Shown in pieces: positions 1 through 64,000 of a stretch of DNA of 64,000 bases. The notes under the pieces were generated by a model. It made no database searches and was not told the DNA's origin. It saw only the letters and a list, made by a program, of their open reading frames with translations. Every line of letters starts with the position of its first letter. Position 1 is the stretch's first letter. The translations under genes were made by a program, and so were the position numbers. This DNA comes from Terebella lapidaria (lineage: Eukaryota; Annelida; Polychaeta; Terebellida; Terebellidae): the NCBI GenBank assembly GCA_949152475.1, contig OX424564.1:434001-498000 (forward strand), given 5' to 3'.

Positions 1-3000
1 CCAGAAGGCTGACCAGGTATGTACACGTACTATAGCGAGTGTGACCCTCAGCTCTCAGGCCAGGTCCAGAAGGCTGACCAGGTATGTACACGTACTATAG
101 CGAGTGTGACCCTCAGGCCAGGTCCAGAAGGCTGACCAGGTATGTACACGTACTATAGCGAGTGTGACCCTCAGGCCGGGTCCAGAAGGCTGACCAGGTA
201 TGTACACGTACTATAGTGAGTGTGACCCTCAGGCCAGGTCCAGAAGGCTGACCAGGTATGTACACGTACTATAGCGAGTGTGACTCTCAGCTCTCAGGCC
301 GGGTCCAGAAGGCTGACCAGGTATGTACACGTACTATAGCGAGTGTGACTCTCAGGCCAGGTCCAGAAGGCTGACCAGGTATGTACACGTACTATAGCGA
401 GTGTGACCCTCAGCTCTCAGGCCAGGTCCAGAAGGCTGACCAGGTATGTACACGTACTATAGCGAGTGTGACCCTCAGGCCAGGTCCAGAAGGCTGACCA
501 GGTATGTACACGTACTATAGCGAGTGTGACCCTCAGGCCAGGTCCAGAAGGCTGACCAGGTATGTACACGTACTATAGCGAGTGTGACCCTCAGGCCGGG
601 TCCAGAAGGCTGACCAGGTATGTACACGTACTATAGCGAGTGTGACCCTCAGCTCTCAGGCCAGGTCCAGAAGGCTGACCAGGTATGTACACGTACTATA
701 GCGAGTGTGACCCTCAGCTCTCAGGCCAGGTCCAGAAGGCTGACCAGGTATGTACACGTACTATAGTGAGTGTGACCCTCAGGCCAGGTCCAGAAGGCTG
801 ACCAGGTATGTACACGTACTATAGCGAGTGTGACTCTCAGCTCTCAGGCCGGGTCCAGAAGGCTGACCAGGTATGTACACGTACTATAGCGAGTGTGACT
901 CTCAGGCCAGGTCCAGAAGGCTGACCAGGTATGTACACGTACTATAGCGAGTGTGACCCTCAGCTCTCAGGCCGGGTCCAGAAGGCTGACCAGGTATGTA
1001 CACGTACTATAGAGAGTGTGACCCTCAGGCCGGGTCCAGAAGGCTGACCAGGTATGTACACGTACTATAGCGAGTGTGACCCTCAGCTCTCAGGCCAGGT
1101 CCAGAAGGCTGACCAGCTATGTACACGTACTATAGCGAGTGTGACCCTCAGGCCAGGTCCAGAAGGCTGACCAGGTATGTACACGTACTATAGCGAGTGT
1201 GACCCTCAGGCCGGGTCCAGAAGGCTGACCAGGTATGTACACGTACTATAGCGAGTGTGACCCTCAGCTCTCAGGCCGGGTCCAGAAGGCTGACCAGGTA
1301 TGTACACGTACTATAGCGAGTGTGACCCTCAGCTCTCAGGCCAGGTCCAGAAGGCTGACCAGGTATGTACACGTACTATAGCGAGTGTGACCCTCAGCTC
1401 TCAGGCCAGGTCCAGAAGGCTGACCAGGTATGTACACGTACTATAGCGAGTGTGACCCTCAGCTCTCAGGCCAGGTCCAGAAGGCTGACCAGGTATGTAC
1501 ACGTACTATAGCGAGTGTGACTCTCAGCTCTCAGGCCAGGTCCAGAAGGCTGACCAGGTATGTACACGTACTATAGCGAGTGTGACCCTCAGGCCAGGTC
1601 CAGAAGGCTGACCAGGTATGTACACGTACTATAGCGAGTGTGACCCTCAGCTCTCAGGCCAGGTCCAGAAGGCTGACCAGGTATGTACACGTACTATAGC
1701 GAGTGTGACTCTCAGGCCAGGTCCAGAAGGCTGACCAGGTATGTACACGTACTATAGCGAGTGTGACCCTCAGCTCTCAGGCCGGGTCCAGAAGGCTGAC
1801 CAGGTATGTACACGTACTATAGCGAGTGTGACCCTCAGCTCTCAGGCCAGGTCCAGAAGGCTGACCAGGTATGTACACGTACTATAGCGAGTGTGACCCT
1901 CAGGCCAGGTCCAGAAGGCTGACCAGGTATGTACACGTACTATAGCGAGTGTGACCCTCAGGCCAGGTCCAGAAGGCTGACCAGGTATGTACACGTACTA
2001 TAGCGAGTGTGACCCTCAGCTCTCAGGCCAGGTCCAGAAGGCTGACCAGGTATGTACACGTACTATAGCGAGTGTGACCCTCAGGCCAGGTCCAGAAGGC
2101 TGACCAGGTATGTACACGTACTATAGCGAGTGTGACCCTCAGCTCTCAGGCCAGGTCCAGAAGGCTGACCAGGTATGTACACGTACTATAGCGAGTGTGA
2201 CCCTCAGGCCAGGTCCAGAAGGCTGACCAGGTATGTACACGTACTATAGTGAGTGTGACCCTCAGCTCTCAGGCCAGGTCCAGAAGGCTGACCAGGTATG
2301 TACACGTACTATAGCGAGTGTGACCCTCAGCTCTCAGGCCAGGTCCAGAAGGCTGACCAGGTATGTACACGTACTATAGCGAGTGTGACCCTCAGCACTC
2401 AGGCCAGGTCCAGAAGGCTGACCAGGTATGTACACGTACTATAGCGAGTGTGACCCTCAGCTCTCAGGCCGGGTCCAGAAGGCTGACCAGGTATGTACAC
2501 GTACTATAGCGAGTGTGACCCTCAGGCCGGGTCCAGAAGCCTGACCAGGTATGTACACGTACTATAGCGAGTGTGACCCTCAGGCCAGGTCCAGAAGGCT
2601 GACCAGGTATGTACACGTACTATAGCGAGTGTGACCCTCAGGCCAGGTCCAGAAGGCTGACCAGGTATGTACACGTACTATAGCGAGTGTGACCCTCAGG
2701 CCGGGTCCAGAAGGCTGACCAGGTATGTACACGTACTATAGCGAGTGTGACCCTCAGGCCAGGTCCAGAAGGCTGACCAGGTATGTACACGTACTATAGC
2801 GAGTGTGACCCTCAGGCCAGGTCCAGAAGGCTGACCAGGTATGTACACGTACTATAGCGAGTGTGACCCTCAGCTCTCAGGCCAGGTCCAGAAAGCTGAC
2901 CAGGTATGTACACGTACTATAGCGAGTGTGACCCTCAGCTCTCAGGCCGGGTCCAGAAGGCTGACCAGGTATGTACACGTACTATAGCGAGTGTGACCCT

Positions 3001-6000
3001 CAGCTCTCAGGCCAGGTCCTGAAGGCTGACCAGGTATGTACACGTACTATAGCGAGTGTGACCCTCAGCCCTCAGGCCAGGTCCAGAAGGCTGACCAGGT
3101 ATGTACACGTACTATAGCGAGTGTGACCCTCAGGCCAGGTCCAGAAGGCTGACCAGGTATGTACACGTACTATAGCGAGTGTGACCCTCAGGCCAGGTCC
3201 AGAAGGCTGACCAGGTATGTACACGTACTATAGCGAGTGTGATCCTCAGGCCAGGTCCAGAAGGCTGACCAGGTATGTACACGTACTATAGCGAGTGTGA
3301 CCCTCAGGCCAGGTCCAGAAGGCTGACCAGGTATGTACACGTACTATAGCGAGTGTGACCCTCAGCTCTCAGGCCAGGTCCAGAAGGCTGACCAGGTATG
3401 TACACGTACTATAGCGAGTGTGACCCTCAGGCCGGGTCCAGAAGGCTGACCAGGTATGTACACGTACTATAGCGAGTCTGACCCTCAGGCCAGGTCCAGA
3501 AGGCTGACCAGGTATGTACACGTACTATAGCGAGTGTGACCCTCAGGCCAGGTCCAGAAGGCTGACCAGGTATGTACACGTACTATAGCGAGTGTGACCC
3601 TCAGGCCAGGTCCAGAAGGCTGACCAGGTATGTGCACGTACTATAGCGAGTGTGACCCTCAGGCCAGGTCCAGAAGGCTGACCAGGTATGTACACGTACT
3701 ATAGCGAGTGTGACCCTCAGCTCTCAGGCCAGGTCCAGAAGGCTGACCAGGTATGTACACGTACTATAGCGAGTGTGACCCTCAGCTCTCAGGCCAGGTC
3801 CAGAAGGCTGACCAGGTATGTACACGTACTATAGCGAGTGTGACCCTCAGGCCGGGTCCAGAAGGCTGACCAGGTATGTACACGTACTATAGCGAGTGTG
3901 ACTCTCAGGCCAGGTCCAGAAGGCTGACCAGGTATGTACACGTACTATAGCGAGTGTGACCCTCAGGCCAGGTCCAGAAGGCTGACCAGGTATGTACACG
4001 TACTATAGCGAGTGTGACCCTCAGGCCGGGTCCAGAAGGCTGACCAGGTATGTACACGTACTATAGCGAGTGTGACCCTCAGGCCGGGTCCAGAAGGCTG
4101 ACCAGGTATGTACACGTACTATAGCGAGTGTGACCCTCAGGCCGGGTCCAGAAGGCTGACCAGGTATGTACACGTACTATAGCGAGTGTGACCCTCAGCT
4201 CTCAGGCCAGGTTGAGAAGGCTGACCAGGTATGTACACGTACTATAGCGAGTGTGACCCTCAGGCCAGGTCCAGAAGGCTGACCAGGTATGTACACGTAC
4301 TATAGCGAGTGTGACCCTCAGGCCGGGTCCAGAAGGCTGACCAGGTATGTACACGTACTATAGCGAGTGTGACCCTCAGGCCGGGTCCAGAAGGCTGACC
4401 AGGTATGTACACGTACTATAGCGAGTGTGACCCTCAGCTCTCAGGCCAGGTCCAGAAGGCTGACCAGGTATGTACACGTACTATAGCGAGTGTGACCCTC
4501 AGACCAGGTCCAGAAGGCTGACCAGGTATGTACACGTACTATAGCGAGTGTGATCCTCAGCTCTCAGGCCAGGTCCAGAAGGCTGACCAGGTATGTACAC
4601 GTACTATAGCGAGTGTGACCCTCAGGCCAGGTCCAGAAGGCTGACCAGGTATGTACACGTACTATAGCGAGTGTGACTCTCAGGCCAGGTCCAGAAGGCT
4701 GACCAGGTATGTACACGTACTATAGCGAGTGTGATCCTCAGCTCTCAGGCCAGGTCCAGAAGGCTGACCAGGTATGTACACGTACTATAGCGAGTGTGAC
4801 CCTCAGGCCAGGTCCAGAAGGCTGACCAGGTATGTACACGTACTATAGCGAGTGTGACCCTCAGGCCGGGTCCAGAAGGCTGACCAGGTATGTACACGTA
4901 CTATAGCGAGTGTGACCCTCAGGCCGGGTCCAGAAGGCTGACCAGGTATGTACACGTACTATAGCGAGTGTGACTCTCAGGCCAGGTCCAGAAGGCTGAC
5001 CAGGTATGTACACGTACTATAGCGAGTGTGACCCTCAGGCCAGGTCCAGAAGGCTGACCAGGTATGTACACGTACTATAGCGAGTGTGACTCTCAGGCCG
5101 GGTCGAGAAGGCTGACCAGGTATGTACACGTACTATAGCCAGTGTGACTCTCAGGCCAGGTCCAGAAGGCTGACCAGGTATGTACACGTACTATAGCGAG
5201 TGTGACCCTCAGGCCAGGTCCAGAAGGCTGACCAGGTATGTACACGTACTATAGCGAGTGTGACCCTCAGGCCGGGTCCAGAAGGCTGACCAGGTATGTA
5301 CACGTACTATAGCGAGTGTGACCCTCAGCTCTCAGGCCAGGTCCAGAAGGCTGACCAGGTATGTACACGTACTATAGCGAGTGTGACCCTCAGGCCAGGT
5401 CCAGAAGGCTGACCAGGTATGTACACGTACTATAGCGAGTGTGACCCTCAGCTCTCAGGCCGGGTCGAGAAGGCTGACCAGGTATGTACACGTACTATAG
5501 CGAGTGTGATCCTCAGGCCAGGTCCAGAAGGCTGACCAGGTATGTACACGTACTATAGCGAGTGTGACCCTCAGGCCAGGTCCAGAAGGCTGACCAGGTA
5601 TGTACACGTACTATAGCGAGTGTGACCCTCAGGCCGGGTCCAGAAGGCTGACCAGGTATGTACACGTACTATAGCGAGTGTGACCCTCAGCTCTCAGGCC
5701 AGGTCCAGAAGGCTGACCAGGTATGTACACGTACTATAGCGAGTGTGACCCTCAGGCCAGGTCCAGAAGGCTGACCAGGTATGTACACGTACTATAGCGA
5801 GTGTGACCCTCAGGCCGGGTCCAGAAGGCTGACCAGGTATGTACACGTACTATAGCGAGTGTGACCCTCAGCTCTCAGGCCAGGTCCAGAAGGCTGACCA
5901 GGTATGTACACGTACTATAGCGAGTGTGACCCTCAGGCCAGGTCGAGAAGGCTGACCAGGTATGTACACGTACTATAGCGAGTGTGACTCTCAGCTCTCA

Positions 6001-7424
6001 GGCCAGGTCCAGAAGGCTGACCAGGTATGTACACGTACTATAGCGAGTGTGACCCTCAGGCCGGGTCCAGAAGGCTGACCAGGTATGTACACGTACTATA
6101 GCGAGTGTGACCCTCAGGCCGGGTCCAGAAGGCTGACCAGGTATGTACACGTACTATAGCGAGTGTGACCCTCAGCTCTCAGGCCAGGTCCAGAAGGCTG
6201 ACCAGGTATGTACACGTACTATAGCGAGTGTGACCCTCAGCTCTCAGGCCAGGTCCAGAAGGCTGACCAGGTATGTACACGTACTATAGCGAGTGTGACT
6301 CTCAGGCCAGGTCCAGAAGGCTGACCAGGTATGTACACGTACTATAGCGAGTGTGACTCTCAGGCCAGGTCCAGAAGGCTGACCAGGTATGTACACGTAC
6401 TATAGCGAGTGTGACCCTCAGGCCAGGTCCAGAAGGCTGACCAGGTATGTACACGTACTATAGCGAGTGTGACCCTCAGCACTCAGGCCAGGTCCAGAAG
6501 GCTGACCAGGTATGTACACGTACTATAGCGAGTGTGACCCTCAGCACTCAGGCCAGGTCCAGAAGGCTGACCAGGTATGTACACGTACTATAGCGAGTGT
6601 AACCCTCAGGCCAGGTCCAGAAGGCTGACCAGGTATGTACACGTACTATAGCGAGTGTGACCCTCAGGCCGGGTCCAGAAGGCTGACCAGGTATGTACAC
6701 GTACTATAGCGAGTGTGACCCTCAGGCCAGGTCCAGAAGGCTGACCAGGTATGTACACGTACTATAGCGAGTGTGACCCTCAGGCCAGGTCCAGAAGGCT
6801 GACCAGGTATGTACACGTACTATAGCGAGTGTGACCCTCAGGCCGGGTCCAGAAGGCTGACCAGGTATGTACACGTACTATAGCGAGTGTAACCCTCAGG
6901 CCAGGTCCAGAAGGCTGACCAGGTATGTACACGTACTATAGCGAGTGTTACTCTCAGCTCTCAGGCCAGGTCCAGAAGGCTGACCAGGTATGTACACTTA
7001 CTATAGCGAGTGTGACCCTCAGCTCTCAGGCCGGGTCCAGAAGGCTGACCAGGTATGTACACGTACTATAGCGAGTGTGACCCTCAGGCCGGGTCCAGAA
7101 GGCTGACCAGGTATGTACACGTACTATAGCGAGTGTGACCCTCAGCTCTCAGGCCAGGTCCAGAAGGCTGACCAGGTATGTACACGTACTATAGCGAGTG
7201 TGACCCTCAGCTCTCAGGCCAGGTCCAGAAGGCTGACCAGGTATGTACACGTACTATAGCGAGTGTGATCCTCAGCTCTCAGGCCAGATCCAGAAGGCTG
7301 ACCAGGTATGTACACGTACTATAGCGAGTGTGACCCTCAGCTCCCAGGCCAGGTCCAGAAGGCTGACCAGGTATGTACACGTACTATAGCGAGTGGGACC
7401 CTCAGCTCTCAGGCCAGGTCGAGA
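1..7424 (+). repeat. 58/65-bp tandem array made of an exon 3' end plus its 5' splice site (gene A intron 7)
   Basis: About 120 head-to-tail copies fill the window from base 1. A full unit (65 bp) runs from ATGTACACGTACTATAGCG through the coding sequence for YYSECDPQLSGQVQKADQ to the donor CAG/GTATGT. The exon it derives from can be read intact in gene B (26906-27035). A second form (58 bp) lacks 7 bp (CTCTCAG) between two CTCAG copies; the two forms are mixed irregularly. Common point variants are GCCGGG for GCCAGG and GACTCTCAG for GACCCTCAG. Neither unit length is divisible by three and each copy contains TAG in the coding frame, so the array can only be intronic. The right edge decays at about 7420 into an A-rich stretch. 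The left edge is outside the window. Confidence 0.97.
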
Positions 7425-10400
7425 AAACTAACCAAAAAAAAACTAGATCTGCTTTCCATTTTCCGTTTGGTACCTATCATATTACGACGAGGTTAATATA
7501 CCTCTTTCACATACTATGAAGTTCTCGTTCTTGTCCATCTACAGGTCGTGCCTCTGTTCATGATGGCGGTGATGGGTGATTACCATGGACTGCCGGGTCT
7601 GTTTTTGGCTGCCTGTACCAGTGGATCCTTGAGGTACGGAAGGCTAAAAGCCAGCAATTTGATAATGTCCACTCGGAGATTGTAGGCTGGTGGATCAGTT
7701 CCGTTCAAATTAGGGTAGCAAATTGGTTTCCGCTTGGTTGAGCCGCCGAGGTATGCCGTTTACCCTCTCTAGCACAGTGTCGGGAGCACTGAACTCGATG
7801 GCCGCCGTGGTGCTCCTGGATTTTGTTGAGCCTATATACAAACATTACAAGAGAAAGGAAATCCCAGAAGCAGTCAGTTTACTTCTGACTCGCGTGACAG
7901 GCGAGTGAACCTCCGTATCGGAACCAAGCATAAACTTTACGTTGACGTCCAATCCCTAAGAAAAAGATGACGTTGAGGGATGTGTGATTCATCGATATAT
8001 CTCAACACAATCATAATTCGCTGCTGTCCACAGTTTTGCTGATGGGCGTTCTGGTGACAATCCTGGCGTTCATTGTTCCGGTGATGAGCGACCTGGTACT
8101 GACGATTTCCATCAGCGTTCTGGGAATGGTCGGAGGTCCGATCTGTGGTGTAGTGGCAGCTGGTCTCTTCACCCCCTGTGTGTCCTCCTGGGTGAGTGTT
8201 CTGGGAATGGTCGGAGGTCCAATCTGTGGGGTAGTGGCAGCTGGTCTCTTCACCCCCTGTGTGTCCTCCTGGGTAAGTGTTCTGGGAATGGTCGGAGGCC
8301 TGATCTGTGGGGTAGTGGCAGCTGGTCTCTTCACCCCCTGTGTGTCCTCCTGGGTAAGTGTTCTGGGAATGGTCGGAGGCCCGATCTGTGGGGTAGTGGC
8401 AGCTGGTCTCTTCACTCCCTGTGTGTGCTGGGTAAGTGTTCTGGGAATGGTCGGAGGCCTGATCTGTGGGGTAGTGGCAGCTGGTCTCTTCACCCCCTGT
8501 GTGTCCTGGGTAAGTGTTCTGGGAATGGTCGGAGGCCTGATCTGTGGGGTAGTGGCAGCTGGTCTCTTCACCCCCTGTGTGTCCTGGATAAGTGTTCTGG
8601 GAATGGTCGGAGGCCCGATCTGTGGGATAGTGGCAGCTGGTCTCTTCACTCTCTGTGTGTCCTGGGTAAGTGTTCTGGGAATGGTCGGAGGCCTGATCTG
8701 TGGGGTAGTGGCAGCTGGTCTCTTCACTCTCTGTGTGTCCTGGGTAAGTGTTCTGGGAATGGTCGGAGGTCCGATCTGTGGGGTAGTGTCAGCTGGTCTC
8801 TTCACTCCCTGTGTGTCCTGGGTAAGTGTTCTGGGAATGGTCGGAGGCCTGATCTGTGGGGTAGTGCCAGCTGGTCTCTTCACTCCCTGTGTGTCCTGGG
8901 TAAGTGTTCTGGGAATGGTCGGAGGCCTGATCTGTGGGGTAGTGGCAGCTGGTCTCTTCACCCCATGTGTGTCCTGGATAAGTGTTCTGGGAATGGTCGG
9001 AGGCCTGATCTGTGGGGTAGTGGCAGCTGGTCTCTTCACTCCCTGTGTGTCCTGGGTAAGTGTTCTGGGAATGGTCGGAGGCCTGATCTGTGGGGTAGTG
9101 GCAGCTGGTCTCTTCACTCCCTGTGTGTCCTGGGTAAGTGTTCTGGGAATGGTCGGAGTTCTGATCTGTGGGGTAGTGGCAGCTGGTCTCTTCACCCCCT
9201 GTGTGTCCTGGGTAAGTGTTCTCGGAATGGTCGGAGGCCTGATCTGTGGGGTAGTGGCAGCTGGTCTCTTCACCCCCTGTGTGTCCTCCTGGGTAAGTGT
9301 TCTGGGAATGGTCGGAGGTCCGATCTGTGGGGTAGTGGCAGCTGGTCTCTTCACTCCCTGTGTGTCCTGGGTAAGTGTTCTGGGAATGGTCGGAGGCCCG
9401 ATCTGTGGGGTAGTGGCAGCTGGTCTTTTCACTCCCTGTGTGTCCTGGGTAAGTGTTCTGGGAATGGTCGGAGGCCTCATCTGTGGGGTAGTGGCAGCTG
9501 GTCTCTTCACCCCCTGTGTGTCCTGGGTAAGTGTTCTGGGAATGGTCGGAGGTCTGATCTGTGGGGTAGTGGCAGCTGGTCTCTTCACTCCCTGTGTGTC
9601 CTGGGTAAGTGTTCTGGGAATGGTCGGAGGCCTGATCTGTGGGGTAGTGGCAGCTGGTCTCTTCACTCCCTGTGTGTCCTGGGTAAGTGTTCTGGGAATG
9701 GTCGGAGGCCTGATCTGTGGGGTAGTGGCAGCTGGTCTCTTCACTCCCTGTGTGTCCTGGGTAAGTGTTCTGGGAATGGTCGGAGGCCCGATCTGTCGGG
9801 TAGTGGCAGCTGGTCTCTTCACTCCCTGTGTGTCCTGGGTAAGTGTTCTGGGAATGGTCGGAGGCCCGATCTGTCGGGTAGTGGCAGCTGGTCTCTTCAC
9901 TCCCTGTGTGTCCTGGGTAAGTGTTCTGCGAATGGTCGGAGGCCTGATCTGTGGGGTAGTGGCAGCTGGTCTCTTCACCCCCTGTGTGTCCTGGGTAAGT
10001 GTTCTGGGAATGGTCGGAAGCCTGATCTGTGGGGTAGTGGCAGCTGGTCTCTTCACTCCCTGTGTGTCCTGGGTAAGTGTTCTGGGAATGGTCGGAGGCC
10101 TGATCTGCGGGGTAGTGGCAGCTGGTCTCTTCACTCCCTGTGTGTCCTGGGTAAGTGTTCTGGGAATGGTCGGTGGTCCGATCTGTGGGGTAGTGGCAGC
10201 TGGTCTCTTCACCCCCTGTGTGTCCTGGGTAAGTGTTCTGGGAATGGTCGGAGGCCTGATCTGTGGGGTAGTGGCAGCTGGTCTCTTCACTCCCTGTGTG
10301 TCCTCCTGGGTAAGTGTTCTGGGAATGGTCGGAGGTCCGATCTGTGGGGTAGTGGCAGCTGGTCTCTTCACTCCCTGTGTGTCCTCCTGGGTAAGTGTTC

Positions 10401-13400
10401 TGGGAATGGTCGGAGGCCTGATCTGTGGGGTAGTGGCAGCTGGTCTCTTCACTCCCTGTGTGTCCTGGGTAAGTGTTCTGGGAATGGTCGGTGGTCCGAT
10501 CTGTGGGGTAGTGGCAGCTGGTCTCTTCACCCCCTGTGTGTCCTGGGTAAGTGTTCTGGGAATGGTCGGAGGCCTGATCTGTGGGGTAGTGGCAGCTGGT
10601 CTCTTCACTCCCTGTGTGTCCTGGGTAAGTGTTCTGGGAATGGTCGGAGGCCTGATCTGTGGGGTAGTGGCAGCTGGTCTCTTCACTCCCTGTGTGTCCT
10701 CCTGGGTAAGTGTTCTGGGAATGGTCGGAGGTCCGATCTGTGGGGTAGTGGCAGCTGGTCTCTTCACTCCCTGTGTGTCCTCCTGGGTAAGTGTTCTGGG
10801 AATGGTCGGAGGTCCGATCTGTGGGGTAGTGGCAGCTGGTCTCTTCACTCCCTGTGTGTCCTGGGTAAGTGTTCTGGGAATGGTCGGAGGCCTGATCTGT
10901 GGGGTAGTGGCAGCTGGTCTCTTCACTCCTTGTGTGTCCTGGGTAAGTGTTCTGGGAATGGTCGGAGGTCCGATCTGTGGGGTAGTGGCAGCTGGTCTCT
11001 TCACCCCCTGTGTGTCCTGGGTAAGTGTTCTGGGATTGGTCGGAGGTCTGATCTGTGGGGTAGTGGCAGCTGGTCTCTTCACTCCCTGTTTGTCCTGGGT
11101 AAGTGTTCTGGGAATGGTCGGAGGCCTGATCTGTAGGGTAGTGGCAGCTGGTCTCTTCACTCCCTGTGTGTCCTGGGTAAGTGTTCTGGGAATGGTCGGA
11201 GGTCCGATCTGTGGGGTAGTGGCAGCTGGTCTCTTCACCCCCTGTGTGTCCTGGGTGTCGGAGGCCCGATCTGTGGGGTAGTGGCAGCTGGTCTCTTCAC
11301 TCCCTGTGTGTCCTGGGTAAGTGTTCTGGGAATGGTCGGAGGTCCGATCTGTGGGGTAGTGGCAGCTGGTCTCTTCACTCCCTGTGTGTCCTGGGTAAGT
11401 GTTCTGGGAATGGTCGGAGGTCCGATCTGTGGGGTAGTGGCAGCTGGTCTCTTCACTCCCTGTGTCCTGGGTCAGTGTTCTGGGAATGGTCGGAGGTCTG
11501 ATCCGTGGGGTAGTGGCAGCTGGTCTCTTCACCCCCTGTGTGTCCTGGGTAAGTGTTCTGGGAATGGTCGGAGGTCCGATCTGTGGGGTAGTGGCAGCTG
11601 GTCTCTTCACTCCCTGTGTCCTGGGTCAGTGTTCTGGGAATGGTCGGAGGTCTGATCTGTGGGGTAGTGGCAGCTGGTCTCTTCACTCCCTGTGTGTCCT
11701 GGGTAAGTGTTCTGGGAATGGTCGGAGGTCTGATCTGTGGGGTAGTGGCAGCTGGTCTCTTCACTCCCTGTGTGTCCTGGGTAAGTGTTCTGGGAATGGT
11801 CGGAAGCCTGATCTGTTTGGTAGTGGCAGCTGGTCTCTTCACTCCCTGTGTGTCCTGGGTAAGTGTTCTGGGAATGGTCGGAGGTCTGATCTGTGGGGTA
11901 GTGGCAGCTGGTCTCTTCACTCCCTGTGTGTCCTGGGTAAGTGTTCTGGGAATGGTCGGAGGTCTGATCTGTGGGGTAGTGGCAGCTGGTCTCTTCACTC
12001 CCTGTGTGTCCTGGGTAAGTGTTCTGGGAATGGTCGGAGGCCTGATCTGTGGGGTAGTGGCAGCTGGTCTCTTCACCCCCTGTGTGTCCTCCTGGGTAAG
12101 TGTTCTGGGAATGGTCGGAGGTCCGATCTGTGGGGTAGTGGCAGCTGGTCTCTTCACCCCCTGTGTGTCCTCCTAGGTAAGTGTTCTGGGAATGGTCGGA
12201 AGCCTGATATGTGGGGTAGTGGCAGCTGGTCTCTTCACTCCCTGTGTGTCCTGGGTAAGTGTTCTGGGAATGGTCGGAGGCCTGATCTGTGGGGTAGTAG
12301 CAGGTGGTCTCTTCACTCCCTGTGTGTCCTGGGTAAGTGTTCTGGGAATGGTCGGAGGCCTGATCTGTGGGGTAGTGGCAGCTGGTCTCTTCACTCCCTG
12401 TGTGTCCTGGGTAAGTGTTCTGGGAATGGTCGGAGGCCTGATCTGTGGGGTAGTGGCAGCTGGTCTCTTCACTCCCTGTGTGTCCTGGGTAAGTGTTCTG
12501 GGAATGGTCGGAGGCCTGATCTGTGGGGTAGTGGCAGCTGGTCTCTTCACTCCCTGTGTGTCCTGGGTAAGTGTTCTGGGAATGGTCGGAGGCCTGATCT
12601 GTGGGGTAGTGGCAGCTGGTCTCTTCAACCCCTGTGTGTCCTGGGTAAGTGTTCTGGGAATGGTCGGAGGCCTGATCTGTGGGGTAGTGGCAGCTGGTCT
12701 CTTCACCCCCTGTGTGTCCTGGGTAAGTGTTCTGGGAATGGTCGGAGGCCTGATCTGTAGGGTAGTGGCAGCTGGTCTCTTCACCCCCTGTGTGTCCTGG
12801 GTAAGTGTTCTGGGAATGGTCGGAGGCCTGATCTGTGGGGTAGTGGCAGCTGGTCTCTTCACCCCCTGTGTGTCCTGGGTAAGTGTTCTGGGAATGGTCG
12901 GAGGTCCGATCTGTGGGGTAGTGGCAGCTGGTCTCCTCACCCCCTGTGTGTCCTGGGTAAGTGTTCTGGGAATGGTCGGAGGTCCGATCTGTGGGGTAGT
13001 AGCAGGTGGTCTCTTCACTCCCTGTGTGTCCTGGGTAAGTGTTCTGGGAATGGTCGGAGGCCTGATCTGTGGGGTAGTGGCAGCTGGTCTCTTCACCCCC
13101 TGTGTGTCCTGGGTGAGTGTTCTGGGAATGGTCGGGGGCCCGATCTGTGGGGTAGTGGCAGCTGGTCTCTTCACTCCCTGTGTGTCCTCCTGGGTAAGTG
13201 TTCTGGGAATGGTCGGAGGCCTGATCTGTGGGGTAGTGGCAGCTGGTCTCTTCACCCCCTGTGTGTCTTCCTGGGTAAGTGTTCTGGGAATGGTCGGAGG
13301 CCTGATCTGTGGGGTAGTGGCAGCTGGTCTCTTCACCCCCTGTGTGTCTTCCTGGGTAAGTGTTCTGGGAATGGTCGGAAGCCCGATCTGTGGGGTAGTG

Positions 13401-16268
13401 GCAGCTGGTCTCTTCACTCCCTGTGTGTCCTGGGTAAGTGTTCTGGGAATGGTCGGAGGTCCGATCTGTGGGGTAGTGGCAGCTGGTCTCTTCACCCCCT
13501 GTGTGTCCTCCTGGGTAAGTGTTCTGGGAATGGTCGGAGGTCTGATCTGTGGGGTAGTGGCAGCTGGTCTCTTCACTCCCTGTGTGTCCTCCTGGGTAAG
13601 TGTTCTGGGAATGGTCGGAGGTCTGATCTGTGGGGTAGTGGCAGCTGGTCTCTTCACTCCCTGTGTCCTGGGTAAGTGTTCTGGGAATGGTCGGAGGCCC
13701 GATCTGTGGGGTAGTGGCAGCTGGTCTCTTCACTCCCTGTGTGTCCTCCTGGGTAAGTGTTCTGGGAATGGTCGGAGGTCTGATCTGTGGGGTAGTGGCA
13801 GCTGGTCTCTTCACTCCCTGTGTGTCCTGGGTAAGTGTTCTGGGAATGGTCGGAGGCCCGATCTGTGGGGTAGTGGCAGCTGGTCTCTTCACTCCCTGTG
13901 TGTCCTGGGTAAGTGTTCTGGGAATGGTCGGAGGTCTGATCTGTGTGGTAGTGGCAGCTGGTCTCTTCACTCCCTGTGTGTCCTGGGTAAGTGTTCTGGG
14001 AATGGTCGGAGGTCTGATCTGTGTGGTAGTGGCAGCTGGTCTCTTCACTCCCTGTGTGTCCTGGGTAAGTGTTCTGGGAATGGTCGGAGGTCCGATCTGT
14101 GGGGTAGTGGCAGCTGGTCTCTTCACCCCCTGTGTGTCCTGGGTAAGTGTTCTGGGAATGGTCGGAGGCCTGATCTGTGGGGTAGTGGCAGCTGGTCTCT
14201 TCACTCCCTGTGTGTCCTCCTGGGTAAGTGTTCTGGGAATGGTCGGAGGTCTGATCTGTGGGGTAGTGGCAGCTGGTCTCTTCACTCCCTGTGTGTCCTC
14301 CTGGGTAAGTGTTCTGGGAATGGTCGGAGGCCTGATCTGTGGGGTAGTGGCAGCTGGTCTCTTCACTCCCTGTGTGTCCTGGGTAAGTGTTCTGGGAATG
14401 GTCGGAGGCCTGATCTGTGGGGTAGTGGCAGCTGGTCTCTTCACTCCCTGTGTGTCCTGGGTAAGTGTTCTGGGAATGGTCGGAGGTCTGATCTGTGGGG
14501 TAGTGGCAGCTGGTCTCTTCACTCCCTGTGTGTCCTCCTGGGTAAGTGTTCTGGGAATGGTCGGAGGTCTGATCTGTGGGGTAGTGGCAGCTGGTCTCTT
14601 CACTCCCTGTGTGTCCTGGGTAAGTGTTCTGGGAATGGTCGGAGGCCTGATCTGTGGGGTAGTGGCAGCTGGTCTCTTCACTCCCTGTGTGTCCTGGGTA
14701 AGTGTTCTGGGAATGGTCGGAGGTCCGATCTGTGGGGTAGTGGCAGCTGGTCTCTTCACTCCCTGTGTGTCCTGGGTAAGTGTTCTGGGAATGGTCGGAG
14801 GTCCGATCTGTGGGGTAGTGGCAGCTGGTCTCTTCACCCCCTGTGTGTCCTGGGTAAGTGTTCTGGGAATGGTCGGAGGCCCGATCTGTGGGGTAGTGGC
14901 AGCTGGTCTCTTCACCCCCTGTGTGTCCTGGGTAAGTGTTCTGGGAATGGTCGGAGGTCTGATCTGTGGGGTAGTGGCAGCTGGTCTCTTCACTCCCTGT
15001 GTGTCCTCCTGGGTAAGTGTTCTGGGAACGGTCGGAGGTCCAATCTGTGGGGTAGTGGCAGCTGGTCTCTTCACCCCCTGTGTGTCCTGGGTAAGTGTTC
15101 TGGGAATGGTCGGAGATCTGATCTGTGTGGTAGTGGCAGCTAGTCTCTTCACTCCCTGTGTGTCCTGGGTAAGTGTTCTGGGAATGGTCGGAGGTCTGAT
15201 CTGTGGGGTAGTGGCAGCTGGTCTCTTCACTCCCTGTGTGTCCTGGGTAAGTGTTCTGGGAATGGTCGGAGGTCCGATCTGTGGGGTAGTGGCAGCTGGT
15301 CTCTTCACCCCCTGTGTGTCCTCCTGGGTAAGTGTTCTGGGAATGGTCGGAGGTCTGATCTGTGGGGTAGTGGCAGCTGGTCTCTTCACCCCCTGTGTGT
15401 CCTCCTGGGTAAGGAAGGTTCGCGAGGAGATAACGTGCTAGAAATGGTGGCTTGTCACAATGCAGGTGATATCAGCTGATCTCCTCGGCCCTGATTATCC
15501 TATGTCAGTTATCAAAATGTTTCCGGTATTGGTATTATATCCTGATAAATGTTGCCTAGAATACAAATTGGCAAATAGTGCTATTGTGTTTCAAGGGCGC
15601 CCTGACGGGTCTCGTGGTGGGATTGACTCTGGCACTGTGGGTGGGGATAGGTACCATGGTGGCGGGACCGCCGTTACCATACCTACCACACAGCGTGGAG
15701 GGCTGCCCCGTGGACAACTCGACCCTGGGACTGAGTACAGCCGTGTATCCGTACACAGACCCGACGGACTGGAGCCTCACCCCAACACAGCCCAGGTCTG
15801 TAGGGTTACATGAATCTCCAGCCCTAACTATAACACAAGACAAAGTGAACTTCATCTCGTTTCAGTGAAGAAGATGATGTGTTTGGCTTCTACAAGCTGT
15901 CCTATATGTACTACGGTCTCGTGGCCATCGGCTCTTGTATGGTCACTGCTGTCATCGTCAGCGTAATTTCGGGTATGTTCGACTACATCACAATAGATTG
16001 TAAACCAGAACAAGATATGCCGAGTCTATGCCGAGTTGTAATACCTGTTGGGCACCGATCTGTGTCAGGTCTGGAGAGGGATGTCCCGGCGGAGCAGGTC
16101 TTCCCGTGTGCAGACACCTGCTGCAGGTGCTGTCCTCTGCGTGTCCGAGATTGTTGTCGCTGCGGCTCTCTGCCGCCTCAGGATGAAGTAGATGAAGATG
16201 ATCAAATCAAATTAGTGGGTTCTGTTTCTCGAGCATTTGGTGCTTTTTCATGTCATCGCCTGTTGTAG
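1..16268 (+). CDS. SLC5-family sodium/solute symporter, gene A (5' end outside window)
   Basis: Membrane symporter of the SLC5 (SSS) family, nearest in style to the monocarboxylate/multivitamin/iodide branch; substrate unknown. Coding exons seen: 7545-7633, 7773-7900, 8034-8191, 15596-15795, 15866-15972 and 16069-16268. The first five have exactly the lengths of gene B exons 8-12 (89, 128, 158, 200, 107 nt) and phases match throughout. Visible family marks are the VPLFMMAVMG segment, the SGSLSTVSGALNSM helix (Na2-site helix of the family), GMVGGPICG, and WVGIGTMVAGPPLPYLP. Exons 1-7 must lie upstream: the window opens inside the repeat array that follows exon 7 in gene B. The last exon carries a Cys-rich block (CADTCCRCC... 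DCCRCGSLPP), then runs 26 codons to a stop at 16266-16268. It lacks the long tail of gene B. One intron starts with GC rather than GT (7901). Whether the arrays in its introns still allow normal splicing cannot be judged from DNA. Confidence 0.85.
7545..7900 (+). CDS. Gene A exons 8 and 9
   Basis: Exon 8 is 7545-7633 (acceptor CTACAG, donor AG/GTACGG, ends in phase 2). Exon 9 is 7773-7900 (acceptor CTCTAG, ends in phase 1). They encode the loop and helices around GDYHGLPGLFLA and STVSGALNSMAAVVLLDF, which in SLC5 proteins contains part of the second sodium site. Exon 9 ends ACAG/GCGAGT, a GC donor; the exon length (128 nt) is identical to gene B exon 9, whose donor is a normal GTGAGT, which supports the GC boundary. 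The 139-bp intron between them carries nothing notable. Confidence 0.85.
8034..8191 (+). CDS. Gene A exon 10 (first copy; founder of the 78/81-bp array)
   Basis: The exon starts after CCACAG at 8033 and its first usable donor is TCCTGG/GTGAGT at 8192. The length, 158 nt, equals gene B exon 10 (40976-41133). It encodes two membrane segments beginning LLMGVLVTILAF and containing GMVGGPICGVVAAGLF. From 8114 onward its 3' part is the unit of the long array that follows. Every later copy keeps the same donor in the same phase, so the true 3' end in mRNA could be at any of many places. Confidence 0.8.
8114..15412 (+). repeat. 78/81-bp tandem array: 3' part of exon 10 plus its 5' splice site (gene A)
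   Basis: About 92 copies of a unit running GTTCTGGGAATGGTCGGAGG ... CCCTGTGTGTCC(TCC)TGG/GTAAGT. The 81-bp form has TCCTCCTGG and the 78-bp form TCCTGG. Each copy encodes 26-27 residues of a Gly-rich membrane helix (GMVGGPICGVVAAGLFTPC) and ends in a consensus donor (GTAAGT; GTGAGT in the first copy). Both lengths are multiples of three, so the coding frame stays open from exon 10 to about 11250. There a copy with an internal deletion (TCCTGGGTGTCGGAGG) shifts the frame and a stop follows. Later short copies (TGTGTCCTGGGTCAG, near 11461 and 11615) shift it again, and one copy has TCCTAGG (12174). The last unit ends with GTAAGGAAGG at 15409. Gene B has this exon in a single copy. Confidence 0.95.
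15596..16268 (+). CDS. Gene A exons 11-13 (3' end)
   Basis: Exon 11 is 15596-15795 (GALTGLVVGLTLALWVG, then an extracellular-type loop with PYLPHSVEGC and NST). Exon 12 is 15866-15972 (EEDDVFGFYKLSYMYYGLVA, a membrane helix). Exon 13 is 16069-16268. Acceptors TTTCAAG, TTTCAG and GTGTCAG and donors GTCTGT and GTATGT fit the phases 2-2, 2-1 and 1. In gene B the matching exon 13 stops at a donor after EDLDEAVE. In gene A the sequence at that point has no GT donor and reads on through DDQIKLVG to a stop, so the gene ends here unless a distant splice site is used. Confidence 0.85.
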
Positions 16269-16887
16269 GTCGAGAGATTGTAGTCAACAAGATATCTAAT
16301 GAAATGTTTCAGGACAAGGGTTCTATTTGGGAGTCTAAGGTTACACTGGATTCATCAATGGAGTCTGACAGACTGTGACCGGACTGCTCACATCTTTGCT
16401 CGAAGGCTGTGCATACAGACAATCTCCTACACCGATGAAAGACGCAGACAAGTTTTCCGCGCTACGAGGATGTATACTGTCGTGTCATCATTATCGGGGT
16501 GTAGAAAACAGGATCCACAGTATTGTATACCTCAATAACTACTACACGAACGATATTTATGGACACGGTTGAAACTTTGAACAAACTCTTTCAGACTCTA
16601 TTGAACGTTTACGGATCATCGAAAATCGGACCCAGACCAGTCTGATGATATCGTTCTAATGTATTATACTTTTCTATCCTAGGAGATTTTAGTTTTCCTT
16701 ATGGGTGTAATGATAACATCAGTTCAGGAAACCTGACGAGTCCAGGATGAAGTTCAGTTAACGTCATGAAAAGAAGCCATGGTCATCGGCATTGTAATCT
16801 ACCCTCTATTCATTTCGTTTGATGGTCTACTAGAAATATTTGAACAACCATTGGGCCTAAACCATGTCCGTACTACCAGTCGGCATA

Positions 16888-17440
16888 CCGGGAACCCCCG
16901 TAAATAAGCCCTTCCGATAATTGGGCCATGGGCATATTAACGGAAGAGCCTTCCGAAAATACGCCCGGGGCGTATTTTCAGCATGTTTTCCTTCCATGGT
17001 AAAACCGAAAATGTTACTACAAATATATAATGCGAGTATACCATTTTACCGAGGCCTACATATAATATACGAGTTTGACATCGTTTCATACCTACATATA
17101 ATATTCAACTGCTATATTCTCTCTCCGGTAAAATATGGTATCATATTTTCTGAGAAAGCAAATTTCGCGATTTTCTTTTTTATCAAAGCTGTATCGACAT
17201 TAGTGATAAATTCTAGGATGTGAAGAATGTACATAACACATGTAAGTGCACATTGCTAGTGTTTAGGATATAATCAGTAGGCCTATTTGACAGCGCGGCC
17301 TGATAGATCCATTGTATATTACATGTTCAAAAGTTCATTCCCAAAATACGCCCCCGGGCGTATTTTCGATTTCAATTTTATAGTTCTCTGAGGACGATCT
17401 TCCGTAAATACGCCCGGGGCTTATTTACGGGGGTTCCCGG
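16888..17440. mobile_element. MITE with 24-27 bp perfect terminal inverted repeats and TA target duplication
   Basis: The left end begins CCGGGAACCCCCGTAAATAA at 16888 and the right end is its exact reverse complement ending at 17440; each end is flanked by TA (16886-16887, 17441-17442). The 553-bp element has no coding capacity. Inside are several near-palindromes of the form AAAATACGCCC(C/G)GGGCGTATTTT (about 16954-16979 and 17343-17367), so it would fold heavily. TA duplications and simple inverted ends fit a non-autonomous Tc1/mariner-type element; that classification is inference. Confidence 0.85.
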
Positions 17441-17855
17441 TATCAAATGCTAAGCTTGAACAATATGTGGACCAGTCAGTGGTCTACTATCATGGATATC
17501 GTTTATCATCGACTTTTACAAGCCAACACAAACTACTGAATATGTACCACCCAACCGGTCATTTATTAAATAAGATTTGCTAATAAAGGCATCGATACCG
17601 TCACCATCAGCAATATTTGACATCATCAATCTTTACTGATGCTGTTACTCCTTCCGTTACCTACTGATACGGCCCGTATTGCATCCAAAATAGCTAATTA
17701 TAAACAAACATTGAATGATTTACATTGTAGATCTTAATGTCCTGTTACAAAACTCACATTACCGCATTTGCATTGATTCTTTATTCATACACAAACCAGT
17801 GTGGCACATTACTCCAAGTGACCTCAATAAAGTAGACAATGAATTATTGAAAGAT

Positions 17856-18465
17856 ATATTTATGGAAGCGTTAATTGATCATCAACTTAACCACATAATT
17901 TTTCACGACCTGGCGTGTTCAGTATCACAATAAGACGTCTTGTCATGTTAAATATCATGGCAAGTCGTCATGTTATGAAAATCTACTAAATTATAAGGAC
18001 AAGGAGACATACTGTGAAAATTTATCACGACAAGACGTCTTATCATGAAAAATATAACGATATAATGTCTTACTCTGAAAAATTTTAACCACAAGACGTC
18101 TTAATATGAAAAACTATCACAATAACAAGTCTTACTGTGAAACAATATGATTACAAGACATCTTAACGTGAAAAAATATAACGATATTTATGCTGACTTA
18201 CCATTATATTTAACACGATAAAACGTCTTCTTATGATAAATTTCACGGTAAGACATGTTGACATGATATTTTTTCACGGTAAGATGTATTGTTGTGATAA
18301 TTTCCATGGTCACACGTCTTGTCAAGATGATTTTCCTACTTTTCACATCATGACAACTTGCCATGATATTTATCACGATAAGGCAACTTACTGTGATACT
18401 CAACACGCCAGGTTGTGAAAAATTATGTGGTTAAGTGGATGATCAATTAACGCTTCCATATATAT
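17856..18465. repeat. Long imperfect palindrome (~290-bp arms), foldback-type element
   Basis: The left arm from TATGGAAGCGTTAATTGATC (17861) matches the reverse complement of the sequence ending GATCAATTAACGCTTCCATA (18441-18460). Homology continues inward through CACGACCTGGCGTGTT / AACACGCCAGGTTGTG and further. Each arm is itself a string of degenerate ~35-bp repeats of the type CAAGACGTCTTAYxxTGAAAA. No open frame is present. It could be a foldback transposon or a MITE grown by internal tandem duplication; no clear target duplication was found. Confidence 0.75.
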
Positions 18466-20439
18466 TGTCCAAAGGTCCTAAATATAGGGAGCCTAAGTCA
18501 TTTTCATGGAGATACAATTTCAAGTAACTCATGGATGCAGTTGAGGAACATGCCAGAAAGTGGACTAAGCGAGAAAAGGCAGAAACCGATTCTCTGTCAG
18601 AATTGGTAAACCAATAAGGTCATAAGTCATAAGTAAGTAAACGCATGATTCATGTGTTGACAAACTTCGTCTAAATATTCTAGACTACTCAGTTTGTATT
18701 ATATCCCAAAGTTACACAAAAAATCGTGTATTTCACATCGACATTATGTTTTACTCTTTAAACTCAATATTATATTGTTCAAAATTAAACAGAGACCCTA
18801 AAACACCGTGAAACCCTCTATTCTAGATGTGGTATAGAAACAAATGTGGTTAATACAAAATTCCAAATCGCTGTTTGAATGTCTACATGCTCACACTATG
18901 AGTACATTTTTGGGACACACTTTAGAATTCGGGAAGAGTCTAAACTGTCAACTAGATTGTACATGTCGTGATTATTTCAATTTTTCCAGTCAATGTCCCT
19001 TTTGTAAGCAGCGACATTTCTACAGGTATGTCGGCAACGTATGGTGTAGTTTTCTTACAACTCACTGGTTATTTCAGATCTTGTTGCAGATAAGAGGATA
19101 TTGTTCACCGAAGTTCCCATTTTGGTTCTAAACTATTGCGACAAGGATATTTTACCAAGACTATTAAATAGCTGCTTCTGTGGACTTCGTTACGATCTGT
19201 TTGATAAGTAAACAAAATTGTCACCAGTGTGCAGTAAGAACTGTTACATTTTTTTTCAATTCACGACGGGTGCCACATTTGGGAAAGGAAATGCTCACTA
19301 GTTTCCAGAAAACTTGATTTCACCCCCTTATGCCATATGAGCAGTCATGCAGTTCCATACAATTTTCTCGATATTGCCTCACACTGGACTATGAAATTGA
19401 ATAACGGACTCCCTATTGTTCGCTCGGAGTACTCGGTACCTGGATATTGGTTCTATAATTATTACAATACCATGTTTTAATCCAATTTGTACCTATGAAT
19501 GGAACGATTCATCGTTATATGCTATTTTTTACACGGATTGGCCCCAACGGCCACTGTGGAGTTGCAGGGAGACACCAGTATTCTCTGAAAAAAATATTAG
19601 TGTCAGGTGCTAGAAGGAAATATCAGACTGACATTCATACAACTAAACCAGTTGAAGTTATAGGTCCCTGTGGATACCATACACTTAGGAGTCATTTGGG
19701 ATCTTGATTGGATACTACATTGTATAAATAAATTGGCTTGCACCTTTTGCAAGGGGCAGATCTCTTAATTTCGATTTTTTTTAGGTTGTTGGGCAGTGGT
19801 ATGTAAATTTCAAAAAGTGCAAGGTAGATGCAACCAGTACACACTCTGCTTGACTGCTTCTAATGATGACACTGTAGCTTTGGCTGTGAATATTCGGTCA
19901 AACTTTTGGTTTTGTTCCAAAAATGTGTTTTAGGTTTGCTATTGGCATCAAAAGCTGGTTGTTTTGGTGGCCTGGTTGTTTAAGTTGATTCATATGATAT
20001 GACATCATAGTGTCACGAAACAAATCACATCGACAAACCAGGGAAGAGGAAATGAATTGGAAACGTCCAGAATAATCATTTCATCAATTGGCTTTCATGA
20101 CAGGGGTAATATCTGAATGCACTGATCTATGCAAATAACCAACTTTCCAGACATGTCGCGGCATGACATTAGAAGGTACAATAACCTACAATCTAAATAC
20201 AATATGATCGAAGATGCACGACATTGTACTTATCTAGTGAGACAAAATATAACAAAAATTAGGTATTTGACCCTACTTGGCCAGTTTTGTACTATTGTAC
20301 CTATCCAAGGCTCGGAAAACAGGCGACCCGCGACACTTGGACCAAAGGTCTTCCTTATCTGATAAAGACGAGTCACGACCGATATGACGTTACTTTGTCG
20401 ATCAACGCAAACCAAAATCTGGAGTTGGAAATTCGGACA

Positions 20440-20482
20440 TATATATAAGCTGGTAGGCTGGGAAACGAATTAGAGGTCAGTT
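20440..20482 (+). promoter_or_regulatory. Candidate core promoter of gene B
   Basis: A TATATATAAG box (20440-20449) is followed by TCAGTT (20477-20482), an initiator-like match, about 280 bp upstream of the gene B start codon. The spacing of about 35 bp is slightly long for a TATA/Inr pair. No other TATA box stands closer to the start codon. This is inference only. Confidence 0.3.
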
Positions 20483-20762
20483 TATTCGGTGACAGAATAA
20501 ATTTTTAAGGAAGTTGTTTTAATATGACTGGTGTAATCTGGCGGTTTGTGAAATTATTACAATGTACATGTGGATCAAACATTCCATGGGCGATAAATCA
20601 TACTAGTTATCACATCAACACATGAATTGCTCATTCAATGAGGCGTCAATTCTTATCGACCAGTTAGAGTGCAACTTGTGTTTTCATTTTTCTACCGTTG
20701 ACCAGATGAACCTGTAGAGCTACCGCTTACCAAGAGCCGTGAGTCATACAATCGTGTCCAAG

Positions 20763-21599
20763 ATGTCTGATGACGAGATCTTCACGTTTGAGGATGTGGA
20801 GCTCCATTGGGCTGATTACGTCGTCTTCGGTGGTTTTCTGTTCATCATTTCCACAGTGGGTATTGTAATCGGGATCATCAATCGACGACGTGCCAACAAC
20901 GCCGAGTTCCTGAGGGCCGGCTCGGACATGCACTTCGTCCCTGTGGCCTTCTCCATCCAGGCTTCCTTCCTCTCAGCTATCTTCATCGTCTCAATCCCTG
21001 CCGAGAGCTATAACTTCGGTATCGGCTACGCCTATCTGATCCTCAGCTATTTCATCGCCTTTCCACTCATCGGCAAACTCTTCCTGCCCGTATTCTTCAA
21101 GCTCAAGATCACCAGCGCTTACGAGGTCAGTGGATGATTCTGATAAAATTTAAAAATCAAAATTCATCTCTCGGTCTTAGCCAAATTGAATTTTTACTCC
21201 TTTTCCTTGTCATCTACAGTATCTGGAGTTGAGGTTCAACAAAACTGTCAGAACCGCATGCGCCATCACTTTTTTGCTGGAAATGGTAAGTAGCCTAATT
21301 ATACAGGAGAAATTATCAAGACAATACACACTAATGCCAACGGTTTGCGAGGATAGCATTGAAGCACAAGTGGTCTCTCCCGAACAGATCCTGTATATAT
21401 CTGTGGTCATCTACACTCCAGCTCTAACTATGCAAACAGGTAGGTTAGTAACCATGCCAACTGTAAAACTTCTTCTTATGTACATCTCTATTTGTACGAT
21501 CTTTGAGCCTGCTGCGTGCTGTATTTTACAGTGATGCCGCTACCGACTTACGCCTGCATCCTTATGGTCTCTGGGATCTGTATAATCTACACCGTCGTG
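20763..21599 (+). CDS. Gene B exons 1-4
   Basis: Exon 1 (20763-21125) encodes the N-terminus and the first membrane helices, ending ITSAYE before donor GTCAGT. Exon 2 (21220-21285) encodes LELRFNKTVRTACAITFLLEM. Exon 3 (21388-21439) is only 52 nt. Exon 4 (21532-21599) ends at donor GTCAGT. The order YLELRF... / ...YTPALTMQT / MPLPTYACILMVSG is the standard SLC5 order of TM3-TM5. Exons 1-4 lie within 840 bp; the next exon is 4.8 kb away, across the 51-bp minisatellite. Confidence 0.85.
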
Positions 21600-24500
21600 G
21601 TCAGTATAGCAAATGGATACCATTGACCTCTTCTGCACATTAAAAGCCATTTCGTATACATAGCAATCAATACCATCTACGTGTAAATAATCAATATTAA
21701 TGCCAATAAAATCCTGGGAAGTTGGTGATGAAATTAACAGAACAAAGGCCAACCATCAAAGTGTATGTGCATGCAACTAGCTGGTACTCAACACGGCCGC
21801 GCACTTCCTTATAAATCCGACCACATGCCTAATCCAAGTGCCACTGGTGGTATTTAGGCTCTATGTATGACCAAGTACCCGCATTGTGTGTGTAAAGTGC
21901 ATGTAGAATCTTATTAGGCTCTACTACGAACGCCACAATATTTTACTGATATCATTAAAAACCTAAACTGAAAACATTTTTGGAAAAGAAACAAAGCACG
22001 ACTGAATATTTGCATCTAACAAGACACTGGCGTCAGGGGCAGACAATGTATTGGTGTGAATGTATCCTAACAAGACACTGGCGTCAGGGGCAGACAATGT
22101 ATCGGTGTGAATAGAGCCTAACAACACACTAGCGTCAAGAGGCAGACATTGTATTGGTGTGAATGCAGCATAAAAACACATTGGCGTCAGGGGCAGACAA
22201 TGTATTGGTGTGAATGTAGCCTAATGTAAAGTTTTAACGTCGTCCGCTATCCGGGATCCTCGAGGATAGTCCTCTCACCACAGGTCATTGCGGACGCGCA
22301 CCCGCTATCCTCAGATCCTCGCGGATAGTCCGCTCACCAAGGGTCACTGCAGGCGCATTATCTACTCTATCATTAGAACGTTGACCAGGTAGCAGCCCGC
22401 CCAGCGAGCCCAGACATGCGGACACCACTCAGATACAGGATCAACACCGGAACTCCGGACAGCCCGACAGTCCGCCAGAGCCTGTGTCGCACCATCCCGG
22501 GTGGGAGACCGGTGATCCAGAGGGCGTGCGCCCCCGAGTCATCAAGGTCTTCCCCACCCGGGCCTCCTATCGAAATTGTCCCCAGGGGTCCGTGAGGGCC
22601 TTAGCCACGGAGCGAGGACGTAGAGCTCATGGCCGAGCTCTCCGTCGGCTCTCTCGCCTTGCTGTGAGACAACTTCCCAGACCAAAACGCCTCTAGAGTA
22701 TATATAACCCCAGAGCACAAGAAACGAAGGAGATCACGTAAGACCATTGTTATAGCTTACTGGGCGAGAGAGTTGGAGAGCGTTGCTAGGCAGCGTGTGC
22801 TTCGAACAGAAGCGTCCAAAACAAAGGCCGTAAAACTAGAGTGTTTAACAAAGAACCACCTGCCGCGATCTTTGGGCAAAATCGCCACATTACCCACTTC
22901 TTACAATGTTGGTCCCCAACATGCTCCACCTGCGCCCAAAACTGCAAAACACGACGAGGGCATCGCATGGCGGAACCAGAAGAAAGCAAGGTGAGCGTTA
23001 CCTGGAAGTCATGGCGCAAAAGACTGAGACCTAAGGGTCTGTTTTGGAAGAATGGGGAACAACCCCCGGACTTACGGAGTAAGCTGTAACGTGCTCTACA
23101 ATTTTGAATAAACCGTAATAAACGAGCTAAAATCGAAATTGTCCCCTAACAACACACTGGCGTCAGGGGCACACAATGTATTGGTGTGAATGTAGCCTAA
23201 CAACACACTGGCGTCAGGGGCACACAATGTATTGGTGTGAATGTAGCCTAACAACACACTGGCGTCAGGGGCATACAATGTATTGGTGTGAATGTGGCCT
23301 AACAACACACTGGCGTCAGGGGCAGACAATGTATTGGTGTGAATGTAGCCTAACAACACACTGGCGTCAGGGGCAGACAATGTATTGGTGTGAATGTAGC
23401 CAAACAACACACTGGCGTCAGGGGCAGACATTGTATTGGTGTGAATATAGCCTTACTAGACTAACAACACACTGGCGTCAGGGGCAGACAATGTATTGGT
23501 GTGAATGTAGCCTAACAAGACAATGGCTTCAGGGGCAGACAATGTATTGGTGTGAATGTAGCCTAAAAACACATTGGCGTCAGGGGCACACAATGTATTG
23601 GTGTGAATGTAGCCTAACAACACACTGGCGTCAGGGGCACCCAATGTATTGGTGTGAATGTAGCCTAACAACACACTGGCGTCAGGGGCAGACAATGTAT
23701 TGGTGTGAATGTAGCCAAACAACACACTGGCGTCAGGGGCAGACATTGTATTGGTGTGAATATAGCCTTACTAGACTAACAACACACTAGCGTCAGGGGC
23801 AGACAATGTATTGGTGTGAATGTAGCCTAACAAGACACTGGCTTCAGGGGCAGACAATGTATTGGTGTGAATGTAGCCTATAAACACACTGGCGTCAGGG
23901 GCAGACAATGTATTGGTGTGAATGTAGCCTAAAAACACACTGGCGTCAGGGGCAGACAATGTATTGGTGTTAATGTACCCTAAAAAAAAAACTGGCGTCA
24001 GGGGCACACAATGTATTGGTGTGAATGTAGCCTAAAAACACACTGGCGTCAGGGGCAGACAATGTATTGGTGTGAATGTGGCCTAAAAAACACACTGGCG
24101 TCAGGGGCACACAATGTATTGGTGTGAATGTAGCCTAAAAACACACTGGCGTCAGGGACAGACAATGTATTGGTGTTAATGTAGCCTATAAACACACTGG
24201 CGTCAGGGGCACACAATGTATTGGTGTGAATGTAGCCTAACAACACACTGGCGTCAGGGGCACACAATGTATTGGTGTGAATGTAGCCTAAAAACACACT
24301 GGCGTCAGGGGCAGACAATGTATTGGTGTTAATGTAGCCTAAAAACACACTGGCGTCAGGGGCACACAATGTATTGGTGTGAATGTAGCCTAACAACACA
24401 CTGGCCTCAGGGGCAAACAATGTATTGGTGTGAATGTAGCCTAACAACACACTGGCGTCAGGGGCAGACAATGTATTGGTGTGAATCTAGCCTAAAAACA

Positions 24501-27500
24501 CACTGGCGTCAGGGGCACACAATGTATTGGTGTGAATGTAGCCAAACAACACACTGGCGTCAGGGGCAGACAATGTATTGGTGTGAATGTGGCCTAACAA
24601 CACACTGGCGTCAGGGGCAGACAATGTATTGGTGTGAATGTAGCCTAACAAGACACTGGCGTCAGGGGCACACAATGTATTGTTGTGAATGTAGGCTAAC
24701 AACACACTGGCGTCAGGAGCAGACAATGTATTGGTGTGAATGTAGCCTAACAAGACACTGGCGTCAAGGGCACACAATGTATTGGTGTGAATGTAGCCTA
24801 ACAACACACTGGCGTCAGGGGCAGACAATGTATTGGTGTGAATGTAGCCTAACAACACACTGGCGTCAGGGGCAAACAATGTATCGGTGTGAATGTAGCC
24901 TAACAAGACACTGGCGTCAGGGGCACACAATGTATTGTTGTGAATGTAGGCTAACAACACACTGGCGTCAGGAGCAGACAATGTATTGGTGTGAATGTAG
25001 CCTAACAAGACACTGGCGTCAGGGGCATACAGTGTATTGGTGTGAATGTAGCCTAACAACACACTGGCGTCAGGGGCAGACAATGTACTATTGGTGTGAA
25101 TGTAGCCTAACAACACACTGGCGTCAGGGGCAGACAATGTATTGGTGTGAATGTAGCCTGACAACACACTGGCGTCAGGGGCACATAATGTATTGGTGTG
25201 AATGTAGCCTAACAACACACTGGCGTCAGGGGCAGACAATGTATTGGTGTGATTGTAGCCAAACAAGACACTGGCGTCAGGGGCACACAATGTATTGTTG
25301 TGAATATAGGCTAACAACACACTGGCGTCAGGAGCAGACAATGTATTGGTGTGAATGTAGCCTAACAACACACTGGCGTCAGGGGCACACAATGTATTGG
25401 TGTGAATGTAGCCTAACAACACACTGGCGTCAGGGGCAGACAATGTATTGGTGTGAATGTAGCCTAACAAGACACTGGCGTCAGGGGCACACAATGTATT
25501 GTTGTGAATGTAGGCTAACAACACACTGGCGTCAGGAGCAGACAATGTATTGGTGTGAATGTAGCCTAACAACACACTGGCGTCAGGGGCACACAATGTA
25601 TTGTTGTGAATGTAGGCTAACAAGACACTGGCGTCAGGGGCAGACAATGTATTGGTGTGAATGTAGCCTAACAACACACTGGCGTCAGGGGCACACAATG
25701 TATTGGTGTGATTGTAGCCAAACAACACACTGGCGTAAGGGGCAGAGAATGTATTGGTGTGAATGTAGCCTAACAACACACTGGCGTCAGGGGCACACAA
25801 TGTATTGGTGTGAATGTAGCCGAACAAGACACTGGCGTCAGGGGCAGACAATGTATTGGTGTGAATGTAGCCCAACAACACACTGGCGTCAGGGGCAGAC
25901 AATGTATTGGTGTGAATGTAGCCTAACAACACACTGGCGTAAGGGGCAGAGAATGTATTGGTGTGAATGTAGCCTAACAACACACTGGCGTCAGGGGCAG
26001 ACAATGTATTGGTGTGAGTGTAGCCTAACAACACACTGGCGTCAGGGGCAGACAATGTATTGGTGTGAACCCCATGACAAAGGCACTAATATCGATTGCG
26101 AGCATTCCATCATAATCCATTATCCATTATCGGGCAGAGATATTCAAATATTACCAGTGAACAAAAAACCTGAATCTTCAACATTTCAATGTGGGAGTAC
26201 CGGTATCAATAAAAAATAATTGGTCGGACTTCCTTTCTATTCCAGAAACGTATCGTTTCATGTTTCATGTTTTTTCCATCGGCATCATCGAAATCTTGTG
26301 ATAATACTGATGGTAATAGCCTGATACACACTGCATCTGCTTCTCCAAGTGCTAGAGTTATTCATTCATTGTAGGGCGGGATGCGAGCGACCATCTGGAA
26401 TGACCTGATACAGATGACGATTGTGATGTCTTGTCTGAGTATGATTATTGGGTTCGGTCACAAAGAGACTGGGTCCCTCAGGGAGGTCTACGAGATCGCT
26501 AAAAACGGCTCTCGACTAGAATTCAACATGTGAGTCATATAGGACGGATCTACTAACTGTATATAATTGCAAATGTATCCAAACTCAACAATTAAATCGA
26601 CCTACGAAATGGAAAATATCGATGGGGTGATCTTCAACATACCACAAAGTACAGTAGTGGTACAAATTATCCATGTTTGTTTTGGTCAGATTCAAGCCAA
26701 ACCCGACAACTCGGACGACTTTCTGGTCACAGGTGGTGGGCGGAACTTTCCTGAACTTTGCGATGTACGCGGCGAGTCAGACGACCATCCAGAAGGCCCT
26801 GAGCACCAGCTCCATCAAAAACGCACAAAAGTAAAAATCTTGCCTCCACATAAAGTTACAGTTCGAGCCGACTTCATGGTACAGTAATCTTTTTTTCTCT
26901 TGCAGTGCCATGGTTGTGGTGTCAGTCTTGATGACAATAACGCTTGCTCTGGTCATGTGGCTCGGAATCCTGATGTACGCGTACTATAGCGAGTGTGATC
27001 CTCAGCTCTCAGGCCAGGTCCAGAAGGCTGACCAGGTATGTACACGTACTATAGCGAGTGTGACCCTCAGGCCAGGTCCAGAAGGCTGACCAGGTATGTA
27101 CACGTACTATAGCGAGTGTGACTCTCAGGCCAGGTCCAGAAGGCTGACCAGGTATGTACACGTACTATAGCGAGTGTGACCCTCAGCTCTCAGGCCAGGT
27201 CCAGAAGGCTGACCAGGTATGTACACGTACTATAGCGAGTGTGACCCTCAGGCCGGGTCCAGAAGGCTGACCAGGTATGTACACGTACTATAGCGAGTGT
27301 GACCCTCAGGCCAGGTCCAGAAGGCTGACCAGGTATGTACACGTACTATAGCGAGTGTGAATCTCAGGCCAGGTCCAGAAGGCTGACCAGGTATGTACAC
27401 GTACTATAGCGAGTGTGACCCTCAGGCCAGGTCCAGAAGGCTGACCAGGTATGTACACGTACTATAGCGAGTGTGACCCTCAGCTCTCAGGCCAGGTCCA

Positions 27501-30500
27501 GAAGGCTGACCAGGTATGTACACGTACTATAGCGAGTGTGACTCTCAGGCCAGGTCGAGAAGGCTGACCAGGTATGTACACGTACTATAGCGAGTGTGAC
27601 CCTCAGCTCTCAGGCCAGGTCCAGAAGGCTGACCAGGTATGTACACGTACTATAGCGAGTGTGACCCTCAGGCCAGGTCCAGAAGGCTGACCAGGTATGT
27701 ACACGTACTATAGCGAGTGTGACCCTCAGGCCAGGTCCAGAAGGCTGACCAGGTATGTACACGTACTATAGCGAGTGTGACCCTCAGCTCTCAGGCCAGG
27801 TCCAGAAGGCTGACCAGGTATGTACACGTACTATAGCGAGTGTGACCCTCAGGCCGGGTCCAGAAGGCTGACCAGGTATGTACACGTACTATAGCGAGTG
27901 TGACCCTCAGGCCAGGTCCAGAAGGCTGACCAGGTATGTACACGTACTATAGCGAGTGTGACCCTCAGCTCTCAGGCCAGGTCCAGAAGGCTGACGAGGT
28001 ATGTACACGTACTATAGCGAGTGTGACCCTCAGGCCAGGTCCAGAAGACTGACCAGGTATGTACACGTACTATAGCGAGTGTGATCCTCAGGCCAGGTCC
28101 AGAAGGCTGACCAGGTATGTACACGTACTATAGCGAGTGTGACCCTCAGGCCAGGTCCAGAAGGCTGACCAGGTATGTACACGTACTATAGCGAGTGTGA
28201 CCCTCAGCTCTCAGGCCAGGTCCAGAAGGCTGACCAGGTATGTACACGTACTATAGCGAGTGTGACCCTCAGGCCGGGTCCAGAAGGCTGACCAGGTATG
28301 TACACGTACTATAGCGAGTGTGACTCTCAGGCCGGGTCCAGAAGGCTGACCAGGTATGTACACGTACTATAGCGAGTGTGACCCTCAGCTCTCAGGCCAG
28401 GTCCAGAAGGCTGACCAGGTATGTACACGTACTATAGCGAGTGTGACCCTCAGCTCTCAGGCCAGGTCCAGAAGGCTGACCAGGTATGTACACGTACTAT
28501 AGCGAGTGTGACCCTCAGGCCAGGTCCAGAAGGCTGACCAGGTATGTACACGTACTATAGCGAGTGTGACCCTCAGGCCAGGTCCAGAAGGCTGACCAGG
28601 TATGTACACGTACTATAGCGAGTGTGACCCTCAGCTCTCAGGCCAGGTCCAGAAGGCTGACCAGGTATGTACACGTACTATAGCGAGTGTGACCCTCAGC
28701 TCTCAGGCCAGGTACAGAAGGCTGACCAGGTATGTACACGTACTATAGCGAGTGTGACCCTCAGGCCAGGTCCAGAAGGCTGACCAGGTATGTACACGTA
28801 CTATAGCGAGTGTGACCCTCAGCTCTCAGGCCAGGTCCAGAAGGCTGACCAGGTATGTACACGTACTATAGCGAGTGTGACCCTCAGCTCTCAGGCCGGG
28901 TCCAGAAGGCTGACCAGGTATGTACACGTACTATAGCGAGTGTGACCCTCAGGCCGGGTCCAGAAGGCTGACCAGGTATGTACACGTACTATAGTGAGTG
29001 TGACCCTCAGCTCTCAGGCCGGGTCCAGAAGGCTGACCAGGTATGTACACGTACTATAGCGAGTGTGACCCTCAGGCCGGGTCCAGAAGGCTGACCAGGT
29101 ATGTACACGTACTATAGCGAGTGTGACCCTCAGCTCTCAGGCCAGGTCCAGAAGGCTGACCAGGTATGTACACGTACTATAGCGAGTGTGACCCTCAGGC
29201 CAGGTCCAGAAGGCTGACCAGGTATGTACACGTACTATAGCGAGTGTGACCCTCAGGCCAGGTCCAGAAGGCTGACCAGGTATGTACACGTACTATAGCG
29301 AGTGTGACTCTCAGGCCGGGTCCAGAAGGCTGACCAGGTATGTACACGTACTATAGCGAGTGTGACCCTCAGGCCAGGTCCAGAAGGCTGACCAGGTATG
29401 TACACGTACTATAGCGAGTGTGACTCTCAGGCCAGGTCCAGAAGGCTGACCAGGTATGTACACGTACTATAGCGAGTGTGACCCTCAGGCCGGGTCCAGA
29501 AGGCTGACCAGGTATGTACACGTACTATAGCGAGTGTGACCCTCAGGCCGGGTCCAGAAGGCTGACCAGGTATGTACACGTACTATAGCGAGTGTGACCC
29601 TCAGGCCGGGTCCAGAAGGCTGACCAGGTATGTACACGTACTATAGCGAGTGTGACCCTCAGGCCAGGTCCAGAAGGCTGACCAGGTATGTACACGTACT
29701 ATAGCGAGTGTGACCCTCAGGCCAGGTCCAGAAGGCTGACCAGGTATGTACATGTACTATAGCGAGTGTGACCCTCAGGCCAGGTCCAGAAGGCTGACCA
29801 GGTATGTACACGTACTATAGCGAGTGTGACCCTCAGGCCGGGTCCAGAAGGCTGACCAGGTATGTACACGTACTATAGCGAGTGTGACCCTCAGGCCAGG
29901 TCCAGAAGGCTGACCAGGTATGTACACGTACTATAGCGAGTGTGACCCTCAGCTCTCAGGCCGGGTCCAGAAGGCTGACCAGGTATGTACACGTAATATA
30001 GCGAGTGTGACCCTCAGGCCAGGTCCAGAAGGCTGACCAGGTATGTACACGTACTATAGCGAGTGTGACCCTCAGCTCTCAGGCCAGGTCCAGAAGGCTG
30101 ACCAGGTATGTACACGTAATATAGCGAGTGTGACCCTCAGGCCAGGTCCAGAAGGCTGACCAGGTATGTACACGTACTATAGCGAGTGTGACCCTCAGCT
30201 CTCAGGCCAGGTCCAGAAGGCTGACCAGGTATGTACACGTAATATAGCGAGTGTGACCCTCAGGCCAGGTCCAGAAGGCTGACCAGGTATGTACACGTAC
30301 TATAGCGAGTGTGACCCTCAGGCCGGGTCCAGAAGGCTGACCAGGTATGTACACGTACTATAGCGAGTGTGACCCTCAGCTCTCAGGCCAGGTCCAGAAG
30401 GCTGACCAGGTATGTACACGTACTATAGCGAGTGTGACCCTCAGGCCAGGTCGAGAAGGCTGACCAGGTATGTACACGTACTATAGCGAGTGTGACCCTC

Positions 30501-33500
30501 AGCTCTCAGGCCAGGTCCAGAAGGCTGACCAGGTATTTACACGTACTATAGCGAGTGTGACCCTCAGGCCGGGTCCAGAAGGCTGACCAGGTATGTACAC
30601 GTACTATAGCGAGTGTGACCCTCAGGCCAGGTCCAGAAGGCTGACCAGGTATGTACATGTACTATAGCGAGTGTGACCCTCAGGCCAGGTCCAGAAGGCT
30701 GACCAGGTATGTACACGTACTATAGCGAGTGTGACCCTCAGGCCAGGTCCAGAAGGCTGACCAGGTATGTACACGTACTATAGCGAGTGTGACCCTCAGC
30801 TCTCAGGCCGGGTCCAGAAGGCTGACCAGGTATGTACACGTACTATAGCGAGTGTGACCCTCAGCTCTCAGGCCAGGTCCAGAAGGCTGACCAGGTATGT
30901 ACACGTACTATAGCGAGTGTGACCCTCAGGCCAGGTCCAGAAGGCTGACCAGGTATGTACACGTACTATAGCGAGTGTGACCCTCAGGCCGGGTCCAGAA
31001 GGCTGACCAGGTATGTACACGTACTATAGCGAGTGTGACCCTCAGGCCAGGTCCAGAAGGCTGACCAGGTATGTACACGTACTATAGCGAGTGTGACCCT
31101 CAGGCCGGGTCCAGAAGGCTGACCAGGTATGTACACGTACTATAGCGAGTGTGACCCTCAGGCCAGGTCCAGAAGGCTGACCAGGTATGTACACGTACTA
31201 TAGCGAGTGTGACCCTCAGGCCAGGTCCAGAAGGCTGACCAGGTATGTACACGTACTATAGCGAGTGTGACCCTCAGCTCTCAGGCCAGGTCCAGAAGGC
31301 TGACCAGGTATGTACACGTACTATAGCGAGTGTGACTCTCAGGCCAGGTCCAGAAGGCTGACCAGGTATGTACACGTACTATAGCGAGTGTGACCCTCAG
31401 GCCAGGTCCAGAAGGCTGACCAGGTATGTACACGTACTATAGCGAGTGTGACCCTCAGGCCAGGTCCAGAAGGCTGACCAGGTATGTACACGTACTATAG
31501 CGAGTGTGACTCTCAGGCCAGGTCCAGAAGGCTGACCAGGTATGTACACGTACTATAGCGAGTGTGACCCTCAGGCCGGGTCCAGAAGGCTGACCAGGTA
31601 TGTACACGTACTATAGCGAGTGTGACCCTCAGCTCTCAGGCCAGGTCCAGAAGGCTGACCAGGTATGTACACGTACTATAACGAGTGTGACCCTCAGGCC
31701 GGGTCCAGAAGGCTGACCAGGTATGTACACGTACTATAGCGAGTGTGACTCTCAGGCCGGGTCCAGAAGGCTGACCAGGTATGTACACGTACTATAGCGA
31801 GTGTGACCCTCAGGCCAGGTCCAGAAGGCTGACCAGGTATGTACACGTACTATAGCGAGTGTGACCCTCAGGCCGGGTCCAGAAAGCTGACCAGGTATGT
31901 ACACGTACTATAGCGAGTGTGACCCTCAGCTCTCAGGCCAGGTCCAGAAGGCTGACCAGGTATGTACACGTACTATAGCGAGTGTGACTCTCAGGCCAGG
32001 TCCAGAAGGCTGACCAGGTATGTACACGTACTATAGCGAGTGTCACCCTCAGGCCGGGTCCAGAAGGCTGACCAGGTATGTACACGTACTATAGCGAGTG
32101 TGACCCTCAGGCCGGGTCCAGAAAGCTGACCAGGTATGTACACGTACTATAGCGAGTGTGACCCTCAGCTCTCAGGCCAGGTCCAGAAGGCTGACCAGGT
32201 ATGTACACGTACTATAGCGAGTGTGACCCTCAGGCCAGGTCCAGAAGGCTGACCAGGTATGTACACGTACTATAGCGAGTGTGACCCTCAGCTCTCAGGC
32301 CAGGTCCAGAAGGCTGACCAGGTATGTACACGTACTATAGCGAGTGTGACCCTCAGGCCGGGTCCAGAAAGCTGACCAGGTATGTACACGTACTATAGCG
32401 AGTGTGACCCTCAGGCCGGGTCCAGAAGGCTGACCAGGTATGTACACGTACCATAGCAAATGTGACCCTCAGCTCTCAGGCCAGGTCCAGAAGGCTGACC
32501 AGGTATGTACACGTACTATAGCGAGTGTGACCCTAAGCTCTCAGGCCAGGTCCAGAAGGCTGACCAGGTATGTACACGTACTATAGCGAGTGTGACCCTC
32601 AGGCCAGGTCCAGAAGGCTGACCAGGTATGTACACGTACTATAGCGAGTGTGACCCTCAGCTCTCAGGCCAGGTCCAGAAGGCTGACCAGGTATGTACAC
32701 GTACTATAGCGAGTGTGACCCTCAGCTCTCAGGCCAGGTCCAGAAGGCTGACCAGGTATGTACACGTACTATAGCGAGTGTGACCCTCAGCTCTCAGGCC
32801 AGGTCCAGAAGGCTGACCAGGTATGTACACGTACTATAGCGAGTGTGACCCTCAGCTCTCAGGCCAGGTCCAGAAGGCTGACCAGGTATGTACACGTACT
32901 ATAGCGAGTGTGACTCTCAGGCCAGGTCCAGAAGGCTGACCAGGTATGTACACGTACTATAGCGAGTGTGACCCTCAGGCCGGGTCCAGAAGGCTGACCA
33001 GGTATGTACACGTACTATAGCGAGTGTGACCCTCAGGCCGGGTCCAGAAGGCTGACCAGGTATGTACACGTACTATAGCGGGTGTGACCCTCAGGCCGGG
33101 TCCAGAAGGCTGACCAGGTATGTACACGTACTATAGCGAGTGTAACCCTCAGGCCGGGTCCAGAAGGCTGACCAGGTATGTACACGTACTATAGCGAGTG
33201 TGACCCTCAGCTCTCAGGCCGGGTCCAGAAGGCTGACCAGGTATGTACACGTACTATAGCGGGTGTGACCCTCAGGCCGGGTCCAGAAGGCTGACCAGGT
33301 ATGTACACGTACTATAGCGAGTGTGACCCTCAGGCCAGGTCCAGAAGGCTGACCAGGTATGTACACGTACTATAGCGAGTGTGACCCTCAGGCCGGGTCC
33401 AGAAGGCTGACCAGGTATGTACACGTACTATAGCGAGTGTGACCCTCAGCTCTCAGGCCAGGTCCAGAAGGCTGACCAGGTATGTACACGTACTATAGCG

Positions 33501-36500
33501 AGTGTGACCCTCAGGCCGGGTCCAGAAGGCTGACCAGGTATGTACACGTACTATAGCGAGTGTGACCCTCAGGCTGGGTCCAGAAGGCTGACCAGGTATG
33601 TACACGTACTATAGCGAGTGTGACCCTCAGGCCAGGTCCAGAAGGCTGACCAGGTATGTACACGTACTATAGCGAGTGTGACCCTCAGCTCTCAGGCCAG
33701 GTCCAGAAGGCTGACCAGGTATGTACACGTACTATAGCGGGTGTGACCCTCAGGCCAGGTCCAGAAGGCTGACCAGGTATGTACACGTACTATAGCGAGT
33801 GTGACCCTCAGCTCTCAGGCCGGGTCCAGAAGGCTGACCAGGTATGTACACGTACTATAGCGAGTGTGACCCTCAGGCCAGGTCCAGAAGGCTGACCAGG
33901 TATGTACACGTACTATAGCGAGTGTGACCCTCAGGCCGGGTCCAGAAGGCTGACCAGGTATGTACACGTACTATAGCGAGTGTGACCCTCAGGCCGGGTC
34001 CAGAAGGCTGACCAGGTATGTACACGTACTATAGCGAGTGTGACCCTCAGGCCAGGTCCAGAAGGCTGACCAGGTATGTACACGTACTATAGCGAGTGTG
34101 ACCCTCAGGCCGGGTCCAGAAGGCTGACCAGGTATGTACACGTACTATAGCGAGTGTGACCCTCAGCTCTCAGGCCAGGTCCAGAAGGCTGACCAGGTAT
34201 GTACACGTACTATAGCGAGTGTGACCCTCAGGCCGGGTCCAGAAGGCTGACCAGGTATGTACACGTACTATAGCGAGTGTGACCCTCAGGCCGGGTCCAG
34301 AAGGCTGACCAGGTATGTACACGTACTATAGCGAGTGTGACCCTCAGGCCAGGTCCAGAAGGCTGACCAGGTATGTACACGTACTATAGCGAGTGTGACC
34401 CTCAGCTCTCAGGCCAGGTCCAGAAGGCTGACCAGGTATGTACACGTACTATAGCGAGTGTGACCCTCAGGCCAGGTCCAGAAGGCTGACCAGGTATGTA
34501 CACGTACTATAGCGAGTGTGACCCTCAGGCCGGGTCCAGAAGGCTGACCAGGTATGTACACGTACTATAGCGAGTGTGACCCTCAGCTCTCAGGCCAGGT
34601 CCAGAAGGCTGACCAGGTATGTACACGTACTATAGCGAGTGTGACTCTCAGGCCGGGTCCAGAAGGCTGACCAGGTATGTACACGTACTATAGCGAGTGT
34701 GACCCTCAGGCCAGGTCCAGAAGGCTGACCAGGTATGTACACGTACTATAGCGAGTGTGACCCTCAGGCCGGGTCCAGAAGGCTGACCAGGTATGTACAC
34801 GTACTATAGCGAGTGTGACCCTCAGCTCTCAGGCCAGGTCCAGAAGGCTGACCAGGTATGTACACGTACTATAGCGAGTGTGACCCTCAGGCCGGGTCCA
34901 GAAGGCTGACCAGGTATGTACACGTACTATAGCGAGTGTGACCCTCAGCTCTCAGGCCAGGTCGAGAAGGCTGACCAGGTATGTACACGTACTATAGCGA
35001 GTGTGACCCTCAGGCCGGGTCCAGAAGGCTGACCAGGTATGTACACGTACTATAGCGAGTGTGACCCTCAGCTCTCAGGCCAGGTCCAGAAGGCTGACCA
35101 GGTATGTACACGTACTATAGCGAGTGTGACCCTCAGGCCGGGTCCAGAAGGCTGACCAGGTATGTACACGTACTATAGCGAGTGTGACCCTCAGGCCAGG
35201 TCCAGAAGGCTGACCAGGTATGTACACGTACTATAGCGAGTGTGACCCTCAGGCCAGGTCCAGAAGGCTGACCAGGTATGTACACGTACTATAGCGAGTG
35301 TGACCCTCAGGCCGGGTCCAGAAGGCTGACCAGGTATGTACACGTACTATAGCGAGTGTGACCCTCAGCTCTCAGGCCAGGTCCAGAAGGCTGACCAGGT
35401 ATGTACACGTACTATAGCGAGTGTGACCCTCAGGCCAGGTCCAGAAGGCTGACCAGGTATGTACACATACTATAGCGAGTGTGACCCTCAGGCCAGGTCC
35501 AGAAGGCTGACCAGGTATGTACACGTACTATAGCGAGTGTGACCCTCAGCTCTCAGGCCGGGTCCAGAAGGCTGACCAGGTATGTACACGTACTATAGCG
35601 AGTGTGACCCTCAGCTCTCAGGCCAGGTCCAGAAGGCTGACCAGGTATGTACACGTACTATAGCGAGTGTGACCCTCAGGCCAGGTCCAGAAGGCTGACC
35701 AGGTATGTACACGTACTATAGCGAGTGTGACCCTCAGGCCAGGTCCAGAAGGCTGACCAGGTATGTACACGTACTATAGCGAGTGTGACCCTCAGGCCGG
35801 GTCCAGAAGGCTGACCAGGTATGTACACGTACTATAGCGAGTGTGACCCTCAGCTCTCAGGCCGGGTCCAGAAGGCTGACCAGGTATGTACACGTACTAT
35901 AGCGAGTGTGACCCTCAGCTCTCAGGCCGGGTCCAGAAGGCTGACCAGGTATGTACACGTACTATAGCGAGTGTGACCCTCAGCTCTCAGGCCAGGTCCA
36001 GAAGGCTGACCAGGTATGTACACGTACTATAGCGAGTGTGACCCTCAGGCCGGGTCCAGAAGGCTGACCAGGTATGTACACGTACTATAGCGAGTGTGAC
36101 TCTCAGGCCAGGTCGAGAAGGCTGACCAGGTATGTACACGTACTATAGCAAATGTGACCCTCAGCTCTCAGGCCAGGTCGAGAAGGCTGACCAGGTATGT
36201 ACACGTACTATAGCGAGTGTGACTCTCAGCTCTCAGGCCAGGTCCAGAAGGCTGACCAGGTATGTACACGTACTATAGCGAGTGTGACTCTCAGCTCTCA
36301 GGCCAGGTCCAGAAGGCTGACTAGGTATGAGTGAGAACGGATGTACTGGAAACATAGCTCTTTGTCATTGAAAGGTTTTCTATCGGATGCATGTTTTTGA
36401 AAGATATTCTATCTATAAAGTAGGTTATACTGCACAAACCCCAAAACTCACGTGTGAACAAGTTAAATATTATCCTCATAACTAACCAATTTTATCATTT

Positions 36501-39500
36501 TTGTTTCGTTTTTCAAACAAAGGTGCTTATCTGGATTTATTGTCTGAAAGCATAATATCAATTCTTGCAGTTAACATTCGTAAACACTGGCTGATTTTGT
36601 ATTTTGGTGATCAAAATTCGTACAACAAACAGAGACTAACTCAAATAGATCGCTTGCCCCGGTAAAACCAAATGTCAAAGCTGGCAATTATTTTTAATCT
36701 ATTTCTTTGTAATTGTCCTTTGGACATCACGCATCATCGGTACAATCTCCGACAAGTTGTAGTAGGTTACATACACGCGGTGGACTGCCTTAATAATACC
36801 TGTGTTCCATGAAACAATATGTGAAAAAAATGCTTTGTTGAACGTCAGTGGGCGATCTTACACATACTTGGACTTGTCAAAACGATAACAGCTGTTGATG
36901 TATTGACTTGTAAATAGGCCTACCATATATAGGCCTATGTACATGGTTGTGTTATAGGTATTGCCCAGACATGTATATTTTGAGTGCATTCACCTGGGCT
37001 ATCATTACATTCACCCGGGCTATCGTTCCATTCACCCGGCCTATCGTTCCATTCACCCGGCCTGTCGTTCCATTCACCCGGCTTATCGTTCCATTCACCC
37101 AGGCTATCATTCCATTCACCCGGGCTATCGTTCGATTCACCCAGGCTATCGTTCCATTCACCCGGGCTATCATTCCATTCACCCAGGCTATCATTCCATT
37201 CACCCGGGCTATCGTTCCATTCACCCAGCCTATCATTCCATTCACCCGGGCTATCGTTCAATTCACCCGGGCTATCGTTCAATTCACCCGGGCTATCATT
37301 CCATTCACCCGGGCTATCATTCCATTCACCCGGCCTATCGTTCCATTCACCCGGCCTATCGTTCCATTCACCCGGCCTGTCATTCCATTCACCCGGGCTA
37401 TCATTCCATTCACCCGGGCTATCGTTCCATTCATTCGGGCTATCGTTCCATTCACCCGGGCTATCGTTCCATTCACCCGGGCTGTCATTCCATTCACCCG
37501 GCCTATCATTCCATTCACCCGGGCTATCATTCCATTCACCCGGGCTATCGTTCCATTCACCCGGCCTATCGTTCCATTAACCTGGGCTATCATTCCATTC
37601 ACCCGGGCTATCGTTCCATTCACCCGGGCTATCGTTCCATTCACTCAGCCTATCATTCCATTCACCCAGCTATCATTCCATTCACCCAGGCTATCATTCC
37701 ATTCACCCGGGCTATCGTTCCATTCATTCGGGCTATCGTTCCATTCATTTGGGCTATCATTCCATTCACCCGGGCTATCGTTCAATTCAGCTGGCCTGTC
37801 GTTCGATTCACCCAGGCTATCGTTCCATTCACCCGGGCTATCATTCCATTCACCCGGGCTGTCGTTCCATTCACCCGGCCTATCATTCCATTCACCCGGG
37901 CTATCATTCCATTCACCTGGGCTATCGTTCCACTCACCCGGCCTATCGATCCATTCACCCGGGCTATCATTCCATTCACCCGGGCTATCGTTCCATTCAC
38001 CCGGGCTATCATTCCATTCACCCGGGCTATCATTCCATTCACCCGGGCTATCGTTCCATTCACTCGGCCTATCGTTCCATTCAACCAGCTGTCATTCCAT
38101 TCACCCGGACTATCATTCTATTAACCCGGGCTATCGTTCCATTCATTCGTGCTATCGTTCCATTCATTTGGGCTATCATTCCATTCACCTGGGCTATCGT
38201 TCAATTCAGCTGGGCTATCGTTCGATTCACCCGGGCTATCGTTCCATTCACCCGGGCTATTGTTCCATTCACCCGGGCTGTCGTTCCATTCACCCGGCCT
38301 ATCATTCCATTCACCCGGGCTATCATTCCATTCACCTGGGCTATCGTTCCACTCCCCGGCCTATCGTTCCATTCACCCGGGCTATCATTCCATTCACCCG
38401 GGCTATCATTCCATTCACCCGGGCTATCATTCCATTCACCCGGGCTATCATTCCATTCACCCGGGCTATCGTTCCATTCACTCGGCCTATCGTTCCATTC
38501 ACCCAGCTATCATTCCATTCACCCGGACTATCATTCTATTCACCCGGGCTATCGTTCCATTCATTCGGGCTATCGTTCCATTCATTTGGGCTATCATTCC
38601 ATTCACCCGGGCTATCGTTCAATTCAGCTGGGCTATCGTTCGATTCACCCGGGCTATCGTTCCATTCACCCGGGCTATCATTCCATTCACCCGGGCTATC
38701 GTTCCATTCACCCGGGTTATCGTTCGATTCACCCGGCCTATCATTCCATTCACCCCGGCTATCGTTCCATTCACCCGGCCTATCGTTCCATTCACCCGGG
38801 CTATCATTCCATTCACCCGGGCTATCGTTCCATTCACCCGGGTTATCATTCGATTCACCCGGCCTATCATTCCATTCACCCCGGCTATCGTTCCATTCAC
38901 CCGGCCTATCGTTCCATTCACCCAGGCTATCGTTCCATTCACCTGGGCTATCATTCCATTCACCCGGGCTATCGTTCAATTCACCTGGGCTGTCATTTGA
39001 TTCGCCGGGCTATCGTTCCATTAACCTGGGCTATCGTTCCATTCACCCGGGCTATCATTCCATTCACCCGGTCTATCATTCCATTCACCCGGGCTATCGT
39101 TCCATTCACCCGGGCTATCATTCCATTCACCCGGCCTATCATTCCATTCACCCGGGCTATCGTTCAATTCACCCGGCTATCGTTCCATTCACCCGGCCTA
39201 TCATTCCATTCACCCGGTCTATCATTCCATTCACCTGGCTATCGTTCCATTCACCCGGCCTATCATTCCATTCACCCGGCCTATCGTTCCATTCACCCGG
39301 GCTATCATTCCATTCACCCGGGCTATCATTCCATTCACCCGGCTATCATTCCATTCACCCGGCCTATCATTCCATTCACCCGGCCTATCGTTCCATTCAC
39401 CCGGCCTATCGTTCCATTCACCCGGGCTATCATTCCATTCACCCGGGCTATCATTCCATTCACCGGGGCTGTCGTTCCATTCACCCAGCTATCATTCCAT

Positions 39501-42500
39501 TCACCCGGGCTATCGTTCCATTCACCCGGGCTATCATTCCATTCACCTGGGCTATCATTCCATTCACCCGGTCTATCATTCCATTCACCCGGCCTATCGT
39601 TCCATTCACCCGGCCTGTCATTCCATTCACCCGGCCTATCATTCCATTCACCCGGGCTATCAATCCATTCACCCGGGCTATCATTCCATTCACCCGGGCT
39701 ATCATTCCATTCACCCGGCCTATCATTCCATTCACCCGGGCTATCAATCCATTCACCCGGGCTATCATTCCATTCACCCGGCCTATCGTTCAATTCACCC
39801 GGGCTGTCGTTCGATTCACCGGGGCTGTCGTTCCATTCACCCGGGCTATCGTTCAATTCACCAGGGCTGTAGTTCGATTCACCGGGGCTATCGTTCTAGT
39901 TAGGATCGGATCCAAGCTTCAGATTTCAAGACATTACTCTATCAGAGAACCAATGCTTCGCAACATGGAAGTGAGATCGGGTGTTTGAGATATTCCTGGC
40001 TCATACGTACTTGTTATGATGATGTTCATATGTCGTAATTATCTCTCGAATGTACCAATATCATTGGTGGATTACGCGTAATTCGGCACTTCATTGTTGT
40101 ATCATCATTTATGCTCTCGTGAGTAAAACAACAAACCAACCAGATTCATGAAACCGCTTATAAAACAAAATAATCCTCCCTTGTACTTGAGTGACATGCG
40201 ACTTGTTACACAACCACACTATATGCTAGGGACTTGGAGTGGTGCTACTTTAGTGAATACGTTTATCGATGGCACCTTATGTCCACAGATCGTCCCTCTG
40301 TTCATGATGGCGGTGATGGGGGAGTACCACGGACTGCCGGGTCTGTTCTTGGCGGCCACTTTCAGCGGTGCTCTCAGGTGGGAAAACAGTTCCGAAACAG
40401 CTGGAACAGCATACAAACCAGCCTACATGCTAATGGTTTAGAATGTGTTTGACAACATACAAACTAGCCTACATGCTAACGGCTTAGAATGTGTTTGACA
40501 ACATACAAACTAGCCTACATGCTAACGGCTTAGAATGTGTTTGACAACATACAAACTAGCCTACATGCTAACGGCTTAGAATGTGTTTGACAGCATACAA
40601 ACCAGCCTACATGCTAACGGCTTAGAATGTGTTTGACAACATACAAACCAGCCTACATGCTAACGGCTTAGAATGTGTTTGACAGCATACAAACCAGCCT
40701 ACATGCTAACGGCTTAGAACGTTGATCTGTTTAGCTCTGTTTCGGGTGGCTTGAACTCAATGTCCGCTGTGGTACTGCTGGATTTCATCGAACCTATCTA
40801 CAAACATTACAAACGCAGCAGTCTGCCCGAGAGGATCAGTGTCATTCTGACGAGATGCCTTGGTGAGTGCTTTCTGACATTTGACAAGTACTTGTAAGTG
40901 TACATGACTGACCGAGTACAAGCTTCAACAATAAAACAACACCAATAAGACCGTGCTGGTTTTTCTCCGAGACAGTGTTGTTGCTAGGGGTGATAGTGAC
41001 GGTCCTGGCTTTCGTTGTCCCACTGGTCGGAGACCTGATTCTGACAATAGCGCTCAGTATTTTCGGGATGGTAGGCGGCCCAATCTGTGGGGTACTGGCC
41101 GCCGGACTCTTCACACCGTGTGTCACCTCCTGGGTAAGCGTCTTCTGGTGTCATGGAGATGTGTCCTTTATCAACACAATATCAAGCAAGTTTTAGTAAT
41201 GTAATAGACGTGGAATCAATACCCAGTATCAAGTATTCCGAGCAAACAAAACAGGGTCCGTTATCCAATCTCATAGTCCGGGGACAGAAAGTCATATCAG
41301 GCTTTCTGATACCAACTGGCTGTCTATTTCCAGGGTGCGCTGGTTGGATTGTTGGTGGGTCTGGCTGTGACTATGTGGGTGGGGATAGGTACCATGGTGG
41401 CGGGGCCGCCGTTACCATACCTACCACACAGCGTGGAGGGCTGCCTCGTGGACAACTCGACCCTGGGACTGAGTACAGCCGTGTATCCGTACACAGACCC
41501 GACGGACTGGAGCGTCACGCCAACACAGCCCAGGTCTGACCTGATACAATGCAGTCAAACGAGTCACATTGTTCGAAATCATGTAATGTGATATTTCAGA
41601 TGCACATCAGTATCAAGTGTAAAATCTGTCTAACTACAAAATAAGTCCATGATCTGAATTCTGAACCTCCCAGTGAAGAAGATGATGTGTTTGGGTTCTA
41701 CAAGCTGTCCTATATGTACTATGGTCTGGTGGCTATCGGGACTTCAATGATCACGGCCGTGTTGGTCAGTGTAATCACAGGTAAGTCGCTAATTCTGACC
41801 TGTCGATTATGCCACTCCAAAAACAGTGAGACAGAACAAAGCAATGCGGACATCGGGGGTGAGTCGTTGTGGTGATGTTTCAGGTGTGAAGAAGGACACA
41901 CCGAACGAGTACATTTACTCGTGTGCGGACACCTGCTGTCGCTGTTGTCCCCGCAAGGTGCGAGATTGCTGTCGCTGTGGCTCTCTGCCGCCTCAAGAAG
42001 ACCTGGATGAAGCTGTAGAGGTAAAACTCACCAGCTGTCGAGGAAAAAATCATTCCACACTCAAACATAATGTAAATGTAACCTTACATAATGTTCCACC
42101 ATAAATAGGAGCTTTTTGAGGATCACCTGTCAGATTTGATATGCTACACTATTGTTGTGTATGGCAGGTGATCGAAGTGCATTTCAAGAAGAAGGCTGGT
42201 TCTGGAGTTCCTGGACTGGACCACCCTGTGCGACAAGTCAGTTTTATTCTGACCAACGATGCTAGCGAAGACCCAAAATCTTTCCCAGCTGATGGACAAC
42301 CGCACTCACTGCACACTGCCCTCTATCGGAAATCTTTCAAACTTGATGATGACATCCTGGAAGAACCTGAGGAGATCGAGGTGCTTCCATCTGGACCCAA
42401 GCTCAGTAATGGACTACGAAACATTGCACGACATGACAGTGGAATACATATCAATATGGACTCAAGCCAATCCTCATCGAGTCCCTCTCAACCAAGTCCT

Positions 42501-44057
42501 GTGCTGAGCAATGAAATTGAAGAAATTACTTGTTTTGGTGCTGAGCAGTCGGTTTTGGCACAAAGTGGAAGCGATGATGTGCAGCCAGTGTTGGATACTC
42601 CAAAGATGGTGGTGTCAGGGTTGGCATCTGAAGGTGGCCACACAGAACCACACAGTAGGTCCAGCAGCACAGCCAGTAGTCTGACACTCCAGCCACTGAA
42701 GACGAGCAGTCGCAGGAACAGCCCTAGGCGAGGACACTCAAGCAGTGTCAGTAGTAATGAAAGTGTCCAGACAGCGGACAATCTTGAGGGAGGGAGACGG
42801 AATCCTGCTGATCAAGCCATGATAGAAACATCCAACAGAGACAGGGCTGACAGCATTCACAGTACATCGAGTAGGGCTACTGACATCAGCTGCAGGGGAA
42901 TGGGGGATGATACAAAGTATGGAATGACATCTCCACTGGCAGAGGGAAAAAGTGATGACACTGTAAGTGTCTCGTCCGAACAGAACTTGGGAAGGGAACC
43001 TAGTGTTAGAAGCAATGCTAGTGTCAAGTCCGAACAGAAATTGGAAAGGGAACCTAGTGTCAGAAGCAATGCTAGTGTCAAGTCCGAAAAGAACTTGGAA
43101 AGGGAACCTAGTGTCAGAAGCAATGCTAGTGTCAAGTCCGAACAGAAATTGGAAAGGGAACCTAGTGTTAGAAGCAATGCTAGTGTCAAGTCCGAACAGA
43201 AATTGGAATGGGAACCTAGTGTTAGAAGCAATGCTAGTGTCAAGTCCGAAAAGAACTTGGAAAGGGAACCTAGTGTCAGAAGCAATGCTAGTGTCAAGTC
43301 CGAACAGAACTTGGAAAGGGAGGCTAGTTTTAGAAGCAATGCTAGTGTCAAGTCCGAACAGAAATTGGAAAGGGAGGCTAGTGTCAGAAGCAATGCTAGT
43401 GTCAAGTCCGAACAGAACTTGGAAAGGGAGGCTAGTTTTAGAAGCAATGCTAGTGTCAAGTCCGAACAGAAATTGGAAAGGGAGGCTAGTGTTAGAAGCA
43501 ATGCTAGTGTCAAGTCCGAACAGAACTTGGAAAGGGAGGCTAGTTTTAGAAGCAATGCGAGTATCAGGTTTGAAGAGAACTTGGAAAGGGAAGCTAGTTT
43601 CAGAAGCAATGCAAGTGTCAAATCCGAACAAAACTTCTCGAACAATGACATTTTGTCGGACGTGAAGTTAGAGAGAACATCCAGCAGTACAAGCAACAAA
43701 ACATATCCAGAGCTAGTGAGGTCCACTAGTAATGTGAGTGGAGCAAGCGATGCGGCAGACCCAGACACAAAAACGTCATCCAGCATTGCTAGCAGCAACA
43801 ATAATGTACCCGAGTTAGACAACATCGACCTCGACAATAATCATCCTGAAACTCCGCTGCTGAGAACGAACAGTCAAGATAATGGAGAAAATGTACAGGC
43901 TATCACGCATTCTAGAACGCCTTCACAAACTGAACATGATCATGACCGATCTAGTGTTTCGAGCTCACACAGTCGTGCCTCTAGCAGAAGTGGGTCACCT
44001 ACATCCGGGCAACAGGGCTACGTGAATGAGGGCTACGAGCAATCTACCGATCTCTGA
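20763..44057 (+). CDS. SLC5-family sodium/solute symporter with long repetitive C-terminal tail, gene B (complete, 14 exons)
   Basis: Plasma-membrane Na+-coupled solute symporter of the SLC5 family, substrate unknown. Exons: 20763-21125, 21220-21285, 21388-21439, 21532-21599, 26375-26529, 26690-26830, 26906-27035, 40289-40377, 40735-40862, 40976-41133, 41334-41533, 41674-41780, 41884-42020, 42168-44057. The total of 3,684 nt divides by three, all introns are GT-AG, and phases agree at every junction, giving about 1,227 residues. Family marks are HWADYVVFGGFL (TM1), VIYTPALTMQT, GGMRATIWNDLIQ, FKPNPTTRTTFWSQVVGG, YYSECDPQLSGQVQKADQ and SSVSGGLNSMSAVVLLDF. The start is the ATG at 20763 because the frame has no ATG further upstream. 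The core is about 598 residues, the usual SLC5 size; the extra ~629 residues come from the last exon. An AATAAA at 44324 may be the poly(A) signal. Introns 4 and 7 hold large minisatellites. Confidence 0.9.
22015..22224 (+). repeat. 51-bp minisatellite, left part (about 4 copies)
   Basis: The unit contains ACACTGGCGTCAGGGGCAGA followed by CAATGTATTGGTGTGAATGT and AGCCTAACA. These copies are cut from the main array by the LTR element at 22225. The left-most copies are the most diverged, with CTAGCGTCAAGAGG and TATCGGTGTGAATAGAGCC variants. Confidence 0.9.
22225..23144 (+). mobile_element. Solo LTR of a retrotransposon with 5-bp target duplication
   Basis: A 920-bp insertion interrupts the 51-bp array, flanked on both sides by CCTAA (22220-22224 and 23145-23149). 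It begins TGTAAAGTTT, contains TATATATAA (22691-22699) and two AATAAA motifs near the right end (about 23107 and 23117), the order expected of U3-R-U5 in + orientation. A diverged copy lies at 56627-57620. No coding sequence is present. The 3' end reads TTGTCC instead of the usual CA, so the exact terminus is a little uncertain. Confidence 0.75.
23145..26069 (+). repeat. 51-bp minisatellite, main part (~57 copies)
   Basis: This continues the array of 22015-22224. Unit variants alternate between GGGGCAGACAATG and GGGGCACACAATG, AACAAC and AACAAG or AAAAAC, and TTGGTG and TTGTTG. Local blocks of 3-4 units are repeated as higher-order units (for example the CACTGGCGTCAGGAGCAG variant recurs near 24710, 24963, 25323 and 25525). 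Because 51 is a multiple of three, the array stays open in a frame on each strand; there is no sign that it is translated. Confidence 0.95.
26375..27035 (+). CDS. Gene B exons 5-7
   Basis: Exon 5 (26375-26529) starts GGMRATIWNDLIQ, the conserved SLC5 block after TM5. Exon 6 (26690-26830) contains FWSQVVGGTFLNFAMYAASQ. Exon 7 (26906-27035) encodes a membrane helix (VVVSVLMTITLALVMWLGIL) and YYSECDPQLSGQVQKADQ, followed by donor GTATGT. Phases are 0-2, 2-2 and 2-0. The last 60 nt of exon 7 are the founder of the array that follows. Confidence 0.88.
26973..36329 (+). repeat. 58/65-bp tandem array: exon 7 3' end plus its 5' splice site (gene B intron 7)
   Basis: The first copy is the real exon end (ATGTACGCGTACTATAGCG at 26973). 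About 150 further copies follow, each ending in GACCAG/GTATGTACACG. The 6-bp word ATGTAC occurs both in the exon (26973) and just inside the intron donor, which gives the duplication joint. The 65-bp and 58-bp forms (with or without CTCTCAG) are mixed, as in gene A. Higher-order repeats are visible: the rare ACGTAATATA variant recurs at 29991, 30114 and 30237, exactly 123 bp (65+58) apart. The array ends at a copy reading GACTAG/GTATGAGTGAG, after which unique intron begins. Confidence 0.97.
36330..36986 (+). other. Unique intron spacer between two arrays (gene B intron 7)
   Basis: About 650 bp of AT-rich, non-repetitive intron sequence separates the exon-derived array from the 21-bp minisatellite. 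I see no exon, element or other signal in it. Confidence 0.6.
36987..39896 (+). repeat. 21-bp minisatellite (~138 copies) in gene B intron 7
   Basis: The unit is CCATTCACCCGGGCTATCRTT with frequent CCCGGCC, CCCAGGC and TCGATTC variants. One copy often lacks a G (CCCAGCTATC), which shifts the phase by one base. It contains a SmaI-like CCCGGG palindrome in most units. The 7-codon length leaves reading frames open in several phases of both strands; these are not genes. It is unrelated to the flanking exons. Confidence 0.95.
39897..40288 (+). other. Unique end of gene B intron 7
   Basis: 392 bp between the minisatellite and exon 8, ending in the acceptor TTATGTCCACAG. Nothing else is recognised. 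Confidence 0.6.
40289..42020 (+). CDS. Gene B exons 8-13
   Basis: Exon 8 is 40289-40377, exon 9 40735-40862, exon 10 40976-41133, exon 11 41334-41533, exon 12 41674-41780 and exon 13 41884-42020. They encode VPLFMMAVMGEYHGLPGLF, SSVSGGLNSMSAVVLLDF, LLLGVIVTVLAFVVP with GMVGGPICGVLAAGLF, WVGIGTMVAGPPLPYLP, FGFYKLSYMYYGLVA and the Cys-rich CADTCCRCCPRKVRDCCRC. All donors are GT (exon 9 GTGAGT, exon 10 GTAAGC). Exon 10 is present once only, in contrast to the amplified copy in gene A. Confidence 0.9.
40406..40720 (+). repeat. 46-bp tandem repeat (~7 copies) in gene B intron 8
   Basis: The unit is GAATGTGTTTGACAACATAC followed by AAACTAGCCTACATGCTAAC and GGCTTA, with ACAGCATAC and AAACCAG variants. 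It fills nearly all of the 357-bp intron and stops 14 bp before the acceptor of exon 9. The unit contains CTTAG but no exon sequence, so it differs from the junction-spanning arrays. Confidence 0.93.
42168..44057 (+). CDS. Gene B exon 14: long hydrophilic C-terminal tail with 18-residue repeats
   Basis: The exon begins after ATGGCAG at 42167 with VIEVHFKKKAG and runs 629 codons to TGA at 44055-44057. The first part is Ser/Thr/Glu-rich and unstructured-looking. From about 42970 to 43635 there are twelve-and-a-half 54-bp repeats encoding 18 residues such as SVKSEQKLEREPSVRSNA, with two alternating types (EPSVRSNA and EASFRSNA). The remainder is again Ser/Asn-rich and ends NEGYEQSTDL. The RxxS-like and acidic Ser contexts could be kinase sites, and the tail is predicted cytoplasmic; both are inference. 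No similarity to a known domain is recognised, and gene A has no counterpart. Confidence 0.85.
   Translation: MIEVHFKKKAGSGVPGLDHPVRQVSFILTNDASEDPKSFPADGQPHSLHTALYRKSFKLDDDILEEPEEIEVLPSGPKLSNGLRNIARHDSGIHINMDSSQSSSSPSQPSPVLSNEIEEITCFGAEQSVLAQSGSDDVQPVLDTPKMVVSGLASEGGHTEPHSRSSSTASSLTLQPLKTSSRRNSPRRGHSSSVSSNESVQTADNLEGGRRNPADQAMIETSNRDRADSIHSTSSRATDISCRGMGDDTKYGMTSPLAEGKSDDTVSVSSEQNLGREPSVRSNASVKSEQKLEREPSVRSNASVKSEKNLEREPSVRSNASVKSEQKLEREPSVRSNASVKSEQKLEWEPSVRSNASVKSEKNLEREPSVRSNASVKSEQNLEREASFRSNASVKSEQKLEREASVRSNASVKSEQNLEREASFRSNASVKSEQKLEREASVRSNASVKSEQNLEREASFRSNASIRFEENLEREASFRSNASVKSEQNFSNNDILSDVKLERTSSSTSNKTYPELVRSTSNVSGASDAADPDTKTSSSIASSNNNVPELDNIDLDNNHPETPLLRTNSQDNGENVQAITHSRTPSQTEHDHDRSSVSSSHSRASSRSGSPTSGQQGYVNEGYEQSTDL
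42970..43635 (+). repeat. 54-bp coding minisatellite
   Basis: Twelve full copies and one partial copy of a 54-bp unit inside exon 14. Synonymous and non-synonymous changes show pairwise alternation (QKL/QNL, PSV/ASF), suggesting a later duplication of a two-unit block in the right half. Confidence 0.95.
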
Positions 44058-47000
44058 CGATTCAGTGTGTGATATGGGTGATGGTTAACAAAACAAGGTA
44101 TAGCCAGTTGTACATAAAACAAATATTTTCTGCGTTACGAACATAATTCACATATATCGAATCACAGCATGGACACTACAGATATTGACCTTGCTTTTTG
44201 TAATGTCGTGGAACGCCTCACACGAACCAGCACATTATAAGCTATGCATAATATTAGGGTGACGCGTGCAATATTGTACCTCATAAATGACGTAACCAGA
44301 GAATCGTCAAGTTTTACATGATTAATAAAGACAAAATACAGGACTATCATTTCTTCTTCACAGCTTCAACTACTCGTACATTCTCACATGGAATCTGTTG
44401 TGTAAAGGAACGTGTTACTGTCGTCTAAATTTTGTTTTAGTTTAATGTTTTTCCTAAATCTTTGAGATTTCAAATAATCTGAACTGGCCGTGAAGCATTA
44501 AAACAGGAAATAAATTATTCACACCGGGGAAAAACCATTTAGATCAGCAATAAATTATTCAAACTAGAAAAGAATTATTCAAACCGGGAAAGTATAACTG
44601 GGGAACAACTATTTAAACCTGACAGAAACCATTTAAACCAAGAACAAATAGTTTATTCCCGATTTCAATAATTTATTTCTAGTTTTAATGATTCTTTCAC
44701 GGTTTGAAGCACTGACAACTCCCAAGATTGAGAAGAAGAAAAACAACCTAAAGAAACTTGGATGGCACCATCGAGCTCTGGCAGTAGACAGCCACATCTA
44801 AAAACATAACTAAGTGCTCGCTATGATTACTGAACAGTGCCGTTCTATTTCCCACCAGTTTTATGACAAGCTTGTCACAGGACTTGACTGTGCTTCCTGT
44901 CACAGGAATGAACCATGTCCTTGCTGTCAGAGGATAGGGTTATTTCCTAGCACTGTCATTGCCGGCGCATCGGACGAGTCGACATACACACGGTTAGTTC
45001 ACACGTGTAGCCTGGAGCACCCAAGACCAGGAGCCATGGCTCCTAGCACCCGAGCACGTGGGCGTGTTGCTCCTCTGGCCTCGCCGACGTTCCACCGCGA
45101 GGATAGTACCCGGGATAGCCTGATGGACTGCCAAAGCCTAAACACACCGCCTCAGGGGAAACCTGTTGCTCAAGTGGGAGCCAATGGCTTGCAGCCTAGC
45201 CAGGGACGGGAGCACGTGTTCAGTCTCACCGTCGTTCTCTCTGTGTAAAACATGTCGGATGAATGCTATTAAATTTTAAATAATCTTGGTAATCTCCACA
45301 AGTTTGAAAGAGTTGTATCAGTTGATAAAAACAGACATTGCCGTGGCATTTGACCATATTGGTAAACAAAAAGTTTCGGATGACAGCATTACCCAAGCGG
45401 TATTCCTGAGAGTCTTCAAATACTCGACCCAAGTGCCTTGCACTGCTCTGTAATACTACTCGTCCACTGAACATACTACTCAATCCTCGCACCTTTTCAG
45501 TCCTTATTGAAAATAAAGGAGGGAGACATGTTGAGTTATAACGAAATGTATGTCTTATGACCTTTCTGAGCCCAAGTATGAACACTACTCACCCACTACT
45601 ACTCACGTTACGTACAAGTGAAAGGTACGACAGGTTGGTGGTTGCTGCCACTGGTCGTACGACTGACTGCGACCAATCTTTTCCATTCTTTCAGTGATCG
45701 TACAACCAAGTATATCACCAATCGTATCACCAGCTGGTGATCAGTCGTAACTCAGCAAAATTGAAACTAATCGTGCGACCATAATATCATATGACTCATA
45801 TGACATAAATCGTGTGACTGGGCCTTTATATATATATTTGTACGTGTATTTTGACACAGATGTGAGACAGTTCTTGCATATTCCGGACCGTTGGTTGTGG
45901 AGGCAAAGGCAGCGAATCTTGTTACAACCAGTGAGCATGTCTCACAAGACTCTTTTATAGCTTTGATGATGGGCTCTTTAGACATGTGAGTGGTGATATT
46001 TTGTCCCCATTGTGATACCAGCCAGCACCAGCAGTAGTTGGAAACAAAAGTCAAGTGGGTGCTTGACCAACACACTCCCAGACCCAAACCTGATAGAAAG
46101 CGCGTTCTATGTGATCATGGTGATACTAGAATGCAAGGTAAAAGGCATGTGTTCTGGCTTGGAAAAACGTAGAAGCTAAATCGCCTGAATTTCATCACCT
46201 GTGAAAGGCTGTTTCTTTCCTATACAATAAGCGTGTACACCTCTCCGTCAGAACTAGAGCTTTTGGTGTGAAACTGGTGGACTGAGCAGAAATTCCATTC
46301 AGCAGATTACTCATCAACCGCTCTAGTCTTCATCATCCCATAGAGGATGAATCACATCCTGTGAGAACGTTAACAGGAGGAAAACAACCACACACTTCAG
46401 ACCCAAAGTTTCTTGACAGTGACCTGGTGTCCAAGTACCCACAGTGTGCCCTCGTCACATACACCTTGGGTTCGAGGGGATGACAATGTGCAAGTAGCGC
46501 CGCACTATTATATCTGTATCACGAGCAGCAATACCAATTTTAGATGACAGGATATTGATGACATGCAATACAATGTGTGTATCCACTCCCTCGTGATCTG
46601 CCTCAAGAGCTGACAAATCACACTGCTGAGGGCGCAGGAACTGTTCCTCGCATTCAAAGATACTAGCTGCTATGACCATTGAACCTGAGCAAACAGTTGT
46701 TCACCCAAGAAACTTGCGCCTTGTTTTCCTTCATTTCAAGAAAGTAGCAAGAGAGTTGCTTCTGGGAAGGATGTAGTGGTGCATCACTAGTATGGTGTGC
46801 TATGGTGATGTGGACCGTTGAGAAAACGTTTTTGGTGTGAATTGTACCACCGGTCAGCATATTCTCAATTATCAACCTGTCTAAATTGGCGAGTGAGCAC
46901 ATCTTACAAACAACTGCGTACGTTAAAATGGTTCATGGACCACACCAGACCTGAGACCATGTGGTCTGAAATTTGAAAACGAGGTCTTCTAAAAGGAAAT

Positions 47001-47274
47001 GGATCGCCCAATTTACATGTGCATGTATGTATTTTCTATAGAATCATACTACGCACTACTACCAAGATCTCAACCACATCTTCTTATTTGACAATAATAT
47101 CATGGATGATTGATATCTGCACTAAGAAATACATGTAAGAACTATCTAGTGAAAATGCCTTTATTATACAAATAAATCGTGAATGTAGATCAACAAACAT
47201 TTGAGGAGTCCTGGACACATGTAGAGTACAATGTCATACAATTAGTGTGATTACAGATCAATAAACACTACCAA
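44058..47274. other. Intergenic region after gene B
   Basis: An AATAAA at 44324-44329 is a plausible poly(A) signal of gene B. At about 44500-44710 lies a degenerate palindrome built of AATTATTCAAACC-like words and their complements. 44750-46440 has no recognised gene. At 46455-46902 (-) there is a decayed transposon-like coding fragment, listed separately. Confidence 0.5.
46455..46902 (-). pseudogene. Decayed fragment of a transposon-associated ORF
   Basis: The minus strand between 46679 and 46455 reads DTHIVLHVINI followed by ARDTDIIV. This resembles the "EADTRIxLHA ... SPDTDVxVLL" signature of a multicopy ORF of unknown class that I recall from mollusc and cnidarian genomes. Upstream in another frame (46902-46663) runs a further piece. 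There is no continuous frame and no ends were found. The assignment rests on memory of the motif only. Confidence 0.35.
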
Positions 47275-49625
47275 TTAGAAAACACTGGTGAGTAGAACAA
47301 CGAAGTTCAGTTGTTTGTCCAAGGTGTAGCCAGCAATGATGCTGGGAGCGTACATGAGCTGCTGCCAACGTTCCAGCTCATCCCCCAAGCTCTCAGCCAT
47401 CACACGAGGTCGGATTACCCATGTTAAGCTAGACGGCTTTTTCCGGAACACTGCTGAGAACCTGGACTGTCCATGGGCCACAAATGTATCCAGATGGACC
47501 AATATATAGTCCAGCTGTCCGTTCTCATCAACCGTGTTCAACAACTCGTCCAGACTGAGGTCTGTCACAGAGACAGCGTCATCCTTCTTGCTGTTGGATT
47601 CTCGGAGTACGTACGAGACCAAGAGTTGTCCCTCCTGGACGTCCACACTCTGTATGTGTGGCTGGAAGCCCTCCGCTCGCGCTTCCGCCAGCTGCTCCCC
47701 GTACGTCTCCAAGTCTACTGCGATGTCGTAATCCTCATCTGGGGGGTTGAGAGCCTTGGAGAGGACGGCAAGGTGGTTGAGGTCACCATCGTGTGCTGTG
47801 CTGCGGAACGAGTGAAGGAAGCTGATCTGGTAAGCATTCTCCATTTCTTCCTCCATCTCCGCTATCAGTTGTTCCTTCTCACTCCGCTCCAGCACTATAA
47901 AGTCCAGGTCGACTTCTCGGTGAGCCAGCTGTGATATCACAACAAACCTTGTGTGGCCTCGGTGTTTGTAGCTGGTCAACCACATTGGTACACAATCTGC
48001 TAACCGGACTGCGTCCAAGTATCGACTGAGCTTGTGTTCGTCCAGTTCACTCTCCACCAGATATGTCTCCTGGTTGACTCGCAGTCTGATTGTGGCAAGG
48101 TCTCTCTGTATTATGCTTGACTGATGTTCTAAGCCTGTAAAATCAGCCGCCTTGACCCACGTCATTAGGTCAGTGATCACACTCGTAACACTCTCATCAG
48201 ACACGCCAAAGTATATAATAGTGACGTCATTATCCACTGACATGCCCGTGGAGTCACTGACGAATGGTGACTTGAGCTGGAGGAAGCCAACGTTGATGCC
48301 GACATCAGCATGGAAGGAGTGATGCCAAACGTCGCCGGACTGAGAGCTGACAATGCCGAGACCGTCCCAGGGTGCTACTGTCGGATCTGGAGTGTATCCC
48401 GTCTCCACGATCAGGCCATCCACTGAGCTCGGCTCCAGCAGGAACTCGTCTGGATCTGAGGTTTGCAGTAATGCCACAAGGAACCGAGACAGGTCATACA
48501 CGTTAGAGTGCCATCCAAGACAAGCACCCAGAACTATCGGAGGCACGACATCGAACAAGGACTTCGGGCGGCTCGTGTCCAAAGGAATATAGCCCATCTT
48601 GGGTGGGCGTCCCGGCTCGGCAATGTTTGTGGCTTGAGCCTGGTATGTGCTTGAAAAGGCAGGACCTATTCTTGTGTGCCACATTCCACACGGCTCCAAT
48701 ATGTTCTCCTTCACATAATCCTCATATGCCATATCGGTCATTTCCTCCACAATCTGACCTAGCAACATGTACCCAAAATTGGACTCCATGCGTTTCTTGC
48801 CGGGGTCATGTTGTAGAGGCTGTCTAACCATGAACCTGATGATGTCGTCTTGGGTAAGGATTCCATACACGTTCATTTCCCGTGAAATATCAACGACACT
48901 GTAGCCATTTCTCACATAGAAAGCGTTCAGTGTCGGGTCATAGAGTGGGCCCTGTGTTTCGTCCCAGCCTCCGGTATGGTAGAGCAAGTCCCGTATGGTG
49001 ATCTGGCGCAGTCGAGGGTCCATGTGCGACTCATGCTCTGGGCGCATGTAGTACAGAACTCCATGGTTACCAAAGACATTAGTAGTCAGGGACAACTCAC
49101 TGTTCTCAATAAGCTGGAGAACGGCGACTGCAGTAAACAGCTTGGACAACTCTAGTACCGGCAAGAGCGTGCTCACGTGAGCTGGCACTCCCCGGATGTG
49201 GCCTTGGCCTCGAGCGGCCAACAGTTGGTCGTCACTGAGGATCCCGTACGTCAGCCCCGTGAACCGGTTCTTACCGAGAGTGTCCTGGAGAGAATCCGAC
49301 AGCTGATCCACGACAGACTGACCCACAACACACAGACCTGCAGATCATAACGGTAACGTACAATACACAAGACCTACAGATCATAACGGTAACGTACAAT
49401 ACACAACACCTATAGATCATAACGGTAACGTACACTACACAGGACCTACAGATCATAACGGTAACATACACTACAAACTTACGTCGAACGGGTATGTATA
49501 CGGTTGTGATCTTATCAATGGATATTGGATTATAGATAATCAATTATGAAAATGTTATTAGGTAAGCACACAGCATTACCTCCATACAAACAGAACACGG
49601 CGATGACACGTCTCCCAAACTCCAT
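47275..49625 (-). CDS. Secreted beta-lactamase-related protein (serine beta-lactamase fold, catalytic residues lost)
   Basis: Two exons, 49625-49580 and 49337-47275, give 2,109 nt, about 702 residues. Exon 1 starts at ATG 49625 and encodes MEFGRRVIAVFCLYG; exon 2 continues GLCVVGQS, together a convincing signal peptide. The rest has the class C beta-lactamase/LACTB-like layout: ITIRDLLYHTGGWD, NFGYMLLGQIVEEM, GWHSNVYDLSRFLVALL. The SxxK motif reads ELSK (residues 78-81), so the nucleophile Ser is Glu; the YxN motif reads ESN (200-202). Hydrolase activity by the family mechanism is therefore unlikely. The C-terminal half (beyond about residue 400) is a lineage-type extension of unknown role. 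The intron donor is GTAATG and the acceptor CTGCAG. TTTATT at about 47159 (AATAAA on this strand) may be the poly(A) signal. Confidence 0.8.
49338..49470 (-). repeat. 36-bp x4 repeat spanning the 3' splice site of the beta-lactamase-like gene
   Basis: On the plus strand four units of ~36 bp share AGATCATAACGGTAACGTAC; read on the gene strand each carries ATCTGTAG, ATCTATAG or ATCTGCAG followed by GTCTTGTGTATTG-like sequence. The copy nearest the coding region is the real acceptor with exon start GTCTGTGTGTTGTGG. The other three have the same AG plus exon-like bases, so they are duplicated candidate acceptors. Confidence 0.75.
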
Positions 49626-51290
<1,665 letters not shown>

Positions 51291-52355
51291 ATGTCTGAGG
51301 ACCAGACCGTGTTGGTGACGGGAGCCTCGGGCTTTATAGCCACTCATGTGGTGCAGCAGCTCCAGCAGCTCGGCTACAGAGTCCGCGGGACCGTGCGCTC
51401 CACCGCCAACCAGCAGAAGGTGGCACCTCTGCGGGAGCTGTGTCCGGGCGCCGCTCACCCCCTGGAGCTGGTGGAGGCCGACCTGATGAAGGAAGAAGGC
51501 TGGAGGGAGGCCGTGTCCAGCTGTCAGTACGTCATTCACACCGCCAGCCCCTTTCCGGCCGAGAACCCCCGTCACGAGGACGAGGTGATCAAGCCGGCCG
51601 TGGAGGGCACCCTGTCCGTGCTGCGCGCCTGTCGGGCGGCCGGCGGCGTCAAGAGAGTCGTCCTCACCAGCTCCGTGGCTGCCGTCACGGACGGCTGCGT
51701 CAACGGCAAGTTCTCGGAGACTGACTGGACCGACGTCACCAAGACCAAACTGGCCTACTACAAGAGCAAGACTCTGGCGGAGAGGGCGGCTTGGGACTTT
51801 GTGGCCGAGCTGGGAGATGGAGAGAAGTTCGAGTTGGCAGTCATCAACCCCGGCTACGTCATGGGACCAGTTCTCTGCGGAGGCTGGGCCACGAGTATGG
51901 AGATCCCGAAGCGACTGCTGTTGAAGGAGGTGCCGGCGTTACCGCGCTCTAACTTTGCGGTCGTGGACGTGCGTGATGTGGCTGCCGCTCACGTGAACGC
52001 CATGACGATACCAGAGGCTGCAGGTCACCGACACATTCTGGCCGCCGCCAATATGTGGTTCAAAGACATGGCCCTTATCTACGACGCCGAGTTCAAGCCT
52101 CTCGGCTACAAAATCCCCAAGAGCGAGGCGCCCCTCTTCGCCGCCAAGCTTCTGTCAATGTTTGACAAGAGCATCAAGTTGGTTTTGCCGGTGTGGGGCA
52201 AGGTGGCTGAGATGGACAACACGAGAATGCGGACTATACTCAACATCCAGCCTCGGAACGCCAAGGACTCGGTGCTGGACATGGCCTACAGCATGATAGA
52301 GCTCGGCCTGATCCGTAAGAGTAAGAAGTACGTCGAGAAGAAAGGGGCGGCGTGA
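51291..52355 (+). CDS. Extended short-chain reductase, DFR/CCR-like NADP-dependent aldehyde or ketone reductase
   Basis: Single-exon protein of 354 residues, the usual length for the dihydroflavonol reductase/cinnamoyl-CoA reductase group of extended SDRs. It has the Rossmann motif TGASGFIA (residues 10-17), Arg32 and Arg37 in VRGTVRST as expected for NADPH binding, the catalytic Ser in VVLTSSVAA (127/128), and YYKSK with Tyr156 and Lys160. INPGYVMGP follows as in the family. Animal members are usually annotated as aldehyde or methylglyoxal-type reductases; the substrate cannot be inferred. Coding GC is clearly higher than in the flanks, and there are no introns, unlike its neighbours. ATG at 51291 is chosen because the Rossmann strand begins five residues later. 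Candidate poly(A) signal: AATAAA at 52648. Confidence 0.88.
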   Translation: MSEDQTVLVTGASGFIATHVVQQLQQLGYRVRGTVRSTANQQKVAPLRELCPGAAHPLELVEADLMKEEGWREAVSSCQYVIHTASPFPAENPRHEDEVIKPAVEGTLSVLRACRAAGGVKRVVLTSSVAAVTDGCVNGKFSETDWTDVTKTKLAYYKSKTLAERAAWDFVAELGDGEKFELAVINPGYVMGPVLCGGWATSMEIPKRLLLKEVPALPRSNFAVVDVRDVAAAHVNAMTIPEAAGHRHILAAANMWFKDMALIYDAEFKPLGYKIPKSEAPLFAAKLLSMFDKSIKLVLPVWGKVAEMDNTRMRTILNIQPRNAKDSVLDMAYSMIELGLIRKSKKYVEKKGAA

Positions 52356-52458
52356 GATCAGAGAGAGAGAGAGAGACAGTGCACATGCATTCTCTAGGCG
52401 CCTTTGTAAAGCCGAGCAGAACATGTAATCATTGTCCACCATGCTACCTGTCTGATGA

Positions 52459-52495
52459 CAGAAACCCATAAGAGAGTCTCTCTTATGGGTTTCTG
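52459..52495. repeat. Perfect hairpin in the 3' UTR of the reductase gene
   Basis: CAGAAACCCATAAGAGAG (52459-52476) and its exact complement (52478-52495) are separated by one base. In RNA it would form an 18-bp stem in the predicted 3' UTR, 104 nt past the stop. It is not followed by a T run, so it does not resemble a terminator. Confidence 0.85.
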
Positions 52496-53233
52496 CGGAT
52501 GGAGATTGTAGGCTTTTGGCCCAGATTTTATTATTACTCGTTTTTCTGTGTTTTAATTGGGTTGAAAAACATATATTATTTTCCACGTTTATATTCGCAA
52601 TTTATAAATTGGTCAGTGTATGTCCATACCCATTATATTCATTTTAGAATAAACATTCGATCTGCTGGATTTGTTATTTATTTTCCCTACGAGTGATATT
52701 AACTACGATGTCGGATTGATTTGACATATTCTGAAATGTATTGAATAATGCGATTTATCACATGCTATGAATTTATCTTAAACTACAAACAGTAGGAACA
52801 CACAGTGATTTCCGACATTGTGATAACCTTTGCCGGAAACATCATGTTTGCACTATTTTTTTCTTCACATTTTTGCTTCACATTTCACATATTCACATGC
52901 ACTTGACTGAATGCGTTTTTCTTTAAAGAACAATTAAAGCACGAGTGTTCTATGACGTCACAATGAAACATCACGCGATTCAGCCTTAGTAACATAAAAC
53001 CATTTAGAAAACGTACAACCACCGTGACGTCATAATACAAAGTATTTGACGACCCGGTGATCTGCATTGTTTATATTGTTTCCTAGCAACGCACATGTTT
53101 ACAGGTCTTCCACTCAGGGTCCTTGAGTACAATCAAAGATTGTAAGAAGTTCTTGCAATCTTTGGTACAATTTTACTTTAATTTACAGGGGTTGGGTTTC
53201 CAAATATTCCAGAATCATAAATTCATAGCATGT

Positions 53234-53415
53234 GATAAAAACAAAACCTGTTTCGTGTGTTTTCCAGCACACGGGAAAGATCTCGTTTGAACTGGCGGAA
53301 GAACACCAGAAAGCACTCGACCTTCGGTCTCGTGCTCTCTTGTATTCTTCCGCCAGTTCAAACTCGATCTTTCCCGCGTGCTGGAAAACACACTCACCTA
53401 GTTTTGTCATTATAT
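53234..53415. mobile_element. Foldback element/MITE with ~70-bp inverted arms
   Basis: GTTTTCCAGCACACGGGAAA...GAACTGGCGGAAGAA on the left is matched by TTCTTCCGCCAGTTC...TTTCCCGCGTGCTGGAAAAC on the right, with a loop of about 40 bp. Outer parts (ACAAAACCTG / CTAGTTTTGT) also pair. No coding capacity. The CACTCGACC...GGTCTCGTG loop may pair a little as well. Confidence 0.8.
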
Positions 53416-54232
53416 CGTAAATATAGTAAGTAAATATAGCCACTCGCAAAGTAAGTTCTGTGATTTAGCAAATGAAGCCGCTCCCATCTATTGGTTGGAA
53501 ATTCTCTGAATGGCTTTCTGTTGTGTTGTGGAATCACCTAGGACTGTGGTAGACTAGGATAGACAGTAGAATCTGGGATAGACAGTAGAATCAGCACATT
53601 GAACAATCGTGGTCGGATCAGATCAGAACATGGACTCACCTGGATAATCTAAGAGTTTTGATTCGGGGAGGTTTATTTTTATCTGAAGACGTCCGGTATT
53701 CTGAACATTATAAAATCACCTGGAAGCGTAACTGATTACGTCTATCGTTCATCACACTCATTTGACTGTCATCTGACTCATCTGGCATCACCCGAATAAG
53801 ATTAAATATGATGAATAATGCACCAAGTTGTCAGGATTTAACAAGAAATTTCATTGGGGAACCCAGTGGTTCAATGCAAATTGACACTTCCACGATATGA
53901 CGGCATCGATACATGAGGGAAAAAAAATCCAATAAATAATGTCATTCATAGAAAAAGCACGAGATCATAGACACTCAAACTATACTGAAAGTATCAAATG
54001 CAAGTACAGAACCTGCCAAAAAACACATTGTTACCGTTTGAGTGTGTACACATTTATACGTGGGAACTTTCGATATTATAGGTAGGAATGTGTCCCATTT
54101 TCTAGGCGGTTATAACACGTCGGATGAAAAATATAATTATTGTTCATCTAGGCGTTCTGTGTACGTGTTCATTCTAATTAAATAGGCCGTTGTGTTGATC
54201 AGTCTATTGCAAGTTTCATTTCAGTAGTTGTT

Positions 54233-55340
54233 TCACGTGTTTTTCTCCTTGTCACCTTTCTGGCCGTAGGAACACCGTCTGCGGTTGTGTTTGGCGAAGT
54301 AGTCGAGTTCTAGGTGTTTGGAGAAGAGCAGCCTTCTGGTCAGCCCGGGCTTTCTCTCGGGCCATTCGAACCTGTATTGACACGTGGCCAGACCTTTGTT
54401 GAAGCTGGGGGACGTCAGCGGGAACCTCTCAAAGTGGGAGCCCCACTCAGAGATGACTGGGGAGCTGGCGCCCGTGTAGCTATGACACTGGCCCAGTATC
54501 ACTGACACATTACTAGGGAGCGGCGGAATCTTGTCCAAGATGTCACTGTATGGCGTGCTGAGTTCTGAATCTAGATCGGTAGCTGTTGTGTTGTTCTCTG
54601 TGCCGCCGATCGTCACTGCTGTGCTGGGCTGGAGGTCTTCAGTAAACACGACTGTCCGCAGGGCCTCGTCTTTGACAGCTCGCTCCCACGACACGAGGAC
54701 CATCTCCAGGAACTCTTGTATGGGCAACGGCTCCCCTGGCTCTCCGTGCAGACATAGACTGCCTTTAGGGTACACCTCTCCGCTGTACCCCTCTCCGTTA
54801 TACACGATGAGGATCCTCCGAGTGTTCATCACAGTTTTCCTGAAGACCCTGTCCAGAGTTTTGACGATGTCAGCCCGACTGTAGACGACCCAGTGTTCTC
54901 TCGGGTTCTCAGTTCTCTCCACTGCACTCGGGTGCCAGATCTTGTACACATTCTCGTTCTGAACCTCGTTGGCTTCTTGGTCCTCGTCGACCGAGCGCTT
55001 GGCTCCTTCCCAGGGCGCGTTCAGGAACAGGTAGCAGGTATTGTAGACTTGCCGGGAGCGGAGGTAGAGACCGTGTATGGCTGAGACCGCCCTCAGCACT
55101 TCCTCCCGCCTCTCTGGGTCGCTCTCAGCGCCTCCGCGACATGTTTCGCTCCCCTCGCCCGTCAAGTAGTACTGTACGCTGGCGTCCACCTCGTCCTCCC
55201 CTAGGGTCTGGGAGAGCAGGTCCCGCACCGCGCCCTCACACACGGCCCGGAACTTCCGGTCCTCTTGGCTCGCCTCCTCCGCCAGCTGCTCCCTCAGAGC
55301 CTGTAACGGGCTCTCGTCCGCCAGCCACGCCATCGCCAGC
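54233..55340 (-). CDS. Unrecognised protein (~366 residues), possible caspase-like fold
   Basis: The open frame gives 366 residues if it starts at the ATG at 55333 (MAWLADESPLQALREQ). A good acceptor (TTTGACCCCCAG, exon from 55340) lies just upstream, so this may be a terminal exon. Nothing is firmly recognised. The N-terminal 130 residues are acidic and helical. The second half alternates hydrophobic strands and loops: RRILIVYNGEGYSGE, then VSVILGQCHSYTG. That spacing is reminiscent of the His-Gly and Cys strands of caspase-like proteins, though the His would be Glu. This is weak inference. The basic C-terminus (HNRRRCSYGQKGDKEK) could be a localisation signal. Codon use is GC-rich as in the reductase. 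Confidence 0.5.
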
Positions 55341-55560
55341 CTGGGGGTCAAAGGGTCGTGGTACACGAGAGTAATCGAGATGACAATCAAATTTTACGTA
55401 TTTGATTATATTCATATTTGAGTATTATTCACAGATTGATCAATTTAGCAGCATTTGTAGGTTGAACTCGAGTCAACATATAAGTTACGATAATTGAAAG
55501 TATATAGAACAATCGATCACTGCCCATTGTCACAAGAATGTTCAGTCGTGTTCAACTCAC

Positions 55561-55936
55561 CGTTATAGTGTTTTAGTGTTGTAATTATAATAAAACGTGA
55601 CCTTCCTACGAAAATCGATCTCTCCTTGTTCAGTACGACATCGACGGTTCACAAAGTTGTACATAAACTTTCTAGCCACGTTCCTTATATACCCGTCAAA
55701 CGTGGTTGAGTCTACAAGTGAGGGTCCGGGTTCTGGGAGACCGGTGACACACGACACTGGCGGGATTTCCCGGTACAGAGATTTCTCGTCATAGATAGAC
55801 CGAGTTCTCCGACAGGTCGACAGGTGCACGTGCCGTATCCTAGAAACTAATACACGCTGATAACGCGAGCCAAGTGTCCTGGTTGTACTCGAGTCAACAA
55901 TAAAGCTCTTAACTCCCTCGAGAGCTTTTTTTAACA
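55561..55936 (-). CDS. Possible upstream exon of the 54-kb gene, or its nonsense-mutated remnant
   Basis: The minus strand from an acceptor-like TTATTCACAG (exon from about 55936) is open for ~124 codons: EEVLKKALEGVKSFIVD ... YIRNVARKFMYNFVN ... It meets a consensus donor AACG/GTGAGT at 55561. The phase is right for joining to the exon at 55340, but a TAA (55565-55563) stands in frame two bases before the donor. Either this is the end of a separate protein, or the stop breaks a once longer gene. No family is recognised. Confidence 0.3.
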
Positions 55937-55937
55937 C

Positions 55938-56626
55938 CTCCTCTGTGAATAAATAACAGTTTTGTTAAATGTAGTGGAAAACCACTATTTATTGCGAGTT
56001 CTTCAACGACCACAACATCCTGATATGACTTCTTATCATAAGCAATTCTCACCAATCACACCATTTGTGCAAAGTTCTGTTATTTCCTACTGTAAAGTTC
56101 GGCGACCCCACGATAAAGAGGTATACCCCATTACTGGAGTGTCGCCGAATGTCTTATAAACCCGTCCACACTGCAGCATCATAACCGTGGTGTCACTACT
56201 CGCGCACACCACGTCACGACGCTACAGTGCTTTCCCCTTTCGGAGAGACCTCGTCCCCGAGGTCAGCTATATCCCACTGTCGAGCACATCACAGGCCAGA
56301 TTGTGCGGTAGCATTCATAACCTGGCGGTGATGCGAGTCAACAGCGGGGGCCGACCCGGGAGCGACGCCGAGAGAAACCCATGTGGATCGAAAGGCCAGG
56401 CACCAATGTAATGGTCACATGCTCACCCAAAATTTTTTTATAAATACAACCCACTCGCAGAAGACAGGGATTTTTGAGCATGGAAATTAGGAGGGTTCAC
56501 ATCTCTGGTACCTGAGCCGAATTCAGCCGAGGAGCGGAAACACCGAGGGTACCTTAGTTACTAGTCATCTCTGATGTATTCACAACACGTTCAACTGAAT
56601 GTAGACTCACCAATAAACTTTGTTCA
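55938..56626. other. Intergenic region
   Basis: No gene or element was recognised. A GC-rich block at 56200-56400 resembles the style of the LTR sequence to the right but could not be aligned to it by eye. Confidence 0.4.
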
Positions 56627-57620
56627 TGTAAAGTTATTGACTATCGTCCGCTCTTCGGGATCCTCGAGGATAGTCCTCTCACCAACGAGTCCTTGCGGAC
56701 GCGCATCCGCTATCCCGGATCCTTGCGGCGGCGCCGCTCACCGGAGGTCGCTGTGGACACGGTAACCACTCTAGCATTAACGGTAACCAGGTAACAGCCC
56801 ACCCGACACTCCCATGCCTACGGACACCGTTCAGACACTGGTTCATCACCACGGTGTTAACTGGAGGGGCCTGGCGAGCCGCGGTCTGCCTCGGGGACGG
56901 AACCCCGTACAGTCCGACATGCTGGCCAGAGCCTATGTCACACGTCCCGGGAAGGGAGAGAACTGGCGATCCAAAGGGCTTGCGCCCCCGAGTCAGCAAC
57001 TTTTCTCTCCCAGCCCGGGCCTCCCCATGGAAATCGTCCCCAGGGCTCTAGGAGCCCACTACTGGCGACCAGGGAACGCAAAGCTCATGGCGAGCCTTAC
57101 GTGCGTCCTGTTCACTCTCTCTCGGACAATCTCCTCGATCGAGTCGCTTCCAGTGTATATATAATACACCACAAGCTGTAGGACGCACGCGAGGTATAAT
57201 CAAACCATTGTTATAGTTTACTGGAGCGTAATTACAATGCGTTGCCGTGGCAACGCACGCTCGAACGGAGCGTGTCAAAACAAGGCCAAGAACGAAAAGG
57301 CCACATAAATGGCATGTATGTTTACAATCACCTGCCGTGCTTAGGGCAAAATCGCCACATTACCCCCTTCTTACAATGTTGGTCCCCAACATGTTCCGCC
57401 CGCGCCCAAAACAGCCAAAACCCGACGAAGGCTTCGCATGGCGGGGTTCGGAAGAAGGCAAGATGGCAACACCCGGAAGTCACGGCGCAAAACTAGGACT
57501 TTAAGAGTCCCTTTTGGAAGAATGGGGAACTACCCCCGGACTTACGGAGTAAACTATAACGCGCTCTGTAATTTTGACTAAACCCTCATAAACAAGCTAA
57601 AATTTTGACCGAGGTGGTCC
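56627..57620 (+). mobile_element. Second, diverged LTR copy (same family as 22225-23144)
   Basis: It starts TGTAAAGTTATTGAC and shares with the first copy CGGGATCCTCGAGGATAGTC, CTCTCACCA, the TATATATAA box (57154-57162), ACCATTGTTATAG, GGGCAAAATCGCCACATTAC, ACAATGTTGGTCCCCAACAT and GGGGAACxACCCCCGGACTT. Its orientation (+) is opposite to that of the gag-pol to the right, so it probably belongs to a different insertion. No matching target duplication was found, and the right end is uncertain. Confidence 0.65.
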
Positions 57621-59952
57621 AAAACCGTGTGATGACCTTAGAAGGTCATCCGTTATAAAAGGACGGTGTGTCGAGTCTTTGGAATATCTCTAAGGTTAAA
57701 CTTTAAATTTAAAAATTTTGTAAAACGACACACCGAGTGATCAAAAGTGATAGTACCTCTAAAAAGTGTTGCCGGCCGGCTCCTCAGATCCGCAGAACGG
57801 GTCTGAGGCAGGGCGGAGCCGCGGGAGCGACTCCGGCACGCCCGCATGACATATGTACATCTAGCAGACACACATACACCTGCGGACAGCTGTCGCAGAC
57901 AGCTATCAAAGCCAACGCGGCAAGCCGCATCGACTGCCAGTATTTGTATACTACAACCCGCACAGGCCTGTGTAAAGACACGCAGATGGACGGACGTCTG
58001 CACTTACATGCAGCCGCCCGCCCGCCCGCACATCTCCAGCACGGCCCGCCTGGGGAATTTACAACTGGCAAAATCACCCGCATCTCGAACACCGGACACG
58101 CGGATCCCGCGGGATCCAGCGCCGCATCAGCGGACGAAATGCGAGTGGCACAAAACACATGTGCTACACATCTGGAGATTAATAAATAATCCGGGTACGA
58201 CATTTTTACATATATATACATGCAACAAATGATGACAGCTATACTACACGTGCAGCAATGCACGCGGTGTCGCTGCAAAACTCTGTCCCCGGTCATACTG
58301 ACACACTGCCGGACCAACATACAAACACCATAAAACTCATGCGGAGGCAGTCATTTCCCTCCGGTGACTCCAAATCAAACCATGTATACGGGTAGAAAAT
58401 GAATTTCTATCCCGGGGGACCTTGCAAATATCCTACAGTAGTTAAGATTAGTCATTCGCTTTTGCGTCCGCACCGGCGGTAAATGACGTAAAATTAACCA
58501 CCCCAGCAAGGTAGAAATTGGGCATAAAATTGACAGTAACCACTAACTTGTGGCTTGTACGAATATGTCAGACGAAAACAACAATAAATTGCCGTTCTCC
58601 AGTCTTTTCAAATATCACAGCAATCCGTCACTGTCAAAATTAGCGCAATCCCTTACACCCCTCTAGCGAAAGCAGAAATCTCCCGATTTCTTACTCTCTA
58701 TTGCACCGGAAAGGAAATTTCACATACTTGTCTCACTTTGTATCAGTAAATGAGCAAGAACATAATACCCCGAGACATGCCGCACACTTGTGGCTTATAA
58801 TCCTCCCATAAATGATAAATGAGATGGAAAATAAACAAAATCACTCCCCATAGCCGCTGGTACGCTTACAAGGCGATCGGACAAGCCCATGACAGGCGGA
58901 CAGACAATTGGGCGCCCTGTGGGCGTTCATGACGCGCCCACTAGCAACCCCAACGTACAGCCCGGCCGCGGAGCAAGCCCGGTCAAACCTAGAGCCCAAA
59001 CAAACGACTACTGGAGCGCGGAGCCAATAGATTAGACGCGGAGCCGGCATGGGCCATAACCTCAATGGTTAGGGGGCGAACCCTTCATACCGGCGCCCAA
59101 TCGAGAGGTGCCCAAAGATGGCGAAAGCAATAGCCGGCGGACGTCCGGAGCTGCCCGCGGACGGAGTCCAGGCCGGACGCCTACCATAGAACGGCGTATT
59201 GCCCTTATCCAATGAATATGAAATTGGAATTAAAAGCCACCACAAGTGTTGCGCATGTAATATACGACCCCCTTCTTAGAAGGAGGCCGGGGTTCCGGTC
59301 ATTCCGGCCGGACCGCGTATTGTAAGGTACGATCCGGACGAGAATGAGCGTCACCCGCTACCACGGCTGGTCCGCACACGCGGACTTAACAACCGCTCCA
59401 TTATCATAATGGATAGTCGGTTTCCTGCCGTAAGAAACCTTACTTACTATAACCTTAATTATAGTAAGCTCACGGGGGATAACTACACCGAAGTGCGTCA
59501 TCTTAAAGCGTCGCGGACGCCGGACGAGTCACGCGGACGAACCGCAGACGTCAGTCCTCACGTGCGGACACTATCCCCGCATCCAGAGCCAGTTCCCCAA
59601 ATCCGTGGGAAGGCGCTTCTCCCGTAGCGGACATACATCCCAACCTCAGTCTGGCCACTTAAGAGGCTGTTCCGGGACCAGGGGCGTCCGGCAAATCCAC
59701 AAAAGTCGTCCGGCCAGCGTAGCCGCTGTGTTAACTACGCCGGACTACAGGTGAACTGATGTGGATGAGGCTGCCGCACGTCCCTAGCGCTGAAAACTAC
59801 GGGAGGGCGGATGCGGAGCGGCGGCGTTACGACATGACAGTCTCCGCGGACCTCAACTCCGAAGATAGCCACAAAGTAGCCACCCGCGGAGGTAAGTCGT
59901 GCGGACTCTCACGGAACGACCTACAACCTGTCCTTGGTGTGATAGACGGCCA
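57621..59952. other. Non-coding stretch between the LTR copy and the gag-pol remnant
   Basis: About 2.3 kb without a recognised gene. It is GC-rich near 57770-58150 and 58850-59200. An integrase would be expected on the minus strand here if the gag-pol remnant were full length; I find no HHCC or DDE-like segment in any frame. It may include the remnant's 3' LTR, but no terminal repeat partner is in the window. Confidence 0.4.
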
Positions 59953-60789
59953 TCACCACAGGGGGCAAGGACCGCTCATACTCAGACTCTCCAGAGGACG
60001 AGGGTACCCACGAGGAGTACACCGCCGGACTCGAGGAGGACTCGCTGGAGCTGAGCCGCACCTCCGCTTCATATCCGCTTCATATACGGGACGCCCTCGC
60101 CGATAACGGCGGGTCCGCGCGCGGAGATGAGCCCTAAACGCTCCGGCCGCCGGGTTGTTAGAGGGGGCGGCGACCTGCGGTCTCCCCAGAACGTCCAATT
60201 CCGAGTCTGAGGACGAATCCGCGGCTTGCTGGAATGGCACCATCCCCGCACAGCCCGGATTCTTGCACTTATGACAACGGGACAGGCCGTCCGCATTGCC
60301 GTGCAACTTACCAGCGCGATGCTCTATCTGCATGTCATACTCCTGGAGTTTGACGAGCCACCGCGCCACCAAGCCATCGGCCTCACTATAGTTGAGGAGC
60401 CACCTCAGCGAACTGTGATCAGTCCGCAAGCGGAAATGGCGCCCCAACAAGTAATGCCGGAACCGCTTGGTCATCGTTACCACCGCGAGCAACTCGCGAT
60501 GAGTGGTACAGTAGTTCATTTGAGAGCGGCTCAAAGCCACACTCGCATAAGCTACTACCCGCTCTTGCCCGTCCACGATCTGCGAGAGGACACCGCCGAG
60601 TGCAAAGTTACTCGCGTCAGTGTCCAGGATGAACTCGCAGTCCGGACGAGGGTGCCGCAGCACCGGGGCCCGAGAAGGCGTCAGCCTGCTCGGCGGACCA
60701 AACAAAATCGGCGCCCTTTTCCGTGAGGATAGTAAGGGGACGCGCGATCTCCGCAAAGCCGCGAATAAACCTGCGGTGGTAGCTAGCAA
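59953..60789 (-). pseudogene. RNase H domain of the gypsy-type element
   Basis: The coding part recognisable as retroelement RNase H begins at about 60640 with CEFILDTDASNFALGGVLSQ and runs through SRSQMNYCTTHRELLAVV, HYLLGRHFRLRTDHSSLRWL and HRAGKLHGNADGLSR. The catalytic pattern D...E...D (TDAS, HRELLA, RTDHSSL) and the final NADGLSR Asp are intact. It is in a different frame from the reverse transcriptase; upstream residues in this frame are out-of-frame translation. The frame ends at 59953 without an integrase zinc finger. Confidence 0.85.
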
Positions 60790-62824
60790 AGCCCAAGAAG
60801 GACCTCACGTCCGCCACGTTACATGGCGGAGGCCATTTCTGCACGGCCGCCACCTTTGCGGGGTCTGGTCTCACTCCGGTGCCCATTACCATGAAGCCCA
60901 AGTACAGGATTTCCTGCACGAATAGTTCGCACTTACTTGGCTTCAATTTAAGCCCTGCTCCGCGGATGCGATGGAGCACCATCTGGAGGTTGGTGAGGGT
61001 TTCCTCGAACGACCGGCCATACATTACCTTGAATTGGTAGAGCCCGTTCTTGGTAACGAAGGCAGTCTTCGCCCGATCACTCTCCTCCATCTCCACCTGC
61101 CAATACCCGGAGGCCAGATCCAAAGCACAAAAATAGTGCGACCCGGCCAGGGCATCGAAGGTATCTTCAATGTGCGGGAGAGGATATGAGTCCTTCCGCG
61201 TGGCATCGTTGAGTTTCCGATAGTCCACGCAGAACCTCCACGAGCCGTCCTTCTTCTTTACCATAACCACAGGACTGGCCCAAGGGCTGTCACTGGGTTC
61301 GATGATGTCCAAGTCGAGCATCTTTTGCACCTCCTGGTCTATGACCTCTTGGTGCACTATCGCTGCCCGACGAAGACGCTGCTTGAGAGGACGCTCGTCC
61401 ACGAGGTCGATGCGGTGTTTGGCGACGTCAGTCTTGCCAACCGCACCATCAGGACCCATGAACACATCCGCATACTGCAGCAGCAGTTTGCGGAGCGCTT
61501 GGCGCTGCTCTTCATCCAACCGGTCCTTCGGAACCCGAGATTCCAAATGATCCGGCAGGGTGAACGGGTCATCTCCGGCGACCGCCGTCGCGCATGCAGC
61601 GCAGCAGACAGGATCGTCGAGGAGGACACGACTCGAAGACGCGGGAGTAGCAGTAGCTGCTATGCATCCGCGCTTCAGTACAATCGGAGCATCCGTAGGA
61701 TTCACCACAAGGATGGGCATCGCACGGGGGTTGGACATGACCAGGGCCTCACCCAGCACGAGTCCGGTTCCTTCGGCAAAACTGCTCACGAGTTGCAATA
61801 TACACGGTCGACCATCGAGGGGCATGCGGGGACGACGCGGCCTCGCCTCAATGATCATCTCACTCATTGGCGGCACTACGACAGTGCGCGACGCCCGCAT
61901 TTGAAATGAATGCATCGGGCCCGAGCAGAAGAGAAAGTGTGTGTCCTCTCCCATCCGGAGTTCGCCAGCGCTAAAGTTGGCGGTCACCCGGTGGACCCGT
62001 AGAAAATTCATCCCAATAATCCCGGCCGCTCCGATATCCGCAACGATTGCCTCTGTCAGATACACCTTGTCCCCAAGGGTAATAGGCAGATCGATGATGC
62101 CATGGATACGGATGCGGTTGTCTCCCGCTCCGTAGAGCTTGTACAGTCCGGGATCCCGCAACTCAAGGTTGCGGAGCGCGGGCTCCTTCTTAAACGTTCC
62201 TGCGGCAACGAGGGTCACCTCCGAGCCAGAGTCCACGAGGAACCGGACCGGCTCCCATCCGAAGGACAGGGGCAGGTACCAGCAGGGGTCCCTCACCAGC
62301 GCGCAGGTAGGGCGATACCGTTCGCACGCGCTGGGCTCATCTACGGAGTCCTCGCCATCCGCCTCAGCCGCGGAGGAGCTAGACTGATCCCCAAGGACTA
62401 CTTCCGGAGAAGTCATATCAACTTGGGGTTCGTCCTGCTCATCAGCGGGTGGGGCGGCATCTTTTGCCACGGAACAACTATCCCCGGACGTAGTGTTGGT
62501 CGCCACCACGTCCGGATCTAGTTTCCCTGCCGCGGGTTCCGACCTTGCTGTCCCGGAGGACCAGACCGGAAGGAATTCCTCCGTTGCGGGCCAGGGAGGG
62601 CTCCCTGGTATCCGCGCGACCGCAGGCGTTCCAACAACTCCGGACACTTCAGCCAAAAGTGCCCCTGCTTTCCGCAGAAGTAACAGGGACGATTCTGAGC
62701 TGGTCCGGAGGTGAACGCGCAACATTCTGCGGGTCCCGGAGCTTCGATCCCGGCGCAGTGCGCAATCATCTGCATGGCGCCGAAATCGTATTCCTCCATG
62801 TCGCACTCGTCCGAGGACGAGCAC
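60617..62824 (-). pseudogene. Protease and reverse transcriptase of the gypsy-type element (catalytic core deleted)
   Basis: The 735-codon frame overlaps gag in another phase. The aspartic protease active site reads LVDSGSEVTLVA. Reverse transcriptase follows with SPWASPVVMVKKKDGSWRFC, DYRKLND, SYPLPHIEDTFDAL and FCALDLASGYWQVEM. After FKVM the sequence jumps straight to YGRSFEETL. The stretch that should hold the Y-x-D-D catalytic aspartates, some 30-40 residues, is missing in frame. Thumb-region blocks (GLKLKPSKCELF, EILYLGF, VRSFLGFASYHRRFI) are intact. The frame is lost after EQADAF. Confidence 0.88.
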
Positions 62825-63515
62825 GGCGCGGCGACTGGTGCCGCATGTGCGGGCGTCCCTGTGGAGGGTGCCGACGCACTAACCCACTGCGGGGTAGGTT
62901 CCCTGGCGGGTTCCCGGACGACCGGGTCCTGCCACGGGGTTACCTGCGATGCTTTGGCCGGAGGAGGGGTCGCCGCCTGCGCCGGAACAGCCGAGGCCGG
63001 AGCCGGGGCCGGAGGCAACTGTCTAGGGCGGACAACTACCTCGAGCGCAAGCGCGGAGTCTATTGCCTCCTCCATCGATCGCTTTTCATGGGTGGCCAGC
63101 CCGTATGCTAAGTGGTAAGGCTGGCCATCGATGAACTGATCGATCAGCATCGTTTCAAACCGTCTGGAGTCCATGTCCGGAAAAGCTCTCCGGCCGAGTA
63201 TGCGCAGGTTAAACGTATAGTCTGTCACGGACTCAGTCGGTTGGCGGGTACGCGCCTTGAACTCTCGTTCAGACTGCCGCCGATTGGTCGTCGGCGTGAA
63301 CAGCAGGCGAAGTTGACGGGCAACCTCGCCGAAAGTCACTGTTCCCACCGGCAGACACGGCATCACGCGGAGAGCTTTTCCTTCTAAGCTCCCCGCGAGG
63401 ACATGTCCAGCTTCATGCTGGGACCATCCTTCGTACACGGCGGTACGCCACACCTGGAGTAAGTAGTCCTCCAAGTCGGCGTTATCCCCGTTGAACCGTT
63501 TCCGCCACGAAGAGT
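62518..63515 (-). pseudogene. Gag of the gypsy-type element (5' truncated)
   Basis: Begins inside Gag at SSWRKRFNGDNADLEDY. The capsid-like core includes GKALRVMPCLP, ARQLRLLFTP, REFKARTRQPTESVTDY and MLIDQFIDGQPYHLAYG. A Pro/Ala-rich linker and one CCHC knuckle CYFCGKQGHFWLKC (C-x2-C-x4-H-x4-C) follow. The residues upstream of SSWRK in this frame are translated from the neighbouring ATACA tail and are not Gag. Confidence 0.85.
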
Positions 63516-63840
63516 ATTGTATTGTATTGTATTGTATTTTATTCGAGATGTGCATATAACATAATACATAATAATTCAAAATAGTACAAGAATATAGGAC
63601 ACATCCCAGGTGTTTACAAAAGCGTAGCTTGTAACCCGAGGGCTGTAAACACCTGTAATTAAAACCAGTTACCTCACCATATACACCACAAACATCATAT
63701 CCTTTACAATAAATTGTTGTTCCTTCCAGTCCGTCTAATACTCATAAACATCATATTGTTCTATATTTACATACTTTACAATATTATCCACTATATACTA
63801 TATACAAAATTTACTCTTTGATAATTTCGCTGAATATTCA
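63514..63840 (-). mobile_element. 3' end of a LINE-like (or SINE) element with AATAAA and an (ATACA)n tail
   Basis: Read on the minus strand, ATGCACATCTCG is followed by AATAAAATACAATACAATAC (tail 63514-63544). A poly(A)-signal-like end with a short 5-bp tandem tail is typical of non-LTR elements in invertebrates. It joins directly to the truncated gag at 63515, so it inserted into, or recombined with, the LTR element. The element's 5' limit is not seen. Confidence 0.5.
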
Positions 63841-64000
63841 CACACACACACACCTACACTCCCCCCCCCCCCCCCATTTTACCCACCTGCACACACACCT
63901 ACCCCCATACAACTCACACACAAACATCTACTGTACCCATCACGAGCCAATCACACACAACCAAGCCCCTTTACACCCACACACACAAACCCGCATCCCC
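63838..64000. repeat. CA-rich low-complexity tract with poly(C)
   Basis: A (CA)n run at about 63838-63853 and a C run near 63861-63875, then CA-rich sequence to the window end. No gene. Confidence 0.85.

Follow-up and report, generated by a model that had tools for sequence, protein, structure and literature searches.

Minisatellites that span exon-intron boundaries have been described in amphioxus under the name of mirages, and are found in the Adh3, TnC, BflGb6, BflGb9, and PGBD5 genes (PMC3087553, PMC3902484). In the excerpts of these papers, the mirage unit is about 10-160 bp long, many copies carry AG/GT signals, splicing is stated to be undisturbed, and array length is unstable between alleles. 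Dual-specific splice sites in tandem arrays are described for UBC and VCX3A, in an excerpt of a further paper (PMC10809524). For the earthworm metallothionein genes, the excerpted report describes minisatellites in the first intron, and one clone with two exon 4 copies that were missing from the final transcript (PMC12783039).

The arrays analyzed here lie in two neighbouring paralogs, gene A and gene B, of the annelid Terebella lapidaria, in a window (the whole stretch of DNA analyzed) of 64,000 nucleotides. Their positions are given in Table 1. The arrays A7, B7, A10, and others like them are probably mirage-type minisatellites (probability about 0.78), which would have arisen by microhomology duplication and expanded by repeat turnover, with splicing at donor 1 and the other donors as passengers. 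As in the excerpted mirages, the units of A7 and B7 (58/65 bp) and of A10 (78/81 bp) form tandem minisatellites within the mirage size range, and each unit spans an exon-intron boundary of its own gene, the exons being identified by homology. The differences are the host, as mirages are named in cephalochordates; the copy number, with 153 (B7) to about 880 (A7) copies against 2-7 in the globin and PGBD5 mirages of the excerpts; and the sharing of one array by two old paralogs. A preliminary description had stated that no such element type was known, which does not hold, as the excerpts of the amphioxus papers already describe one (PMC3087553, PMC3902484). The array size and the animal group look new.

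The other systems are less similar. With UBC and VCX3A, A7 and B7 (but not A10) share a tandem repeat with AGGT at the unit ends; however, the A7 and B7 units have lengths not divisible by 3 and would yield no useful translation, and the A10 units have no AG before GT. The earthworm genes share the annelid host, but in the excerpt their monomers are intronic and the exon 4 copies, one of them inverted, form no tandem array phased on a donor. The potato RdRp gene is said to have gained an intron through tandem duplication of splice sites. The duplication of a splice signal is common to both cases; however, genes A and B already have intron 7 at a common position, according to the gene models of these two relatives, and no new intron was seen. 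Ordinary intronic minisatellites are alike in unit length, unit turnover, and intron location, whereas here the unit has coding sequence and a donor, and the exon end joins the homogenisation.

Table 1. Features of genes A and B and of their arrays, in window coordinates unless the contig (C11) is stated.
Feature	Position	Strand	Basis and remarks
Array A7, right end, intron 7 of gene A	1-7405	+	TRF; start at contig C11:388460
Exon 8, gene A	7545-7633	+	Gene model; 140 nt past the end of array A7
Exon 10, gene A	8034-8191	+	Gene model; founding copy of A10 formed by the final 75 nt
Array A10	8192-15403	+	TRF and unit split
Exon 7, gene B (SLC5)	26906-27035	+	Hand-made gene model, PF00474, alignment to 7sl9
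Founding copy of array B7 (last 63 nt of gene B exon 7)	26973-27035	+	Gene model
Array B7	27036-36329	+	TRF and unit split; 153 complete units after the real exon end
Second array, 21 bp, unrelated, intron 7 of gene B	36987-39896	+	TRF
Exon 8, gene B	40289-40377	+	Gene model; acceptor common to any B7 donor

The joined protein of gene B is an SLC5 member, matching PF00474 and the SMCT1 chain 7sl9 (E 6e-100). Exon 7 is predicted to be coding by this homology, because the exon 7/8 junction lies within the aligned part of 7sl9. Among the 120 listed of 769 SLC5 matches, the top three were from a brittle star (36%), a leech (49%), and a polychaete (44%), and no lancelet was named. Amphioxus as the host, considered because of the published mirages, was rejected on this ground and because COX1 on contig C438 had its best named matches in annelids (Pilargis wolfi, 88%). 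TRF placed B7 at 26973-36329 (123-bp row) or 27008-36329, with 154.6 copies of a 58-bp consensus. The preliminary description of an array at 26973-36329, phased on the exon-intron junction and with the true exon end as its first copy, agrees with both TRF and the gene B model. It put the coding part of the unit at the last ~57 bases; the 65-bp unit (50 of the 153) in fact has 63 nt from the end of exon 7 plus intron nucleotides, and the 58-bp unit (103 of the 153), which differs by a 7-bp deletion, has 56 exonic nucleotides. The intron part of the exon-7 unit is 2-5 nt. CAG/GTATGT was found at 150 of 152 unit junctions, with one GAG/GTATGT and one CAG/GTATTT, which bears out the reported figure of about 150 donors close to the consensus, each in its exonic context. 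The donor pattern of B7 is not due to chance. The 43-, 51-, 21-, and 46-bp arrays had no match to the modelled exons of genes A and B at E 0.01, and the Rfam search for structured RNA gave no match at the gathering score.

Array A7 has the same unit as B7 and fills intron 7 of gene A, the paralog adjoining gene B. It extends 45.5 kb to the left of the window, and contains 880 clean units over 53 kb, with perfect junctions in 866 of 878; its length is uncertain because of an assembly gap of 200 N inside it. A10 (8117-15403 including the founding copy) derives from another exon end, with another donor. Its 90 scored intervals were mostly 78 bp (66) or 81 bp (20), with three of 76 bp and one of 140 bp; the donor is GTAAGT in 84/90 and retains GT in 88/90, and the junction is TGG/GT, not AG/GT.

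Comparison of the units suggests extensive turnover. Thirty distinct units were found in B7 and 52 in A10, and the 18 unit types common to A7 and B7 cover 690/880 and 137/153 units, respectively. With the final 90 nt of exon 7 set aside, genes A and B agree at 114/213 fourfold sites; within the exon-7 unit they agree at 7/7, a small number. Exon 7 of the two genes is identical at 59/63 nt in the unit, versus 23/40 at the exon start. The 27 nt just 5' of the unit are identical at 24, yet only 3/6 fourfold sites agree there; this figure and the small number of fourfold sites in the unit weigh against homogenisation between the paralogs. No higher-order repeats or block duplications were seen in the arrays, the longest repeated run in A7 being 7 of 880 units. 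The unit order is near random, as in the 51-bp and 21-bp arrays, which weighs against simple block-wise unequal crossing-over, because this order is not its prediction. Some observations speak against full randomness. In A7, variant s29TC forms 14 neighbouring pairs (3.9 expected) and the 7-bp deletion 489 (477.9 expected, p 0.036), and some rare variants are clustered. The deletion is associated with 46A>G in A7 (p 6e-5) and B7 (p 0.002).

Short matching stretches were found at all four loci where the breakpoints were readable (B7, A10, L046, and L054, as distinct from A7 and L034). The stretch common to the exon and to the intron beyond the final copy is ATG for exon 7 of gene B, ACCATGG for L046, and GGGTG for L054; for exon 10 of gene A it is AG, on the assumption of one C-to-T change. 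The units at exons 7 and 10 end 2-5 nt inside the intron (chance of both within 6 nt, 0.007). The units of the other loci, read by eye, reach farther (6-13 nt in L046, about 38 in L034, about 32 in L054), and a rule of fixed phasing at intron +5 was dropped for this reason.

The preliminary description had suggested searching the assembly for other exon-end arrays, and L034, L046, and L054 are three such donor-spanning arrays, found among 30 other SLC5 exon loci. The surveyed loci correspond to 30 of the 106 SSF matches (63.7 kb at 17 separate places). A parallel survey of about 650 nt downstream of each of 30 SNF matches (of 153) identified no donor-spanning array at the SNF-family exon ends. 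The exons in both surveys are HMM match ends, rather than individually checked donors. By manual count, 3/9 independent arrays (period at least 15, score at least 60) span a donor; assuming 40-80 donors, the enrichment has P 0.004-0.025, calculated post hoc. Matched exons with an array number 2/30 in SLC5 versus 0/30 in SNF, a difference too small to build on. Tandem repeats make up 5.0% of six of the 60 random 10-kb places drawn, versus 56% of the 144 kb around the window; no donor array was found at the six places by a motif check and inspection of one array.

The arrays might have formed in three steps. First, as the breakpoints suggest, short matching stretches would have mediated a tandem duplication of the exon end with its donor; such duplications would be tolerated because the first copy preserves the exon and donor, and the rest is spliced out. 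The array may then have grown by a repeat turnover that mixed the units well and crossed between the old paralogs A and B, a process suggested by the unit statistics; A7, B7, and the exon end itself would thereby have become nearly identical. Finally, splicing probably takes donor 1, the nearest to the exon 7 acceptor (130 nt), since in A7 and B7 all donors after it would lead to a stop codon. Mis-spliced RNA would go to nonsense-mediated decay, and the extra donors would be passengers. When the frame was followed from each donor through exon 12, it was open behind 1/154 donors in B7 and 1/278 in A7 before the N gap, in each case donor 1; beyond the gap, all 604 A7 donors meet a stop before the gap. 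Of the two options raised earlier, a strong preference for the first donor is in line with these predicted frames in B7. Weighing against donor-1 use, its motif in A7 and B7 does not differ from that of the later copies.

Several alternatives were considered. The donors might jointly control splicing, with a variable share of later-donor use leading to stops and decay, and array length tuning expression, i.e., regulated unproductive splicing. The premature stops behind every A7 and B7 donor after the first would fit this, as would the intact junctions in both arrays and a lower mean substitution count at the 9 donor sites (1.3 per site versus 3.0 at 42 other non-CpG sites, with positions 29-37 and 46 excluded for deletion or strong polymorphism). 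This difference is, however, not significant (Mann-Whitney p 0.22), the donor GT is lost in 19/20 later copies of the L034 array, and the first 39 A10 donors would give no stops; the reading is quite unlikely. The earlier idea of donor choice as a regulatory variable likewise gained no support from the substitution counts. Selection keeping the donors intact is also unsupported, as the stretch adjoining the donor is as invariant as the donor sites themselves. A wider reading is unlikely too: splice donors would be recurrent sites of tandem amplification here, through a link between the donor (or U1-bound nascent RNA) and duplication, with hundreds of near-identical donors partly used and intron arrays feeding back on gene output.

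It is very unlikely that introns are removed stepwise, the AGGT at the A7 and B7 unit ends serving as both acceptor and donor. The CAG/GTATGT ends and the excerpted account of human UBC, which uses tandem arrays of dual-specific AGGT sites (PMC10809524), would permit this; but no pyrimidine tract was seen by eye before the AG, A10 has TGG/GT, and the UBC unit of that excerpt is a multiple of 3, which the A7 and B7 units are not. In gene A, later exon 10 donors might add in-frame hydrophobic segments of 26 or 27 residues and so produce protein length variants. Both main A10 unit lengths (78 and 81) are divisible by 3, and donors 1-39 of the 91 tested leave the frame open; donors 40-91 all lead to a stop, the first frame shift being at the irregular 140-bp interval, and from general knowledge a repeated membrane segment would probably upset the transporter fold, which makes these variants highly improbable. 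No more credible is an assembly artefact or expansion error. The N gap inside A7 would be in keeping with one, but the window has no N, hence neither B7 nor A10 has any, their units are diverse, and donor-spanning arrays are present in several different genes.

In summary, genes A and B together present more than 1,000 near-identical donors with exonic context, upstream of a single acceptor per gene. Since all copies within the exon-7 arrays have an identical or almost identical donor motif and exonic surroundings, position is the obvious remaining factor favouring the first donor, and the arrays are a natural setting in which exon definition and first-come donor choice can be cleanly tested. 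The analyses suggest that mirages are not confined to lancelets and that, going by the assembly, an intron of 53 kb can be filled by a mirage-type array. They also suggest that homogenisation across paralogs can involve an array and the coding exon end jointly.

The analyzed assembly (761.6 Mb, 438 contigs) contains two tandem SLC5 genes in this region, termed A and B. Their hand-built models (550 and 552 residues) each keep one frame as far as exon 12, and the exons of gene B beyond that point lie outside the model. Among the 550 aligned residues, 436 are identical. Both products belong to the SSF family (PF00474); for that of gene B, a match is chain 7sl9, from the sodium-coupled monocarboxylate transporter 1. 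Downstream of gene B exon 12, a long open frame carries a 54-bp in-frame repeat encoding Ser/Glu-rich repeats of 18 residues, perhaps the C-terminal tail of the gene B product. The contig C438 is evidently mitochondrial. Among the named relatives of its COX1, the best are all polychaetes: Pilargis wolfi (88%), Namalycastis (86%), a Phyllodocida cluster (86%), and Saccocirridae (85%). By this COX1 the genome belongs to an annelid, with a phyllodocidan polychaete as the most likely placement. A COX1-like match on a second contig is likely a nuclear mitochondrial copy.

Coordinates of the features (positions without a prefix refer to the window, C11:434001-498000)
Feature	Position	Description
Gene A	C11:386162 to window 15972	modelled exons, hand-built model
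Gene B	20763-41780	modelled exons, hand-built model
A7, start	C11:388459/388460	end of gene A exon 7
B7, right end	36329	exon-7 donor array of gene B
Exon 11 of gene A	15596-15795	
Exon 11 of gene B	41334-41533	
51-bp array	22016-26069	in gene B intron 4; a 920-bp insertion divides the array
46-bp array	40406-40719	intron 8 of gene B, 6.8 copies
54-bp repeat	42966-43636	12.4 copies
Putative Ty3-type LTR element	59953-63741	minus strand; open frames resembling gag and reverse transcriptase, by eye
L034 array	L034 257-1523	donor array; its SGLT-like gene lies on the reverse strand
COX1-like match	G000:C417:44633-46450	in two parts

The exon-7 donor array that the preliminary description had claimed for gene B (B7) proved to be real and striking in scale. 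It opens with the final 63 nt of exon 7, followed by 153 complete units: 50 of 65 bp, and 103 of 58 bp that lack 7 bp of the exon sequence. The unit junctions read CAG|GTATGT in 150 of 152 cases. Its counterpart in intron 7 of gene A (A7) has the same unit, with 880 clean units, one interval holding a 200-N gap, and 866 perfect junctions out of 878. A7 stops only 140 nt short of exon 8, so the array makes up nearly all of the 53-kb intron, as assembled. A 52-base probe of the unit has 529 exact occurrences genome-wide on a single strand, and the first places listed are all on C11. The intron 8 of gene B is almost entirely occupied by a 46-bp array, which starts 29 nt past the donor and ends 16 nt short of the acceptor.

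Gene A contains another donor array (A10), whose unit is the final 75 nt of exon 10 with its donor. The real donor is GTGAGT; the 90 scored intervals carry GTAAGT (84), GTGAGT (2), GTCAGT (2), and ATAAGT (2). Every possible donor was joined to the subsequent exons as far as exon 12. The frame in B7 was open from donor 1, that of the real exon end, and from no other (1/154). In A7, donor 1 was open and the other 277 donors before the gap led to a stop; the 604 donors past the gap all meet a stop before it, reading across the gap being impossible. Since the later donors yield stops, exon 7 requires donor 1. In A10, donors 1-39 of 91 were open and 40-91 closed; exon 10 could tolerate later donors, as regards frame only.

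Downstream of the last array copy, the old intron start is visible. In gene B exon 7, GTATGAGTG follows the last copy and CTGATGTAC stands on the exon side, with ATG in common. In gene A exon 10, GTAAGGAAG after the last copy compares with ATCAGCGTT on the exon side, sharing AG, a reading that assumes one C-to-T change in the copies. The readable breakpoints support an origin in which tandem duplication at short homology would have founded the arrays; the last copy of A7 is too decayed, and the breakpoint of the L034 array is not among them.

With the last 90 nt of exon 7 set aside, A and B agree at 114 of 213 fourfold sites, from which they are taken to be old duplicates. Within exon 7, the unit is alike at 7/7 fourfold sites and 59/63 nucleotides, the preceding 27 nt at 3/6 and 24/27, and the exon start at 23/40 nucleotides. 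A7 and B7 have 18 unit types in common, their main variants are also the same, and the 7-bp deletion is found in 649/880 and 103/153 units, respectively. The common types and variants, together with the alike exon end, suggest that the arrays and the exon end were homogenized or copied between A and B. Exon 11 is 90% identical (fourfold 31/37), the highest of the 12 exons. Exchange is therefore not limited to the array, and exon 11 looks like a separate gene-conversion patch. The unit order in A7 is near random, the longest repeated run being 7 units in 880. The longest run common to A7 and B7 is 5 (5-8 in 20 shuffles). Of the four common variants in A7, two have like neighbours in some excess, and certain rare variants are clustered. 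The gene B arrays of 51 bp and 21 bp likewise show no block structure, so blockless turnover seems general to the local arrays and not peculiar to the donor arrays. The 51-bp unit matches a 364-bp tandem element at L020 on C11 exactly over two stretches, of 14 and 13 bases (E 0.003), and may thus derive from a dispersed repeat.

The arrays are not a new element type. The preliminary description knew of no described element type of this kind; however, mirages, tandem repeats over exon-intron boundaries, are already described in amphioxus, at the Adh3, globin, TnC, and PGBD5 genes (PMC3087553, PMC3902484). Their copy numbers are 6 and 3 in two haplotypes of the globin gene BflGb6, and 2-7 in PGBD5 (PMC3087553, PMC3902484). 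The open-licence literature listings, as far as they extend, gave no mirage outside amphioxus and no donor array of such size. An earthworm metallothionein gene is reported to have minisatellites in its first intron and two exon 4 copies, one of them inverted, with both copies missing from the final transcript; no donor-phased array was found in the accessible part of that report (PMC12783039).

The search for other exon-end arrays, which the preliminary description had proposed, was run on 30 SLC5 exon loci (out of 106 matches) and 30 SNF exon ends, and found three. Donor-spanning arrays lie at two matched SLC5 exons, L034 (21 copies of 60 bp) and L046 (3.6 copies of 70 bp), and at L054 a 44-bp repeat in two copies crosses the donor of an unmatched exon. 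Among the surveyed loci, no match had an array at its 5' end, and the SNF exon ends showed no donor-spanning array (0/30; 20 + 10 ends, L082 and L083 overlapping). The exon ends of L034 and L046 are similar (ELMVIGR and ELLVVGR) and their donors appear homologous; the genes and units differ, and the arrays therefore look like separate events. The L034 array ends roughly 50 nt short of the next exon. Its real exon retains the donor GT, which 19 of the 20 later copies have lost and one retains, the opposite of A7 and B7. Donor-spanning arrays recur in this genome. We infer that donor 1 is the donor in use, and the frame and mutation data support the view that the extra donors are passengers.
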